A DNA stretch of 64,000 bases from Crambe crambe. Taxonomy: Eukaryota > Porifera > Demospongiae > Poecilosclerida > Crambeidae. The notes under the pieces are model-generated. The model was not told where the DNA came from. It was given only the letters and a program-made list of their open reading frames with translations, and searched no databases. Numbering within the stretch: the stretch's first letter is position 1; every line of letters starts with the position of its first letter. The translations under genes were made by a program, and so were the position numbers. The DNA is taken from positions 7,165,205 to 7,229,204 of the forward strand of contig OZ004588.1 in assembly GCA_963924555.1 (NCBI GenBank), written 5' to 3'. Of this stretch, positions 1 to 64,000 are shown one piece after another.

Positions 1-3000
1 AGAATAATGAAGGTAGAGGAAAACAATCAGTGTATAACAATGCTGAGATAAGACAGTTCAGAATAACTTACATCCTGAAGAGCATCCATTCAGGATAATG
101 AAAATATTGAAGGTATAGGAAAAAATTAGTGTGTAACATACTGAGATGAGACAGTTCAGAATAACTTACAGACTGAAGTAACCCATATCAGCATCCATTC
201 AGGATAATGGAGATATTGAAAGTATAGGAAAACATGTAACAATGTTGAGATGAGACAGTTCAGAATAACTTACATCCTGAAGGAACCAAATTCAGCATGG
301 AGATATAGGGAAACAATCAGTGTGTAACAATGCTGAGATGAGACAGTTCAGAATAACTTACAACCTGAAGGAACCAAATTCAGCATCCATTCAGGATAAT
401 GGAGATATTGAAGGTATAGGAAAACAATCAGTGTGTAACAATGCTGAGATGAGATGGTTCAGATTAACTTACATACTGAAGGAACCCATTTCAGCATCCA
501 TTCAGGATAATGGAGATGTTGAAGGTATAGGAAAACAATCATTGTGTAACAATGCTGAGATGAGACAGTTCAGAATAACTTACATCCTGAATGAACCAAA
601 TTCAGATCCATTCAGGATAATGGAGATATTTAAGGTATAGGAAAACAATCAGTGTGTAACAATGCTGAGATATGTCAGTTCAGAATAACTTACACGCTGA
701 AGGAAACAAATTCAGCATCCATTAAGATATTGAAGGTGTAAAAAAATAATCAGTATGGAATAATGGTGAGATGAGAAAGTCCTGAATAACTTACATCCTG
801 AAGGAACCAAATTCAGCATGGAGATATAGGAAAACAATCAGTGTGTAACAATGCTGAGATGAGACAGTTCAGTATAACTTACATCCTGGAGGAACCCAAT
901 TCAGCATCCATGCAGGATAATCAAGATATCGAAGGTATATGAAAACAATCAGTGTATAATGATACTGAGATGAGACATGTTCAGAATAACTTACATCCTG
1001 AAGGAACCAAATTCAGCATTCATTCAGGATAACAAAGGTATAGGAAAACAATCAGTGTGTAACAATGCTGAGATGAGATGGTTCAGATTAACTTACAGGC
1101 TGAAGGAACCCATTTCAGCAAGATATTGAAGGTATAGGAAAACAATCAGTGTGTAACAATGCTTAGATATGTCAGTTCAGAATAACTTACACGCTGAAGG
1201 AAACAAATTCAGCATCCATTAAGATATTGAAGGTGTAAAAAAATAATCAGTACGTAATACTGGTGAGATGAGAAAGTCCTGAATAACTTACAGACTGAAG
1301 GAACCAAATTCAGCATCATGCAATTCAGGATAATGGAGATATTGAAAACAATTAGTGTATTATAACTAACAATGCTGAGACAAGAGAGTTTGAAATAACT
1401 TACAGGCTGACGAAACCCATTTCATCATCCAATCAGATTAATGGAGATATTGAAAACATGTAACAATGCTGAGATGAGACAGTTCAGAATAACTTACAGA
1501 CTGAAGGAACCAAATTCAGCATGGAGATATAGGAAAACAATCAGTGTGTAATAATGCTGAGATGAGTATAACTTACATCCTGCAGGAACCCATTTCAGCA
1601 TCCATTCAGGAGATGGAAATATTGAAGGTATAGGAAAACAATCAGTGTGTAACGATACTGAGATGAGACAGTTCAGAATAACTTACATACTGAAGGAACC
1701 CATTTCAGCATCCATTCAGGATAATGGAGATATCGAAGGTATAGGAAAACAATCAGTGTGTAACAATGCTGAGATGAGACAGTTCAGAAGAACTTACATC
1801 CTGAAGGAACTAAATTCAGCATGGAGATATTGAAAAACAATCAGTGTATAACAATGTTGAGATGAGACAGTTCAGAATAACTTACATTCTGAAGGAATCA
1901 AATTCAGCATGGATATATAGGAAAACAATCAGTGTGTAACAATGCTGAGATGAGACAGTTCAGTATAACTTACATCCTGGATGAACCCAATTCAGCATCC
2001 ATGCAGGATAATCAAGATATCGAAGGTACATGAAAACAATCAGTGTATAATGATACTGAGATGAGACATGTTCAGAATAACTTACATCCTGAAGGAACCA
2101 AATTCAGCATCCATTCAGGATAACAAAGGTATAGGAAAACAATCAGTGTGTAACAATGCTGAGATGAGATGGTTCAGATTAACTTACAGGCTGAAGGAAC
2201 CCATTTCAGCAAGATATTGAAGGTATAGGGAAACAATCAGTGTATAACAATGCTGAGATGAGACAGTTCAGAATAACTTACATCCTGAAGGAACCAAATT
2301 CAGGATAATGGAGATATTGAAGGTATAGGAAAACAATCAGTGTGTAACAATGCTTAGATATGTCAGTTCAGGATAACTTACACGCTGAAGGAAACAAATT
2401 CAGCATCCATTAAGATATTGAAGGTGTAAGAAAATAATCAGTACGTAATAATGGTGAGATGAGAAAGTCCTGAATAACTTACAGACTGAAGGAACCAAAT
2501 TCAGCATCATGCAATTCAGGTGAGATGAGTATAACTTACATCCTGCAGGAACCCATTTCAGCATCCATTCAGGAGATGGAAATATTGAAGGTATAGGAAA
2601 ACAATCAGTGTGTAACAATACTGAGATGAGACAGTTCAGAATAACTTACATACTGAAGGAACCCATTTCAGCATCCATTCAGGATAATGGAGATATCGAA
2701 GGTATAGGAAAACAATCAGTGTGTAACAATGCTGAGATGAGACAGTTCAGAAGAACTTACATCCTGAAGGAACTAAATTCAGCATGGAGATATTGAAAAA
2801 CAATCAGTGTATAACAATGTTGAGATGAGACAGTTCAGAATAACTTACATTCTGAAGGAATCAAATTCAGCATGGAGATATAGGAAAACAATCAGTGTGT
2901 AATAATGCTGAGATGAGACAGTTCAGTATAACTTACATCCTGGATGAACCCAATTCAGCATCCATTCAGGATAATAGAGATATCGAAGGTATTTGAAAAC

Positions 3001-4625
3001 AATCAGTGTGTAACGATACTGAAATGAGACATGTTCAGAATAACTTACGTCCTGAAGGAACCCATTTCAGTATCCATTAAGATATTGAAGGTATAAGGAA
3101 ACAATCAGTGCTGAGATGAGACAGTTCAGAATAACTTACATCCTGAAGGAACCCATTTCAGTATCCATTCAGGATAATGAAGATATTGAATGTATAGGAT
3201 AATGCTGAGATGAGACAGTTCAGAATAACTTACATCCTGAAGGAACCAAATTCACAGGATAATAATATATATAAAAACAATCGATGCTGAAATGAGACGG
3301 TTCAGATTTACTTACATACTGAAGGAACCCATTTCAGCATGCATGCAGGATAATGGAGATATTGAAGGTATAGGAAAACAATCGGTGTGTAACAATGCTG
3401 AGATGAGACAGTTCAGAATAACTTACATCCTGAAGGAACAAAATTCAGCATGGAGAATTAAAAAACAATCAGTGTATAACAATGTTGAGATGAGACAGTT
3501 CAGAATAACTTACATTCTGAAGGAACCAAATTCAGCATGGAGATATACATAGGAAAACAATCAGTGTGTAACAATGCTGAGATGAGACAGTTCAGAATAA
3601 CTTACATCCTGAAGGAACCAAATTCAGCATCCATTCAGGATAATGGAGATATTGAAGGTATAGGAAAACAATCGGTGTGTAACAATGCTGAGATATGTCA
3701 GTTCAGAATAACTTACACGCTGAAGGAAACAAATTTAACATCCATTAAGATATTGAAGGTGTAAAAAAACAATCAGTATGGAATAATGGTGAGATGAGAA
3801 AGTCCTGAATAACTTACAGACTGAAGGAACTAAATTCAGCATCCATTCAGGATGATATAATAAATATAGAAAACAATCAGTGTGTAGAGATAAGGCAGTT
3901 CAGAATAACTTACACGCTGAAGGAACCCAATATTCAGAATCCATTCAGGATGATTGAGGTATACGAAAACAATCAGTGTGTAACAATACTGTGATGAGAC
4001 GGTTCATAATAACTTACATCCTGAAACAACCAAATTCAGCCGATAATGGATAGGGAAACAATCAATGTGTAACAACACTGAGATGAGATAGTTCAGAATA
4101 ACTTACTTCCTGAAGAAGCCAAATTCAGCATCCAATCAGGATAATGAAGGTAGAGGAAAACAATCAGTGTGTAACAATGCTGAGACAAGACAATTCAGAA
4201 TAACCTACATCCTGAAGGAACCAAATTCAAAATCCATTCAGAATAATGGAGATATTGAAGGTATAGGAAAACAATCAGTGGTATATGACACTGAGATGAG
4301 ACAATTCAGAATAACTTACCCACTGAAGGAAGGATATGATGGAGATATAGAAGGTATATGTGAAAATAATCAGTGTGTAACAATGCTGAGATGAGACAGT
4401 TCAGAATAACTTACATCCTGAAGGAACTATATTCAGCATCCATTCAGGATAATGAAGATTTTTAAGGTATAGGAAAAAATTATCAGTGTGTAACGAGACA
4501 GTTCAGAATAACTTACATCCTGAATTAATCAAATTCAGTCAGGATGGAGGTATAGGAAAACAATCAGTGTGTAAGAATGCTGAGATGTGACAGTTCAGAA
4601 TAACTTACACTCTGATTCAGTAGCC
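1..4625 (-). repeat. Partial copy 0: array of single-codon microexon units
   Basis: About 47 tandem units of ~90-115 bp; the array runs off the left edge of the window. On the minus strand each unit reads pyrimidine-rich tract, AG, three variable bases, GTAAGT, then an intron-like stretch. On the plus strand this appears as cttac-NNN-ctg. The codons, read in phase 0, are roughly 23 Asp, 6 Ser, 5 Arg, 4 Tyr, 3 Pro, 3 Asn and single Val, Glu and Trp. No stop triplet occurs. Units are more diverged and more variable in length than in arrays A, C and D, yet the AG before and the GT after the triplet are kept throughout. One unit near 4203 has GTAGG instead of GTAAG. Nearly the same array recurs in copy B near 32.5-37.3 kb. 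Splicing is inferred. Confidence 0.75.
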
Positions 4626-5203
4626 ATTAGAAATTAATAATGCAAGAGTGAATGATCCATTCAGATGAAGATAGAAACAAAAATTAATAAATAATGATAC
4701 TCTCATGCACTGTTAGAATATGTAATTTCAATAGGTGTGATCTACCCTCCTTATCATGATAACATTTGATAATCCGTACGGGTTCAAGGGTGAAGAAGTG
4801 GACCATTTCTCTAATGCCACCTGTGGTAGCAATTGCCTTGAAGTGCCTAAGGCTTGGCTTATTTTTTTAAATGCTGGAAGGAACCAGATGAATGGCCGCA
4901 ACCTCTTAGCCTCGATCCATGGAGGCTATTCCATTGAAGAGCCTGATCCACGAGGCTAACCATTCACTTGAGTACTAAGACAGAAGCCATTAGATCTGTT
5001 GCTACAGCTGGCCAGTGCAGATTTGTGGAAACTACTTCAAGATGGTGCTGGAGTGAAGTCACACCCACACCCAATGGGTCTATAATTCAGGCCAATAGTG
5101 GTAGCTATGGTGACCACCAAAGGGAACCTGATAAATAGTGGCCATGACATTTAGTCCTGGCCACAGGTTGACAGGTTAGCTATATTTAGTCATAACAGCT
5201 CAC
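4626..5203. other. Intron between first exon and array, copy 0
   Basis: This AT-rich spacer separates the first coding exon from the last repeat unit on the gene strand. It has a 67-codon plus-strand open frame (4756-4959) that recurs at 37412-37615 only because the region is duplicated. The matching stretch in copy A (about 18500-18630) lies in the opposite orientation. I see no convincing gene here. Confidence 0.5.
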
Positions 5204-5258
5204 CATCTTTCTTTCTCTGAGCCGTGGTGTAGTTTATTCACCTCAACACTTCCTTCCA
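5204..5258 (-). CDS. First coding exon, copy 0 (start codon is the last codon)
   Basis: On the minus strand an acceptor (tactttttag) precedes a ~55-nt exon that ends AAAGATG and is followed by the donor GTGAGC. In copies C and D the same exon has an earlier ATG giving 9 or 10 codons. Here that ATG is not preserved, and an in-frame stop lies upstream, so the only ATG in the right frame is the final codon of the exon. This leaves phase 0, as in C and D and as needed for single-codon microexons. The coding part is then ATG at 5206-5204. Its large exons lie left of the window. Confidence 0.55.
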
Positions 5259-5455
5259 CTAAAAAGTATAAAGTAGAAGTTATCAGATTGTAAGGGCCTA
5301 GCTGGTGATCTTCAGATCATTGGAGCAGGACAGAAAAAAAAATAAAATACTGACCAATTAATGAAGTTGTGGCCTTAGCTAAACCATGAGTGTTATTTAG
5401 TAGCTACTCAAAATGAACTCAGATCTTAGCAACAACTAGTAGTGTGGGGGTTACT
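5259..5455. other. Upstream spacer of copy 0
   Basis: Probable 5' untranslated or promoter region of copy 0, shared with 37915-38111. No TATA box or other promoter element was recognised with confidence. Confidence 0.3.
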
Positions 5456-5953
5456 TAGTCTGGCGTAGCCACACCCCTGAGCACGAAGCACGAGGTGATC
5501 TATAAACATTCAATGGACCGAGTTGTCAGAAGTAGCAGACAAGCATGAATATCATTACCTAACCACAGTGTGAATCACAGTGTTCACCACAGACGTGCAA
5601 TAGCTTTAGTCCATTTTCTCCTTAAAAGAGCAATATACCATTCATATGCAGAGAAGCACCTCTACACATAAACCCTTCAGGGACCACACTCTCATCCAAA
5701 TCACAGACTAAAGATTTCAACAGTGGGAGCATGCTTGGATTTTGAAGCATCAAGGAGCGAGCCTTCTGATAGTCCTGTCATACTTCTTTTCCACAAATAC
5801 CACAACCATAGCAGATATACATTTTAATCGTTGATTATTAATACTACACTGCAGCATTATAACTACGTACTGTTTTATTACTTGCTGTCATGACCAATAA
5901 TGGAAATTTCAATGTTACCAAACTCTCCCTTTGCGCTTGGCTACGCAAGACTA
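5456..5953. mobile_element. MITE-like element with TAGTCTGGCGTAGCC-type ends
   Basis: The left end TAGTCTGGCGTAGCC is matched in inverted orientation by GGCTACGCAAGACTA at the right end (one mismatch), about 500 bp apart, with no coding capacity inside. A copy sits at the matching place in the C spacer (38112-38599). A left half is found at about 19307, where the element has been broken by later rearrangement. Related ends occur on the element at 63309-63870. No clear target-site duplication was seen. Confidence 0.5.
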
Positions 5954-6556
5954 GGGGTCACTCGGGCTTGCCTCAATGTTATCAAGCTAGTGGGAGAAGT
6001 TTCACACCCCTCTTGCTTGCTACATACATACATACCTGTATGGATGTGACCTTATTAAGGTGAAGTTAGTTTGATGTGTGGAGAAGCTTAAATTCCTTCC
6101 TGTCTGACCCCTCCCCCTCCCCAAGTAGAACCTGTAGAGAAAGAAATTTATTTTTGTAGTTACATACATGTCCAGAAACCACATGTAGTCAACTAGCTAT
6201 GTGGATGCTGATGGGCAATTTCCTCTGCTTAATCTTAAACTTTTAAATTGATCTTACCTCAAAAAGATGTGATATAGAATCACTTCTCCACACCTCAGCA
6301 ACTGACTGCAAAAAGAACACTTACCTGATTCAAAATAATAGGTAATTCCTGTAGCTTGAGTTAAACTGAAATACAGAAAAAAGGGGTGGATCACAATAAT
6401 GAATATCATAGAAAGTTCACATGTGCCTAATCACATGAATCATGATTATGAATATTCTCAAAGGGTCAGGACTAGTGTAAATATCCATATCCAATACTCA
6501 GAGTCAAGTGTTTCTTATTTTTCATTTGTTTGTTTGTTGTTTGTTTGTTTCCACAG
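5954..6556. other. Unit-boundary module
   Basis: This stretch has a short ACAT run followed by a ~150-bp block (roughly 6020-6170) that recurs near 22705, 38665, 49440 and 63955. These five copies mark the boundaries of the tandem gene units, spaced about 16.7, 16.0, 10.8 and 14.5 kb apart. No gene was recognised. Confidence 0.5.
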
Positions 6557-6664
6557 ACTGGAGTGCTTCAATTCCTGGAGACGATGAGGAAGGCTGATTT
6601 GGGGTACATGGAGAAGAAGAGGAAGGAGTTGGGACTAGAGACACTTGACAATGAAGAACGTTTA
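6557..6664 (+). pseudogene. Unrecognised charged-helix exon fragment
   Basis: After an acceptor (tttccacag) the plus strand encodes a charged, helix-like peptide with FLETMRKADLGYMEKKRKEL near its start. I do not recognise the family. The same fragment is in copy C at 39215-39322. It is inverted in B (23247-23369) and D (50066-50158). No clear donor follows and the pieces are short, so this is probably a fragment carried along by duplication. Confidence 0.35.
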
Positions 6665-6838
6665 AGAAAACTCTATCAGATAACTGAACTTTCCCCTGCC
6701 ACTACTGCTAGCCCTTCACATATCATAGCTAGACTAACACCTGGAGTACTAACAATTCATTCTTCTCATACTCTGAGTAAGGTGGGGAACATCACTAATG
6801 CTTCATTCTGTCCTTTGAATGACCTAACTCTTCTCCAG

Positions 6839-7093
6839 GAGAATATTGTATGCCCCAGGAAACCTTCCATCAGAGGATTCTCTTCTGTCTGGACCTCTAC
6901 TACCAGTCTGTCAAGGTCAGTCACATGATTATCATATGATTCAGGTATTGTCCTGAATCCTGTTGTCCTGTGATTCAGGTGTTATGATTCAGGTGTTGTC
7001 CCTCCCCCACAGGTTCATCAACAGTGTGAGCAGCAGGACTTGGAGTTGGCCAAGGAGATGACAGAGGATGATCAAGAAGCGGACTTCCCTTAA
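6839..7093 (+). pseudogene. 26S proteasome subunit Rpn3/PSMD3, C-terminal fragment (A)
   Basis: Two plus-strand exons can be seen: 6839-6915 (acceptor ttctccag, donor GTCAGT) and 7013-7093 (acceptor cccccacag, stop TAA 7091-7093). They encode the C-terminal part of Rpn3, including HQRILFCLDLYYQSVK and the conserved tail QQDLELAKEMTEDD ending in FP. Rpn3 is a PCI-domain lid subunit of the 26S proteasome. Upstream PCI exons are missing, and the exon carrying the RREREQQ-type segment differs (VHQQCEQQ). The tail is convergent with the minus-strand death-domain gene, with only ~180 bp between the stops. It is probably a duplicated remnant; PSMD3 identity rests on recalled family sequence. Confidence 0.7.
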
Positions 7094-7277
7094 TCAGAAC
7101 AAGTAGTGATTAAAATCATTGTAAGAAAGCACTACCAAGAATTAATAAAAAATATGTACAAACTGTATAAAGTGTGTGTGTGCATGTTGTAATGTGATGA
7201 TAATATAAAGTTATAAACAGCTAGTTAGTTATAACTCTTAAAGTTTGGTGCTGCACCATTTAATTCCATAAGTACTT

Positions 7278-7297
7278 TTAGTCATGTGCAATGTGTC
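7278..7297 (-). CDS. Copy A last exon (stop)
   Basis: The acceptor ctttcaacctacag precedes a 20-nt exon giving GHIAHD and TAA after a phase-1 join to the death-domain exon. Copy C has the same form. Copies B and D have a 32-nt last exon ending in DKKDTA. If the donor at 7346 is not used, the frame runs on from the death-domain exon to a stop at 7282. Confidence 0.6.
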
Positions 7298-7346
7298 CTG
7301 TAGGTTGAAAGCATAAATTCTAGCCACCATACCACAATACTCTCAC

Positions 7347-7601
7347 CTTCCCTGATCCTGGTGGCAACCCCTCTGTGACCGACATCCTCTAGAGCTTTAG
7401 CTAAACTGGCCCAAGTGGGAGGTTGACTGATGTTATCATCTTCCCTCAACCATGAAGCAACCATGTCTGCTGGAAGGTCCTTCATCCTTTTTAGGCGTGG
7501 ATGGTTCAGTCCTAGTGCCCCACCCACTATCCTCAGATCTTCATCACTCAAGTCTTTCAATTCTTGAGTGACTACATTGTGGTCATCCATTGTTAGATGC
7601 T
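7347..7601 (-). CDS. Copy A death-domain exon
   Basis: This 255-nt exon starts after ctgtag, in phase with the preceding linker exon, and ends before GTGAGA. From about the sixth residue it encodes a death-domain-like fold of ~80 residues: MDDHNVVTQELKDL, then GGALGLNHPRLKRM, then a tryptophan in VASWLRE, then PTWASLAKALEDVG and a final GVATRI. The spaced Leu/Trp pattern is typical of the death-fold superfamily, which makes homotypic contacts in signalling complexes. It forms the C-terminus of the Roc-COR protein, as in DAPK-like proteins. Copies B and D have a longer start (DSSQ-LT) from a different acceptor. Confidence 0.8.
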
Positions 7602-7841
7602 CTACAGAATATTAAAAAAAAACAACTTGCATATCAGCTATATAAGAGAAAGTACTTAGAGGAATACGTATCTGCTGCTATGGAAACGACCTTTACTGGT
7701 GAATACTGTACAGAACTATTAGTATAACCCTCTTGTAGCTTCTTTGACTACTGTTGGGGTGACTCAATGAGAGAGATGAAATTACAAGAAGTTATGGTCC
7801 TAAAGTATTGATCCACAATCGTACGTATGTACGTATCCTAC

Positions 7842-8330
7842 CACTTTGTTGATGTTGTTTGGGTCTCTGTAAAAAATAAATAAACAAACAACTTATAAAT
7901 AACAACAACAATAATAACAAAAGCATGGTATCTGATAAAAAATTAATAAAGATTCAAACTTACTGAACTGCTGGCATGTGATGCCAGTGATTCACCTTTC
8001 TCTGCCAATTCCAAATACTCAATCCTAAAAAGGAATGATGTCCAGCTTGAGACATGAGCAAGCAGCTAGCTGTGGCTATAGTCCTTACTTTTCTGCCACT
8101 TCATACATGTCAATGCACTCAAGATGGTGGATGAGGTAAGGACGAGGAGGGACTCCAATCTGCTCCATTCCTTTGATCCAGCGATCAATCAGTATCACCG
8201 GATCTTGAACTCGATGTGTTGTCATTTCCAAGGCATCTTTGAAATCAGCCAATTTCTGAAGATTTTCCTTAAGCTCTTTAGCAACACCATTAATCTCAGG
8301 AACTGATATTGGACCAGTGGAACCATGGAG
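7842..8330 (-). CDS. Copy A three linker exons
   Basis: Three exons join the GTPase exon to the death-domain exon. 8089-8330 (242 nt) starts after ctttag and encodes LHGSTGPISVPEING onward, with a predicted helix and a WIKGMEQIGVPPRPYLIHHL segment. 7964-8024 (61 nt) encodes IEYLELAEKGESLASHASSS. 7842-7866 (25 nt) encodes RPKQHQQS and ends before GTAGGA. All three have GT-AG borders and matching phases (0, 2, 0, 1). The same three exons occur in B, C and D with small in-frame length changes, which supports real coding. Their function is not recognised; they may be a helical linker. Confidence 0.75.
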
Positions 8331-8383
8331 CTAAAGGATCATACGCATGTAATGTGCACACACCTTACTAGGATTATACGAAC

Positions 8384-10617
8384 CTTGGGAATGGCTATTA
8401 TTAGCCAGTTTTTCTGATCTTTATTTAGTTCATATATCTTGTCCTCCTGACAAAGTAAACGTGACTTGGTGGTGTAATCGGACTTCAGGAGAACAAAATG
8501 CTCAGGAGTGTGGGGATTACGAGTTTTGCAGTGGTCACAGGAAAAAGCAAAGGCCATTTTGATTCCTGGGAACCATTGGCTGACTTGATCATTGAAGCAC
8601 TTTTGGATAGTGCCCATTACTTCCTGGCAAAGATCTGGGAATATTGGATCGTCACTTTCTCGTGGTTTTTCACGTACTAAATCGACCTGCACAGAATGCT
8701 TGCATTCAGAAATAGTCAGTGTGTCTATCTTTGAACCAGATTGACCCAGTGTGAAAGACACTCTATTTCTGTAAATGCCATGACCAAAGGCTATGTCGTA
8801 ACCCTTCTCTGTAGAAAGAGCTGTGGCCAGTCGAGTGAAGAACCCTGGGGGCAGATATTTGATATCTGGGAATACCAAATGCAATGGAGCAGCTCTCCTG
8901 TCATAGGATGGGGGGTCAGAAAGTCCTTCGTGCGAAGGGGGATTTGAGGGTCCATCATTTTGTGTGGAGGGATTCCTTACATGCGATGGGGAATCAGGAG
9001 GTGTGTAATATGGTGTGGAGGGCCTCCTTTCATGTAATGGGGAATCAGAAGGTGCATTATTTCGATTGGAGCTGGAGAGACTCCTTTCCTGTTGTGGAGC
9101 TTGTGGTGTGGTTGGAAAAGGAGGGAGTACAGAAGGAACAAAGTACTCTTTGCCCTTAAGATTATGCACTTTGCCATGGGTGTTGATTGGTGCCACTATA
9201 AGGAAATGCTCCAGGAGGTTGATTATGGACTGAGGTGGCAAGCATGGATTAAGCTCATCTTCTGTAGAAGTTTTCCAAATTTCAGCATAGAGTGCTTCAA
9301 CAAGAATACCATGATTTCGGAGAATGTCCCACAATCTTGGTGCTCTCACTTTTTCAAAGCCTTCGAGAGCCAGAAGCTTGGCTATCTGCTTTATGAGCCA
9401 CTGAGGGTCGGCTATGACTATAGAGCTTAAGCTGGGGATCTTGTCATAGTGAAGAAACACAGCAAGGTCGTGATAAAACTTCAAGACACTGGAAACTGAA
9501 TCTTTGGGGATGGTACAGGCTTCTGCAACTGCTACCACTTCTTTCAACGTGAAATAAGGCTTGTTTTTTGCCATCTTACGCAGCACCTTCCTGAAGAGAA
9601 CCCATGTAAGAGGTGTATCGACCTTCATTTCATTGCTGCAAGCAAATTCATTGACAATTTGGAGAACTCTTTTGTACCCAGGATCTGCATTTTCTCCTTG
9701 CCCAGCTGTCGTGTTGTCGATGATCACTCCTTTATCACAGACCAGGTGAGCATAATCTTTATCCTTGTACTCGGTGTACAGCTGCTCAAGAATGCTCTCT
9801 TTGTTAGCTTGTACAGTAGGATCATCACCATGGGTACCAACAGGCAAGATACGAGGATATTCAGATATGCTTTCATTGGCACTTTTGTCAGTGAGAGTGG
9901 CATCAATGCAAGACATCCATTGCAGAAGGAGCTCTATCGTACTTTGCTCCAGAACTTGCTGTGTGGCATGACCTTGATAGTGAGAAAGGGATAAGCATCG
10001 CTCGTGTAGATCCTTTCGAGCATCAAACATGAGGAAGAACATGGACTTTGATGTTAGAAAGGCTGGCAAGATACAGAGAAAGACTTGCTGGCCACCACAA
10101 TCCCACACATACAGGAACACTTCAGATTCAGGTGCTTGGATTTCAGGATGTTGCTTGGCTAATTCGATGATTTCTTCTATGATCTTCTGAGCTTCAGATT
10201 TCTGGAGATTATTTCTCGTACGAAAGAGATGTGATGCTGCCAAAGCAATTCCTACTTGGATCCATTTTACAAAACGTGATGATTCAGTTTCTCCATGTCT
10301 TACATCGTATACCAGACGCACTAGTCCAACCAGTTCATTAGTTTCATCATCTTCAGTGACCGGCACCCAATACCCTCCATTAACACTTCCACCCTTTGCT
10401 GTATGTGTGCTGACGTCCCTCGAGGCCCCACCTTGTCCAGGTTGGAAAGTTCTGAGGTCAGCCATTTGAGTGCTGTTAACATTAGCTTCATCTGGAAGTG
10501 GTTTGTTCATCATTCCACACTGGAAACTGCTCTTGCCTACTCCTCCAGCACCAAGGTGCACAATGCGTGCATAAGCCACACTGACTACACCACTCTTCAA
10601 TGCTTCCCTGTAGTTGG
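8384..10617 (-). CDS. Copy A Roc-COR-like GTPase exon
   Basis: A single 2234-nt exon (744 codons) lies between the acceptor tgttgtgtag and the donor after CCCAAG. Counting from the leucine before KSGVV, the P-loop GAGGVGKSS is at residues 17-25, switch II WDCGGQQ at ~166-172 and the base-specificity motif VGTHGDD at ~254-260. THGD in place of NKxD is a Roc-type feature. A COR-like region follows (~residues 305-480; FYHDLAVFLHYDKIPSLSS, ADPQWLI). The C-terminal part has a CDHC...C group that may bind metal. Compared with B, C and D this copy carries about 55 extra codons in a Ser/Pro-rich linker made of three imperfect repeats (SPLHERRPSTPY, SPSHVRNPSTQN, PPSHEG). The frame is open throughout, so the gene may be active. 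Confidence 0.85.
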
Positions 10618-10801
10618 CTACACAACATAGTACATGTCATCCATAACTATGGTGGTGTGTGGTATATAAGCCTACATGATGAGCATCATGGAACAGACAT
10701 GTAATGGGTTTGGAAATTGAGGTATAGTTCATAAACATACTACTACTGATTAGACAGTCACATACAGACAGTGAGTCAACATTAAACAGATCAGAGTGGC
10801 T

Positions 10802-11015
10802 TGATGGGAACCTCGGTTATCCACACACTTTAGGCCAAATTTTATTCGGATAAGTGAATAGTACAGTTTAATTATAGCTAGCACTATCAACAGTGCACGT
10901 GCTACTAATGATCATGTGCATGAGCAAAAAATTCATTGCCAGTGCACGTATTTCTAAAACCAGATAAATTAGGTTTCTGTCTAAACAAGGTGAGGAAACC
11001 CGAGGTTCCACTGTA
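10802..11015. mobile_element. pogo/Tigger-like MITE in intron
   Basis: GGGAACCTCGGTTATCC at the left and GAGGTTCCACTG followed by TA at the right form short inverted ends about 210 bp apart, resembling pogo/Tigger ends with a TA target site. The element has no coding capacity. It sits at the same intron position in copies C (43188-43415) and D (53993-54212), so it predates those duplications. Confidence 0.5.
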
Positions 11016-11062
11016 CCAAGTTCCTCTGAATAGCTGATTAACAGGTATAATGCATTATGTAC

Positions 11063-11093
11063 CTTCCAATATTTTTTCTTCAGTTGGTGGAGG
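11063..11093 (-). CDS. Copy A junction exon (array to GTPase)
   Basis: This 31-nt exon lies between acceptor ttcatatag and donor GTACAT and reads PPPTEEKILE plus one base. It starts in phase 0 and ends in phase 1, and its final G joins CC of the GTPase exon to make Ala (EANYREAL). The phase-0 start is what allows each 3-nt unit upstream to be one whole codon. Copies B and C have a 37-nt version and D a 31-nt version; the length change is a multiple of three and phases are kept. Confidence 0.7.
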
Positions 11094-11134
11094 CTATATG
11101 AAGACAGGATAACCATTTTGGGCAATGAAAAGTG

Positions 11135-14100
11135 AGAGTATAGGAAAACAATTGATAATGTTGAGATGAGACAGTTCAGAATAACTTACAGACTGAAGGA
11201 ACCAAATTCAGCATCCGTTCAGAATAATGGAGATATTGAAGGTATAGGAAAACAATCAGTGTGTAACAATGCTGAGATGAGACAGTTCAGAATAACTTAC
11301 AGACTGAAGGAACCAAATTCAGCATCCGTTCAGGATAATGGAGATATTGAAGGTATAGGAAAATAATCAGTGTGTAACAATGCTGAGATAAGACAGTTAG
11401 AATAACTTACAAGCTGAAGGAACCAAATTCAGCATCCGTTCAGGATAATGGAGATATTGAAGGTATAGGAAAACAATCAGTGTATAACAATGCTGAGATG
11501 AGACAGTTCAGAATAACTTACAGACTGAAGGAACCAAATTCAGCATCCATTCAGGATAATGGAGATATTGAAGGTATAGGAAAATAATCAGTGTGTAACA
11601 ATGCTGAGATAAGACAGTTAGAATAACTTACAAGCTGAAGGAACCAAATTCAGCATCCGTTCAGGATAATGGAGATATTGAAGGTATAGGAAAACAATCA
11701 GTGTGTAGCAATGCTGAGATAAGACAGTTAGAATAACCTACAAGCTGAAGGAACCAAATTCAGCATCCGTTCAGGATAATGGAGATATTGAAGGTATAGG
11801 AAAACAATCAGTGTGTAATAATGCTGAGATGAGACAGTTCAGAATAACTTACAGACTGAAGGAACCAAATTCAGCATCCGTTCAGGATAATGGAGATATT
11901 GAAGGTATAGGAAAACGATCAGTGTGTAACAGTGTTGAGATGAGACAGTTCAGAATAACTTACATGCTGAAGGAACCAAATTCAGCATCCGTTCAGGATA
12001 ATGGAGATATTGAAGGTGTAGGAAACAATCAGAGTGTAACAGTGTTGAGATGAGACAGTTCAGAATAACTTACAGACTGAAGGAACCAAATTCAGCATCC
12101 ATTCAGGATAATGGAGATATTGAAGGCATAGGAAAACAATCAGTGTGTAACAATGCTGAGATGAGACAGTTCAGAATAACTTACAGACTGAAGGAACCAA
12201 ATTCAGCATCCGTTCAGGATAATGGAGATATTGAAGGTATAGGAAAACGATCAGTGTGTAACAGTGTTGAGATGAGACAGTTCAGAATAACTTACATGCT
12301 GAAGGAACCAAATTCAGCATCCATTCAGGATAATGGAGATATTGAAGGCATAGGAAAACAATCAGTGTGTAACAATGCTGAGATGAGACAGTTCAGAATA
12401 ACTTACAAGCTGAAGGAACCAAATTCAGCATCCATTCAGGATAATGGAGATATTGAAGGTATAGGAAAACAATCAGTGTATAACAATGCTGAAATGAGAC
12501 AGTTCAGAATAACTTACATCCTGAAGGAACCAAATTTAGCATCCGTTCAGGATAATGGAGATATTGAAGATATAGGAAAATAATTAGTCTGTAACAATGC
12601 TGAGATGAGACAGTTCAGAATAACTTACATCCTGAAGGAACCAAATTCAGCATCCGTTCAGGATAATGGAGATATTGAAGGTATAGGAAAACAATCAGTG
12701 TGTAACAGTGTTGAGATGAGACAGTTCAGAATAACTTACATGCTGAAGGAACCAAATTCAGCATCCGTTCAGGATGATGGAGATATTGAAGGTGTAGGAA
12801 ACAATCAGTGTGTAACAGTGTTGAGATGAGACAGTTCAGAATAACTTACAGACTGAAGGAACCAAATTCAGCATCCGTTCAGGATAACGGAGATATTGAA
12901 GGTATAGGAAAACAATCAGTGTGTAATAATGCTGAAATGAGACAGTTCAGAATAACTTACAACCTGCGTCCATTCAGGATAATGGAGATATTGAAGGTAT
13001 AGGAAAACAATCAGTGTGTAACAGTGTTGAGATGAGACAGTTCAGAATAACTTACTTCCTGAAGGAACCAAATTCAGCATCCGTTCAGGATAATGGAGAT
13101 ATTGAAGGTATAGGAAAACAATCAGTGTGTAACAATGCTGAGATGAGACAGTTCAGAATAACTTACAGACTGAAGGAACCAAATTCAGCATCCATTCAGG
13201 ATAACGGAGATATTGAAGGTATAGGAAAACAATCAGTGTGTAATAATGCTGTTCAGAATAACTTACAACCTGCGTCCATTCAGGATAATGGAGATATTGA
13301 AGGTATAGGAAAACAATCAGTGTGTAACAGTGTTGAGATGAGACAGTTCAGAATAACTTACAAACTGAAGGAACCAAATTCAGCATCCGTTCAGGATAAT
13401 GGAGATATTGAAGGTATAGGAAAACAATCAGTGTGTAACAATGCTGAGATGAGACAGTTCAGAATAACTTACAGGCTGAAGGAACCAAATTCAGCATCCG
13501 TTCAGGATAATAGAGATATTGAAGGTATAGGAAAACAATTAGTGTGTAACAATGCTAGTTCAGAATAACTTACTGTCTGAAGGAACCAAATTCAGCATCC
13601 ATTCAGGATAATGGAGATATTGAAGGTATGGGAAAACAATCAGTGTGTAACAATGCTGAGATGAGACAGTTCAGAATAACTTACAGCCTGAAGGAACCAA
13701 ATTCAGCATCCATTCAGGATAATGGAGATATTGAAGGTATAGGAAAACAATTAGTGTGTAACAATGCTAGTTCAGAATAACTTACTGTCTGAAGGAACCA
13801 AATTTAGCATCCATTCAGGATAATGGAGATATTGAAGGTATGGGAAAACAATCAGTGTGTAACAATGCTGAGATGAGACAGTTCAGAATAACTTACATAC
13901 TGAAGGAACCAAATTCAGCATCCGTTCAGGATAATAGAGATATTGAAGGTATAGGAAAACAATTAGTGTGTAACAATGCTAGTTCAGAATAACTTACTGT
14001 CTGAAGGAACCAAATTCAGCATCCATTCAGGATAATGGAGATATTGAAGGTATGGGAAAACAATCAGTGTGTAACAATGCTGAGATGAGACAGTTCAGAA

Positions 14101-17100
14101 TAACTTACAGCCTGAAGGAACCAAATTCAGCATCCATTCAGGATAATGGAGATATTGAAGGTATAGGAAAACAATCAGTGTGTAACAATGCTGAGATGAG
14201 ACAGTTCAGAATAACTTACAGCCTGAAGGAACCAAATTCAGCATCCATTCAGGATAATGGAGAAATTGAAGGTATGGGAAAACAATCAGTGTGTAACAAT
14301 GCTGAGATGAGACAGTTCAGAATAACTTACACGCTGAAGGAACCAAATTCAGCATCCATTCAGGATAATGGAGATATTGAAGGTATAGGAAAACAATCAG
14401 TGTGTAACAATGCTGAGATGAGACAGTTCAGAATAACTTACACGCTGAAGGAACCAAATTCAGCATCCATTCAGGATAATGGAGATATTGAAGGTATAGG
14501 AAAACAATCAGTGTGTAACAGTGTTGAGATGAGACAGTTCAGAATAACTTACTTCCTGAAGGAACCAAATTCAGCATCCGTTCAGGATAATGGAGATATT
14601 GAAGGTATAGGAAAACAATCAGTGTGTAACAATGCTGAGATGAGACAGTTCAGAATAACTTACAGCCTGAAGGAACCAAATTCAGCATCCATTCAGGATA
14701 ATGGAGAAATTGAAGGTATAGGAAAACAATCAGTGTGTAACAATGCTGAGATGAGACAGTTCAGAATAACTTACAGACTGAAGGAACCAAATTCAGCATC
14801 CGTTCAGGATAATGGAGATATTGAAGGTATAGGAAAACAATCAGTGTGTAACAATGCTGAGATGAGACAGTTCAGAATAACTTACAGCCTGAAGGAACCA
14901 AATTCAGCATCCATTCAGGATAATGGAGAAATTGAAGGTATAGGAAAACAATCAGTGTGTAACAATGCTGAGATGAGACAGTTCAGAATAACTTACAGAC
15001 TGAAGGAACCAAATTCAGCATCCGTTCAGGATAATGGAGATATTGAAGGTATAGGAAAACAATCAGTGTGTAACAATGCTGAGATGAGACAGTTCAGAAT
15101 AACTTACTTTCTGAAGGAACCAAATTCAGCATCCGATCAGGATAATGGAGATATTGAAGGTATAGGAAAATAATCAGTGTGTAACAATGCTGAGATAAGA
15201 CAGTTAGAATAACTTACAAGCTGAAGGAACCAAATTCAGCATCCGTTCAGGATAATGGAGATATTGAAGGTATAGGAAAACGATCAGTGTGTAACAGTGT
15301 TGAGATGAGACAGTTCAGAATAACTTACATGCTGAAGGAACCAAATTCAGCATCCGTTCAGGATAATGGAGATATTGAAGGTGTAGGAAACAATCAGAGT
15401 GTAACAGTGTTGAGATGAGACAGTTCAGAATAACTTACAGACTGAAGGAACCAAATTCAGCATCCATTCAGGATAATGGAGATATTGAAGGCATAGGAAA
15501 ACAATCAGTGTGTAACAATGCTGAGATGAGACAGTTCAGAATAACTTACAGACTGAAGGAACCAAATTCAGCATCCGTTCAGGATAATGGAGATATTGAA
15601 GGTATAGGAAAACGATCAGTGTGTAACAGTGTTGAGATGAGACAGTTCAGAATAACTTACATGCTGAAGGAACCAAATTCAGCATCCATTCAGGATAATG
15701 GAGATATTGAAGGCATAGGAAAACAATCAGTGTGTAACAATGCTGAGATGAGACAGTTCAGAATAACTTACACGCTGAAGGAACCAAATTCAGCATCCGT
15801 TCAGGATAATGGAGATATTGAAGGTATAGGAAAACAATCAGTGTGTAACAATGCTGAGATGAGGCTGTTCAGAATAACTTACACGCTGAAGGAACCAAAT
15901 TCAGCATCCGTTCAGGATAATGAAGATATTGAAGGTATAGGAAAACAATCAGTGTGTAACAATGCTGACAGTTCAGAATAACTTACAGCCTGAAGGAACC
16001 AAATTCAGTATCCGTTCAGGATAATGAAGGTATAGGGAAACAATCAGTGTGTAACAATGCTGAGATGGGAGAGTTCAGAATAACTTACTTCCTGAAGGAA
16101 CCAAATTCAACATCCATTCAGGACAATGGAATTATAGGAAAATGAAGGTATAGGGGAAACAATCAGTGTGTAACAATGCTGTGATGGCAGAGTTCAGAAT
16201 AACTTACTTCCTGAAGGAACCAAATTCAACATCCATTCAGGATAATGGAATTATAGGAAAACAATCAGTGTGTAACAATGCTGAGATGAGACAGTTCAGA
16301 ATAACTTACTTCCTGAAGGAACCAAATTCAACATCCATTCAGGATAATGGAGTTATAGGAAAACAATCAGTGTGTAACAATGCTGAGATGAGACAGTTCA
16401 GAATAACTTACAAGCTGAAGGAACCAAATTCAGCATCCGTTCAGGATAATGAAGATATTGAAGGTATAGGAAAACAATCAGTGTGTAACAATGCTGAGAT
16501 GAGACAGTTCAGAATAACTTACACGCTGAAGGAACCAAATTCAGCATCCGTTCAGGATAATGAAGATATTGAAGGTATAGGAAAACAATCAGTGTGTAAC
16601 AATGCTGACAGTTCAGAATAACTTACAGCCTGAAGGAACCAAATTCAGTATCCGTTCAGGATAATGAAGGTATAGGGAAATAATCAGTGTGTAACAATGC
16701 TGAGATGGGAGAGTTCAGAATAACTTACTTCCTGAAGGAACCAAATTCAACATCCATTCAGGACAATGGAATTATAGGAAAATGAAGGTATAGGGGAAAC
16801 AATCAGTGTGTAACAATGCTGTGATGGCAGAGTTCAGAATAACTTACTTCCTGAAGGAACCAAATTCAACATCCATTCAGGATAATGGAATTATAGGAAA
16901 ACAATCAGTGTGTAACAATGCTGAGATGAGACAGTTCAGAATAACTTACTTCCTGAAGGAACCAAATTCAACATCCATTCAGGATAATGGAGTTATAGGA
17001 AAACAATCAGTGTGTAACAATGCTGAGATGAGACAGTTCAGAATAACTTACAAGCTGAAGGAACCAAATTCAGCATCCGTTCAGGATAATGAAGATATTG

Positions 17101-18370
17101 AAGGTATAGGAAAACAATCAGTGTGTAACAATGCTGAGATGAGACAGTTCAGAATAACTTACACGCTGAAGGAACCAAATTCAGCATCCGTTCAGGATAA
17201 TGGAGATATTGAAGGTATAGGAAAACAATCAGTGTGTAACAATGCTGAGATGAGACAGTTCAGAATAACTTACACGCTGAAGGAACCAAATTCAGCATCC
17301 GTTCAGGATAATGGAGATATTGAAGATGTAGGAAAACAATCAGTGTGTAACAATGCTGAGATGAGACAGTTCAGAATAACTTACACGCTGAAGGAACCAA
17401 ATTCAGTATCCGTTCAGGATAATGAAGATATTGAAGGTATAGGAAAACAATCAGTGTGTAACAATGCTGAGATGAGACAGTTCAGAATAACTTACAGCCT
17501 GAAGGAACCAAATTCAGTATCCGTTCAGGATAATGAAGATATAGGGAAACAATCAGTGTGTAACAATGCTGAGATGGGAGAGTTCAGAATAACTTACTTC
17601 CTGAAGGAACCAAATTCAACATCCATTCAGGATAAGGAAAACAATCAGTGTGTAACAATGCTGAGATGAGACAGTTCAGAATAACTTACAAGCTGAAGGA
17701 ACCAAATTCAGCATCCGTTCAGGATAATGGAGATATTGAAGGTATAGGAAAACAATCAGTGTGTAACAATGCTGAGATGAGACAGTTCAGAATAACTTAC
17801 AAGCTGAAGGAACCAAATTCAGCATCCGTTCAGGATAATGGAGATATTGAAGGCATAGGAAAACAATCAGTGTGTAACAATGTTGAGATGAGACAGTTCA
17901 GAATAACTTACAGACTGAAGGAACCAAATTCAACATCCATTCAGAATAATGAAGGTATTTAAGATAATATAGGAAAACAATCAGTGTGTAACAATGCTGA
18001 GATGAGACAGTTCAGAATAACTTACAGACTGAAGGAACCAAATTCAACATCCATTCAGGATAATGGAGATATCGAAGGTATAGGAAAACAATCAGTGTGT
18101 AACAATGCTGAGATGAGACAGTTCAGAATAACTTACAAGCTGAAGGAACCAAATTCAGCATCCGTTCAGGATAATGAAGGTATTTAAGATAATATAGGAA
18201 AACAATCAGTGTGTAACAATACTGAGATGAGACAGTTCAGAATAACTTACATTCTGTAGGAACCAAATTCAGCATCCATTCAAGATAATGGAGATATTGA
18301 AGGTATAGGGAAACAATTATAGTTCATAACAATGCTGAATTCAGAATAACTTACACCCTGATCCAGCATA
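11135..18370 (-). repeat. Copy A array of ~67 single-codon microexon units
   Basis: About 67 units of 111 bp. On the minus strand the consensus is TTTGGTTCCTTCAG, NNN, GTAAGTTATTCTG and then the rest of a 108-nt intron-like sequence. The triplet nearest the GTPase is at 11190-11192 and the farthest at 18355-18357. Codons: 14 Ser, 10 Leu, 9 Glu, 8 Ala, 8 Arg, 5 His, 3 Thr, 2 Asp, 2 Val and single Phe, Pro, Tyr, Lys, Asn and Gly, with no stops. Blocks of several units are duplicated inside the array: 16166-16800 closely repeats 16806-17440, and 11.7-12.4 kb repeats at 15.2-15.8 kb. Two short units near 12950 and 13260 lack part of the intron but keep AG-NNN-GT. One donor near 11735 is GTAGGT. 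That the triplets are exons is inferred from splice signals and phase. Confidence 0.8.
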
Positions 18371-18395
18371 CATGATATAGTCATGGTGGGTTGAC

Positions 18396-18463
18396 ATAAT
18401 AATAATAATAATAATAATATAGTAATAATAATAATAATAATAATAGTAATATTAATAATGGAA
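18396..18463. repeat. TAA-type microsatellite
   Basis: Runs of taataataa with short interruptions, just beyond the 5' end of array A. Confidence 0.9.
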
Positions 18464-19043
18464 CCATGACACACACTCTCCTTATCACGATAACATAGGG
18501 ATGGTTAGCCTTGTGGGTCAGGCTCTTCAATGGAAGAGTGTCCATGGGTGAGAATAACTTTAGGATCAGTCATCTCAAGAAGGAGAGTCTGTGGTCATTC
18601 ATCTGGTTCCATACATTCTTCCAGCACTAGCTAGCATTTAGAGTAGAATGAAATACAACAAGCTGATTGCTACCACAGAGCTGACAGTGGTGGCACTACA
18701 CGAATGGTTGACCCTTGACCCCTTCCAGTTAGATAACTATGCGATATCTATACTCTGAAATCTTTACTGAAACCATTAGCTCTGTTGCTACAGCCAGTCA
18801 GTGCAGATTCATAGGAACTATTCAAGATGGCACTGAAGTGAAGTCACACCCACATCCTATGGGTCAATAACTCCGGCCAATAATGGTAGCTATGGTGAAG
18901 GTGTAAGATATTAGACACAGGGGAAGAACCAAAGGTATAGTGGCCCACCATGTAACCGGTGCTGTCTGGAACCCAATGAATAGTGGCCATGACATTTAGT
19001 GCATTAGTCCTGACCCCTTGTATAGTTAGTCATAATAGCTCAC
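18464..19043. other. Intron between first exon and array, copy A
   Basis: Part of this spacer (18500-18630) is the reverse complement of the matching spacer of copy 0 near 4800-4960, so a local inversion separates the copies. A weak, decayed match to the plus-strand exon-like block of copies C and D lies near 18800-18900. Nothing else was recognised. Confidence 0.4.
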
Positions 19044-19098
19044 CATCTTTCTTTCTCTGAGCTGTGGCGTGGCTTGTACACCTCAATACTTCCTTCCA
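19044..19098 (-). CDS. First coding exon, copy A (ATG as last codon)
   Basis: As in copy 0, an acceptor (tactttttag) precedes a ~55-nt exon ending GAAAGAAAGATG before donor GTGAGC. The final ATG (19046-19044) is the only start in phase 0. A protein from this copy would begin with Met and then go straight into residues from the microexon array. Confidence 0.5.
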
Positions 19099-20124
19099 CT
19101 AAAAAGTATAGTAGTAGCAAGTTAAGCAGTGCTCTGAAGGAAGGTACGTTATCAGATTGTAAGGGCCTGGTGGTCTTCAGATCATTGGAGCAGGACAGAA
19201 AAAATAAAATACTGACCAATTAATGATGTTATGGCCTAATATTTAATTGGCGTGTTATTTAGTACTCAAAAGATCTTCTCAGCAACAATTAGTAGTGTGG
19301 GGGTTACTTAGTCTGGCATAGCCACACCCCTGAGCACGAAGCACGAGGTGATCTGTAAACATTCAATAAACTGAGTTGTGCTACTGCATGAATATCATTA
19401 CTAACACACAGCGTACACCACAGACATGCAGTACACCACTGCTATGGAGAAACTATCCAGTGGATCAGTGCACTGCCAGTTAAATTTGCCTCTTTCATTA
19501 ACCTGGACAGTATTCATTCATTCATTCATTATCACTGACTGACCCAAAAGGATATGCAGTAGGTACAACAAAAAACAAAAAGTGTAATGTCACTAAAGGG
19601 ATGATATCCTGAGAGCGGCAAAAACTGAGATATGAAAGATCTCAGACCAGTGGTATAAATGACCACTACCCTGGAACTGTAAGCTCCATTGGCCACTCTT
19701 CTTGGTCGGGAAATACACACACACACAGCATCAACATCCTCATGTCATTTGTCATCTGAGCAGCAGTTTTAATCACGATTTTCAACTCCTGAGACCCACC
19801 AGGTTGGAGGGATCCCGAAGGTCACACCAGATGTCAACCAGAATGCAAGAGGTCCAGTCGTTATATGGCAGCCCACAGAAGGTAAGCCATAACTATTCGC
19901 AACGGTGAACCTCGTTTTCACCCACAGCAAGTTTGTGGATAACATTCTACAGAGATGGTATAGCCTTGACCACTCTCTGGATAACTCCACACCTCAACCG
20001 ATAGGTCTAAACTGCTTGACTCTCTCAGGCACTCAGAGACCCTCTCAGAGGCACTCTCGGGCACTATACACTGATTGCACATGCGCAACATTAAGTTGTC
20101 ATAATTAATGATGACAAGAATTAA
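19099..20124. other. Spacer between units A and B
   Basis: The left half of the broken MITE with TAGTCTGGC-type ends starts near 19307. The rest has no recognisable gene; small open frames here overlap on both strands and show no family features. Confidence 0.3.
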
Positions 20125-21620
20125 TGTTGAGTGTCAAAGTCAAAGTCATGTATCGCCCAAATAGGGCATAAAAAACAACAACAAAATACAATAGTTACAC
20201 GTAAATGCAGTTAAACTTGCTCAGGTTTCCTGCCTTCAAATTGTGCTTGCCTGTCTCCTATCTCCCAACTTCAGCTCGTCTGTGACTTTCTAGCAGGTGA
20301 TCCATCAGCGAGCCCCCCAGGTCCCCCACATCGCACCGTGGACACGGCTTACTCCCCCTTCCATGAGAACTTAACACCTTGCTGAGGTTTTGTAGTCCCT
20401 TGACTTGCCAGGATCCCAGATCCATCACTCTATCCCACAGCTCGGCCCATGTCTTCCCCTTTGCCTCCTCTGCAATCAGTGCCGATTTCTCCCCACACCT
20501 CTCCAGCATCTTCTCCCTATCCATTGTCCACAGGGTGTCACGCACACTTGCTCTGCATCCTCCGATATCTCATTTGTGAAACACATGCCATAGCTCTCCT
20601 TCAGCTCTCTGCACTCTTTGACCAGGCATAGTGACTCTACCTCATCCACCATCACGCACATCATCTCAGCCCCAATTCCCTCATTGCTGACCATTTCCTC
20701 CTTAGGAAGCCAAGCTTCGCTGACAACAGCCTACACTAAACCGATTCCAAGTCCAAAGCGACATGCGCTGCTGTGTTGGAGTGGTGCTTTGGCCACCTGA
20801 AAGCATACTTTGAGCTTGTCAATGTGGCTATCTCTCAAGATCCAGTTTTCACAGCCATAAAGGAGAACCGGCATCACGCATGTATCAATAATGGACCTGC
20901 TTGACACTGGGTTAAACTCCCCATCGAATGTACCAATACTACCAAACTGGAAAAACGCTCTCCTTGCCTTGCTCCCTTGTCAACTGCACTGGTCACAAAA
21001 AGGTCCCCTTTCCACCAGTAGCCCAAACACTTTGCCTCTGATCTCCATGGAACCACCTCTCCCTCAATTTCAATACCATTCCCACCAGAGGTCCCCCCTT
21101 GCCGATCAAACACTATCACTTGACACTTTTGCACATTTAAATGCAGATGATTTGCTTCACAAAACCTCTTTACCAGATTAACCTGGCCCTCCAAGGACTC
21201 CTTGCTAGCCGATATTGTCCTGATGTCATCAGCATGTGCAAAGCCACCCACATAGAGATTATTGATGGATAACCCTAACTCTGCAGACTGCAACTGTTGT
21301 AGCAAAGGATTCATGATCAGCAGGAATAGTGTTGGAGACAGCACTGAGCCTTGCTTAACCCCTCTGTCAATCAAGAAGCTTTGCGACAGGGATCCTTCAC
21401 TCTCACACACCCTTCTGTACCCTGGTACCAGCTCTTTAGAACCCTCCACATCTTCCCATTTATCCCCACCTCAAACAGCCTCCTGAACAGTACAGGGTAT
21501 TCCACCAAATCAAAGGCTTTCTGCAGGTCATACAGACACATATACACCTTACTACCACCACCAACATACCTTGCAATTGCCTCTTGAGTGTGCATTCTCA
21601 GCCTCGAAAATCTCACCGGA
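20125..21620 (-). mobile_element. LINE (non-LTR retrotransposon) 3' fragment
   Basis: Minus-strand reading frames carry reverse-transcriptase motifs in order. LYDLQKAFDLVEYPVL lies at about 21500. GVKQGSVLSPTLFLLIMNPL and the catalytic-like AHADD lie in the frame 20874-21449. A C-terminal Cys/His segment with CPRCDVGD...HLLESH lies at 20258-20545. The 3' end carries GACTTTGACTTTGAC near 20135-20150, a tail type common in LINEs. The upstream endonuclease part is missing, and at least two frame breaks separate the segments (one between the two RT pieces around 21371-21449, one between ~20874 and 20545), so the copy is 5'-truncated and dead. It interrupts the spacer between units A and B. Confidence 0.75.
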
Positions 21621-21807
21621 GAAGGTGAATGGCATGCTAATATGTTAGAACTATACTAGAACAGTCACTAGGGGAAAAGGAGTCTGGCTAGCGAGACTAT
21701 CAAGTTCCAAGCTTCACCTGCAAACAGAAGGCTTTTGAGACTATGAACAGATAAAGGAGGTGCCGAGAAGTCAATGCTGATTGAGCTTACTAGACTTCAA
21801 GTTACAG

Positions 21808-22289
21808 CAGGGGTGTATCCACAGAATTTTGAGTGGCCCGGTGTGCCTGTGTGTGGGATCACCATATCCTTCACCCACTTAGTTTCGATATAGCTGTGCT
21901 AGTTGATCACGATTCTTGAAGGTCATGGTGCTTCATTTACACATCATCACTTAGCTAACTCTGTAGGCATGGGATAGAATTATTATTCTTATTAGATAAT
22001 AAAAGTGGTCCGGTGAAAACCGGACCAACTGGAGTGGTGGATACACTCCTGTCAGGGGTGTATCCATAAAATTTTGAGTGGCCCGGTGTGCTTGTGCATG
22101 GGATCACCATACCCACTTTATCCTTTACCCACTTATCAGAAGGATGCTAATGTGATCATGATTCTTGAAGTTTCATATAATCACTTAGCTAACTCTGCAG
22201 GCATGGGATGAAATTATAATTATTAATTTGATAATAAAAGTGGTCAGCGATCCGGTGAAAACCGGACCAACCGGAGTTGTGGATACAAT
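21808..22289. mobile_element. Two tandem MITE-like copies with GGTCCGG hairpin
   Basis: Two ~240-bp copies lie back to back (21808-22052 and 22053-22289). Each begins CAGGGGTGTATCCA and ends with the inverted form (TGGATACACTCCT in the first). Each has a hairpin near its right end; in the first copy it is GGTCCGGTGAAAACCGGACC (22007-22026). There is no coding capacity. Confidence 0.55.
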
Positions 22290-23240
22290 GGCCACTCCAA
22301 AATCCAAGCATGTGCTCCCACTGTTGAAATCTTTATTCGGATGAGAGTGTGGTCCTTGAAGGGTTTATGCATATGAAAGGTTAGCCTCGAGGGAAAATAG
22401 GGCCTGATTACGCATGCGCTAAAATGCCCCCGGATCCAGGCCTGCGCGCGCGTAAGAATAATGGGTGTGGTTATTTCGTCATTCTTGCTCGCCTATCAAG
22501 GAGCCTTCTGACAGTCCTGTCATACTTCCTTTCCATAACCATAACCACGTGTTACTGTCTCTAATTTCACAAACAAATAGATCCACACCATGACCAATAA
22601 TGGAAATTCCAATATGTTACCAGACTCTCCTTCGTGCTTCGCGCTTGGGGACTAGGAGTCAATTGGACTTGCCTACTTGAGCTAGGGGAGGCCCCACTTG
22701 TTTGCTACATACATACATACCTGTATGGATGTGACCTTATTAAGGTGAAGTTAGTTTGATGTGTGGAGAAGCTTAAATTCCTCCCTGTCTGACCCCTCCC
22801 CCTCCCCAAGTAGAACCTGTAGAGAAAGAAATTTATCACTACAGCCACATATAGTCAACTATGTGGATAACTAATCCTTTTAATTGATCTTACCTCAAAA
22901 AGATGGTGCTATAGAGTCACTTCTCAACACCTCACAGCAACTGACTGCAAAAAGAACACTTACCTGATTCAAATAGGTATTTTAAGTAGCTTGAGTTTGA
23001 AATACAGAAAAAAAGAGTGGATCAAAAAGGGGTGGATCACAATAATGATTACCATAGAAAAAGTCACATGTTCCTGATCTCATGAATCATGATTATGATG
23101 AATATTCTCAAAGGGTCAGGACTACTAGTGTAATGCAATACTCAGTACAAAGAATAATATTGCTACAGCTCCAGTTAGCTACATATGATAAACATGACAC
23201 TATGCAGTAGTGGCAGGGGAAAGTTCAGTTATCTGATAGA
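22290..23240. other. Spacer and unit-boundary module of copy B
   Basis: The stretch 22296-22380 is the reverse complement of part of the copy 0 spacer (about 5665-5745), pointing to an inversion. The unit-boundary module follows from about 22705. No gene was recognised. Confidence 0.4.
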
Positions 23241-23246
23241 GTTTTC

Positions 23247-23369
23247 TCAAGCATTGCACTCTTCACTGTCAAGTGTCTCTAGTCCCAGTTCCTTTCTCTT
23301 CTCCTCCAGGAAATCCTCGTACCCCAAAACAGCCTTCCTCATCGTCTCCAGGAACTGAGGCACTCCAGT
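23247..23369 (-). pseudogene. Unrecognised charged-helix fragment, inverted copy (B)
   Basis: Minus-strand match to the fragment at 6557-6664, with FLETMRKAVLGYEDFLEEKR. Here and in copy D it is inverted compared with A and C, and it is slightly longer (FLEE added). The family is not recognised. Confidence 0.35.
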
Positions 23370-23566
23370 CAAACAAACAAACAAACAAATAAACAAATGA
23401 ATGAGCATACTAACTATAACAACATTTGACTTGACTGCAAGCAAATCTTCATGAAGTCAGACGTGAACATCATTAATGCTTCATTATGTTCTTTGAATGA
23501 CACAACAAATAGATGAGTTGTATTGTTCTCTCTCTGTATTATTTTGTGTTGTCCCTCCCCCCACAG

Positions 23567-23640
23567 GTTCGTTAAGAGTGCAAGCAGCAGGACTTGGAGT
23601 GGAGAGGACAGAAGATGATGAAGGGGAGGACTTCCCTTAA
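23567..23640 (+). pseudogene. PSMD3 last-exon remnant (B, first)
   Basis: After cccccacag the plus strand keeps the PSMD3 tail at nucleotide level (GCAGCAGGACTTGGAGT, then GAGGACTTCCC and TAA), but internal deletions destroy the reading. The same decayed form occurs in copy D at 50376-50449. An intact tail lies further right at 25325. Confidence 0.6.
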
Positions 23641-23847
23641 TCAGAAGAAGTAGCTAGTGATTTTAGAAAATAGCATTTAATTTTAAAAAAATTCTTTAAC
23701 AAACTGTATAAAGTGTGCATGTGGCATGTTGTAATGTGATAATATAAAGTAATAATGTTATAAGATTATAACCAACTAGTCACTTGTAATAACTCAAGGT
23801 TTACAACTATAGTTATGTCAAGTCAGTGCTCCACCAATTCAATTCCA

Positions 23848-24520
23848 TTAGGCTGTGTCTTTCTTATCTGCAATGTACTCTGTAGGTTGAAATATATTTT
23901 GTAACCATAACAACTACAGTACTAGTAGTTACTTGAACTTATCCCAGAGGCAACCCCTGTGTGACCAATGGCCTCTAGAGCTGCAGCTAGACTGGCCCAG
24001 GTGGGAGGTCCAGTGGCTTTAGTGACACTGTCAGCTTTTATCAACCATGCAGCCACCATCTCGTCTAGCAAGCTTTCCCCTCCGATTTTTTGAAGGCGTG
24101 GATAGTACAACCCCAGTGCAGTACCCAGTCCAATTAGGTCTGCCTTGGTCAGATTTTTCAACTGTCTAGTGACTGCATGGTGGTCATCCATTGTTAAAAC
24201 CTGTGAAGAATCTATCAAGATACAGACATGAACTAAAGATGATACAGCATTTTTATTATTTATTACCACTTTGTTGATGTTGTTTGGGTCTCTGCAAAAA
24301 CAAACGAATGAAAAAACAGTAGCTAATTAAAAAGATTCAAACTTACTGAACTGCTGGTGTGTGATGATTCACCTTTCTCTTTAAATTCCAAATACTTAAT
24401 TCTAAGTGGAATGATATATTTTCTTTACTGCCTGAAACATGCCATGTGGCTATAGTCCTTACTTTTCTGCCACTTCTTGCATGTCAATGCACTCAAGGTG
24501 GTGGATGAGGTAAGGACGAG
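23848..24520 (-). pseudogene. Truncated 3' end of a Roc-COR/death-domain gene (B')
   Basis: This is an extra partial copy of the 3' end. It has the last exon (23848-23879, ending in DKKDTA and TAA), a death-domain exon within 23922-24203 (MDDHHAVTRQLKNL, TALGLYYPRLQKI, PTWASLAAALEAIG), the 25-nt exon near 24270-24294, the ~55-nt exon near 24350-24405, and only the 3' part of the 242-nt linker exon. That exon stops abruptly near 24520, where PSMD3 sequence begins. No GTPase exon, junction exon or array belongs to it, so it is a truncated duplicate. Confidence 0.7.
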
Positions 24521-25080
24521 GAGGCCAGGTTATCTTTTAGGATATCTTTGACTGACATTGCTCATAAGTTGTTGTTGGACAGTGGAGAAGATGCAGAATA
24601 CATAGTTGCCAAGGTAAGGGGGTTGACAGCAAAGTAGAGCCCACATTACCAGATTGGGCAACGTACTGCACAGCTCTCATATGGTAGCCCCCCACTACTA
24701 CCACCACCAGATTCCAAGGCTATGGCGAGTGATATTAGTAATGGTGCATCTTCTTTAATTTTCAGGCCATTCGAGATGGTGTAATAGAAGCAAGCATAGA
24801 CCACGAACAAGGTTTCATGAGGTCAAAGGTGAACATCACCAGTATACTCTTATGAATGACCTGGTATTATCAACTTTTATAGGAAAATATTGATATCTAT
24901 GCAACTAAAGAGCCCCAGGAAGCCTTCACATCAGAGGATTCTCTTCTGTCTGGACTTCTACAACCAGTCTGTCAAGGTCAGTCACATGATTGTCATGTGA
25001 TGCAGACAATAGTTATGTTGTTATATCACAGGCTATGAGATATCCTCCTAAGGCATACAAAAAGGACTTTGAATCAGTTG

Positions 25081-25139
<59 letters not shown>

Positions 25140-25405
25140 CCTCCCTCTTTAATATTGTTAACATGGCCAAGTAACCTTTTTATAATGACAGCACAACTCA
25201 ACAATAACATGGTCTAACACGTGATATAATTTGGGTGGGTGATACAAAGATAATATGCATGTAGGATTGTGTTCAGTAGCTAGCTCATGTCCAAGTAAGA
25301 TCCATCATATTGCCCTTCCCACAGGATCGTCGAGAGCGTGAGCAGAAGGACTTGGAGTTGGCCAAAGAGATGACAGAGGATGATGAAGAGGAGGACTTCC
25401 CTTAA
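24521..25405 (+). pseudogene. 26S proteasome subunit Rpn3/PSMD3, 3' exons (B)
   Basis: Five plus-strand exons match the C-terminal third of Rpn3. 24521-24613 has RISLTDIAHKLLLDS and EDAEYIVAK. 24766-24828 has AIRDGVIEASIDHEQG. 24883-24976 has ENIDIYATKEPQEAF and then the HQRILFCLDFYNQSVK segment. 25032-25082 has AMRYPPKAYKKDFESVE. 25325-25405 has DRREREQKDLELAKEMTEDD and ends in FP and TAA. The family is a PCI-domain proteasome lid subunit. Two oddities suggest a dead copy: one extra base in the third exon shifts the frame between QEAF and HQRIL, and a long TC repeat follows the fourth exon where a donor should be. Exons for the N-terminal two thirds are absent here. Confidence 0.8.
25083..25136. 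repeat. TC microsatellite
   Basis: About 26 uninterrupted TC dinucleotides directly follow a PSMD3 exon and replace its donor. Confidence 0.95.
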
Positions 25406-25615
25406 TCAGAACAAGTAGTATGAATAAAATCATTTTAAAAATAGAACTACCAAAATTATAACTTTAACAAACTGTATAAAGTGTGCATGTGGCATGTTGT
25501 AATGTGATAATATAAAGTAATAATGTTATAAGATTATAACCAACTAGTCACTTGTAATAACTCAAGGTTTACAACTATAGTTATGTAAAGTCAGTGCTCC
25601 ACCAATTCAATTCCA

Positions 25616-25647
25616 TTAGGCTGTGTCTTTCTTATCTGCAAGGTACT
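25616..25647 (-). CDS. Copy B last exon (stop)
   Basis: The acceptor ctttcaacttacag precedes a 32-nt exon giving KYLADKKDTA and TAA after a phase-1 join. It has the same form as copy D and the truncated B'. Without splicing, the death-domain frame ends at 25691. Confidence 0.6.
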
Positions 25648-25713
25648 CTGTAAGTTGAAAGCAAAATTCTAACGACCACTGAACTTATCACTATGAGTGA
25701 TTATAATTATTAC

Positions 25714-25992
25714 TTTCCCTGATCCCAGAGGCCACCCCTGTGTGACCAACGGCCTCAAGAGCTGCAGTTAAACTGGCCCAGGAGGGAGGTCCAGAGGCTT
25801 TAATGACATTATCGTCTTTTCTCAACCACGCAGCCACAATCTCATATGACAGACTTTCGCCTTCCATGTTTTGAAGGCGTGGATAGTACAACCCCAGTGC
25901 AGTACCCAGTCCTATCAGGTGTGCCTTAGTCAGGTTTTTCAACTGTCTAGTGACTGCATGGTGATCATCCATTGTTAAAACCTGTGAAGAAT
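25714..25992 (-). CDS. Copy B death-domain exon
   Basis: This 279-nt exon begins after cgatag and encodes DSSQVLTMDDHHAVTRQLKN, then the death-fold pattern TALGLYYPRLQNM, IVAAWLRKDD, PSWASLTAALEAVG, GVASGI. The exon is 24 nt longer at its 5' end than in A and C because a different AG gives the correct phase; the AG used in the A/C family would put B out of frame. The donor is GTAATA. The role is as for copy A: the C-terminal death domain of the Roc-COR protein. Confidence 0.8.
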
Positions 25993-26049
25993 CTATCGAA
26001 ACACAGACATGAACTAAAGATGATACAGTTGTTCAAAAAATTATTTTAC

Positions 26050-26491
26050 CACTTTGTTGATGTCGCTTGGGTCTCTGCGAAAACGAATAAATGAAAAATG
26101 GTAGCTAGCTATACATATGTATATATAGATTCAAACGTACTGAACTGCTGGTGTGTGATGATTCACCTTTCTCTTTAAATTCCAAATACTCAATCCTAAG
26201 GAGAATGACATATCACACAGCTAGCTTTATATAATAATATAGTCTTTACTTTTCTGCCACTTCATGCATATCAATGCACTCAAGGTGGTGGATGAGGTAA
26301 GGACGAGGAGGGACTCCAATCTGCTCCATTTCTTTGATCCAGCGTTTAATCAGTATCACAGGACTTTGAACTCGTTGTGTTGTTATCTCCAAGGCAATTT
26401 TAAAATCAGTGAATTTCTGATGATTTTCCTCAAGTTTTTTAGCAACACCATTAATCTCGGAAATTGATATTGGACCAGTGGAACCATGGGA
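26050..26491 (-). CDS. Copy B three linker exons
   Basis: 26250-26491 (242 nt), 26141-26195 (55 nt) and 26050-26074 (25 nt) match the linker exons of copy A, with GT-AG borders and the same phases. The middle exon is two codons shorter than in A. The donor of the middle exon is GTACGT. The function is not recognised. Confidence 0.75.
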
Positions 26492-26557
26492 CTAGAGAAT
26501 CATATACACACGTGCATGTTATCAGTATGTAAGGCACCTATATATGATTATACGAAC

Positions 26558-28629
26558 CTTGGGAATGGCTATTTTTAGCCAGTTTTTCTGATCTTTGTTT
26601 AGTTCACATATCTTGTCCTCCTGGCAGCGTAAACATGACTTGGTGGTGTATTCTGACTCCAGGAGAACTAAATGCTCGGGAGTGTGGGGATTACTGGTTC
26701 TGCAGTGATCACAGGAAAAAGCAAAGGCCATTTTGATGCCTGGGAACCATTGGCTGACTTGATCAGTGAAGCACCTTTGGATAGTGACAATTACTTTCTG
26801 ACAAAGATCAATGAATATTGGGTTGCCACTTTCTCGTGGTTTTTCACGTACTAAATCAACCTGCACAGAATGCTTGCATTCAGAAATAGTCAGTGTGTCT
26901 ATCTTTGCACCAGATTGACCTAGTGTGAAAGACACTCTATTTCTGTAGATGCCATGACCAAAGGCTATGTCATAATCATGTTCCTGAGAGAGAGTGGTGG
27001 CTAGTCGGGTGAAGAACCCTGGGGGCAGATATTTGATATCTGGGAATACCAAATGCAATGGAGCAGCTCTCCTTTCAAGAGATGGAATATCAGTAGATGC
27101 ACCATTTTGTGTAACTGGAAGAGGAGGGAGTACAGAAGGAACAAAGTACTCTTTACCCTTAAGATTATGCACTTTGCCATGGATATTAACTGGTGCCACT
27201 ATAAGGAAATGCTTTAAGAGGTCGACTATGGACTGAGGTGGCAAGCACGGATTAAGCTCGTCTGCTGTAGAGGCTTTCCAAATTTCAGCATAGAGTGCTT
27301 CAACAAGAATACCACGATTTCTGAGAATGTCCCACAATCTTGGTGCTCTCACTTTTTCAAAGCCTTCAAGAGCTAGAAGCTTGGCTATCTGCTTTATGAG
27401 CCACTGAGGGTCAGCTATGACTGTAGAGCTTAAGCTGGGGATCTTGTCATAGTGAAGGAACACAGCGAGGTCGTGATAAAACTTCAAGACACTGGGAACT
27501 GAATCTCTGGGGATGGTGCAGGCTTCTGCAACTGCTACCACTTCTTTCAACGTGAAATAAGGCTTGTTTTTAGCCATTCTACGCAACACCTTCCTGAAGA
27601 GAACCCATGTAAGAGGTGTATTGACCTTCATTTCATTGCTGCAAGCAAAATCATTGACAATTTGGAAAACTCTTCTGTACCCAGGATCAGCATTCTCTCC
27701 CTGCCCAGCTGTTGTGTTGTCGATGATCACTCCTTTCTCACAGACCAGGTGAGCATACTCTTTATCCTTGTACTCGGTGTACAGCTGCTCAAGAATGCTC
27801 TCTTTGTTAGCTTGCACAGAAGGATCATCACCATGGGTACCAACAGGCAAGATACGAGGATATTCAGGCATTTTAGTGATGCTTTCATTGGCACTTTTGT
27901 CGGTGAGAGTGGCATCAATGCAAGACATCCATTGCAGAAGGAGCTCTATCGTACTTTGCTCCAGAACTTGCTGTGTGGCATGACCTTGATGATGAGAAAG
28001 GGATAAGCATCGCTCGTGTAGATCCTTTCGAGCATCAAACATGAGGAAGAACATGGACTTTGATGTTAGAAAGGCTGGCAGGATGCAGAGAAAGACTTGC
28101 TGGCCACCACAATCCCACACATACAGGAACACTTCAGATTCAGGTGCTTGGATTTCAGGATGTTGCTTGGCTAATTCGATGATTTCTTCTATGATCTTCT
28201 GAGCTTCAGATATTTCGGGGCTACTTCCTGTATGAGAGAGATGTGATGCAGCCAAAGCAATTCCTCCTTGGATCCATTTTACAAAACGTGATGATTCAGT
28301 TTCTCCATGTCTTACATCGTATACCAGACGCACTAGTCCAACCAGTTCATTAGTTTCATCATTTTCAGTGACCGGCACCCAATACCCTCCACTAATACTT
28401 CCATCCTTTGCTGTATGCATGCTGACGTCCCTTGTGGCCCCACCTTGTCCGGGTTGGAAAGTGCTGAGGTCAGCCATTTGAGTGCTGTTAACATTAGCTT
28501 CATCTGGAAGTGGTTTGTTCATCATTCCACGCTGGAAACTGCTCTTGCCTACTCCTCCAGCACCAAGGTGCACGATGCGTGCATAAGCCACACTGACTAC
28601 ACCACTCTTCAATGCTTCCCTGTAGTCAG
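26558..28629 (-). CDS. Copy B Roc-COR-like GTPase exon
   Basis: A 2072-nt exon (690 codons) between acceptor tgttatatag and the donor after CCCAAG. It keeps the P-loop GAGGVGKSS, switch II WDCGGQQ, VGTHGDD, the COR-like segment (FYHDLAVFLHY, ADPQWLI) and the CDHC...C group near the end. The Ser/Pro linker is short (TQNGASTDIPSLERR). The join to the junction exon gives EADYREAL; A, C and D have EANYREAL. The frame also stays open upstream of the acceptor by chance to 28723, but the acceptor and phase agree across all four copies, so the start is placed at 28629. Confidence 0.85.
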
Positions 28630-30099
28630 CTATATAACATACATGTCTGACAGTCATCCATTTAACTACTACAAGGGAAATGCAAAGCATTGTGGCAAGT
28701 GAAGCTTCAGTCAATGACTTCACCTTATTGCATAAGACAATCCAAACTGGAAGAACGTATATCTATATAAGACTTATAACAGCTGATGAGTGTAATAAGT
28801 GATTTATTCTTACAGTGCATAGCAACTAACAAGTCTAATGAGTGCACATGTAAAGCGGGCGATTCCGAAAGGCACGCAGGGCAATTCCAAACGGTTCAAT
28901 ATTTCTGAAACCACTGAGACTTTTTAGCTCAAATTTGGAGGAGAGAATCAGTTTGGAATTGCCCCACTTTACCTTATGTCTGTAGGAACCTGTAATACTT
29001 CTACCACGAGCACTTAGATAAGCCTAGCAGGCTACCAGACCTACAAATAACTAATGAACTTTAACAAACAACTCAATAATTAAGCTTTGCCTATCATGGC
29101 TAGTCTGCACATGCGCAGTAGAGCACGAGAAAAATTTTCGCACATGCTCAATACTTGCGTTAAGCAAAATGGAATCTGCTTGTCCTTCAGTCCCAAGATT
29201 AGGAGTTACTGTAGTGGAATGTATACGGCTCGTCTATAGTCTTGGCCCCCAGGCACTCTTTTGTGACCTGTCTAAAAGAGAGCCTGGTATCAGTTATTTG
29301 CGTGTTAGGCCACATCAACTTAATTACTTGTTTATCATCCCCTCCCTCTCCAATTTTTGGTCTTCTGGATTTTTAATTTTATTTCTACTGAGCACGTGCA
29401 TGGTGTACTTTACTTGAAATTTAGGCGTGATTTTGGTGGCTATTAAATTATGGTGTTTGTTATTCTTCAAATAAAGTGTGCAGCTACTACTTTTAACTTG
29501 TTTTCATGACTTTTTTGTGGAACTACAGCTTTTTGTATGTTTTCATAATGATAGCTTTTTAAACAGGTGCCATGGAAACCAATAAAAAATAAAAAATAAA
29601 AGCCTCCCCCCCTCTCCTAATTTTTGAAGAAATTAGGATGATAAACAAGTAATTAATTTGATGTGGCCTTAGCCTCGGAATTCCGAGGCTTCCTTCATAC
29701 ACTCTCCGTAAATGGATGTTTATTCTGAGCTAAATGATATAATAAGCCTAAAGACAGTCTTGTTCACTGCAGTAGCGAATGGTATGGAAAACTGGACTAA
29801 AATAATTTCACTTGTACATGTATACTACACCCATGCGCAAACAATTGATACCAGGCTCTATTAAATTTTCAATAGAGCCTGGGGACGAGGCTGGCAAGGC
29901 TCATCTATGGGATAAATATATTAGTGGGCATGGCCTGTAAGAATAATATACTCGATCCTCTAGTGGCTCACTTCGCTCACAATAATGGTGTGTGGTGGCT
30001 ATATAGGCCTAATTACCATTTCCTAGACTATCACACACAGTAAGTTAACAATAACCATGGTAACTAATTAATTAGTTACTGGCAGCATGTTTTGTGTAC
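28630..30099. other. Intron between GTPase and junction exons, copy B
   Basis: This ~1.5 kb intron is longer than the others because of inserted MITE-like elements. Short inverted ends at about 28851-28976 (GTAAAGCGGGCGATTCC against GGAATTGCCCCACTTTAC) may mark a small one, and a larger element lies at 29278-29859. The pogo-like MITE seen in A, C and D was not found here. Confidence 0.45.
29278..29859. mobile_element. MITE with nested inverted repeats
   Basis: The outer ends AGAGCCTGGTATCAGTTATT (left, from 29278) and the reverse complement at 29833-29859 enclose an inner inverted pair: a 33-bp segment at 29308-29340 is repeated inverted at 29636-29668. A palindrome (AGGCTCTATT...AATAGAGCCT, 29853-29880) spans the right end. 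There is no coding capacity. Confidence 0.55.
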
Positions 30100-30136
30100 C
30101 TTCCGATATTTCTTCTTTAGTGGGCACAGGTGGAGA
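30100..30136 (-). CDS. Copy B junction exon
   Basis: A 37-nt exon after gatcatgcag and before GTACAC, reading SPPVPTKEEISE plus one base. It starts in phase 0 and ends in phase 1, as in the other copies, and is two codons longer than in A and D. Confidence 0.65.
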
Positions 30137-30189
30137 CTGCATGATCTAGAAATAATTATATCATTCATCATGTCCATGAAAACAAATAA

Positions 30190-33100
30190 TGCAGAGAAGA
30201 GATATATACAAAATAACTTACAGGCTGAAGTAATTCATTTCAGCATCCATTCAAGATATCAAAGGTATAGGCAAAACAATCAGTGTGTAACAATAGCTAC
30301 TGAGATGAGAGTTCAGAATAACTTACATGCTGAAGGAAACAAATTCAACATTCATTCCGGATAATGAAAACAATAAGTGTGTAACAATGCTGAGATGAGA
30401 CAGTTCAGAATAACTTACAATCTGAAGGAATCAAATTCAGCATCCGTTCAGGATAATGGAGATATTGAAGGTATAGGAAAACAATCAGTGTGTAACAATG
30501 CTGAGATGATAACTTACATGCTGAAGGAACCGGTTTCAGCATCCATTCATAATAATTAAAATATTGATGAGATGAGATAATTCAGGATAACTTACAAGCT
30601 GAAGGAACCCATTTCAGCATCCATTCAAGAGATATTGAAAGTGTAGGAAAATCAGTGTGTAACAATGCTGAGATGAGACAGTTCGAAATAACTTACATGC
30701 TGAAGGAAACAAATTCAACATCCATTGAGATATTGAAGGTGTAAAAAAATAAATGGTGAGATGAGAAAATCCTGAATAACTTACAGACTGAAAGAACCAA
30801 ATTCAGCATCCATTCAGGATGATATATATAAATATAGAAAACAATCAGTGTGTAGAGATAAGGCAGTTCAGAATAACTTACACGCTGAAGGAACCCAATA
30901 TTCAGAATCCATTCAGGATGATTGAGGTATACAAAAACAATCAGTGTGTAACAATACTGTGATGAGACGGTTCATAATAACTTACATCCTGAAACAACCA
31001 AATTCAGCCGATAATGGATAGGGAAACAATCAATGTGTAACAACACTGAGATGAGATAGTTCAGAATAACTTACTTCCTGAAGAAGCCAAATTCAGCATC
31101 CAATCAGGATAATGAAGGTAGAGGAAAACAATCAGTGTGTAACAATGCTGAGATATGTCAGTTCAGAATAACTTACACGCTGAAGGAAACAAATTTAACA
31201 TCCATTAAGATATTGAAGGTGTAAAAAAACAATCAGTATGGGATAATGGTGAGATGAGAAAGTCCTGAATAACTTACAGACTGAAGGAACTAAATTCAGC
31301 ATCCATTCAGGATGATATATATAAATATAGAAAACAATCAGTGTGTAGAGATAAGGCAGTTCAGAATAACTTACACGCTGAAGGAACCCAATATTCAGAA
31401 TCCATTCAGGATGATTGAGGTATACAAAAACAATCAGTGTGTAACAATACTGTGATGAGACGGTTCATAATAACTTACATCCTGAAACAACCAAATTCAG
31501 CCGATAATGGATAGGGAAACAATCAATGTGTAACAACACTGAGATGAGATAGTTCAGAATAACTTACTTCCTGAAGAAGCCAAATTCAGCATCCAATCAG
31601 GATAATGAAGGTAGAGGAAAACAATCAGTGTGTAATAATGCTGAGACAAGACAGTTCAGAATAACTTACATCCTGAAGGAACCAAATTCAAAATCCATTC
31701 AGAATAATGGAGATATTGAAAGTATAGGAAAACAATCAGTGGTATATGACACTGAGATGAGACAGTTCAGAATAACTTACCCACTGAAGGAAAGATATGA
31801 TGGAGATATAGAAGGTATATGTGAAAATAATCAGTGTGTAACAATGCTGAGATGAGACAGTTCAGAATAACTTACATCCTGAAGGAACCAAATTCAGCGA
31901 TGATATATATAAATATAGAAAACAATCAGTGTGTAGAGATAAGGCAGTTCAGAATAACTTACATGCTGAAGGAACACCTTTCAGCATTCATTCAGATACA
32001 TTGAAGGTATAGGAAAACAATCAGTGTGTAACAATGTTGAGATGAGACTGTTCAAAATATCTTACTTCCTGAAGAAACCAATAACAGCATCATGCAATTC
32101 AGGATAATGGAGATATTGAAAACAATCAGTGTGTAACAATGCTAAAGATGAAGCAGTTCAGAATAACTTACATTCTGAAGGAACCCAATATTCAGCATCC
32201 ATTCAGGATGATTGAGGTATATGAAAATAATCAGTGTGTAATAATACTCTGATGAGATGGTTCATAATAACTTACATCCTGAAACAACCAAATTCAGCCG
32301 ATAATGGATAGGGAAACAATCAATGTGTAACAACACTGAGATGAGATAGTTCAGAATAACTTACTTCCTGAAGAAGCCAAATTAAGCATCCAATCAGAAT
32401 AATGAAGGTAGAGGAAAATAATCAGTGTGTAACAATGCTGAGATAAGACAGTTCAGAATAACTTACATCCTGAAGAGCATCCATTCAGGATAATGGAGAT
32501 ATTGAAGGCATATAGGAAAACAATCAGTGTGTACATATAATAATGCTGAGATGAGACAGTTCAGAATAACTTACCCACTGAAGGAACAATATTCAGCATC
32601 CATTCAGGATAATAGAGATATTGAAGGTATAGGAAAAAATTAGTGTGTAACATACTGAGATGAGACAGTTCAGAATAACTTACAGACTGAAGTAACCCAT
32701 ATCAGCATCCATTCAGGATAATGGAGATATTGAAAGTATAGGAAAACATGTAACAATGTTGAGATGAGACAGTTCAGAATAACTTACATCCTGAAGGAAC
32801 CAAATTCAGCATGGAGATATAGGAAAACAATCAGTGTGTAACAATGCTGAGATGAGACAGTTCAGAATAACTTACAACCTGAAGGAACCAAATTCAGCAT
32901 CCGTTCAGGATAATGGAGATATTGAAGGTATAGGAAAACAATCAGTGTGTAACAATGCTGAGATGAGATGGTTCAGATTAACTTACGTACTGAAGGAACC
33001 CATTTCAGCATCCATTCCGGATAATGGAGATGTTGAAGGTATAGGAAAACAATCATTGTGTAACAATGCTGAGATGAGACAGTTCAGAATAACTTACATC

Positions 33101-36100
33101 CTGAAGGAACCAAATTCAGATCCATTCAGGATAATGGAGATATTGAAGGTATAGGAAAACAATCAGTGTGTAACAATGCTGAGATATGTCAGTTCAGAAT
33201 AACTTACACGCTGAAGGAAACAAATTCAGCATCCATTAAGATATTGAAGGTGTAAAAAAATAATCAGTATGGAATAATGGTGAGATGAGAAAGTCCTGAA
33301 TAACTTACATCCTGAAGGAACCAAATTCAGCATGGAGATATAGGAAAACAATCAGTGTGTAACAATACTGAGATGAGACAGTTCAGTATAACTTACATCC
33401 TGGAGGAACCCAATTCAGCATCCATGCAGGATAATCAAGATATCGAAGGTATATGAAAACAATCAGTGTATAATGATACTGAGATGAGACATGTTCAGAA
33501 TAACTTACATCCTGAAGGAACCAAATTCAGCATTCATTCAGGATAACAATGGTATAGGAAAACAATCAGTGTGTAACAATGCTTAGATATGTCAGTTCAG
33601 AATAACTTACACGCTGAAGGAAACAAATTCAGCATCCATTAAGATATTGAAGGTGTAAAAAAAATAATCAGTACGTAATAATGGTGAGATGAGAAAGTCC
33701 TGAATAACTTACAGACTGAAGGAACCAAATTCAGCATCATGCAATTCAGGATAATGGAGATATTGAAAACAATTAGTGTATTATAACTAACAATGCTGAG
33801 ACAAGAGAGTTTGAAATAACTTACAGGCTGACGAAACCCATTTCATCATCCAATCAGATTAATGGAGATATTGAAAACATGTAACAATGCTGAGATGAGA
33901 CAGTTCAGAATAACTTACAGACTGAAGGAACCAAATTCAGCATGGAGATATAGGAAAACAATCAGTGTGTAATAATGCTGAGATGAGTATAACTTACATC
34001 CTGCAGGAACCCATTTCAGCATCCATTCAGGAGATGGAAATATTGAAGGTATAGGAAAACAATCAGTGTGTAACGATACTGAGATGAGACAGTTCAGAAT
34101 AACTTACATACTGAAGGAACCCATTTCAGCATCCATTCAGGATAATGGAGATATCGAAGGTATAGGAAAACAATCAGTGTGTAACAATGCTGAGATGAGA
34201 CAGTTCAGAAGAACTTACATCCTGAAGGAACTAAATTCAGCATGGAGATATTGAAAAACAATCAGTGTATAACAATGTTGAGATGAGACAGTTCAGAATA
34301 ACTTACATTCTGAAGGAATCAAATTCAGCATGGATATATAGGAAAACAATCAGTGTGTAACAATGCTGAGATGAGACAGTTCAGTATAACTTACATCCTG
34401 GAGGAACCCAATTCAGCATCCATGCAGGATAATAAAGATATCGAAGGTACATGAAAACAATCAGTGTATAATGATACTGAGATGAGACATGTTCAGAATA
34501 ACTTACATCCTGAAGGAACCAAATTCAGCATCCATTCAGGATAACAAAGGTATAGGAAAACAATCAGTGTGTAACAATGCTGAGATGAGATGGTTCAGAT
34601 TAACTTACAGGCTGAAGGAACCCATTTCAGCAAGATATTGAAGGTATAGGGAAACAATCAGTGTATAACAATGCTGAGATGAGACAGTTCAGAATAACTT
34701 ACATCCTGAAGGAACCAAATTCAGGATAATGGAGATATTGAAGGTATAGGAAAACAATCAGTGTGTAACAATGCTTAGATATGTCAGTTCAGGATAACTT
34801 ACACGCTGAAGGAAACAAATTCAGCATCCATTAAGATATTGAAGGTGTAAAAAAATAATCAGTACGTAATAATGGTGAGATGAGAAAGTCCTGAATAACT
34901 TACAGACTGAAGGAACCAAATTCAGCATCATGCAATTCAGGATAATGGAGATATTGAAAACAATTAGTGTATTATAACTAACAATGCTGAGACAAGAGAG
35001 TTTGAAATAACTTACAGGCTGACGAAACCCATTTCATCATCCAATCAGATTAATGGAGATATTGAAAACATGTAACAATGCTGAGATGAGACAGTTCAGA
35101 ATAACTTACAGACTGAAGGAACCAAATTCAGCATGGAGATATAGGAAAACGATCAGTGTGTAATAATGCTGAGATGAGTATAACTTACATCCTGCAGGAA
35201 CCCATTTCAGCATCCATTCAGGAGATGGAAATATTGAAGGTATAGGAAAACAATCAGTGTGTAACGATACTGAGATGAGACAGTTCAGAATAACTTACAT
35301 ACTGAAGGAATCCATTTCAGCATCCATTCAGGATAATGGAGATATCGAAGGTATAGGAAAACAATCAGTGTGTAACAATGCTGAGATGAGACAGTTCAGA
35401 ATAACTTACATCCTGAAGGAACTAAATTCAGCATGGAGATATTGAAAAACAATCAGTGTATAACAATGTTGAGATGAGACAGTTCAGAATAACTTACATT
35501 CTGAAGGAATCAAATTCAGCATGGAGATAATAGGAAAACAATCAGTATGTAATAATGCTGAGATGAGACAGTTCAGTATAACTTACATCCTGGATGAACC
35601 CAATTCAGCATCCATTCAGGATAATAGAGATATCGAAGGTATTTGAAAACAATCAGTGTGTAACGATACTGAGATGAGACATGTTCAGAATAACTTACGT
35701 CCTGAAGGAACCCATTTCAGTATCCATTAAGATATTGAAGGTATAGGGAAACAATCAGTGCTGAGATGAGACAGTTCAGAATAACTTACATCCTGAAGGA
35801 ACCCATTTCAGTATCCATTCAGGATAATGAAGATATTGAATGTATAGGATAATGCTGAGATGAGACAGTTCAGAATAACTTACATCCTGAAGGAACCAAA
35901 TTCACAGGATAATAAGGTATATAAAAACAATCGATGCTGAAATGAGACGGTTCAGATTAACTTACATACTGAAGGAACCCATTTCAGCATGCATTCAGGA
36001 TAATGGAGATATCGAAGGTATAGGAAAACAATCGGTGTGTAACAATGCTGAGATGAGACAGTTCAGAATAACTTACATCCTGAAGGAACAAAATTCAGCA

Positions 36101-37275
36101 TGGAGATATTAAAAAACAATCAGTGTATAACAATGTTGAGATGAAACAGTTCAGAATAACTTACATTCTGAAGGAACCAAATTCAGCATGGAGATATAGG
36201 AAAACAATCAGTGTGTGACAATGCTGAGATGAGACAGTTCAGAATAACTTACATCCTGAAGGAGCCAAATTCAGCATCCATTCAGGATAATGGAGATATT
36301 GAAGGTATAGGAAAACAATCAGTGTGTAACAATGCTGAGATATGTCAGTTCAGAATAACTTACACGCTGAAGGAAACAAATTTAACATCCATTAAGATAT
36401 TGAAGGTGTAAAAAAACAATCAGTATGGAATAATGGTGAGATGAGAAAGTCCTGAATAACTTACAGACTGAAGGAACTAAATTCAGCATCCATTCAGGAT
36501 GATATATATAAATATAGAAAACAATCAGTGTGTAGAGATAAGGCAGTTCAGAATAACTTACACGCTGAAGGAACCCAATATTCAGAATCCATTCAGGATG
36601 ATTGAGGTATACGAAAACAATCAGTGTGTAACGATACTGTGATGAGACGGTTCATAATAACTTACATCCTGAAACAACCAAATTCAGCCGATAATGGATA
36701 GGGAAACAATCAATGTGTAACAACACTGAGATGAGATAGTTCAGAATAACTTACTTCCTGAAGAAGCCAAATTCAGCATCCAATCAGAATAATGAAGGTA
36801 GAGGAAAACAATCAGTGTGTAACAATGCTGAGACAAGACAATTCAGAATAACTTACATCCTGAAGGAACCAAATTCAAAATCCATTCAGAATATATAATG
36901 GAGATATTGAAGGTATAGGAAAACAATCAGTGGTATATGACACTGAGATGAGACAATTCAGAATAACTTACCCACTGAAGGAAGGATATGATGGAGATAT
37001 AGAAGGTATATGTGAAAATAATCAGTGTGTAACAATGCTGAGATGAGACAGTTCAGAATAACTTACATCCTGAAGGAACTATATTCAGCATCCATTCAGG
37101 ATAATGAAGATTTTTAAGGTATAGGAAAAAATTATCAGTGTGTAACGAGACAGTTCAGAATAACTTACATCCTGAATTAATCGAATTCAGTCAGGATGGA
37201 GGTATAGGAAAACAATCAGTGTGTAAGAATGCTGAGATGTGACAGTTCAGAATAACTTACACTCTAATTCAGTAG
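30190..37275 (-). repeat. Copy B array of ~72 single-codon microexon units
   Basis: About 72 units; the nearest triplet to the GTPase is at 30222-30224 and the farthest at 37261-37263. Units vary in length more than in A, C and D, but AG before and GT after the triplet are kept in all units I read. Asp (GAT or GAC) dominates, with Ser, Arg, Glu, Tyr, Pro, His, Asn and Trp, and single Ile, Leu and Val. No stop triplets. From about 32.5 kb onward the array matches copy 0, including the order of codons, so those two arrays are recent duplicates. An internal duplication of about 490 bp (30.78-31.2 and 31.27-31.7 kb) repeats the Ser-Arg-Asp-Glu block. Acceptors vary (cctgcag, cctccag) but always keep AG. 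Confidence 0.78.
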
Positions 37276-37859
37276 CCATTAGAAATTAATAATGCAAGAG
37301 TGAATGATCCATTCAGATGAAGATAGAAACAAAAATAAATAAATAAATAATGGTACTCTCATGCACTGTTAGAATATGTAATTTCAATAGGTGTGATCTA
37401 CCCTCCTTGTCATGACAACATTTGATAATCCGTACGGGTTCAAGGGTGAAGAAGTGGACCATTTCTCTAATGGCACCTGTGGTAGCAATTGCCTTGAAGT
37501 GCCTAAGGCTTGGCTTATTTTTTTAAATGCTGGAAGGAACCAGATGAATGGCCGCAACCTCTTAGCCTTGATCCATGGAGGCTATTCCATTGAAGAGCCT
37601 GATCCACGAGGCTAACCATTCACTTGAGTACTAGGACAGAAGCCATTAGATCTGTTGCTACAGCTGGCCAGTGCAGATTTGTGGAAACTACTTCAAGATG
37701 GTGCTGGAGTGAAGTCACACCCACACCCAATGGGTCTATAATTCAGGCCAATAGTGGTAGCTATGGTGACCACCAAAGGGAACCTGATAAATAGTGGCCA
37801 TGACATTTAGTCCTGGCCACAGGTTGACAGGTTAGCTATATTTAGTCATAAAAGCTCAC
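37276..37859. other. Intron between first exon and array, copy B
   Basis: Nearly identical to 4626-5203. It carries a short AATA repeat near 37335 and the duplicated 67-codon plus-strand frame. No gene was recognised. Confidence 0.45.
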
Positions 37860-37914
37860 CATCTTTCTTTCTCTGAGCCGTGGCGTAGTTTATTCACCTC
37901 AACACTTCCTTCCA
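37860..37914 (-). CDS. First coding exon, copy B (ATG as last codon)
   Basis: Same form as copies 0 and A: acceptor tactttttag, exon ending AAAGATG, donor GTGAGC. The ATG is at 37862-37860, leaving phase 0, and an in-frame stop lies upstream within the exon. Confidence 0.5.
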
Positions 37915-38111
37915 CTAAAAAGTATAAAGTGGTACGTTATCAGATTGTAAGGGCCTAGCTGGTGATCTTCAGATCATTGGAGCAGGACAGAAAAAAAATA
38001 AAATACTGACCAATTAATGAAGTTGTGGCCTTAGCTAAACCATGAGTGTTATTTAGTAGCTACTCAAAATGAACTCAGATCTTAGCAACAACTAGTAGTG
38101 TGGGGGTTACT

Positions 38112-38599
38112 TAGTCTGGCGTAGCCACACCCCTGAGCACGAAGCACGAGGTGATCTATAAACATTCAATGGACCGAGTTGTCAGAAGTAGCAGACAAGC
38201 ATGAATATCATTACCTAACCACAGTGTGAATCACAGTGTTCACCACAGACGTGCAATAGCTTTAGTCCATTTTCTCCTTAAAAGAGCAATATACCATTCA
38301 TATGCAGAGAAGCACCTCTACACATAAACCCTTCAGGGACCACACTCTCATCCAAATCACAGACTAAAGATTTCAACAGTGGGAGCATGCTTGGATTTTG
38401 AAGCATTAAGGAGCGAGCCTTCTGATAGTCCTGTCATACTTCTTTTCCACAAGTACCACAACCATAGCAGATATACATTTTAATCGTTGATTATTAATAT
38501 TACACTGCAGCATTATAACCACGTACTGTTTTATTACTTGCTGTCATGACCAATAATGTGTTACCAAACTCTCCCTTTGCGCTTGGCTACGCAAGACTA
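38112..38599. mobile_element. MITE-like element with TAGTCTGGCGTAGCC-type ends (C spacer)
   Basis: Duplicate of the element at 5456-5953, with the same inverted ends and position, carried by the large segmental duplication. Confidence 0.5.
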
Positions 38600-39214
38600 G
38601 GGGTCACTCGGGCTTGCCTCAATGTTATCAAGCTAGGGGGAGAAGTTTCATACCTCTCTTGCTTGCTACATACATACATACCTGTATGGATGTGACCTTA
38701 TTAAGGTGAAGTTAGTTTGATGTGTGGAGAAGCTTAAATTCCTTCCTGTTTGACCCCTCCCCCTCCCCAAGTAGAACCTGTAGAGAAAGAAATTTATTTT
38801 TGTAGTTACATAACATGTCCAGAAACCACATGTAGTCAACTAGCTATGTGGATGCTGATGGACAATTTCCTCTGCTTAATCTTAAACTTTTAAATTGATC
38901 TTACCTCAAAAAGATGTGATATAGAATCACTTCTCCACACCTCAGCAACTGACTGCAAAAAGAACACTTACCTGATTCAAAATAATAGGTAATTCCTGTA
39001 GCTAACTTGAGTTAAACTGAAATACAGAAAAGGGGGTGGATCACAATAATGAATATCATAGAAAAGTTCACATGTGCCTAATCACATGAATCATGATTAT
39101 GAATATTCTCAAAGGGTCAGGACTAGTGTAAATATCCATATCCAATACTCAGAGTCAAGTGTTTCTTATTTTTCATTTGTTTGTTTGTTGTTTGTTGTTT
39201 GTTTGTTTCCACAG
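38600..39214. other. Unit-boundary module of copy C
   Basis: Matches 5954-6556. It includes the conserved ~150-bp block from about 38665. No gene was recognised. Confidence 0.4.
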
Positions 39215-39322
39215 ACTGGAGTGCTTCAATTCCTGGAGACGATGAGGAAGCATGATTTGGGGTACATGGAGAAGAAGAGGAAGGAGTTGGGACTAGAGAC
39301 ACTTGACAATGAAGAACGTTTA
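39215..39322 (+). pseudogene. Unrecognised charged-helix exon fragment (C)
   Basis: Duplicate of 6557-6664 with FLETMRKHDLGYMEKKRKEL after tttccacag. The family is not recognised. Confidence 0.35.
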
Positions 39323-39496
39323 AGAAAACTCTATCAGATAACTGAACTTTCACCTGCCACTACTGCTAGCCCTTCACATGTCATAGCTAGACTAACATCT
39401 GGAGTACTAACAATTCATTCTTCTCATACTCTGAGTAAGGTGGGGAACATCACTAATGCTTCATTCTGTCCTTTGAATGACCTAACTCTTCTCCAG

Positions 39497-39742
39497 GAGA
39501 ATATTGTATGCCCCAGGAAACCTTCCATCACTTCTGTCTGGACCTCTACTACCAGTCTGTCAAGGTTAGTCACATGATTATCATATGATTCAGGTATTAT
39601 CATGAATCCTGTTGTCCTGTGATTCAGGCGTTATGATTCAGGTGTTGTCCCTCCCCCACAGATTCATCAACAGTGTGAGCAGCAGGACTTGGAGTTGGCC
39701 AAGGAGATGACAGAGGATGATCAAGAAGCGGACTTCCCTTAA
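39497..39742 (+). pseudogene. PSMD3 C-terminal fragment (C)
   Basis: Exon-like pieces at 39497-39564 and 39662-39742 match the copy A remnant. The first has lost nine bases, including the HQRI codons. The second has its acceptor followed by ATTC instead of GTTC but still ends QQDLELAKEMTEDD...FP and TAA (39740-39742). Convergent with gene copy C. Confidence 0.65.
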
Positions 39743-39929
39743 TCAGAACAAGTAGTGATTAAAATCATTGTAAGAAAACACTACCAAAAATTATTAATAA
39801 AAAATATGCACAAACTGTATAAAGTGTGTGTGTGCATGTTGTAATGTGATGATAATATAAAGTTATAAACAGCTAGTTAGTTATAACTCAAAAGGTTTGG
39901 TGCTGCACCATTCAATTCCATAAGTACTT

Positions 39930-39949
39930 TTAGTCATGTGCAATGTGTC
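39930..39949 (-). CDS. Copy C last exon (stop)
   Basis: A 20-nt exon after ctttcaacctacag giving GHIAHD and TAA, identical in form to copy A. Confidence 0.6.
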
Positions 39950-39998
39950 CTGTAGGTTGAAAGCATAAATTCTAGCCACCATACCACAATACTCTCAC

Positions 39999-40253
39999 CT
40001 TCCCTGATCCTCGTGGCAACCCCTGTGTGACCGACATCCTCTAGAGCTTTAGCTAAACTGGCCCAAGTGGGAGGTTGACTGATGTTATCATCTTCCCTCA
40101 ACCATGAAGCAACCATGTCTGCTGGAAGGTCCTTCATCCTTTTTAGGCGTGGATGGTTCAGTCCTAGTGCCCCACCCACTATCCTCAGATCTTCATCATT
40201 CAAGTCTTTTAATTCTTGAGTGACTACATTGTGGTCATCCATTGTTAGATGCT
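39999..40253 (-). CDS. Copy C death-domain exon
   Basis: A 255-nt exon after ctgtag and before GTGAGA. It encodes MDDHNVVTQELKDLNDEDLR, GGALGLNHPRLKRM, VASWLRE, PTWASLAKALEDVG and GVATRI. It differs from copy A at only a few residues, fitting the recent duplication of this part. Confidence 0.8.
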
Positions 40254-40447
40254 CTACAGAATATTAAAAAAAAACCTTGCATATCAGCTATATAAGAGAA
40301 AGTACTTAGAGGAATACGTATCTGCTGCTATGGAAACGACCTTTACTGGTGAATACTGTACAGAACTATTAGTATAACCCTCTTGTAGCTTCTTTGACTA
40401 CTGTTGGGGTGACTCAATGAGAGATGAAAATACAGATAACCTCTTAC

Positions 40448-40880
40448 CCTTTTGTTGATCCTGATTGGGTCTCTGTAGAAAACATGCATGGTAACTGATA
40501 AAAGTATGACCAAAGATTATAACTTACTGAACTGCTGGCGTGTGATGATGATTCATATTTCTCTGTGAATTCTGAATATTTGACCCTAAAAGGATGAAGT
40601 GACATGAAGAAGTAGCTAGCTGTGGTTATAGTCTTTACTTTTCTGCCACTTCATGCATGTCAATGCACTCGAGATGGTGGATGAGGTAAGGATGAGGAGG
40701 GACTCCAATTTGCTCCATTTCTTTGATCCAGCGATCAATCAGTATCACCGGATCTTGAACTCGATGTGTTGTCATTTCCAAGGCATCTTTGAAATCAGCC
40801 AATTTCTGAGGATTTTCCTTAAGCTCTTTAGCAACACCATTAATCTCAGGAACTGATATTGGACCAGTGGAACCATGGAG
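40448..40880 (-). CDS. Copy C three linker exons
   Basis: 40639-40880 (242 nt), 40528-40585 (58 nt) and 40448-40472 (25 nt). The middle exon is one codon shorter than in A and more diverged (VKYSEFTEKYESSSHASSS). The last reads RPNQDQQK and has a strong donor GTAAGA. Phases match the other copies. Because divergence is higher here than in the flanking exons, gene conversion between copies is possible. Confidence 0.75.
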
Positions 40881-40936
40881 CTACAGGACCATAATACACA
40901 TGTAATGTGCACACACTTAACTAGGATTATACGAAC

Positions 40937-43005
40937 CTTGGGAATGGCTATTTTTAGCCAGTTTTTCTGATCTTTATTTAGTTCATATATCTTGTCCTCC
41001 TGACAACGTAAACACGACTTGGTGGTGTATTCTGACTTCAGGAGAACAAAATGCTCGGGAGTGTAGGGATTACTGGTTTTGCAGTGGTCACAGGAGAAAG
41101 CAAAGGCCATTTTGATTCCTGGAAACCATTGGCTGACTTGATCAGTGAAGCACCTTTGGACAGTGCCCATTACTTCCTGGCAAAGATCTGGGAATATTGG
41201 ATTGCCACTTTCTCGTGGTTTTTCACGCACTAAATCGATCTGAATAGAATGCTTGCATTCAGAAATAGTAAGTGTGTCTATGTTTGAACCAGATTGGCCC
41301 AGTGTGAAGGACACTCTATTTCTGTAGATGCCATGACCAAAGGCTATGTCGTAACCCTTCTCTGTAGAAAGAGCTGTAGCAAGTCGGGTGAAGAACCCTG
41401 GGGGAAGATATTTGATATCTGGGAATACCAAATGCAATGAAGCAGCTCTCCTTTCACAAGATGGAATATCAGTAGATGCACCATTTTGTGTAGCTGGAAG
41501 AGGAGGGAGTACAGAAGGAACAAAGTACTCTTTGCCCTTAAGATTGTGCACTTTGCCACGAGTGTTGACTGGCGCCACTATAAGGAAATGCTTTAAGAGG
41601 TCGACTATGGACTGAGGTGGCAAGCATGGATTAAGCTCATCTGCTGTAGAGGCTTTCCAAATTTCTACATAGAGTGCTTCAACAAGAATACCACAATTTC
41701 GGAGAATGTCCCACAATCTTGGTGCTCTCACTTTTTCGAAGCCTTCAAGAGCTAGAAGCTTGGCTATCTGCTTTATGAGCCACTGAGGGTCAGATATGAC
41801 TATAGAGCTTAAGCTGGGGATCTTGTCATAGTGAAGAAACACAGCAAGGTCGTGGTAAAACTTCAAGACACTGGGAACTGAATCTTTTGGGATGGTGCAG
41901 GCTTCTGCAACAGCTACCACTTCTTTCAACGTGAAATAAGGCTTGTTTTTAGCCATTCTACGCAACACCTTCCTGAAGAAAACCCATGTAAGAGGTGTAT
42001 CGACCTTCATTTCATTGTTGCAGGCAAAATCATTGACAATTTGGAGAACTCTTCTGTACCCAGGATCTGCATTCTCCCGCCCAGCTGTTGTGTTGTCGAT
42101 GATCACTCCTTTATCACGGACCAGGTGAGCATATTCTTTATCCTTGTACTTGGTATACAGCTTCTCGAGAATGCTATCTTTGTTAGCTCGTACAGTAGGA
42201 TCATCACCATGGGTACCAACAGGCAAGATACGAGGATATTCAGGCATTTTAGTGATGCTTTCATTGGCACTTTTGTCAGTGAGAGTGGCATCAATGCAAG
42301 ACATCCATTGCAGAAGGAGCTCTATCGTACTTTGCTCCAGAACTTGCTGTGTGGCATGACCTTGATAGTGAGAAAGGGATAAGCATCGCTCGTGTAGATC
42401 CTTTCGAGCATCAAACATGAGGAAGAACATGGACTTTGATGTTAGAAAGGCTGGCAGGATGCAGAGAAAGACTTGTTGGCCACCACAATCCCACACATAC
42501 AGGAACACTTCAGATTCAGGTGCTTGGATTTCAGGATGTTGCTTGGCTAGTTCAATGATTTCTTCTATGATCTTCTGAGCTTCAGATATTTCGGGGCTAC
42601 TTCTTGTACGAGAGAGATGTGATGCTGCCAAAGCAATTCCTACTTGGATCCATTTTACCACTCGCAATGACTCAGTTTCTCCACTACTTACATCGTATAC
42701 CAGACGCACTAGTCCAACCAGTTCATTAGTTTCGTCATCTTCAGTGACTGGCACCCAATACTCTCCACTAACACTTCCACCTTTTGCTGTGTGCGTGCTG
42801 ACGTCCCTTGAGGCCCCACTTCGTCCAGGTTGGAAAGTGCTGAGGTCAGCCATTTGAGTGCTGTTAACATTAGCTTCATCTGGAAGTGGTTTGTTCATCA
42901 TTCCACGCTGGAAACTGCTCTTGCCTACTCCTCCAGCACCAAGGTGCACGATGCGTGCATAAGCCACACTGACTACACCACTCTTCAATGCTTCCCTGTA
43001 GTTGG
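40937..43005 (-). CDS. Copy C Roc-COR-like GTPase exon
   Basis: A 2069-nt exon (689 codons) between acceptor tgttatgtag and the donor after CCCAAG. P-loop GAGGVGKSS, WDCGGQQ, VGTHGDD, the COR-like region and the CDHC...C group are all present. The linker is short (TQNGASTDIPSCERR) and lacks the Ser/Pro repeats of copy A. One codon is missing near TAGRENAD compared with TAGQGENAD elsewhere. The frame is open, and the motifs look fit for nucleotide binding. Confidence 0.85.
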
Positions 43006-43187
43006 CTACATAACATACATGTCATCCATAACTATGGTGGTGTGTGGTATATAAGCCTACATGATGAGCATCATGGAACAGACATGTAATGGCTTTGGAA
43101 ATTGAGGTATAGTTCATAAACATACTACTACTGATTAGACAGTCACATACAGACAGTGAGTCAACATTAAACAGATCAGAGTGGCTT

Positions 43188-43415
43188 GATGGGAACCTTG
43201 GTTATCCAGACACCTTAGGCCAAAACTTTATCCGGATAAGTGAATAGTACAGTTTAATTATAGCTAGCACTATCCACCTAGAACAGTGCACGTGCTACTA
43301 ATGTGTTACTTATCATGTGCATGAGCAAAGCACTCTCTAACCTGGCCTGCTTTCATAAATTCATTGCCATTGAGGTTTTGTATAAACAAAGTGAGGAAAC
43401 CCGAGGTTCAACTAT
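43188..43415. mobile_element. pogo/Tigger-like MITE in intron (C)
   Basis: Same ends and place as 10802-11015, with GGGAACCTTGGTTATCC at the left and CCCGAGGTTCAACT at the right. This copy has extra internal sequence near 43290-43360. Confidence 0.45.
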
Positions 43416-43463
43416 ACTAAGTTCCTATGAATAGCTAATTAACAGGTATCATGCATTGTGTAC

Positions 43464-43500
43464 CTTCCAAAATTTCTTCTTCAGTGGGTTCATGTAGAGG
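43464..43500 (-). CDS. Copy C junction exon
   Basis: A 37-nt exon after cttcatgcag and before GTACAC, reading PLHEPTEEEILE plus one base. It starts in phase 0 and ends in phase 1. Confidence 0.68.
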
Positions 43501-43517
43501 CTGCATGAAGACAGGAT

Positions 43518-43721
43518 AAAAATATTTTGGGGCAATGAAGGGTAGGAAAACAATTAGTATTTGATAATACACTGATTGTTTTCCTACCTTTAATATCTCC
43601 ATCATCCTGAATGGATGCTGAATTTGGTTCCTTCAGGGTGTAAGTTATTCTGAACTGTCTTATCTCAGCATTATCAAATACTAATTGTTTTCCTACCCTT
43701 CATTGCCCCAAAATATTTTTA
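43518..43721. repeat. Foldback: ~51-bp inverted arms around one flipped repeat unit
   Basis: The left arm (43518-43568) and right arm (43670-43721) are near-perfect inverted copies of one another. Between them lies one repeat unit in the opposite orientation to the rest of array C. In the flipped unit the AG, GGT and GTAAGT signals are on the plus strand, so it cannot contribute a microexon to the minus-strand gene. The junction sequence of arm 1 matches the array end in copy D (near 54330-54360), so the flip is specific to copy C. Confidence 0.85.
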
Positions 43722-43724
43722 TAG

Positions 43725-46700
43725 GCATAGGAAAACAATCAGTGTGTAACAATGCTGAGATGAGACAGTTCAGAATAACTTACAAACTGAAGGTACCAAA
43801 TTCAGCATCCATTCAGGATAATAGAGATATTGAAGGCATAGGAAAACAATCAGTGTGTAACAATGCTGAGATGAGACAGTTCAGGATAACTTACCAGCTG
43901 AAGGAACCAAATTCAGCATCCGTTCAGGATAATGGAGATATCGAAGGTATAGGAAAACAATCAGTGTGTAACAATGCTGAGATGAGACAGTTCAGAATAA
44001 CTTACATTCTGAAGGAACCAAATTCAGCATCCGTTCAGGATGATGGAGATATTGAAGGCATAGGAAAACAATCAGTGTGTAACAATGCTGAGATGAGACA
44101 GTTCAGGATAACTTACCAGCTGAAGGAACCAAATTCAGCATCCGTTCAGGATAATGGAGATATTGAAGGTATAGGAAAACAATCAGTGTGTAACAATGCT
44201 GAGATGAGACAGTTCAGAATAACTTACTTTCTGAAGGAACCAAATTCAGCATCCGTTCAGGATAATGGAGATATTGAAGGCATAGGAAAACAATCAGTGT
44301 GTAACAATGCTGAGATGAGACAGTTCAGAATAACTTACAGACTGAAGGTACCAAATTCAGCATCCATTCAGGATAATGGAGATATTGAAGGCATAGGGAA
44401 AAAATCAGTGTGTAACAATGCTGAGATGAGACAGTTCAGAATAACTTACAACCTGAAGGAACCAAATTCAGCATCCGTTCAGGATAATGGAGATATTGAA
44501 GGCATAGGAAAACAATCAGTGTGTAACTATGCTGAGATGAGACAGTTCAGAATAACTTACAGCCTGAAGGAACCAAATTCAGCATCCGTTCAGGATAATG
44601 GAGATATTGAAGGTATAGGAAAACAATCAGTGTGTAACAATGCTGAGATGAGACAGTTCAGAATAACTTACTTTCTGAAGGAACCAAATTCAGCATCCGT
44701 TCAGGATGATATTGAAGGCATAGGAAAACAATCAGTGTGTAACAATGCTGAGATGGGACAGTTCAGAATAACTTACAAACTGAAGGTACCGAATTCAGCA
44801 TCCATTCAGGATAATGGAGATATTGAAGGCATAGGAAAACAATCAGTGTGTAACAATGCTGAGATGAGACAGTTCAGAATAACTTACAGTCTGAAGGAAC
44901 CAAATTCAGCATCCGTTCAGGATGATGGAGATATTGAAGGCATAGGAAAACAATCAGTGTGTAACAATGCTGGGATGAGACAGTTCAGAATAACTTACCC
45001 ACTGAAGGAACCAAATTCAGCATCCGTTCAGGATAATGGAGATATTGAAGGCATAGGAAAACAATCAGTGTGTAACAATGCTGAGATGAGACAGTTCAGA
45101 ATAACTTACTTTCTGAAGGAACCAAATTCAGCATCCGTTCAGGATAATGGAGATATTGAAGGCATAGGAAAACAATCAGTGTGTAACAATGCTGAGATGA
45201 GACAGTTCAGAATAACTTACAGACTGAAGGTACCAAATTCAGCATCCATTCAGGATAATGGAGATATTGAAGGCATAGGGAAAAAATCAGTGTGTAACAA
45301 TGCTGAGATGAGACAGTTCAGAATAACTTACAACCTGAAGGAACCAAATTCAGCATCCGTTCAGGATAATGGAGATATTGAAGGCATAGGAAAACAATCA
45401 GTGTGTAACTATGCTGAGATGAGACAGTTCAGAATAACTTACAGCCTGAAGGAACCAAATTCAGCATCCGTTCAGGATAATGGAGATATTGAAGGTATAG
45501 GAAAACAATCAGTGTGTAACAATGCTGAGATGAGACAGTTCAGAATAACTTACTTTCTGAAGGAACCAAATTCAGCATCCGTTCAGGATGATATTGAAGG
45601 CATAGGAAAACAATCAGTGTGTAACAATGCTGAGATGGGACAGTTCAGAATAACTTACAAACTGAAGGTACCGAATTCAGCATCCATTCAGGATAATGGA
45701 GATATTGAAGGCATAGGAAAACAATCAGTGTGTAACAATGCTGAGATGAGACAGTTCAGAATAACTTACAGTCTGAAGGAACCAAATTCAGCATCCGTTC
45801 AGGATAATGGAGATATTGAAGGCATAGGAAAACAATCAGTGTGTAACAATGCTGGGATGAGACAGTTCAGAATAACTTACCCACTGAAGGAACCAAATTC
45901 AGCATCCGTTCAGGATAATGGAGATATTGAAGGCATAGGAAAACAATCAGTGTGTAACAATGCTGAGATGAGACAGTTCAGAATAACTTACTTTCTGAAG
46001 GAACCAAATTCAGCATCCGTTCAGGATAATGGAGATATTGAAGGCATAGGAAAACAATCAGTGTGTAACAATGCTGAGATGAGACAGTTCAGAATAACTT
46101 ACAGACTGAAGGTACCAAATTCAGCATCCATTCAGGATAATGGAGATATTGAAGGCATAGGAAAACAATCAGTGTGTAACAATGCTGAGATGAGACAGTT
46201 CAGAATAACTTACAACCTGAAGGAACCAAATTCAGCATCCGTTCAGGATAATGGAGATATTGAAGGCATTGGAAAACAATCAGTGTGTAACAATGCTGAG
46301 ATGAGACAGTTCAGAATAACTTACAGACTGAAGGAACCAAATTCAGCATCCGTTCAGGATAATGGAGATATTGAAGGCATAGGAAAACAATCAGTGTGTA
46401 ACAATGCTGAGATGAGACAGTTCAGAATAACTTACAGACTGAAGGTACCAAATTCAGCATCCATTCAGGATAATGGAGATATTGAAGGCATAGGAAAACA
46501 ATCAGTGTGTAACAATGCTGAGATGAGACAGTTCAGAATAACTTACAACCTGAAGGAACCAAATTCAGCATCCGTTCAGGATAATGGAGATATTGAAGGC
46601 ATAGGAAAACAATCAGTGTGTAACAATGCTGAGATGAGACAGTTCAGAATAACTTACAGACTGAAGGAACCGAATTCAGCATCCGTTCAGGATAATGGAG

Positions 46701-47200
46701 ATATTGAAGGTATAGGAAAACAATCAGTGTGTAACAATGCTGAGATGAGACAGTTCAGAATAACTTACTTTCTGAAGGAACCAAATTCAGCATCCGTTCA
46801 GGATAATGTAGATATTGAAGGTATAGGAAAACAATCAGTGTGTAACAATGCTGAGATAAGACAGTTCAGAATAACTTACTTCCTGAAGGAACCAAATTCA
46901 GCATCCGTTCAGGATAATGGAGATATTGAAGGCATAGGAAAACAATCAGTGTGTATAACAATGCTGAAATGAGACAGTTCAGAATAACTTACAATCTGCA
47001 TCCATTCAGGATAATGGAGATATTGAAGGTATAGGAAAACAATCAATGCTGAGATGAGACAGTTCAGAATAACTTACCCACTGAAGGAACCAAATTCAGC
47101 ATCCATTCAGGATAATGGAGATATTGACGGTATAGGAAAACAATAGGTATTTAACAATAGCTACTTAGTTCAGACTAACTTACTGTCTGAAAGAACCAGA
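43725..47200 (-). repeat. Copy C array of ~32 single-codon microexon units
   Basis: About 32 highly uniform 111-bp units; nearest triplet 43784-43786, farthest 47184-47186. Codons: 6 Lys, 6 Ser, 4 Val, 3 Phe, 3 Trp, 3 Thr, 2 Ala, 2 Leu and single Asn, Glu and Ile, with no stops. A block of eight units (44331 to about 45215) is repeated in tandem (45216 to about 46095) with the same order of eight codons. Because 111 is a multiple of three and the plus strand has no stop in this frame, a spurious plus-strand frame of 1095 codons runs through it. In gene-strand phase 0 the intron-like part has TGA about 15 codons after the triplet, so reading without splicing would stop. Confidence 0.82.
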
Positions 47201-47676
47201 AATAATGATTGTATAGGGTTAATGATCCATTCATATAATAGGAAAAAATAAATTATCTCATTAACATGAATATCCATTTCACATGGTGTTTTTATTGGTA
47301 TGGTGCTGAACAGTGTGAGTACTAATTATGGAACTCATAACTGTCAATAACTTAGGGATGATAAATAAAATGGCTTTTGATTAATCCATAGAAATCTCAG
47401 GGTCCTTACAGACTGTGGCCATTCATCAAGACATTCATCTCAAAATGAAATAGGAAGTATTGTTATGTTTAATGAGTTAACTGCTAGTGGTAGCATTGTA
47501 TACAAAAATTGTTTACTACTTGACCCTTGACTTAGCTCTTGCAGCTTGATAATTATAAGAATGCTGAGTCAGCCATATTGGATAAACTCTTAACTGCATG
47601 CTTCATGAGAACTGAGTGGTATCAGATCGTAAGAAATAAAAATATGGTCTCTGTTAGCTTTGTTGCAATGCTACAG

Positions 47677-47768
47677 GTTACTGCCATAAAAGGTGCAGAT
47701 ATCCAGAATGGCATTGGAGTGACACCAGGATCAGTAACCCAGGCCAATTATGACACTGTGGTTGTTTT
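47677..47768 (+). other. Exon-like plus-strand block (C)
   Basis: After an acceptor-like tgctacag the plus strand is open for ~30 codons, with IKGADIQNG and TPGSVTQANYD. The matching block in copy D (62418-62511) ends at a good donor, but the donor is absent here. Decayed relatives occur near 5000-5100 and 18800-18900. On the minus strand the same block is also partly open. It may be a relic exon of another gene carried in the intron. The family is not recognised. Confidence 0.3.
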
Positions 47769-47849
47769 CCTGGAACCCAATGACAGCATTGGTCCCGGCC
47801 TCTTGATGCACAGGTTGACAACTTGACACATGACTAGTCAGCCCTCCCT

Positions 47850-48155
47850 GGCTGTCTACAATCACTGGACTGGACTGGTGGACTGCTTAAAAGCATGAAA
47901 ACCCATTTATAGTGATGATGTGCATTATAGCTGCAACTCTCCAATGGCTGTTTTACTGCAGCATGCTAAGCTTAGCCATAGTTTGGCAAAAAAATTTGTG
48001 GAATGTAGGAAACAGAAGTGCAATAGGCAAGAGAGAGGGTCACTCTATTATTACAAAACTGCTTATTCTTCATCACAAGCTTTCTCACATGCGAAATAGT
48101 TGTATGTTTTAGGTCAGTCTAGTCCACCAGTCCAGTCCAGTGATTGTAGACAGCC
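47850..48155. mobile_element. MITE with ~35-bp terminal inverted repeats (C)
   Basis: GGCTGTCTACAATCACTGGA at the left is repeated inverted at the right end; the inverted repeats run about 35 bp. The flanks carry a likely target duplication CCTCCCT. The element is non-coding. The same insertion is present in copy D (62647-63032), so it predates the C/D duplication. Confidence 0.75.
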
Positions 48156-48197
48156 ATCCTCCCTTGTAAATAGTACAATTAGTAATTAATAGCTCAC

Positions 48198-48261
48198 CAG
48201 CTTCTTCTCTTGTCTTTCAGCCATGGTAGCAACTAGCTTGTCACCTCAACAACTTGTTCCA
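48198..48261 (-). CDS. First coding exon, copy C
   Basis: Acceptor cttattcttctag at the right, then a 37-nt untranslated part, then ATG (48224-48222) and nine codons MAERQEKKL before donor GTGAGC. It ends in phase 0, matching the phase-0 microexons and junction exon. The context around the ATG (GCTACCATGG) is a strong Kozak-like start. Another untranslated exon probably lies upstream. Confidence 0.68.
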
Positions 48262-49440
48262 CTAGAAGAATAAGAGTTGCAAGCTAAGCAAAGTCACTCT
48301 GAAAGCAAGAAATCTCGGAACCCATTATCAACCTGTAAGAGACCTCCCTGGTGATCTTCAAATTAGTTATCCTTTGAGCTGTAGTTTTCAGATGCATGTC
48401 CTTATTAGCTAATGTGGGAGTGTTATTTTACATACACTCTGTCAGGAGCCTCACTATTCTACGGAACAAATGAAACAGAACGGTTCCGAGACCCTATTTC
48501 ATATGGAATTTCACTGCGCATGTACAGGAGCATCCCTGATTAGTAGCACCTGTGTGTGCATATTGGAGAATCAAGGAATAATGCTGAAGATTTAAGATTC
48601 TAAGCATACAAGGTCTTAGGAGGTAATATTGAGCGACAACTTTACTACATTTTGCATGCATGACACATCAACTTGATGATCTAATGGCTGCAGAGCAGCT
48701 AACCTTCTTTAGAAAGAGCATTTTCTCTGTTAGCTAACTCTTTACTATAAACACCAGGAAACAAGTAATAGGTACCTAACATGATGCTATACAAAATTCA
48801 CTAGCATTATAATTTTAATAACTTCAAAAAAAATCTGCACAGGGCCAGAAAGCTAGATTTCGAGTGTTGTATACTCCTATCATGTGCACAAACTAGTTTA
48901 CAGCCAAGTATACAAACCAAGTATACAAGAGTATACCAAGTATATGAACCAAGTATACAAGAGTATACCAAGTATATGAACCAAGTATACAAGAGTATAC
49001 CAAGTATATGAACCAAGTATACAAGAGTATACCAAGTATACAAACCAAGTATACAAGAGTATACCAAGTATATGAACCAAGTATGCAAGAGTATACCAAG
49101 TATATGAACCAAGTATACAAGAGTATACCAAGTATATGAACCAAGTATACAAGAGTTAACCACATGTACACTCAAGTTTACACCAAAGTATACAGTACAT
49201 AGCAGAGAATGTTCGAATACCACTTATTTCAGAGAGCACGTAAAGTTCTCAATGACAAGACAGTGCATTACACACTTTTACCATCTTAATTGTGCATGCG
49301 CATAAGCTTGTGCATTGAAAATTCTGTTTATGAAATAGGATCCTGGAACCATTCCGTTCTGTTCCGTTCCATGGAATGAGGCCCAAACTCAGCAAGTATA
49401 TGGAAGGGGAGGAGTTTTACACCCCTCTAGTTCGCTTGCT
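48262..49440. other. Spacer between units C and D
   Basis: Holds likely 5' sequence of copy C, then a minisatellite (48903-49155) and a microsatellite. Minus-strand frames of 84-138 codons through the minisatellite are repeat artefacts. No gene was recognised. Confidence 0.4.
48903..49155. repeat. 32-bp minisatellite
   Basis: About eight copies of a 32-bp unit made of CCAAGTATACAAGAGTATAC followed by CAAGTATATGAA, with point differences. Confidence 0.9.
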
Positions 49441-49521
49441 ACATACATACATACATACATACATACATACATACATACATACATACATACATACATACAT
49501 ACATACATACATACATACATA
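49439..49521. repeat. ACAT microsatellite
   Basis: About 20 ACAT repeats at the start of the unit-boundary module. The same place has only 2-4 repeats in the other units. Confidence 0.95.
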
Positions 49522-50065
49522 CCTGCATAGATGTGATCTTATTAAGGTGATTGTGGAGAAGCTTCCTGTTTGACCCCTCCCCCTCCCCAAGTAGAACCTG
49601 TAGAGAAAGAAATTTATTTTTGTGGTTTGTGTCCCTACAGCCACATGTAGTCAACTAGCTATGTGGATGCTGAGGGGCAATTTCCTCTGTTTAAACTTTA
49701 AATTGATCTTACCTCAAAAAGATGTACAAGTAGCAATAGAGTCACTTCTCCACACCTCACAGCAACTGACTAATAGGTATTTTCTGTAACTTGAGTTGAA
49801 ATACAAAAAAAGGGGTGGATCTAATAATGAATATCATTAAAAAGTCACATGTGCCTAATCACATGACTTATGATTATGATAAGGGTCAGGACTACTAGAG
49901 TAATATGAATATGCAATATTGAGTACAGAGTATTAAGTTTGAAATTCATTATTAGTGCTACAGCTCCAGTTGCTAGTAACTACCAACAACACTAGCTATA
50001 GACTATGCAGTAGTAAGTGGCAGGGGAAAGTTCAGTTATCTGAAAAAGGTTTTCTCAAGCATTCT
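49522..50065. other. Unit-boundary module of copy D
   Basis: Matches 6030-6550 in part. No gene was recognised. Confidence 0.4.
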
Positions 50066-50158
50066 TCATTGTCGTCCCAGTTCCTTTCTCTTCTCCAGGA
50101 AATCCTCGTACCCAAAAACAGCCTTCCTCATCGTCTCCAGGAACTGAGGCACTCCAGT
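50066..50158 (-). pseudogene. Unrecognised charged-helix fragment, inverted copy (D)
   Basis: Minus-strand FLETMRKAVFGYEDFLEKRK, the same orientation as in B and opposite to A and C. It is truncated at the end. Confidence 0.35.
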
Positions 50159-50375
50159 CAAACAAACAAATAAACAAACAAACAAATAAACAAACAAACA
50201 AACAAACAAACGAATGAGCATACAAACTATAACATTTGATTTGACTGCAAGCAAATCTTCATGAAGTCAGACATGAACATCATTAATGCTTCATTCTGTT
50301 CTTTGAATGACACAACAAATAGAATCCTTCAGAGTCCTCTCTCTGTATTATTTTGTGTTGTCCCTCCCCCCACAG

Positions 50376-50449
50376 GTTTGTTAAGAGTGCAAGCAGCAGG
50401 ACTTGGAGTGGAGAGGACAGAAGATGATGAAGGGGAGGACTTCCCGTAA
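50376..50449 (+). pseudogene. PSMD3 last-exon remnant (D)
   Basis: Decayed tail like that at 23567-23640, ending GAGGACTTCCCG and TAA. Internal deletions break the reading. Confidence 0.55.
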
Positions 50450-50661
50450 TCAGAACAAGTAGGTAGTGATTTTAGAAAATAGCATTTAATTAATAAAAAA
50501 TTCTTTAACAAAAGCTGTATAAAGTGTGCATGTGGCATGTTAATATAATGTGATAATATAAAGTAATAATGTTATAAGATTATAACCAACTAGTCACTTG
50601 TAATAACTCAAGGTTTACAACTATAGTTATGTCAAGTCAGTACTCCACCAATTTGATTCCA

Positions 50662-50693
50662 TTAGGCTGTGTCTTTCTTATCTGCAAGGTACT
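50662..50693 (-). CDS. Copy D last exon (stop)
   Basis: A 32-nt exon after ctttcaacctacag giving KYLADKKDTA and TAA. The intron before it is about 220 bp, longer than in the other copies because of an insertion near 50735-50890. Without splicing the death-domain frame ends at 50879. Confidence 0.55.
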
Positions 50694-50916
50694 CTGTAGG
50701 TTGAAAGCATATATTTTATAACCATAACTATTGTGGTAACCGAGTCGCATGGCTAGTAATAACTTTTGATTGAACTCAATGACACACAAACCATAACTAC
50801 AGCTTATAATTTATACTACAACATAAGGAAGTGACACAAAACCACAAGTGCATGCATGCATGCTTTAATTAGTGGTTATTAGTCAGTTATCACAACTATA
50901 CAGTACCAGTAGTTAC

Positions 50917-51195
50917 TTTTCCTGATCCCAGAGGCGACCCCTGTGTGACCAACGGCCTCTAGAGCTGCAGCTAGACTGGTCCAGGTGGGAGGTCCAGAGG
51001 CTTTAGTGACGTTATCATCTTTTCTCAACCATGCAGCCACAATCTCATTTGACAGACTCTCGCCTTCCATGTTTTGAAGGCGTGGATAGTACAACCCCAG
51101 TGCAGTACCCAGTCCTATCAGGTGTGCCTTGGTCAGGTTTTTCAACTGTCTAGTGACTGCATGGTGGTCATCCATTGTTAAAAACTGTGAAGAAT
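50917..51195 (-). CDS. Copy D death-domain exon
   Basis: A 279-nt exon after cttgatag encoding DSSQFLTMDDHHAVTRQLKN, TALGLYYPRLQNM, IVAAWLRKDD, PTWTSLAAALEAVG and GVASGI. The donor is GTAACT. It is very close to copy B. Confidence 0.8.
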
Positions 51196-51250
51196 CTATC
51201 AAGATACAGACATGAACTAAAGATGATACAGCATTTTTATTATTTATTAC

Positions 51251-51679
51251 CACTTTGTTGATGTTGTTTGGGTCTCTGCAAAAACAAACAAATGAAAAAA
51301 CAGTAGCTAATTAAAAAGATTCAAACTTACTGAACTGCTGGTGTGTGATGATTCACCTTTCTCTTTAAATTCCAAATACTTAATTCTAAGTGGAATGATA
51401 TATTTTCTTTACTGCCTGAAACATGTCATGTGGCTATAGTCCTTACTTTTCTGCCACTTCTTGCATGTCAATGCACTCAAGATGGTGGATGAGGTAAGGA
51501 CGAGGAGGGACTCCAATCTGCTCCATTTCTTTGATCCAGCGATCAATCAGTATCACTGGATTTTGAACTCGATGTGTTGTCATCTCCAAGGCAATTTTAA
51601 AATCAGTGAATTTCTCCTCGAGTTTTTTAGCAACACCATTAATCTCGGAAACTGATATTGGACCAGTGGAACCATGGGA
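51251..51679 (-). CDS. Copy D three linker exons
   Basis: 51447-51679 (233 nt, three codons shorter than in the other copies), 51331-51385 (55 nt) and 51251-51275 (25 nt). GT-AG borders and phases match the family. Confidence 0.75.
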
Positions 51680-51745
51680 CTAGAGAATCATATACACATG
51701 TGCATGTTATCAATATGTAAGGCACCTATATATGATTATACGAAC

Positions 51746-53811
51746 CTTGAAAATGGCTATTTTTAGCCAGTTTTTCTGATCATTATTTAGTTCGTATATC
51801 TTGTCCTCCTGGCAGCGTAAACACGACTTGGTGGTGTATTCTGAATCCAGGAGAACTAAATGCTCGGGAGCCGGAGTGTGGGGATTACTGATTTTGCACT
51901 GGTCACAGGAAAAAGCAAAGGCCATTTTGATACCAGGGAACCATTGGCTGACTTGATCAGTGAAGCACCTTTGGATAGTGACAATTACTTTCTGACAAAG
52001 ATCAATGAATATTGGGTTGCCACTTTCTCGTGGTTTTTCACGTACAAAATCGATCTGCACAGAATGCTTGCATTCAGAAATAGTCAGTGTGTCTATCTTT
52101 GAACCAGATTGACCCAGTGTGAAAGACACTCTATTTCTGTAGATGCCATGACCAAAGGCTATGCTATAGCCCTTCTCTGTAGAAAGAGCTGTGGCCAGTC
52201 GAGTGAAGAACCCTGGGGGCAGATATTTGATATCTGGGAATACCAAATGCAATGGAGCAGCTCTCCTTTTAAGGGATGGAATATCAGTAGATACACCATT
52301 TTGTGTAACTGGAAGAGGAGGGAGTACAGAAGGAACAAAGTACTCTTTGCCCTTGAGATTATGCACTTTGCCACGAGTGTTGACTGGTGCCACTATAAGG
52401 AAATGCTTTAAGAGGTCAACTATGGACTGAGGTGGCAAGGGATCAAGCTCATCTGCTGTAGAGGCTTTCCATATTTCTGCATAGAGTGCTTCAACAAGAA
52501 TGCCACGATTTCTGAGAATGTCCCACAATCTTGGTGCTCCTTCTTTTTCAAAGCCTTCAAGAGCTAGAAGCTTGGCTATCTGCTTTATGAGCCACTGAGG
52601 GTCAGCTATGACTATAGAGCTTAAGCTGGGGATCTTGTCATAGTGAAGAAACACAGCAAGGTCGTGATAAAATTTCAAGACACTGGGAACTGAATCTTCG
52701 GGGATGGTGCAGGCTTCTGCAACTGCTACCACTTCTTTCAACGTGACATAGGGCTTGTTTTTAGCCATTCTACGCAACACCTTCCTGAAGAGAACCCATG
52801 TAAGAGGTGTATCGACCTTCACTTCATTGCTGCAAGCAAAATCATTGACAATTTGGAGAACTCTTCTGTACCCAGGATCAGCATTCTCTCCTTGCCCAGC
52901 TGTTGTGTTGTCAATGATCACTCCTTTCTCACGGACCAGGTAAGCATAATCTTTATCCTTGTACTCGGTGTACAGCAGCTCAAGAATCCTCTCTTTGTTA
53001 ACTTGTACAGTAGGATCATCACCATGGGTACCAACAGGCAAGATACGAGGATATTCAGGCATTTTAGTGATGCTTTCATTGGCATTTTTGTCAGTGAGAG
53101 TGGCATCGATGCAAGACATCCATTGCAGAAGGAGCTCTATCGTACTTTGCTCCAAAACTTGCTGTGTGGCATGACCTTGATGATGAGATAGGGATAAGCA
53201 TCGCTCGTGTAGATCTTTTCGAGCATCGAACATGAGAAAGAACATGGACTTCGATGTTAGAAAGGCTGGCAAGATGCAGAGAAAGACTTGCTGACCACCA
53301 CAATCCCACACATACAGGAACACTTCAGATTCAGGTGCTTGGATTTCAGGATGCTGCTTGGCTAATTCTATGATTTCTTCTATAATCCTTTGAGCTTCAG
53401 ATATTTCTGGGCTACTTCTCGTATGAAAGAAATGTGATATTGCAAAAGCTTGGATCCATTTTACAAAACGTGATGATTCAGTTTCTCCATGTCTTACATC
53501 ATATACCAGACGCACTAGCCCAACCAGTTCATTAGTTTCATCATCTTCAGTGACCGGCACCCAATACCCTCCACTAACACTTCCACCCTTTGCTGTATGC
53601 GTGCTGACGTCCCTTGAGGCCCCACCTTGTCCAGGTTGGAAAGTGCTGAGGTCAGCCATTTGAGTGCTGTTAACATTAGCTTCATCTGGAAGTGGTTTGT
53701 TCATCATTCCACGCTGGAAACTGCTCTTGCCTACTCCTCCAGCACCAAGGTGCACGATGCGTGCATAAGCCACACTGACTACACCACTCTTCAATGCTTC
53801 CCTGTAGTTGG
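51746..53811 (-). CDS. Copy D Roc-COR-like GTPase exon
   Basis: A 2066-nt exon (688 codons) between acceptor tgttgtgtag and the donor after TTCAAG. P-loop GAGGVGKSS, WDCGGQQ, VGTHGDD, the COR-like region and a CDQC...C group are present. Small in-frame deletions after FVKWIQ and in the ELDPLPPQS region set it apart from the others. The linker is short (TQNGVSTDIPSLKRR). The open frame and kept motifs suggest an active gene. Confidence 0.85.
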
Positions 53812-53992
53812 CTACACAACATACATGTCATCCATAACTATGGTGGTGTGTGGTATATAAGCCTACATGATGAGCATCATGGAACAGACATGTAATGGGT
53901 TTGGAAATTGAGGTATAGTTCACAAACATACTACTACTGATTGGACAGTCACATACAGACAGTGAGTCAACATTAAACAGATCAGAGTGGCT

Positions 53993-54212
53993 TGATGGGA
54001 ACCTTGGTTATCCGGACACCTTAGGCCAATACTTTATCGGATAAGTGAATAGTACAGTTTAATTATAGCTAGCACTATCAACAGTGCACGTGCTACTAAT
54101 GATCATGTGCATGAGCAAAAAATTCATTGCCAGTGCACGTATTTCTAAAACCAGATAAATTAGGTTTCTGTCTAAACAAGGTGAGGAAACCCGAGGTTCC
54201 ACTGTACAAAGT
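53993..54212. mobile_element. pogo/Tigger-like MITE in intron (D)
   Basis: Same element and place as in copies A and C. Left end GGGAACCTTGGTTATCCGGA; right end CGAGGTTCCACTG followed by TA. Confidence 0.5.
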
Positions 54213-54253
54213 TCCTCTGAATAGCTGATTAACAGGTATCATGCATTATGTAC

Positions 54254-54284
54254 CTTCCTTAATTTCTTCTTCAGTTGGTGGAGG
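54254..54284 (-). CDS. Copy D junction exon
   Basis: A 31-nt exon after cttcatgtag and before GTACAT, reading PPPTEEEIKE plus one base. It starts in phase 0 and ends in phase 1. Confidence 0.68.
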
Positions 54285-54334
54285 CTACATGAAGACAGGA
54301 TAACCATTTTGGGCAATGAAAAGTGAGAGTATAG

Positions 54335-57300
54335 GAAAACAATTAGTATTTGATAATGTTGAGATGAGACAGTTCAGAATAACTTACAACCTGAAGGAAC
54401 CAAATTCAGCATCCGTTCAGGATAATGGAGATATTGAAGGTATAGGAAAACAATCAGTGTGTAACAATGCAGAGATGAGACAGTTAAGAATAACTTACTT
54501 TCTGAAGGAACCAAATTCAGCATCCGTTCAGAATAATGGAGATATTGAAGGTATAGGAAAACAATCAGTGTGTAACAATGCAGAGATGAGACAGTTAAGA
54601 ATAACTTACTTTCTGAAGGAACCAAATTCAGCATCCGTTCAGAATAATGGAGATATTGAAGGTATAGAAAAACAATCAGTGTGTAACAATGCTGAGATGA
54701 GACAGTTCAGAATAACTTACAAACTGAAGGAACCAAATTCAGCATCCGTTCAGGATAATGGAGATATTGAAGGTATAGAAAAACAATCAGTGTGTAACAA
54801 TGCTGAGATGAGACAGTTCAGAATAACTTACAGGCTGAAGGAACCAAATTCAGCATCCGTTCAGGATAATGGAGATATTGAAGGTATAGGAAAACAATCA
54901 ATGCTGAGATGAGACAGTTCAGAATAACTTACAGGCTGAAGGAACCAAATTCAGCATCCGTTCAGGATAATGGAGATATTGAAGGTGTAGGAACAATCAG
55001 TGTGTAACAATGCTGAGATGAGACAGTTCAGAATAACTTACAGGCTGAAGGAACCAAATTCAGCATCCGTTCAGGATAATGGAGATATTGAAGGTATAGG
55101 AAAACAATCAGTGTGTAATAATGCTGAGATGAGACAGTTCAGAATAACTTACATCCTGAAGGAACCAAATTCAGCATCCGTTCAGGATAATGGAGATATT
55201 GAAGGTATAGGAAAACAATCAATGCTGAGATGAGACAGTTCAGAATAACTTACAGGCTGAAGGAACCAAATTCAGCATCCGTTCAGGATAATGAAGATAT
55301 TAAGGTGTAGGAAACAATCAGTGTGTAACAATGCTGAGATGAGACAGTTCAGAATAACTTACATACTGAAGGAACCAAATTCAGCATCCGTTCAGAATGG
55401 AGATATTGAAGGTATAGGAAAACAATCAGTGTGTAACAATGCTGAGATGAGAGAGTTCAGAATAACTTACATCCTAAAGGAACCAAATTCAGCATCCGTT
55501 CAGGATAATGGAGATATTGAAGGTATAGGAAAACAATCAGTGTGTAACAATGCTGAGATGAGACAGTTCAGAATAACTTACATCCTGAAGGAACCAAATT
55601 CAGCATCCATTCAGGATAATGGAGATATTGAAGGTATAGGAAAACAATCAGTGTGTAACAATGCTGTTATGAGACAGTTCAGAATAACTTACAGGCTGAA
55701 AGAACCAAATTCATTATCCATTCAGGATAATGTGAAGGTGTAGGAAAACAATCAGTGTGTAATAATGCTGCAGTTCAGAATAACTTACAGGCTGAAGGAA
55801 CCAAATTCAGCATCCGTTCAGGATGATGGAGATATTGAAGGTATAGGAAACAATCAGTGTGTAACAATGCTGAGATGAGACAGTTCAGAATAACTTACAG
55901 GCTGAAGGAACCAAATTCAGCATCCGTTCGGGATAATGAAGATATTGAAGGTGTAGGAAACAATCAGTGTGTAACAATGCTGAGATGAGACAGTTCAGAA
56001 TAACTTACAGACTGAAGGAACCAAATTCAGCATCCGTTCAGGATAATGAAGATATTGAAGGTGTAGGAAATAATCAGTGTGTAACAATGCTGAGATGAGA
56101 CAGTTCAGAATAACTTACATACTGAAGGAACCAAATTCAGCATCCGTTCAGAATAATGGAGATATTGAAGGTATAGGAAAACAATCAGTGTGTAACAATG
56201 CTGAGATGAGAGAGTTCAGAATAACTTACATCCTGAAGGAACCAAATTCAGCATCCGTTCAGGATAATGGAGATATTGAAGGTATAGGAAAACAATCAGT
56301 GTGTAATAATGCTGAAATGAGACAGTTCAGAATAACTTACAATCTGCGTCCATTTAGGATAATGGAGATATTGAAGGTATAGGAAAACAATCAGTGTGCA
56401 ACAATGCTGAGATGAGACAGTTCAGAATAACTTACAGGCTGAAAGAACCAAATTCATTATCCATTCAGGATAATGTGAAGGTGTAGGAAAACAATCAGTG
56501 TGTAACAATGCTGAGATGAGACAGTTCAGAATAACTTACAGGCTGAAGGAACCAAATTCAGCATCCGTTCAAGATGATGGAGATATTGAAGGTATAGGAA
56601 AACAATCAGTGTGTAACAATGCTGAGATGAGACAGTTCAGAATAACTTACAGGCTGAAGGAACCAAATTCAGCATCCGTTCAGGATAATGGAGATATTGA
56701 AGGTGTAGGAAAACAATCAGTGTGTAACAATGCTGAGATGAGACAGTTCAGAATAACTTACATACTGAAGGAACCAAATTCAGCATCCGTTCAGAATAAT
56801 GGAGATATTGAAGGTATAGGAAAACAATCAGTGTGTAACAATGCTGAGATGAGACAGTTCAGAATAACTTACAGACTGAAGGAATTAAATTCAGCATCCG
56901 TTCAGGATAATGGAGATATTGAAGGTGTAGGAAACAATCAGTGTGTAACAATGCTGAGATGAGACAGTTCAGAATAACTTACAGACTGAAGGAATTAAAT
57001 TCAGCATCCGTTCAGGATAATGGAGATATTGAAGGTGTAGGAAACAATCAGTGTGTAACAATGCTGAGATGAGACAGTTCAGAATAACTTACATACTGAA
57101 GGAACCAAATTCAGCATCCGTTCAGAATAATGGAGATATTGAAGGTATAGGAAAACAATCAGTGTGTAACAATGCTGAGATGAGATAACTTACATCCTGA
57201 AGGAACCAAATTCAGCATCCGTTCAGGATAATGAAGGTGTAGGAAACAATCAGTGTGTAATATTGAAGGTGTAGGAAACAATCAGCGTGTAACAATGCTG

Positions 57301-60300
57301 AGATGAGACAGTTCAGAATAACTTACAGGCTGAAAGAACCAAATTCATTATCCATTCAGGATAATGTGAAGGTGTAGGAAAACAATCAGTGTGTAACAAT
57401 GCTGAGATGAGACAGTTCAGAATAACTTACAGGCTGAAGTAACCAAATTCAGCATCCGTTCAGGATGATGGAGATATTGAAGGTATAGGAAAACAATCAG
57501 TGTGTAACAATGCTGAGATGAGACAGTTCAGAATAACTTACAAGCTGAAGGAACCAAATTCAGCATCCGTTCAGGATGATGGAGATATTGAAGGTATAGG
57601 AAAACAATCAGTGTGTAACAATGCTGAGATGAGACAGTTCAGAATAACTTACAGGCTGAAGGAACCAAATTCAGCATCCGTTCAGGATAATGGAGATATT
57701 GAAGGTATAGGAAAACAATCAGCACGTAACAATGCTGAGATGAGACAGTTCAGAATAACTTACAGACTGAAGGAACTAAATTCAGCATCCGTTCAGGATA
57801 ATGAAGATATTGAAGGTGTAGGAAACAATCAGTGTGTAACAATGCTGAGATGAGACAGTTCAGAATAACTTACATACTGAAGAACCAAATTCAGCATCCG
57901 TTCAGAATAATGGAGATATTGAAGGTATAGGAAAACAATCAGTGTGTAACAATGCTGAGATGAGGCAGTTCAGAATAACTTACATCCTGAAGGAACCAAA
58001 TTCAGCATCCGCACAGGATAATGGAGATATTGAAGGTATAGGAAAACAATCAGTGTGTAACAATGCTGAGATGAGACAGTTCAGAATAACTTACAGGCTG
58101 AAAGAACCAAATTTATCATCCATTCAGGATAATGTGAAGGTGTAGGAAAACAATCAGTGTGTAACAATGCTGAGATGAGACAGTTCAGAATAACTTACAT
58201 CCTGAAGGAACCAAATTCAGCATCCGTTCAGGATAATGGAGATATTGAAGGTATAGGAAAACAATCAGTGTGTAACAATGCGATGAGATAACTTACATCC
58301 TGAAGGAACCAAATTCAGCATCCGTTCAGGATAATGGATATGTTGAAGGTGTAGAAAAACAATCAGTGTGTAACAATGCTGAGACGAGACAGTTCAGAAT
58401 AACTTACAGGCTGAAGCAACCAAATTCAGCATCCGTTCAGGATAATGAAGGTGTAGGAAACAATCAGTGTGTAACAATGCTGAGATGAGACAGTTCAGAA
58501 TAACTTACAGGCTGAAAGAACCAAATTCATTATCCATTCAGGATAATGTGAAGGTGTAGGAAAACAATCAGTGTGTAACAATGCTGAGATGAGACAGTTC
58601 AGAATAACTTACAGGCTGAAGGAACCAAATTCAGCATCCGTTCAGGATGATGGAGATATTGAAGGTATAGGAAAACAATCAGTGTGTAACAATGCTGAGA
58701 TGAGAGAGTTCAGAATAACTTACAGGCTGAAGGAACCAAATTCAGCATCCGTTCAGGATAATGGAGATATTGAAGGTATAGGAAAACAATCAGTGTGTAA
58801 CAATGCTGAGATGAGATAACTTACATCCTGAAGGAACCAAATTCAGCATCCATTCAGGATAATGGATATGTTGAAGGTGTAGAAAAACAATCAGTGTGTA
58901 ACAATGCTGAGATGAGACAGTTCAGAATAACTTACAGGCTGAAGCAACAAAATTCAGCATCCGTTCAGGATAATGAAGGTGTAGGAAACAATCAGTGTGT
59001 AACAATGCTGAGATGAGACAGTTCAGAATAACTTACAGGCTGAAAGAACCAAATTCATTATCCATTCAGGATAATGTGAAGGTGTAGGAAAACAATCAGT
59101 GTGTAACAATGCTGAGATGAGACAGTTCAGAATAACTTACAGGCTGAAGGAACCAAATTCAGCATCCGTTCAGGATGATGGAGATATTGAAGGTATAGGA
59201 AAACAATCAGTGTGTAACAATGCTGAGATGAGACAGTTCAGAATAACTTACAGGCTGAAGGAACCAAATTCAGCATCCGTTCAGGATAATGGAGATATTG
59301 AAGGTATAGGAAAACAATCAGCGTGTAACAATGCTGAGATGAGACAGTTCAGAATAACTTACAGACTGAAGGAACTAAATTCAGCATCCGTTCAGGATAA
59401 TGAAGATATTGAAGGTGTAGGAAACAATCAGTGTGTAACAATGCTGAGATGAGACAGTTCAGAATAACTTACATACTGAAGAACCAAATTCAGCATCCGT
59501 TCAGAATAATGGAGATATTGAAGGTATAGGAAAACAATCAGTGTGTAACAATGCTGAGATGAGGCAGTTCAGAATAACTTACATCCTGAAGGAACCAAAT
59601 TCAGCATCCATACAGGATAATGGAGATATTGAAGGTATAGGAAAACAATCAGTGTGTAACAATGCTGAGATGAGACATTTCAGAATAACTTACAGGCTGA
59701 AAGAACCAAATTTATCATCCATTCAGGATAATGTTGTGAAGGTGTAGGAAAACAATCAGTATGTAACAATGCTGAGATGAGACAGTTCAGAATAACTTAC
59801 ATCCTGAAGGAACCAAATTCAGCATCCGTTCAGGATAATGGAGATATTGAAGGTATAGGAAAACAATCAGTGTGTAACAATGCTGAGATGAGATAACTTA
59901 CATCCTGAAGGAACCAAATTCAGCATCCGTTCAGGATAATGGATATGTTGAAGGTGTAGAAAAACAATCAGTGTGTAACAATTCTGAGATGAGACAGTTC
60001 AGAATAACTTACAGGCTGAAGCAACCAAATTAAGCATCCGTTGAGGATAATGAAGGTGTAGGAAACAATCAGTGTGTAACAATGCTGAGATGAGACAGTT
60101 CAGAATAACTTACAGGCTGAAAGAACCAAATTCATTATCCATTCAGGATAATGTAAAGGTGTAGGAAAACAATCAGTGTGTAACAATGCTGAGATGAGAC
60201 AGTTCAGAATAACTTACAGGCTGAAGGAACCAAATTCAGCATCCGTTCAGGATGATGGAGATATTGAAGGTATAGGAAAACAATCAGTGTGTAACAATGC

Positions 60301-61985
60301 TGAGATGAGACAGTTCAGAATAACTTACAGGCTGAAGGAACCAAATTCAGCATCCGTTCAGGATAATGGAGATATTGAAGGTATAGGAAAACAATCAGCG
60401 TGTAACAATGCTGAGATGAGACAGTTCAGAATAACTTACAGACTGAAGGAACTAAATTCAGCATCCGTTCAGGATAATGAAGATATTGAAGGTGTAGGAA
60501 ACAATCAGTGTGTAACAATGCTGAGATGAGACAGTTCAGAATAACTTACATACTGAAGAACCAAATTCAGCATCCGTTCAGAATAATGGAGATATTGAAG
60601 GTATAGGAAAACAATCAGTGTGTAACAATGCTGAGATGAGGCAGTTCAGAATAACTTACATACTGAAGGACCAAATTCAGCAACCATACAGGATAATGGA
60701 GATATTGAAGGTATAGGAAAACAATCAGTGTGTAACAATGCTGAGATGAGACATTTCAGAATAACTTACAGGCTGAAAGAACCAAATTTATCATCCATTC
60801 AGGATAATGTGAAGGTGTAGGAAAACAATCAGTGTGTAACAATGCTGAGATGAGACAGTTCAGAATAACTTACATCCTGAAGGAACCAAATTCAGCATCC
60901 GTTCAGGATAATGGAGATATTGAAGGTATAGGAAAACAATCAGTGTGTAACAATGCTGAGATGAGATAACTTACATCCTGAAGGAACCAAATTCAGCATC
61001 CGTTCAGGATAATGGATATGTTGAAGGTGTAGAAAAACAATCAGTGTGTAACAATTCTGAGATGAGACAGTTCAGAATAACTTACAGGCTGAAGCAACCA
61101 AATTCAGCATCCGTTCAGGATAATGAAGGTGTAGGAAACAATCAGTGTGTAACAATGCTGAGATGAGACAGTTCAGAATAACTTACAGGCTGAATGAATC
61201 AAATTCAACATCCATTCAGGATAATGGAGATATTGAAGGTATAGGAAAATAATCAGTGTGTAACAATGCTGAGATGAGACAGTTCAGAATAACTTACAGG
61301 CTGAAGGAACCAAATTCAGCATCCGTTCAGGATAATGAAGATATTGAAGGTGTAGGAAACAATCAGTGTGTAACAATGCTGAGATGAGACAGTTCAGAAT
61401 AACTTACATACTGAAGGAACCAAATTCAGCATCCGTTCAGAATAATGGAGATATTGAAGGTATAGGAAAACAATCAGTGTGTAACAATGCTGAGATGAGA
61501 GAGTTCAGAATAACTTACATCCTGAAGGAACCAAATTCAGCATCCGTTCAGGATAATGGAGATATTGAAGGTGTAAAAAAACAATCAGTGTGTAACAATG
61601 CTGAGATGAGACAGTTCAGAATAACTTACACGCTGAAGGAACCAAATTAAGCATCCATTCAGGATAATGGAGATATTGAAGGTATAGGAAAACAATCAGT
61701 GTGTAACAGTGTTGAGATGAGACAGTTCAGAATAACTTACATGCTGAAGGAACCAAATTCAGCATCCGTTCAGGATAATGGAGATATTGAAGGTGTAGGA
61801 AACAATCAGTGTGTAACAATGCTGAGATGAGACAGTTCAGAATAACTTACACGCTGTAGGAACCAAATTCAGCATCCGTTCAGGATAATGGAGATATTGA
61901 AGGTATAGGAAAACAATCAGTGTGTAACAATAGCTACTGAGTTCAGAATAACTTACTTCCTGAAGGAACCAGAAATAATGATTGT
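54335..61985 (-). repeat. Copy D array of ~71 single-codon microexon units
   Basis: About 71 units; nearest triplet 54388-54390, farthest 61957-61959. Codons: 31 Pro, 15 Asp, 9 Tyr, 6 Ser, 2 Lys, 2 Arg and single Val, Phe, Ile, Leu, His and Glu, with no stops. A higher-order block of about ten units (~1.08 kb) is repeated around 57.3-61.0 kb, with codon order Pro, Pro, Pro, Pro, Ser, Tyr, Asp, Pro, Asp, Asp (reading the plus strand left to right) and small changes. Several units have lost ~14 bp next to the donor-distal part of the intron (reading gagatgagataacttac) yet keep AG-NNN-GTAAGT. If all units are spliced in, the N-terminus would be a Pro/Asp/Tyr-rich tract of about 70 residues. Confidence 0.82.
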
Positions 61986-62417
61986 AATGTTTGCAGGGTG
62001 AATGATCCATTCATATAATAGGAAAAAAAAAAAGAAGCTATTTCACTAGCAAGAATATTGTGGTATGGTGCTTAACAGAGTGAGTACTAATATGGAACCC
62101 ATAACTGTCAATAACTTAATAAAATGGCTTTTGATTAATCCATAGAAATCTCAGGGTCCTTACAGACTGTGGCCATTCATCAAATAGGAAGTATTGTTAT
62201 GTTTAATGAGTTAACTGCTAGTGGTAGCATTGTATACAAAAATTGTTTACTTCTTGACCCTTGACCCTTGACCCTTGACCTAGCTCTTGCAGCTTGATAA
62301 TTATATGAATGTTGAGTCAGCCATGTTGGATAAACTACATGCTTCATGACAACTGAGTGGTATCAGATCTTAAGAAATAAAAATATTGTCTCTGTTAGCT
62401 TTGTTGCTATGCTACAG

Positions 62418-62511
62418 GTTACTGCCATAAAAGGTGCAGATATCCAGAATGGCACTGGAGTGACACCAGGATCAGTAACCCAGGCCAATTATGACATTGT
62501 GATACCAGATG
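62418..62511 (+). other. Exon-like plus-strand block (D)
   Basis: A 94-nt block between an acceptor-like tgctatgctacag and a strong donor GTAAGTGG, open in one frame with IKGADIQNG, TPGSVTQANYD and IVIPDG. It could be a relic or active exon of an unrelated plus-strand gene, but no partner exon was found nearby. The family is not recognised. Confidence 0.35.
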
Positions 62512-62646
62512 GTAAGTGGATATTTTCCTAGAACCCAATGAATAGACCATGACATTTAGTGCATTAGTCCCGGCCTCTTGATATATAGGTTGCACAGGCC
62601 CTAGCCCTAGCCCTATAACCTGAAACTTGACTAGTTAGTCCTCCCT

Positions 62647-63032
62647 GGCTGTCTACAATCACTGGACTGAACCTGTGGACTGAAAATGCATTGTACCCCC
62701 TCAAAAGACTACCCCCCTTCAACTCTCCAATGGCTGCTTTATTGCAGCATGCTAAGCTTAGCCATGGTTTGGCAAAAAAATAATAATAATAATAATTGTG
62801 GAATGTAGGAAACAGAAGTGCAATAGGCAAATCTTCCAAGTTCAAGAGAGACTGGGCCACTCTATTATTGTAAAACTGCTGAACCTGCTTATTTTTGACT
62901 GATGCTTGCATGGTCTTAAACTCTTGAACATCGCAAGCTTTCTCACATGCGAAATAGTTGCAATATTGAGCTCTAATCCTATTTATTAGGTCAGTCCAGT
63001 CCACCAGTCCAGTCCAGTGAATGTAGACAGCC
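62647..63032. mobile_element. MITE with ~35-bp terminal inverted repeats (D)
   Basis: Same insertion as 47850-48155, with extra internal sequence. Ends GGCTGTCTACAATCACTGGA and the reverse complement. Confidence 0.7.
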
Positions 63033-63081
63033 GTCCTCCCTTGTAAATAGTGCAATTGGAAATATTTAATTAATAGCTCAC

Positions 63082-63149
63082 CGGTCTCTCCTCTTGTCTT
63101 CTTTCAGCCATGGTAGCAACTAGCTTGTACACCTCAACAACTTGTCCCA
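63082..63149 (-). CDS. First coding exon, copy D
   Basis: Acceptor ttattctttctag, a 38-nt untranslated part, then ATG (63111-63109) and ten codons MAERRQEERP before donor GTGAGC. It ends in phase 0. The Kozak-like context is GCTACCATGG. Copy C has nine codons (MAERQEKKL) at the same place. Confidence 0.7.
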
Positions 63150-63308
63150 CTAGAAAGAATAAGAGTTGCAAGTTAAGCAAAGTCACTCTGAAAGCAAGGA
63201 ATCTATGGTATTCAGAACCCATTATCAACCTGTAATGTCATTAAGATCAGTTACCCTTTGACTATGAAGTATTTTCAGAGATGCATGTCCTTAATCACAT
63301 AGACACAT

Positions 63309-63870
63309 AGTCTGGCATAGCTGACCCTTTACCTTCCTTTTCTTGGGGGCGGGGGAAGGAGAAAGGGTCTGATGACTCTAGCATCAACGACTTGTGTCGT
63401 GCATGAAAAACGACGCGCCAATCAGTCGCTTGGATCCATCATGTGATATAGCCATTAACCTGCGTTTCTAAAATAATCTGCTTTTTGGAGCGCCTTCTAT
63501 GGGATTGATTGTGGCTGTAGCTGTTTTGAGCGAGATTAGAGAAGTTATCAGCAGGCGAATCAATCAACTTATACGGCACTACGAGGCTAGGGCTTCTGCA
63601 AGGGAGCGAGTGCAGCGAGCGTTAGGTGTATGGGACGTACTATTCACGCACTGTTAGGCTGTTGTCACATGATCCCCACTTCTTACACTCTCCAAGAATT
63701 CTCCTTTCTCTAACTATTGTTGTTCGTGTAGATTACTTGCGCACGGTTTATGATTGCCATGATGTAATGTTCAAAAATGATGTAATGACACACATGCTAG
63801 AGTCACCAGACCCTTTCTCCTTCCCCCGCCCCCAAGAAAAGGAAGGTAAAGGGTCGGCTACGCCAGACTA
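63309..63870. mobile_element. MITE with long terminal inverted repeats and 10-bp target duplication
   Basis: Left AGTCTGGCATAGCTGACCC and right inverted TAGTCTGGCGTAGCCGACCC; the inverted repeats extend over about 65 bp, including the GGGGGCGGGGGAAGG segment. ATAGACACAT flanks both sides (63299-63308 and 63871-63880) as a likely target-site duplication. Length about 562 bp. An 81-codon frame at 63626-63871 runs into the right inverted repeat and is not a supported gene. The element sits just upstream of copy D, so it may contribute to its promoter region. Confidence 0.8.
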
Positions 63871-63880
63871 ATAGACACAT

Positions 63881-64000
63881 AAGAGCATGTACTCTGTTTG
63901 AAAAAATGAAACTCCTCAGTAACAACTGGAAGGAGTTTCACACCTCTCTTGCTTGCTACATACATACCTGTATGGATGTTAAGGTGAAGTTAGTTTGATG
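63881..64000. other. Start of next unit-boundary module
   Basis: Matches the start of the module at 6020, 22705, 38665 and 49440, suggesting that another copy of the gene unit begins to the right of the window. Confidence 0.5.

Follow-up and report, generated by a model that had tools for sequence, protein, structure and literature searches.

Tandem arrays of putative one-codon exons in five neighbouring genes of the sponge Crambe crambe

Introduction

Can a stretch of protein be encoded with each of its amino acids on an exon of its own? This question is raised by a 64-kb window (the whole stretch of DNA analysed here) from Crambe crambe, in which five repeat arrays, all on the minus strand, hold 289 units of about 110 bp. 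The layout of every unit is the same in the five neighbouring genes, one intron copy plus a single codon, and on the gene strand the unit reads ...GCTGAATTTGGTTCCTTCAG-NNN-GTAAGTTATTCTGAACTG.... A first-pass annotation of this DNA had proposed a library of one-codon exons lying between a first exon and a Roc-COR/death-domain body. Here we ask whether the triplets are codons, how the arrays change and which of the known systems they resemble.

Results

Array A (54329-61990, minus strand) contains 71 units, array B (43725-47240, minus) 32, array C (30190-37300, minus) 72, array D (11135-18400, minus) 67 and array E (1-4700, minus), which is cut by the edge of the window, 47. The triplet is preceded by AG and followed by GT in 289/289 units and the gap is always 3 bases, which agrees with the first-pass annotation both in the number of arrays and units (about 289) and in the bounding of the triplet by a 3′ and a 5′ splice site. 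Scanning with a stricter motif returned 279 donor-like sites. A long acceptor motif accompanies 269 of them, with a spacing of 3 in all 269; of the 10/279 sites that have no such motif one lies outside the arrays, and the other nine lie within them, with an acceptor region that is damaged or unrelated but in which AG still stands exactly 3 nt before GT. The strict core pattern CAGNNNGTAAGT has 286 matches on both strands together, as compared to a mean of 0.42 and a maximum of 3 in 100 dinucleotide shuffles. Specifically, 284 matches are on the minus strand, all within arrays, and 2 are on the plus strand; 5/289 units fail the pattern, each by one base.

The unit had been described as 111 bp long with a nearly identical constant part. 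A spacing of exactly 111 is indeed the mode (108/284 intervals), but it is not found in every unit, the range being 57-133; the introns are 54-130 nt long with a median of 107 nt. Similarly, AG and GTA show 0% change and zero column entropy, but the flanks are on average 7.3% non-consensus over 102 well-filled columns, with entropies of 0.03-1.1 bit among the remaining flank columns listed. Invariance extends to the fifth intron base, and the donor core GTAAGT is near-uniform (+4 matches in 287/289 units, +6 in 288/289). A second GTAAG inside the intron occurs in 0/284 cases, the AG-free run ahead of the acceptor has a median of 77 nt vs 20 in shuffled introns, and a branch-point-like A is located 15 nt upstream in 241/284; it is important to note that, with all introns copied from a single repeat, these intron-wide regularities are not 284 independent observations. 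A hairpin UUCAG-NNN-GUAAGUUAUU-CUGAA exposing the donor was rejected: the consensus folds, but pairing over the 289 units equals the expectation under independence, and an arm is missing in some of 45 aligned units.

Read on the plus strand, the repeat could alternatively code for a protein of 37-residue repeats in which a single residue varies. There is a plus-strand frame that is open for 1095 codons at 43685-46972 and has one variable codon per repeat, but repetition of a stop-free 111-nt unit at 93% identity can be expected to leave a frame open. Moreover, in the four codons nearest to the triplet that overlap the splice signals, only 0-0.7% of units have a changed third position, the opposite of what coding sequence would show, and as no more than 141/284 intervals are divisible by 3, the frame breaks in the other arrays. 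Based on the third-position conservation and the spacing we rejected the plus-strand repeat protein, which we regard as extremely improbable.

On the gene strand the entropy of triplet positions 1, 2 and 3 is 1.88, 1.75 and 0.76 bits, and the third base is T in 247/289 triplets (68/71 in array A, 19/32 in B, 62/72 in C, 54/67 in D and 44/47 in E). This contradicts the earlier statement that all three bases change from unit to unit; the description of the triplet as hypervariable applies to two of its bases, whereas the third is a near-fixed T that yields when the amino acid requires it. Only 22 distinct codons are used in the arrays. For amino acids that can be written with a T-ending codon, this codon is chosen in 247/256 cases (96%), as compared to 925/2319 (40%) in the body frames of these genes, four in number. 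Among the 42 non-T triplets, 33 (GAA 17, AAA 9, TGG 7) specify amino acids without a T-ending codon. More specifically, the Lys/Glu/Gln boxes hold 26/30 of the A-ending triplets vs 85/247 of the T-ending ones (p 3.7e-8), and the TG box is always TGG, with 7/9 of the G-ending triplets against 0/247 for TGT (p 2.7e-12); after collapsing to 220 distinct five-codon contexts p is 1.7e-6 for the Lys/Glu/Gln boxes and 9.4e-9 for Trp vs Cys, all of these third-base p values being generous, as the units are still related by duplication. There are 0 stops among the 289 triplets, while 14.3 are expected from intron trinucleotides and 5.0 given the observed third bases. Cys, Met and Gln are absent from the array codons. 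A triplet with AG could make a competing acceptor, and 2 AG-containing triplets were found vs 16.9 expected. The third base thus follows the first two in the manner dictated by the genetic code, and the triplets behave as codons.

These properties bear on the idea of a recursive-splicing ratchet or long-intron satellite, in which AG-NNN-GT only breaks up an intron and the triplets stay untranslated. An untranslated triplet needs neither stop avoidance nor third-base T, nor an amino-acid-dependent departure from T. At ratchet points the sites abut and the exon has zero length, whereas here AG is never directly followed by GT and 3 coding bases lie between them in 289/289 units. What the arrays do have in common with ratchet points, as described in an excerpt of PMC8605326, is an acceptor next to a donor. 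We consider this explanation very improbable.

In genomic order array A spells ERHRDYPPPDDPYYSPPPPDDPDYSPPPPDPPPPDDPDYSPLPPDYSSYPPPIDYSPPPDDYPDPPPFKKV, array C SDDWDEDRSRDNDYDDDDNDYDSPSRDPDDNDYDSPSRDDDRDYVDSWDEDNEHDWDEDRSREDRSHLHIHP and array D GNLSSLLEARRRLEEEARLEEEARRHSSHLKSASAERRAATYTATPFVSEVSHDDLHSSHSLLSLSS; array B is given with its gene below. The composition is array-specific and redundant, with an effective number of amino acids of 5.2-10.0, and Pro accounts for 31/71 codons in array A. Such a composition fits a concatenated linker-like peptide and not a one-of-n library, and the 'library' of the first-pass annotation is thus less likely than a concatenated peptide. In a choose-one library exactly one microexon would enter each transcript and a single residue would be changed, by analogy with Dscam1, where one exon per transcript is reportedly chosen from a mutually exclusive cluster. 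Near-identical units competing for the same partners would suit such a choice, and so would an inverted copy of one array unit (43569..43702, plus strand; its CAGGGTGTAAGT lies at 43634-43645), which sits in the intron ahead of the junction exon of gene B and could pair with any array unit; the inverted-repeat arms around it (43518-43568 and 43670-43722) are identical over 51 bp. However, a tolerant scan finds one inverted unit in the whole window, in gene B only, and hence the other genes have none. Non-redundancy, as in Dscam-like mutually exclusive exons, is not seen within the arrays, and for 31/71 array A units to encode the same residue would be pointless in a one-of-n choice. A choose-one library therefore appears improbable.

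The concatenated peptide would have its place in the predicted gene models, all of them on the minus strand. In gene B the first coding exon MAERQEKKL (48198..48224, minus) has an in-frame stop upstream and ends in phase 0 at GTGAGC; its array of 32 one-codon exons (43784..47186, minus; outermost triplets 47184-47186 and 43784-43786) spells TWIEKSVSSVSKWTFKAVSKWTFKAVSKLNLF in genomic order; the junction exon (43464..43500, minus), PLHEPTEEEILE plus 1 nt, starts in phase 0 after ATGCAG. The gene B body (40775..43005, minus) is an open frame with Roc (PF08477) and COR-A (PF16095), its span being measured from the acceptor TAG to the stop codon of the frame and not to the 3′ end of the exon, and a putative death-fold-like stretch lies at 39994..40242 (minus). 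In gene A the first coding exon MAERRQEERP (63082..63111, minus) also ends in phase 0; no in-frame stop is present within 20 codons upstream of the start, which is therefore placed after the model of gene B. It is followed by 71 one-codon exons (54388..61959, minus; ERHRDYPPPDDPYYSPPPP...DPPPFKKV), the junction exon PPPTEEEIKE plus 1 nt (54254..54284, minus) and a body with Roc and COR-A, from REALK on at 51713..53803 (minus).

Genes C, D and E begin differently. Their start codons (37860..37862, 19044..19046 and 5204..5206, all minus) abut the donor GTGAGC, and Met would be all that the first coding exon contributes; an in-frame stop lies upstream of the start in genes B, C, D and E. The array of gene C has 72 one-codon exons (30222..37263, minus; SDDWDEDRSRDNDYD...SHLHIHP), that of gene D 67 (11190..18357, minus; GNLSSLLEARRRLEEEARLEEEARRHSS...), and that of gene E, which is almost a copy of gene C and is truncated where the window begins, 47 in the window (72..4611, minus). 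The junction exons are SPPVPTKEEISE plus 1 nt in gene C (30100..30136, minus) and PPPTEEKILE plus 1 nt in gene D (11063..11093, minus), and the bodies with Roc and COR-A run from REALK on at 26525..28621 (gene C, minus) and 8342..10609 (gene D, minus). In genes A-D phase 0 is found both at the end of the first exon and at the start of the junction exon. The junction exons of genes A-D end in phase 1, that of gene E lying outside the window, and after a TAG acceptor the body frame begins A(N/D)YREALKSG.... The earlier proposal of microexons of one codon, placed between the first exon and the Roc-COR body, is thus supported, as judged from splice-site invariance, the amino-acid-aware third base, the lack of stops and phase 0.

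Roc followed by COR-A, the arrangement that defines Roco proteins, was found above the Pfam cut-off in 4/4 bodies in the window. The bodies are about 90% identical among genes, and their dN/dS is 0.25-0.36 at a dS of 0.13-0.17 in 6/6 pairs (last 40 codons dropped), indicating that the genes are maintained. The Pfam matches bear out the Roc-COR part of the body claimed earlier, but the death domain is not established. Pfam gave nothing at E<=10 for the downstream exon in 3/3 tested. A predicted model of this exon has six helices at moderate confidence (mean pLDDT 70.4), and in Foldseek ranks 1-5 were death-fold chains, all with non-significant E values of 0.7 or worse and with helix-turn-helix proteins close behind.

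How do the codons change when units are copied? Among 2844 unit pairs with a flank divergence of 0-2%, codon position 1 is different in 67% and so is position 2, as often as between distant units. In the same bin the fourfold third bases differ in 4.2% of 1272 both-fourfold pairs (flanks 1.4%). In wider bins, with flanks 3.8, 7.8, 14.7 and 24.8% apart, the fourfold third bases differ in 9.3, 13.2, 4.9 and 14.0%, and positions 1-2 in 65-73%, always far above the fourfold third bases. The fourfold third-base difference exceeds that of the flanks in the closer bins and falls below it in the wider ones; the third base is thus an imperfect match to the intron rate. Over all units the fourfold third base is T in 135/141 and non-T in 6/141 (4.3%), while codon positions 1 and 2 are non-consensus in 64% and 55%. 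The saturation of positions 1-2 together with slow fourfold third bases is amino-acid selection, not hypermutation or introners. A diversity-generating retroelement or targeted hypermutation strikes a variable codon whatever the coding effect. Both were rejected, as the third base would be struck too and the fourfold sites keep their T. A neutral satellite was also rejected: drift would move all three codon positions together, and stops, third base and spacing speak against it.

In 23 recently duplicated multi-unit blocks the triplets had slightly more changes (12/447, 2.7%) than the introns (1.1%). Between arrays C and E 35/4301 sites (0.8%) differ in 45 aligned introns, and 4/135 bases differ in the triplets, one of them synonymous and three in one triplet at the edge of the alignment; the two arrays further differ by whole-codon indels. 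Purifying selection on codon order was not seen in either the C-vs-E or the 23-block comparison. The overall pattern would fit a founding unit with an NNT codon that was duplicated, with introns homogenised or conserved and with strong selection on the amino acid.

Introners, by which a mobile intron would have copied itself into an older exon at its codon boundaries, would likewise place near-identical introns next to unrelated codons. An older exon should, however, have the ordinary T-ending share of the gene's codons and not that of the arrays, and insertion at every codon boundary in a single phase is unexpected. No uninterrupted (intronless) copy of the peptides is present in the window: six frames gave 12 five-residue matches, and the longest contiguous match has 6 residues and lies in a stop-rich frame. 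Adjacent-codon identity, a signature of duplication, is raised in arrays A and D (shuffle P 0.016 and 0.0015) and lowered in B, C and E; being inconsistent across the five arrays, it gives no sign of a target-site duplication or of a pre-existing exon. According to excerpts of PMC9860276, introners share with the arrays near-identical introns at many positions, introners that add codons have been reported, and some introner families have no target-site duplications. For this last reason it is the codon-usage comparison that carries the weight here. Codon usage and the constant gap of 3 nt point to an intron-plus-codon unit that was duplicated in tandem, and not to insertion. Introners were rejected on codon usage and on the lack of an intronless copy in the window, and we hold them to be highly improbable.

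Discussion

It is likely that the arrays are coding segments built from one-codon exons, that their introns all copy a single repeat of about 108 nt, and that the codons are concatenated. This reading is built on the anatomy of the units, splice-site invariance, the coding signature, phase, the selection signature and whole-unit indels, all read directly from the genomic sequence. From these we infer splicing itself and the inclusion of most codons. Splicing would connect the first exon, which supplies MAER... in genes A and B but only the start codon in genes C, D and E, with the microexons, and the microexons with the junction exon. Roc-COR would then be preceded by an N-terminal peptide of 32-72 residues. 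Joining probably follows genomic order and takes in most of the codons or all of them, composition being what points to full inclusion. Since the exon is 3 nt long and in phase 0, the frame survives the gain, loss or skipping of any unit. An array would grow or shrink by duplication of whole units or blocks, altering the protein by one residue or one block per step, and amino-acid selection would alter codon positions 1-2 with the intron being kept. The peptide may serve as a fast-evolving linker or interaction region.

How such exons might be spliced is less simple. There should be no room for U1 together with U2AF across 3 nt, and neighbouring introns are therefore probably removed at different times. 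Splicing of each unit would presumably proceed by intron definition; either the upstream exon would grow codon by codon or alternate introns would be removed first. Very small exons may hinder spliceosome binding according to part of PMC4674806, and dozens of 3-nt exons in succession would thus be mechanistically demanding. A difficulty for the splicing of successive 3-nt exons is also that 5′ splice sites close to a newly made junction are repressed by the exon junction complex (excerpt of PMC6224609). The same PMC4674806 text reports that exons of 1-3 nt can be spliced, e.g. the 1-nt exon of Arabidopsis APC11; these known exons occur singly, whereas here they form tandem arrays of 32-72.

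The one-codon exons could also be real and be used combinatorially, each transcript taking a variable subset in genomic order and each gene producing many N-terminal peptides. All units are symmetric (3 nt, phase 0) and any subset keeps the frame; schistosome micro-exon genes, according to the excerpted text of PMC4350168, make pools of similar proteins by alternative splicing. On the other hand, the composition of the arrays is redundant, as their low effective numbers of amino acids indicate, and the near-uniform GTAAGT shows no graded weakening of donors. We consider combinatorial use possible though rather doubtful. If it took place, the diversity of peptides would serve as splicing-made diversity or as an identity tag.

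Turning to known systems, the exons of schistosome micro-exon genes are several codons long, and so are those of aphid bicycle/megacycle genes, whose introns are not known to be tandem copies of one unit. By the micro-exon gene definition, which asks for a coding region composed mainly of very small symmetrical exons, the N-terminal array part here consists of 3-nt units in 289/289 cases, but the whole gene also has a body frame of >2 kb. With schistosome micro-exon genes the arrays have in common very small symmetrical exons, rapid evolution and peptide change without loss of frame (PMC4350168, in excerpt); they differ in that all array exons are 3 nt, the introns are one tandem repeat and Roc-COR is joined. 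With aphid bicycle/megacycle genes, as far as described in the excerpt of PMC9168663, they share many small exons, uniform phase and fast evolution, and one such gene has >100 microexons; the aphid exons are in phase 2, whereas the array exons here are single codons in phase 0. These two are the nearest known systems, and none of the excerpted texts, those on single 1-3-nt exons and on introners included, describes one-codon exons in a tandem intron repeat. No precedent for tandem 3-nt exon arrays was found among the matches listed, which comprised titles and beginnings of abstracts, few subscription papers and no preprints, and by which absence from print is unproven.

Scans for the unit motif in collections of viral and of prokaryotic contigs gave 0 matches each. 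The body-protein pattern had no match in the viral contigs and 54 matches in prokaryotic genome contigs, none of which encodes a relative. This is not surprising for an animal-like gene.

Conclusions

We lean towards the view that a repeat resembling a satellite has become a device for writing protein codon by codon, producing an N-terminal region under strong diversifying selection and possibly per-transcript subsets that tag the Roc-COR protein. Unequal exchange would then add, remove or shuffle single amino acids in frame. In the five genes splicing could write a protein stretch one amino acid per step.

If transcripts confirm it, this would be a new gene architecture, in which a protein region has the genomic form of one exon per amino acid. 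If this is true, the spliceosome joins dozens of successive 3-nt exons, a challenge to exon- and intron-definition models. A tandem repeat would offer a route to new coding sequence residue by residue without frameshifts, and the synonymous control built into the arrays makes selection visible. Such exons are likely missed by standard gene annotation, and similar arrays may therefore sit unrecognised elsewhere.

Gene bodies and neighbouring elements

The Roc and COR-A body of gene D carries an insertion rich in Pro and Ser (8964-9071 and around, minus strand), which includes a 51-bp tandem duplication and was not seen in the other three bodies when these were compared by eye. Downstream of the body of gene C the putative death-fold-like stretch is present twice (23922-24326 and 25691-26032, minus strand). 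The open frames at 20258-21655 on the minus strand are likely a retroelement; the one frame tested within this interval matches reverse transcriptase (PF00078) at 20874-21470 (minus strand). A minisatellite with about 8 copies of the 32-bp unit CCAAGTATATGAACCAAGTATACAAGAGTATA occupies 48904-49156.

Arrays of probable one-codon exons

An open frame of 1095 codons runs opposite to array B, on the plus strand (43685-46972), and is a by-product of the stop-free 111-nt unit. One stray plus-strand match to CAGNNNGTAAGT is located at 62506, outside the arrays. Within the intron preceding the junction exon of gene B there is a single array unit in inverted copy (43518-43722), with inverted-repeat arms that are identical over 51 bp. 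Any array unit could serve as a pairing partner of this inverted unit in RNA.

Taken over all arrays, none of the 289 codons specifies Cys, Met or Gln. The flanks, i.e. the intron-like sequence around each variable triplet, diverge by 6.8-8.0% between arrays A, B and D. This is about half of the synonymous divergence between the bodies of the same three genes (16-17%), so the introns of the arrays have been either conserved or homogenised between the paralogous genes.
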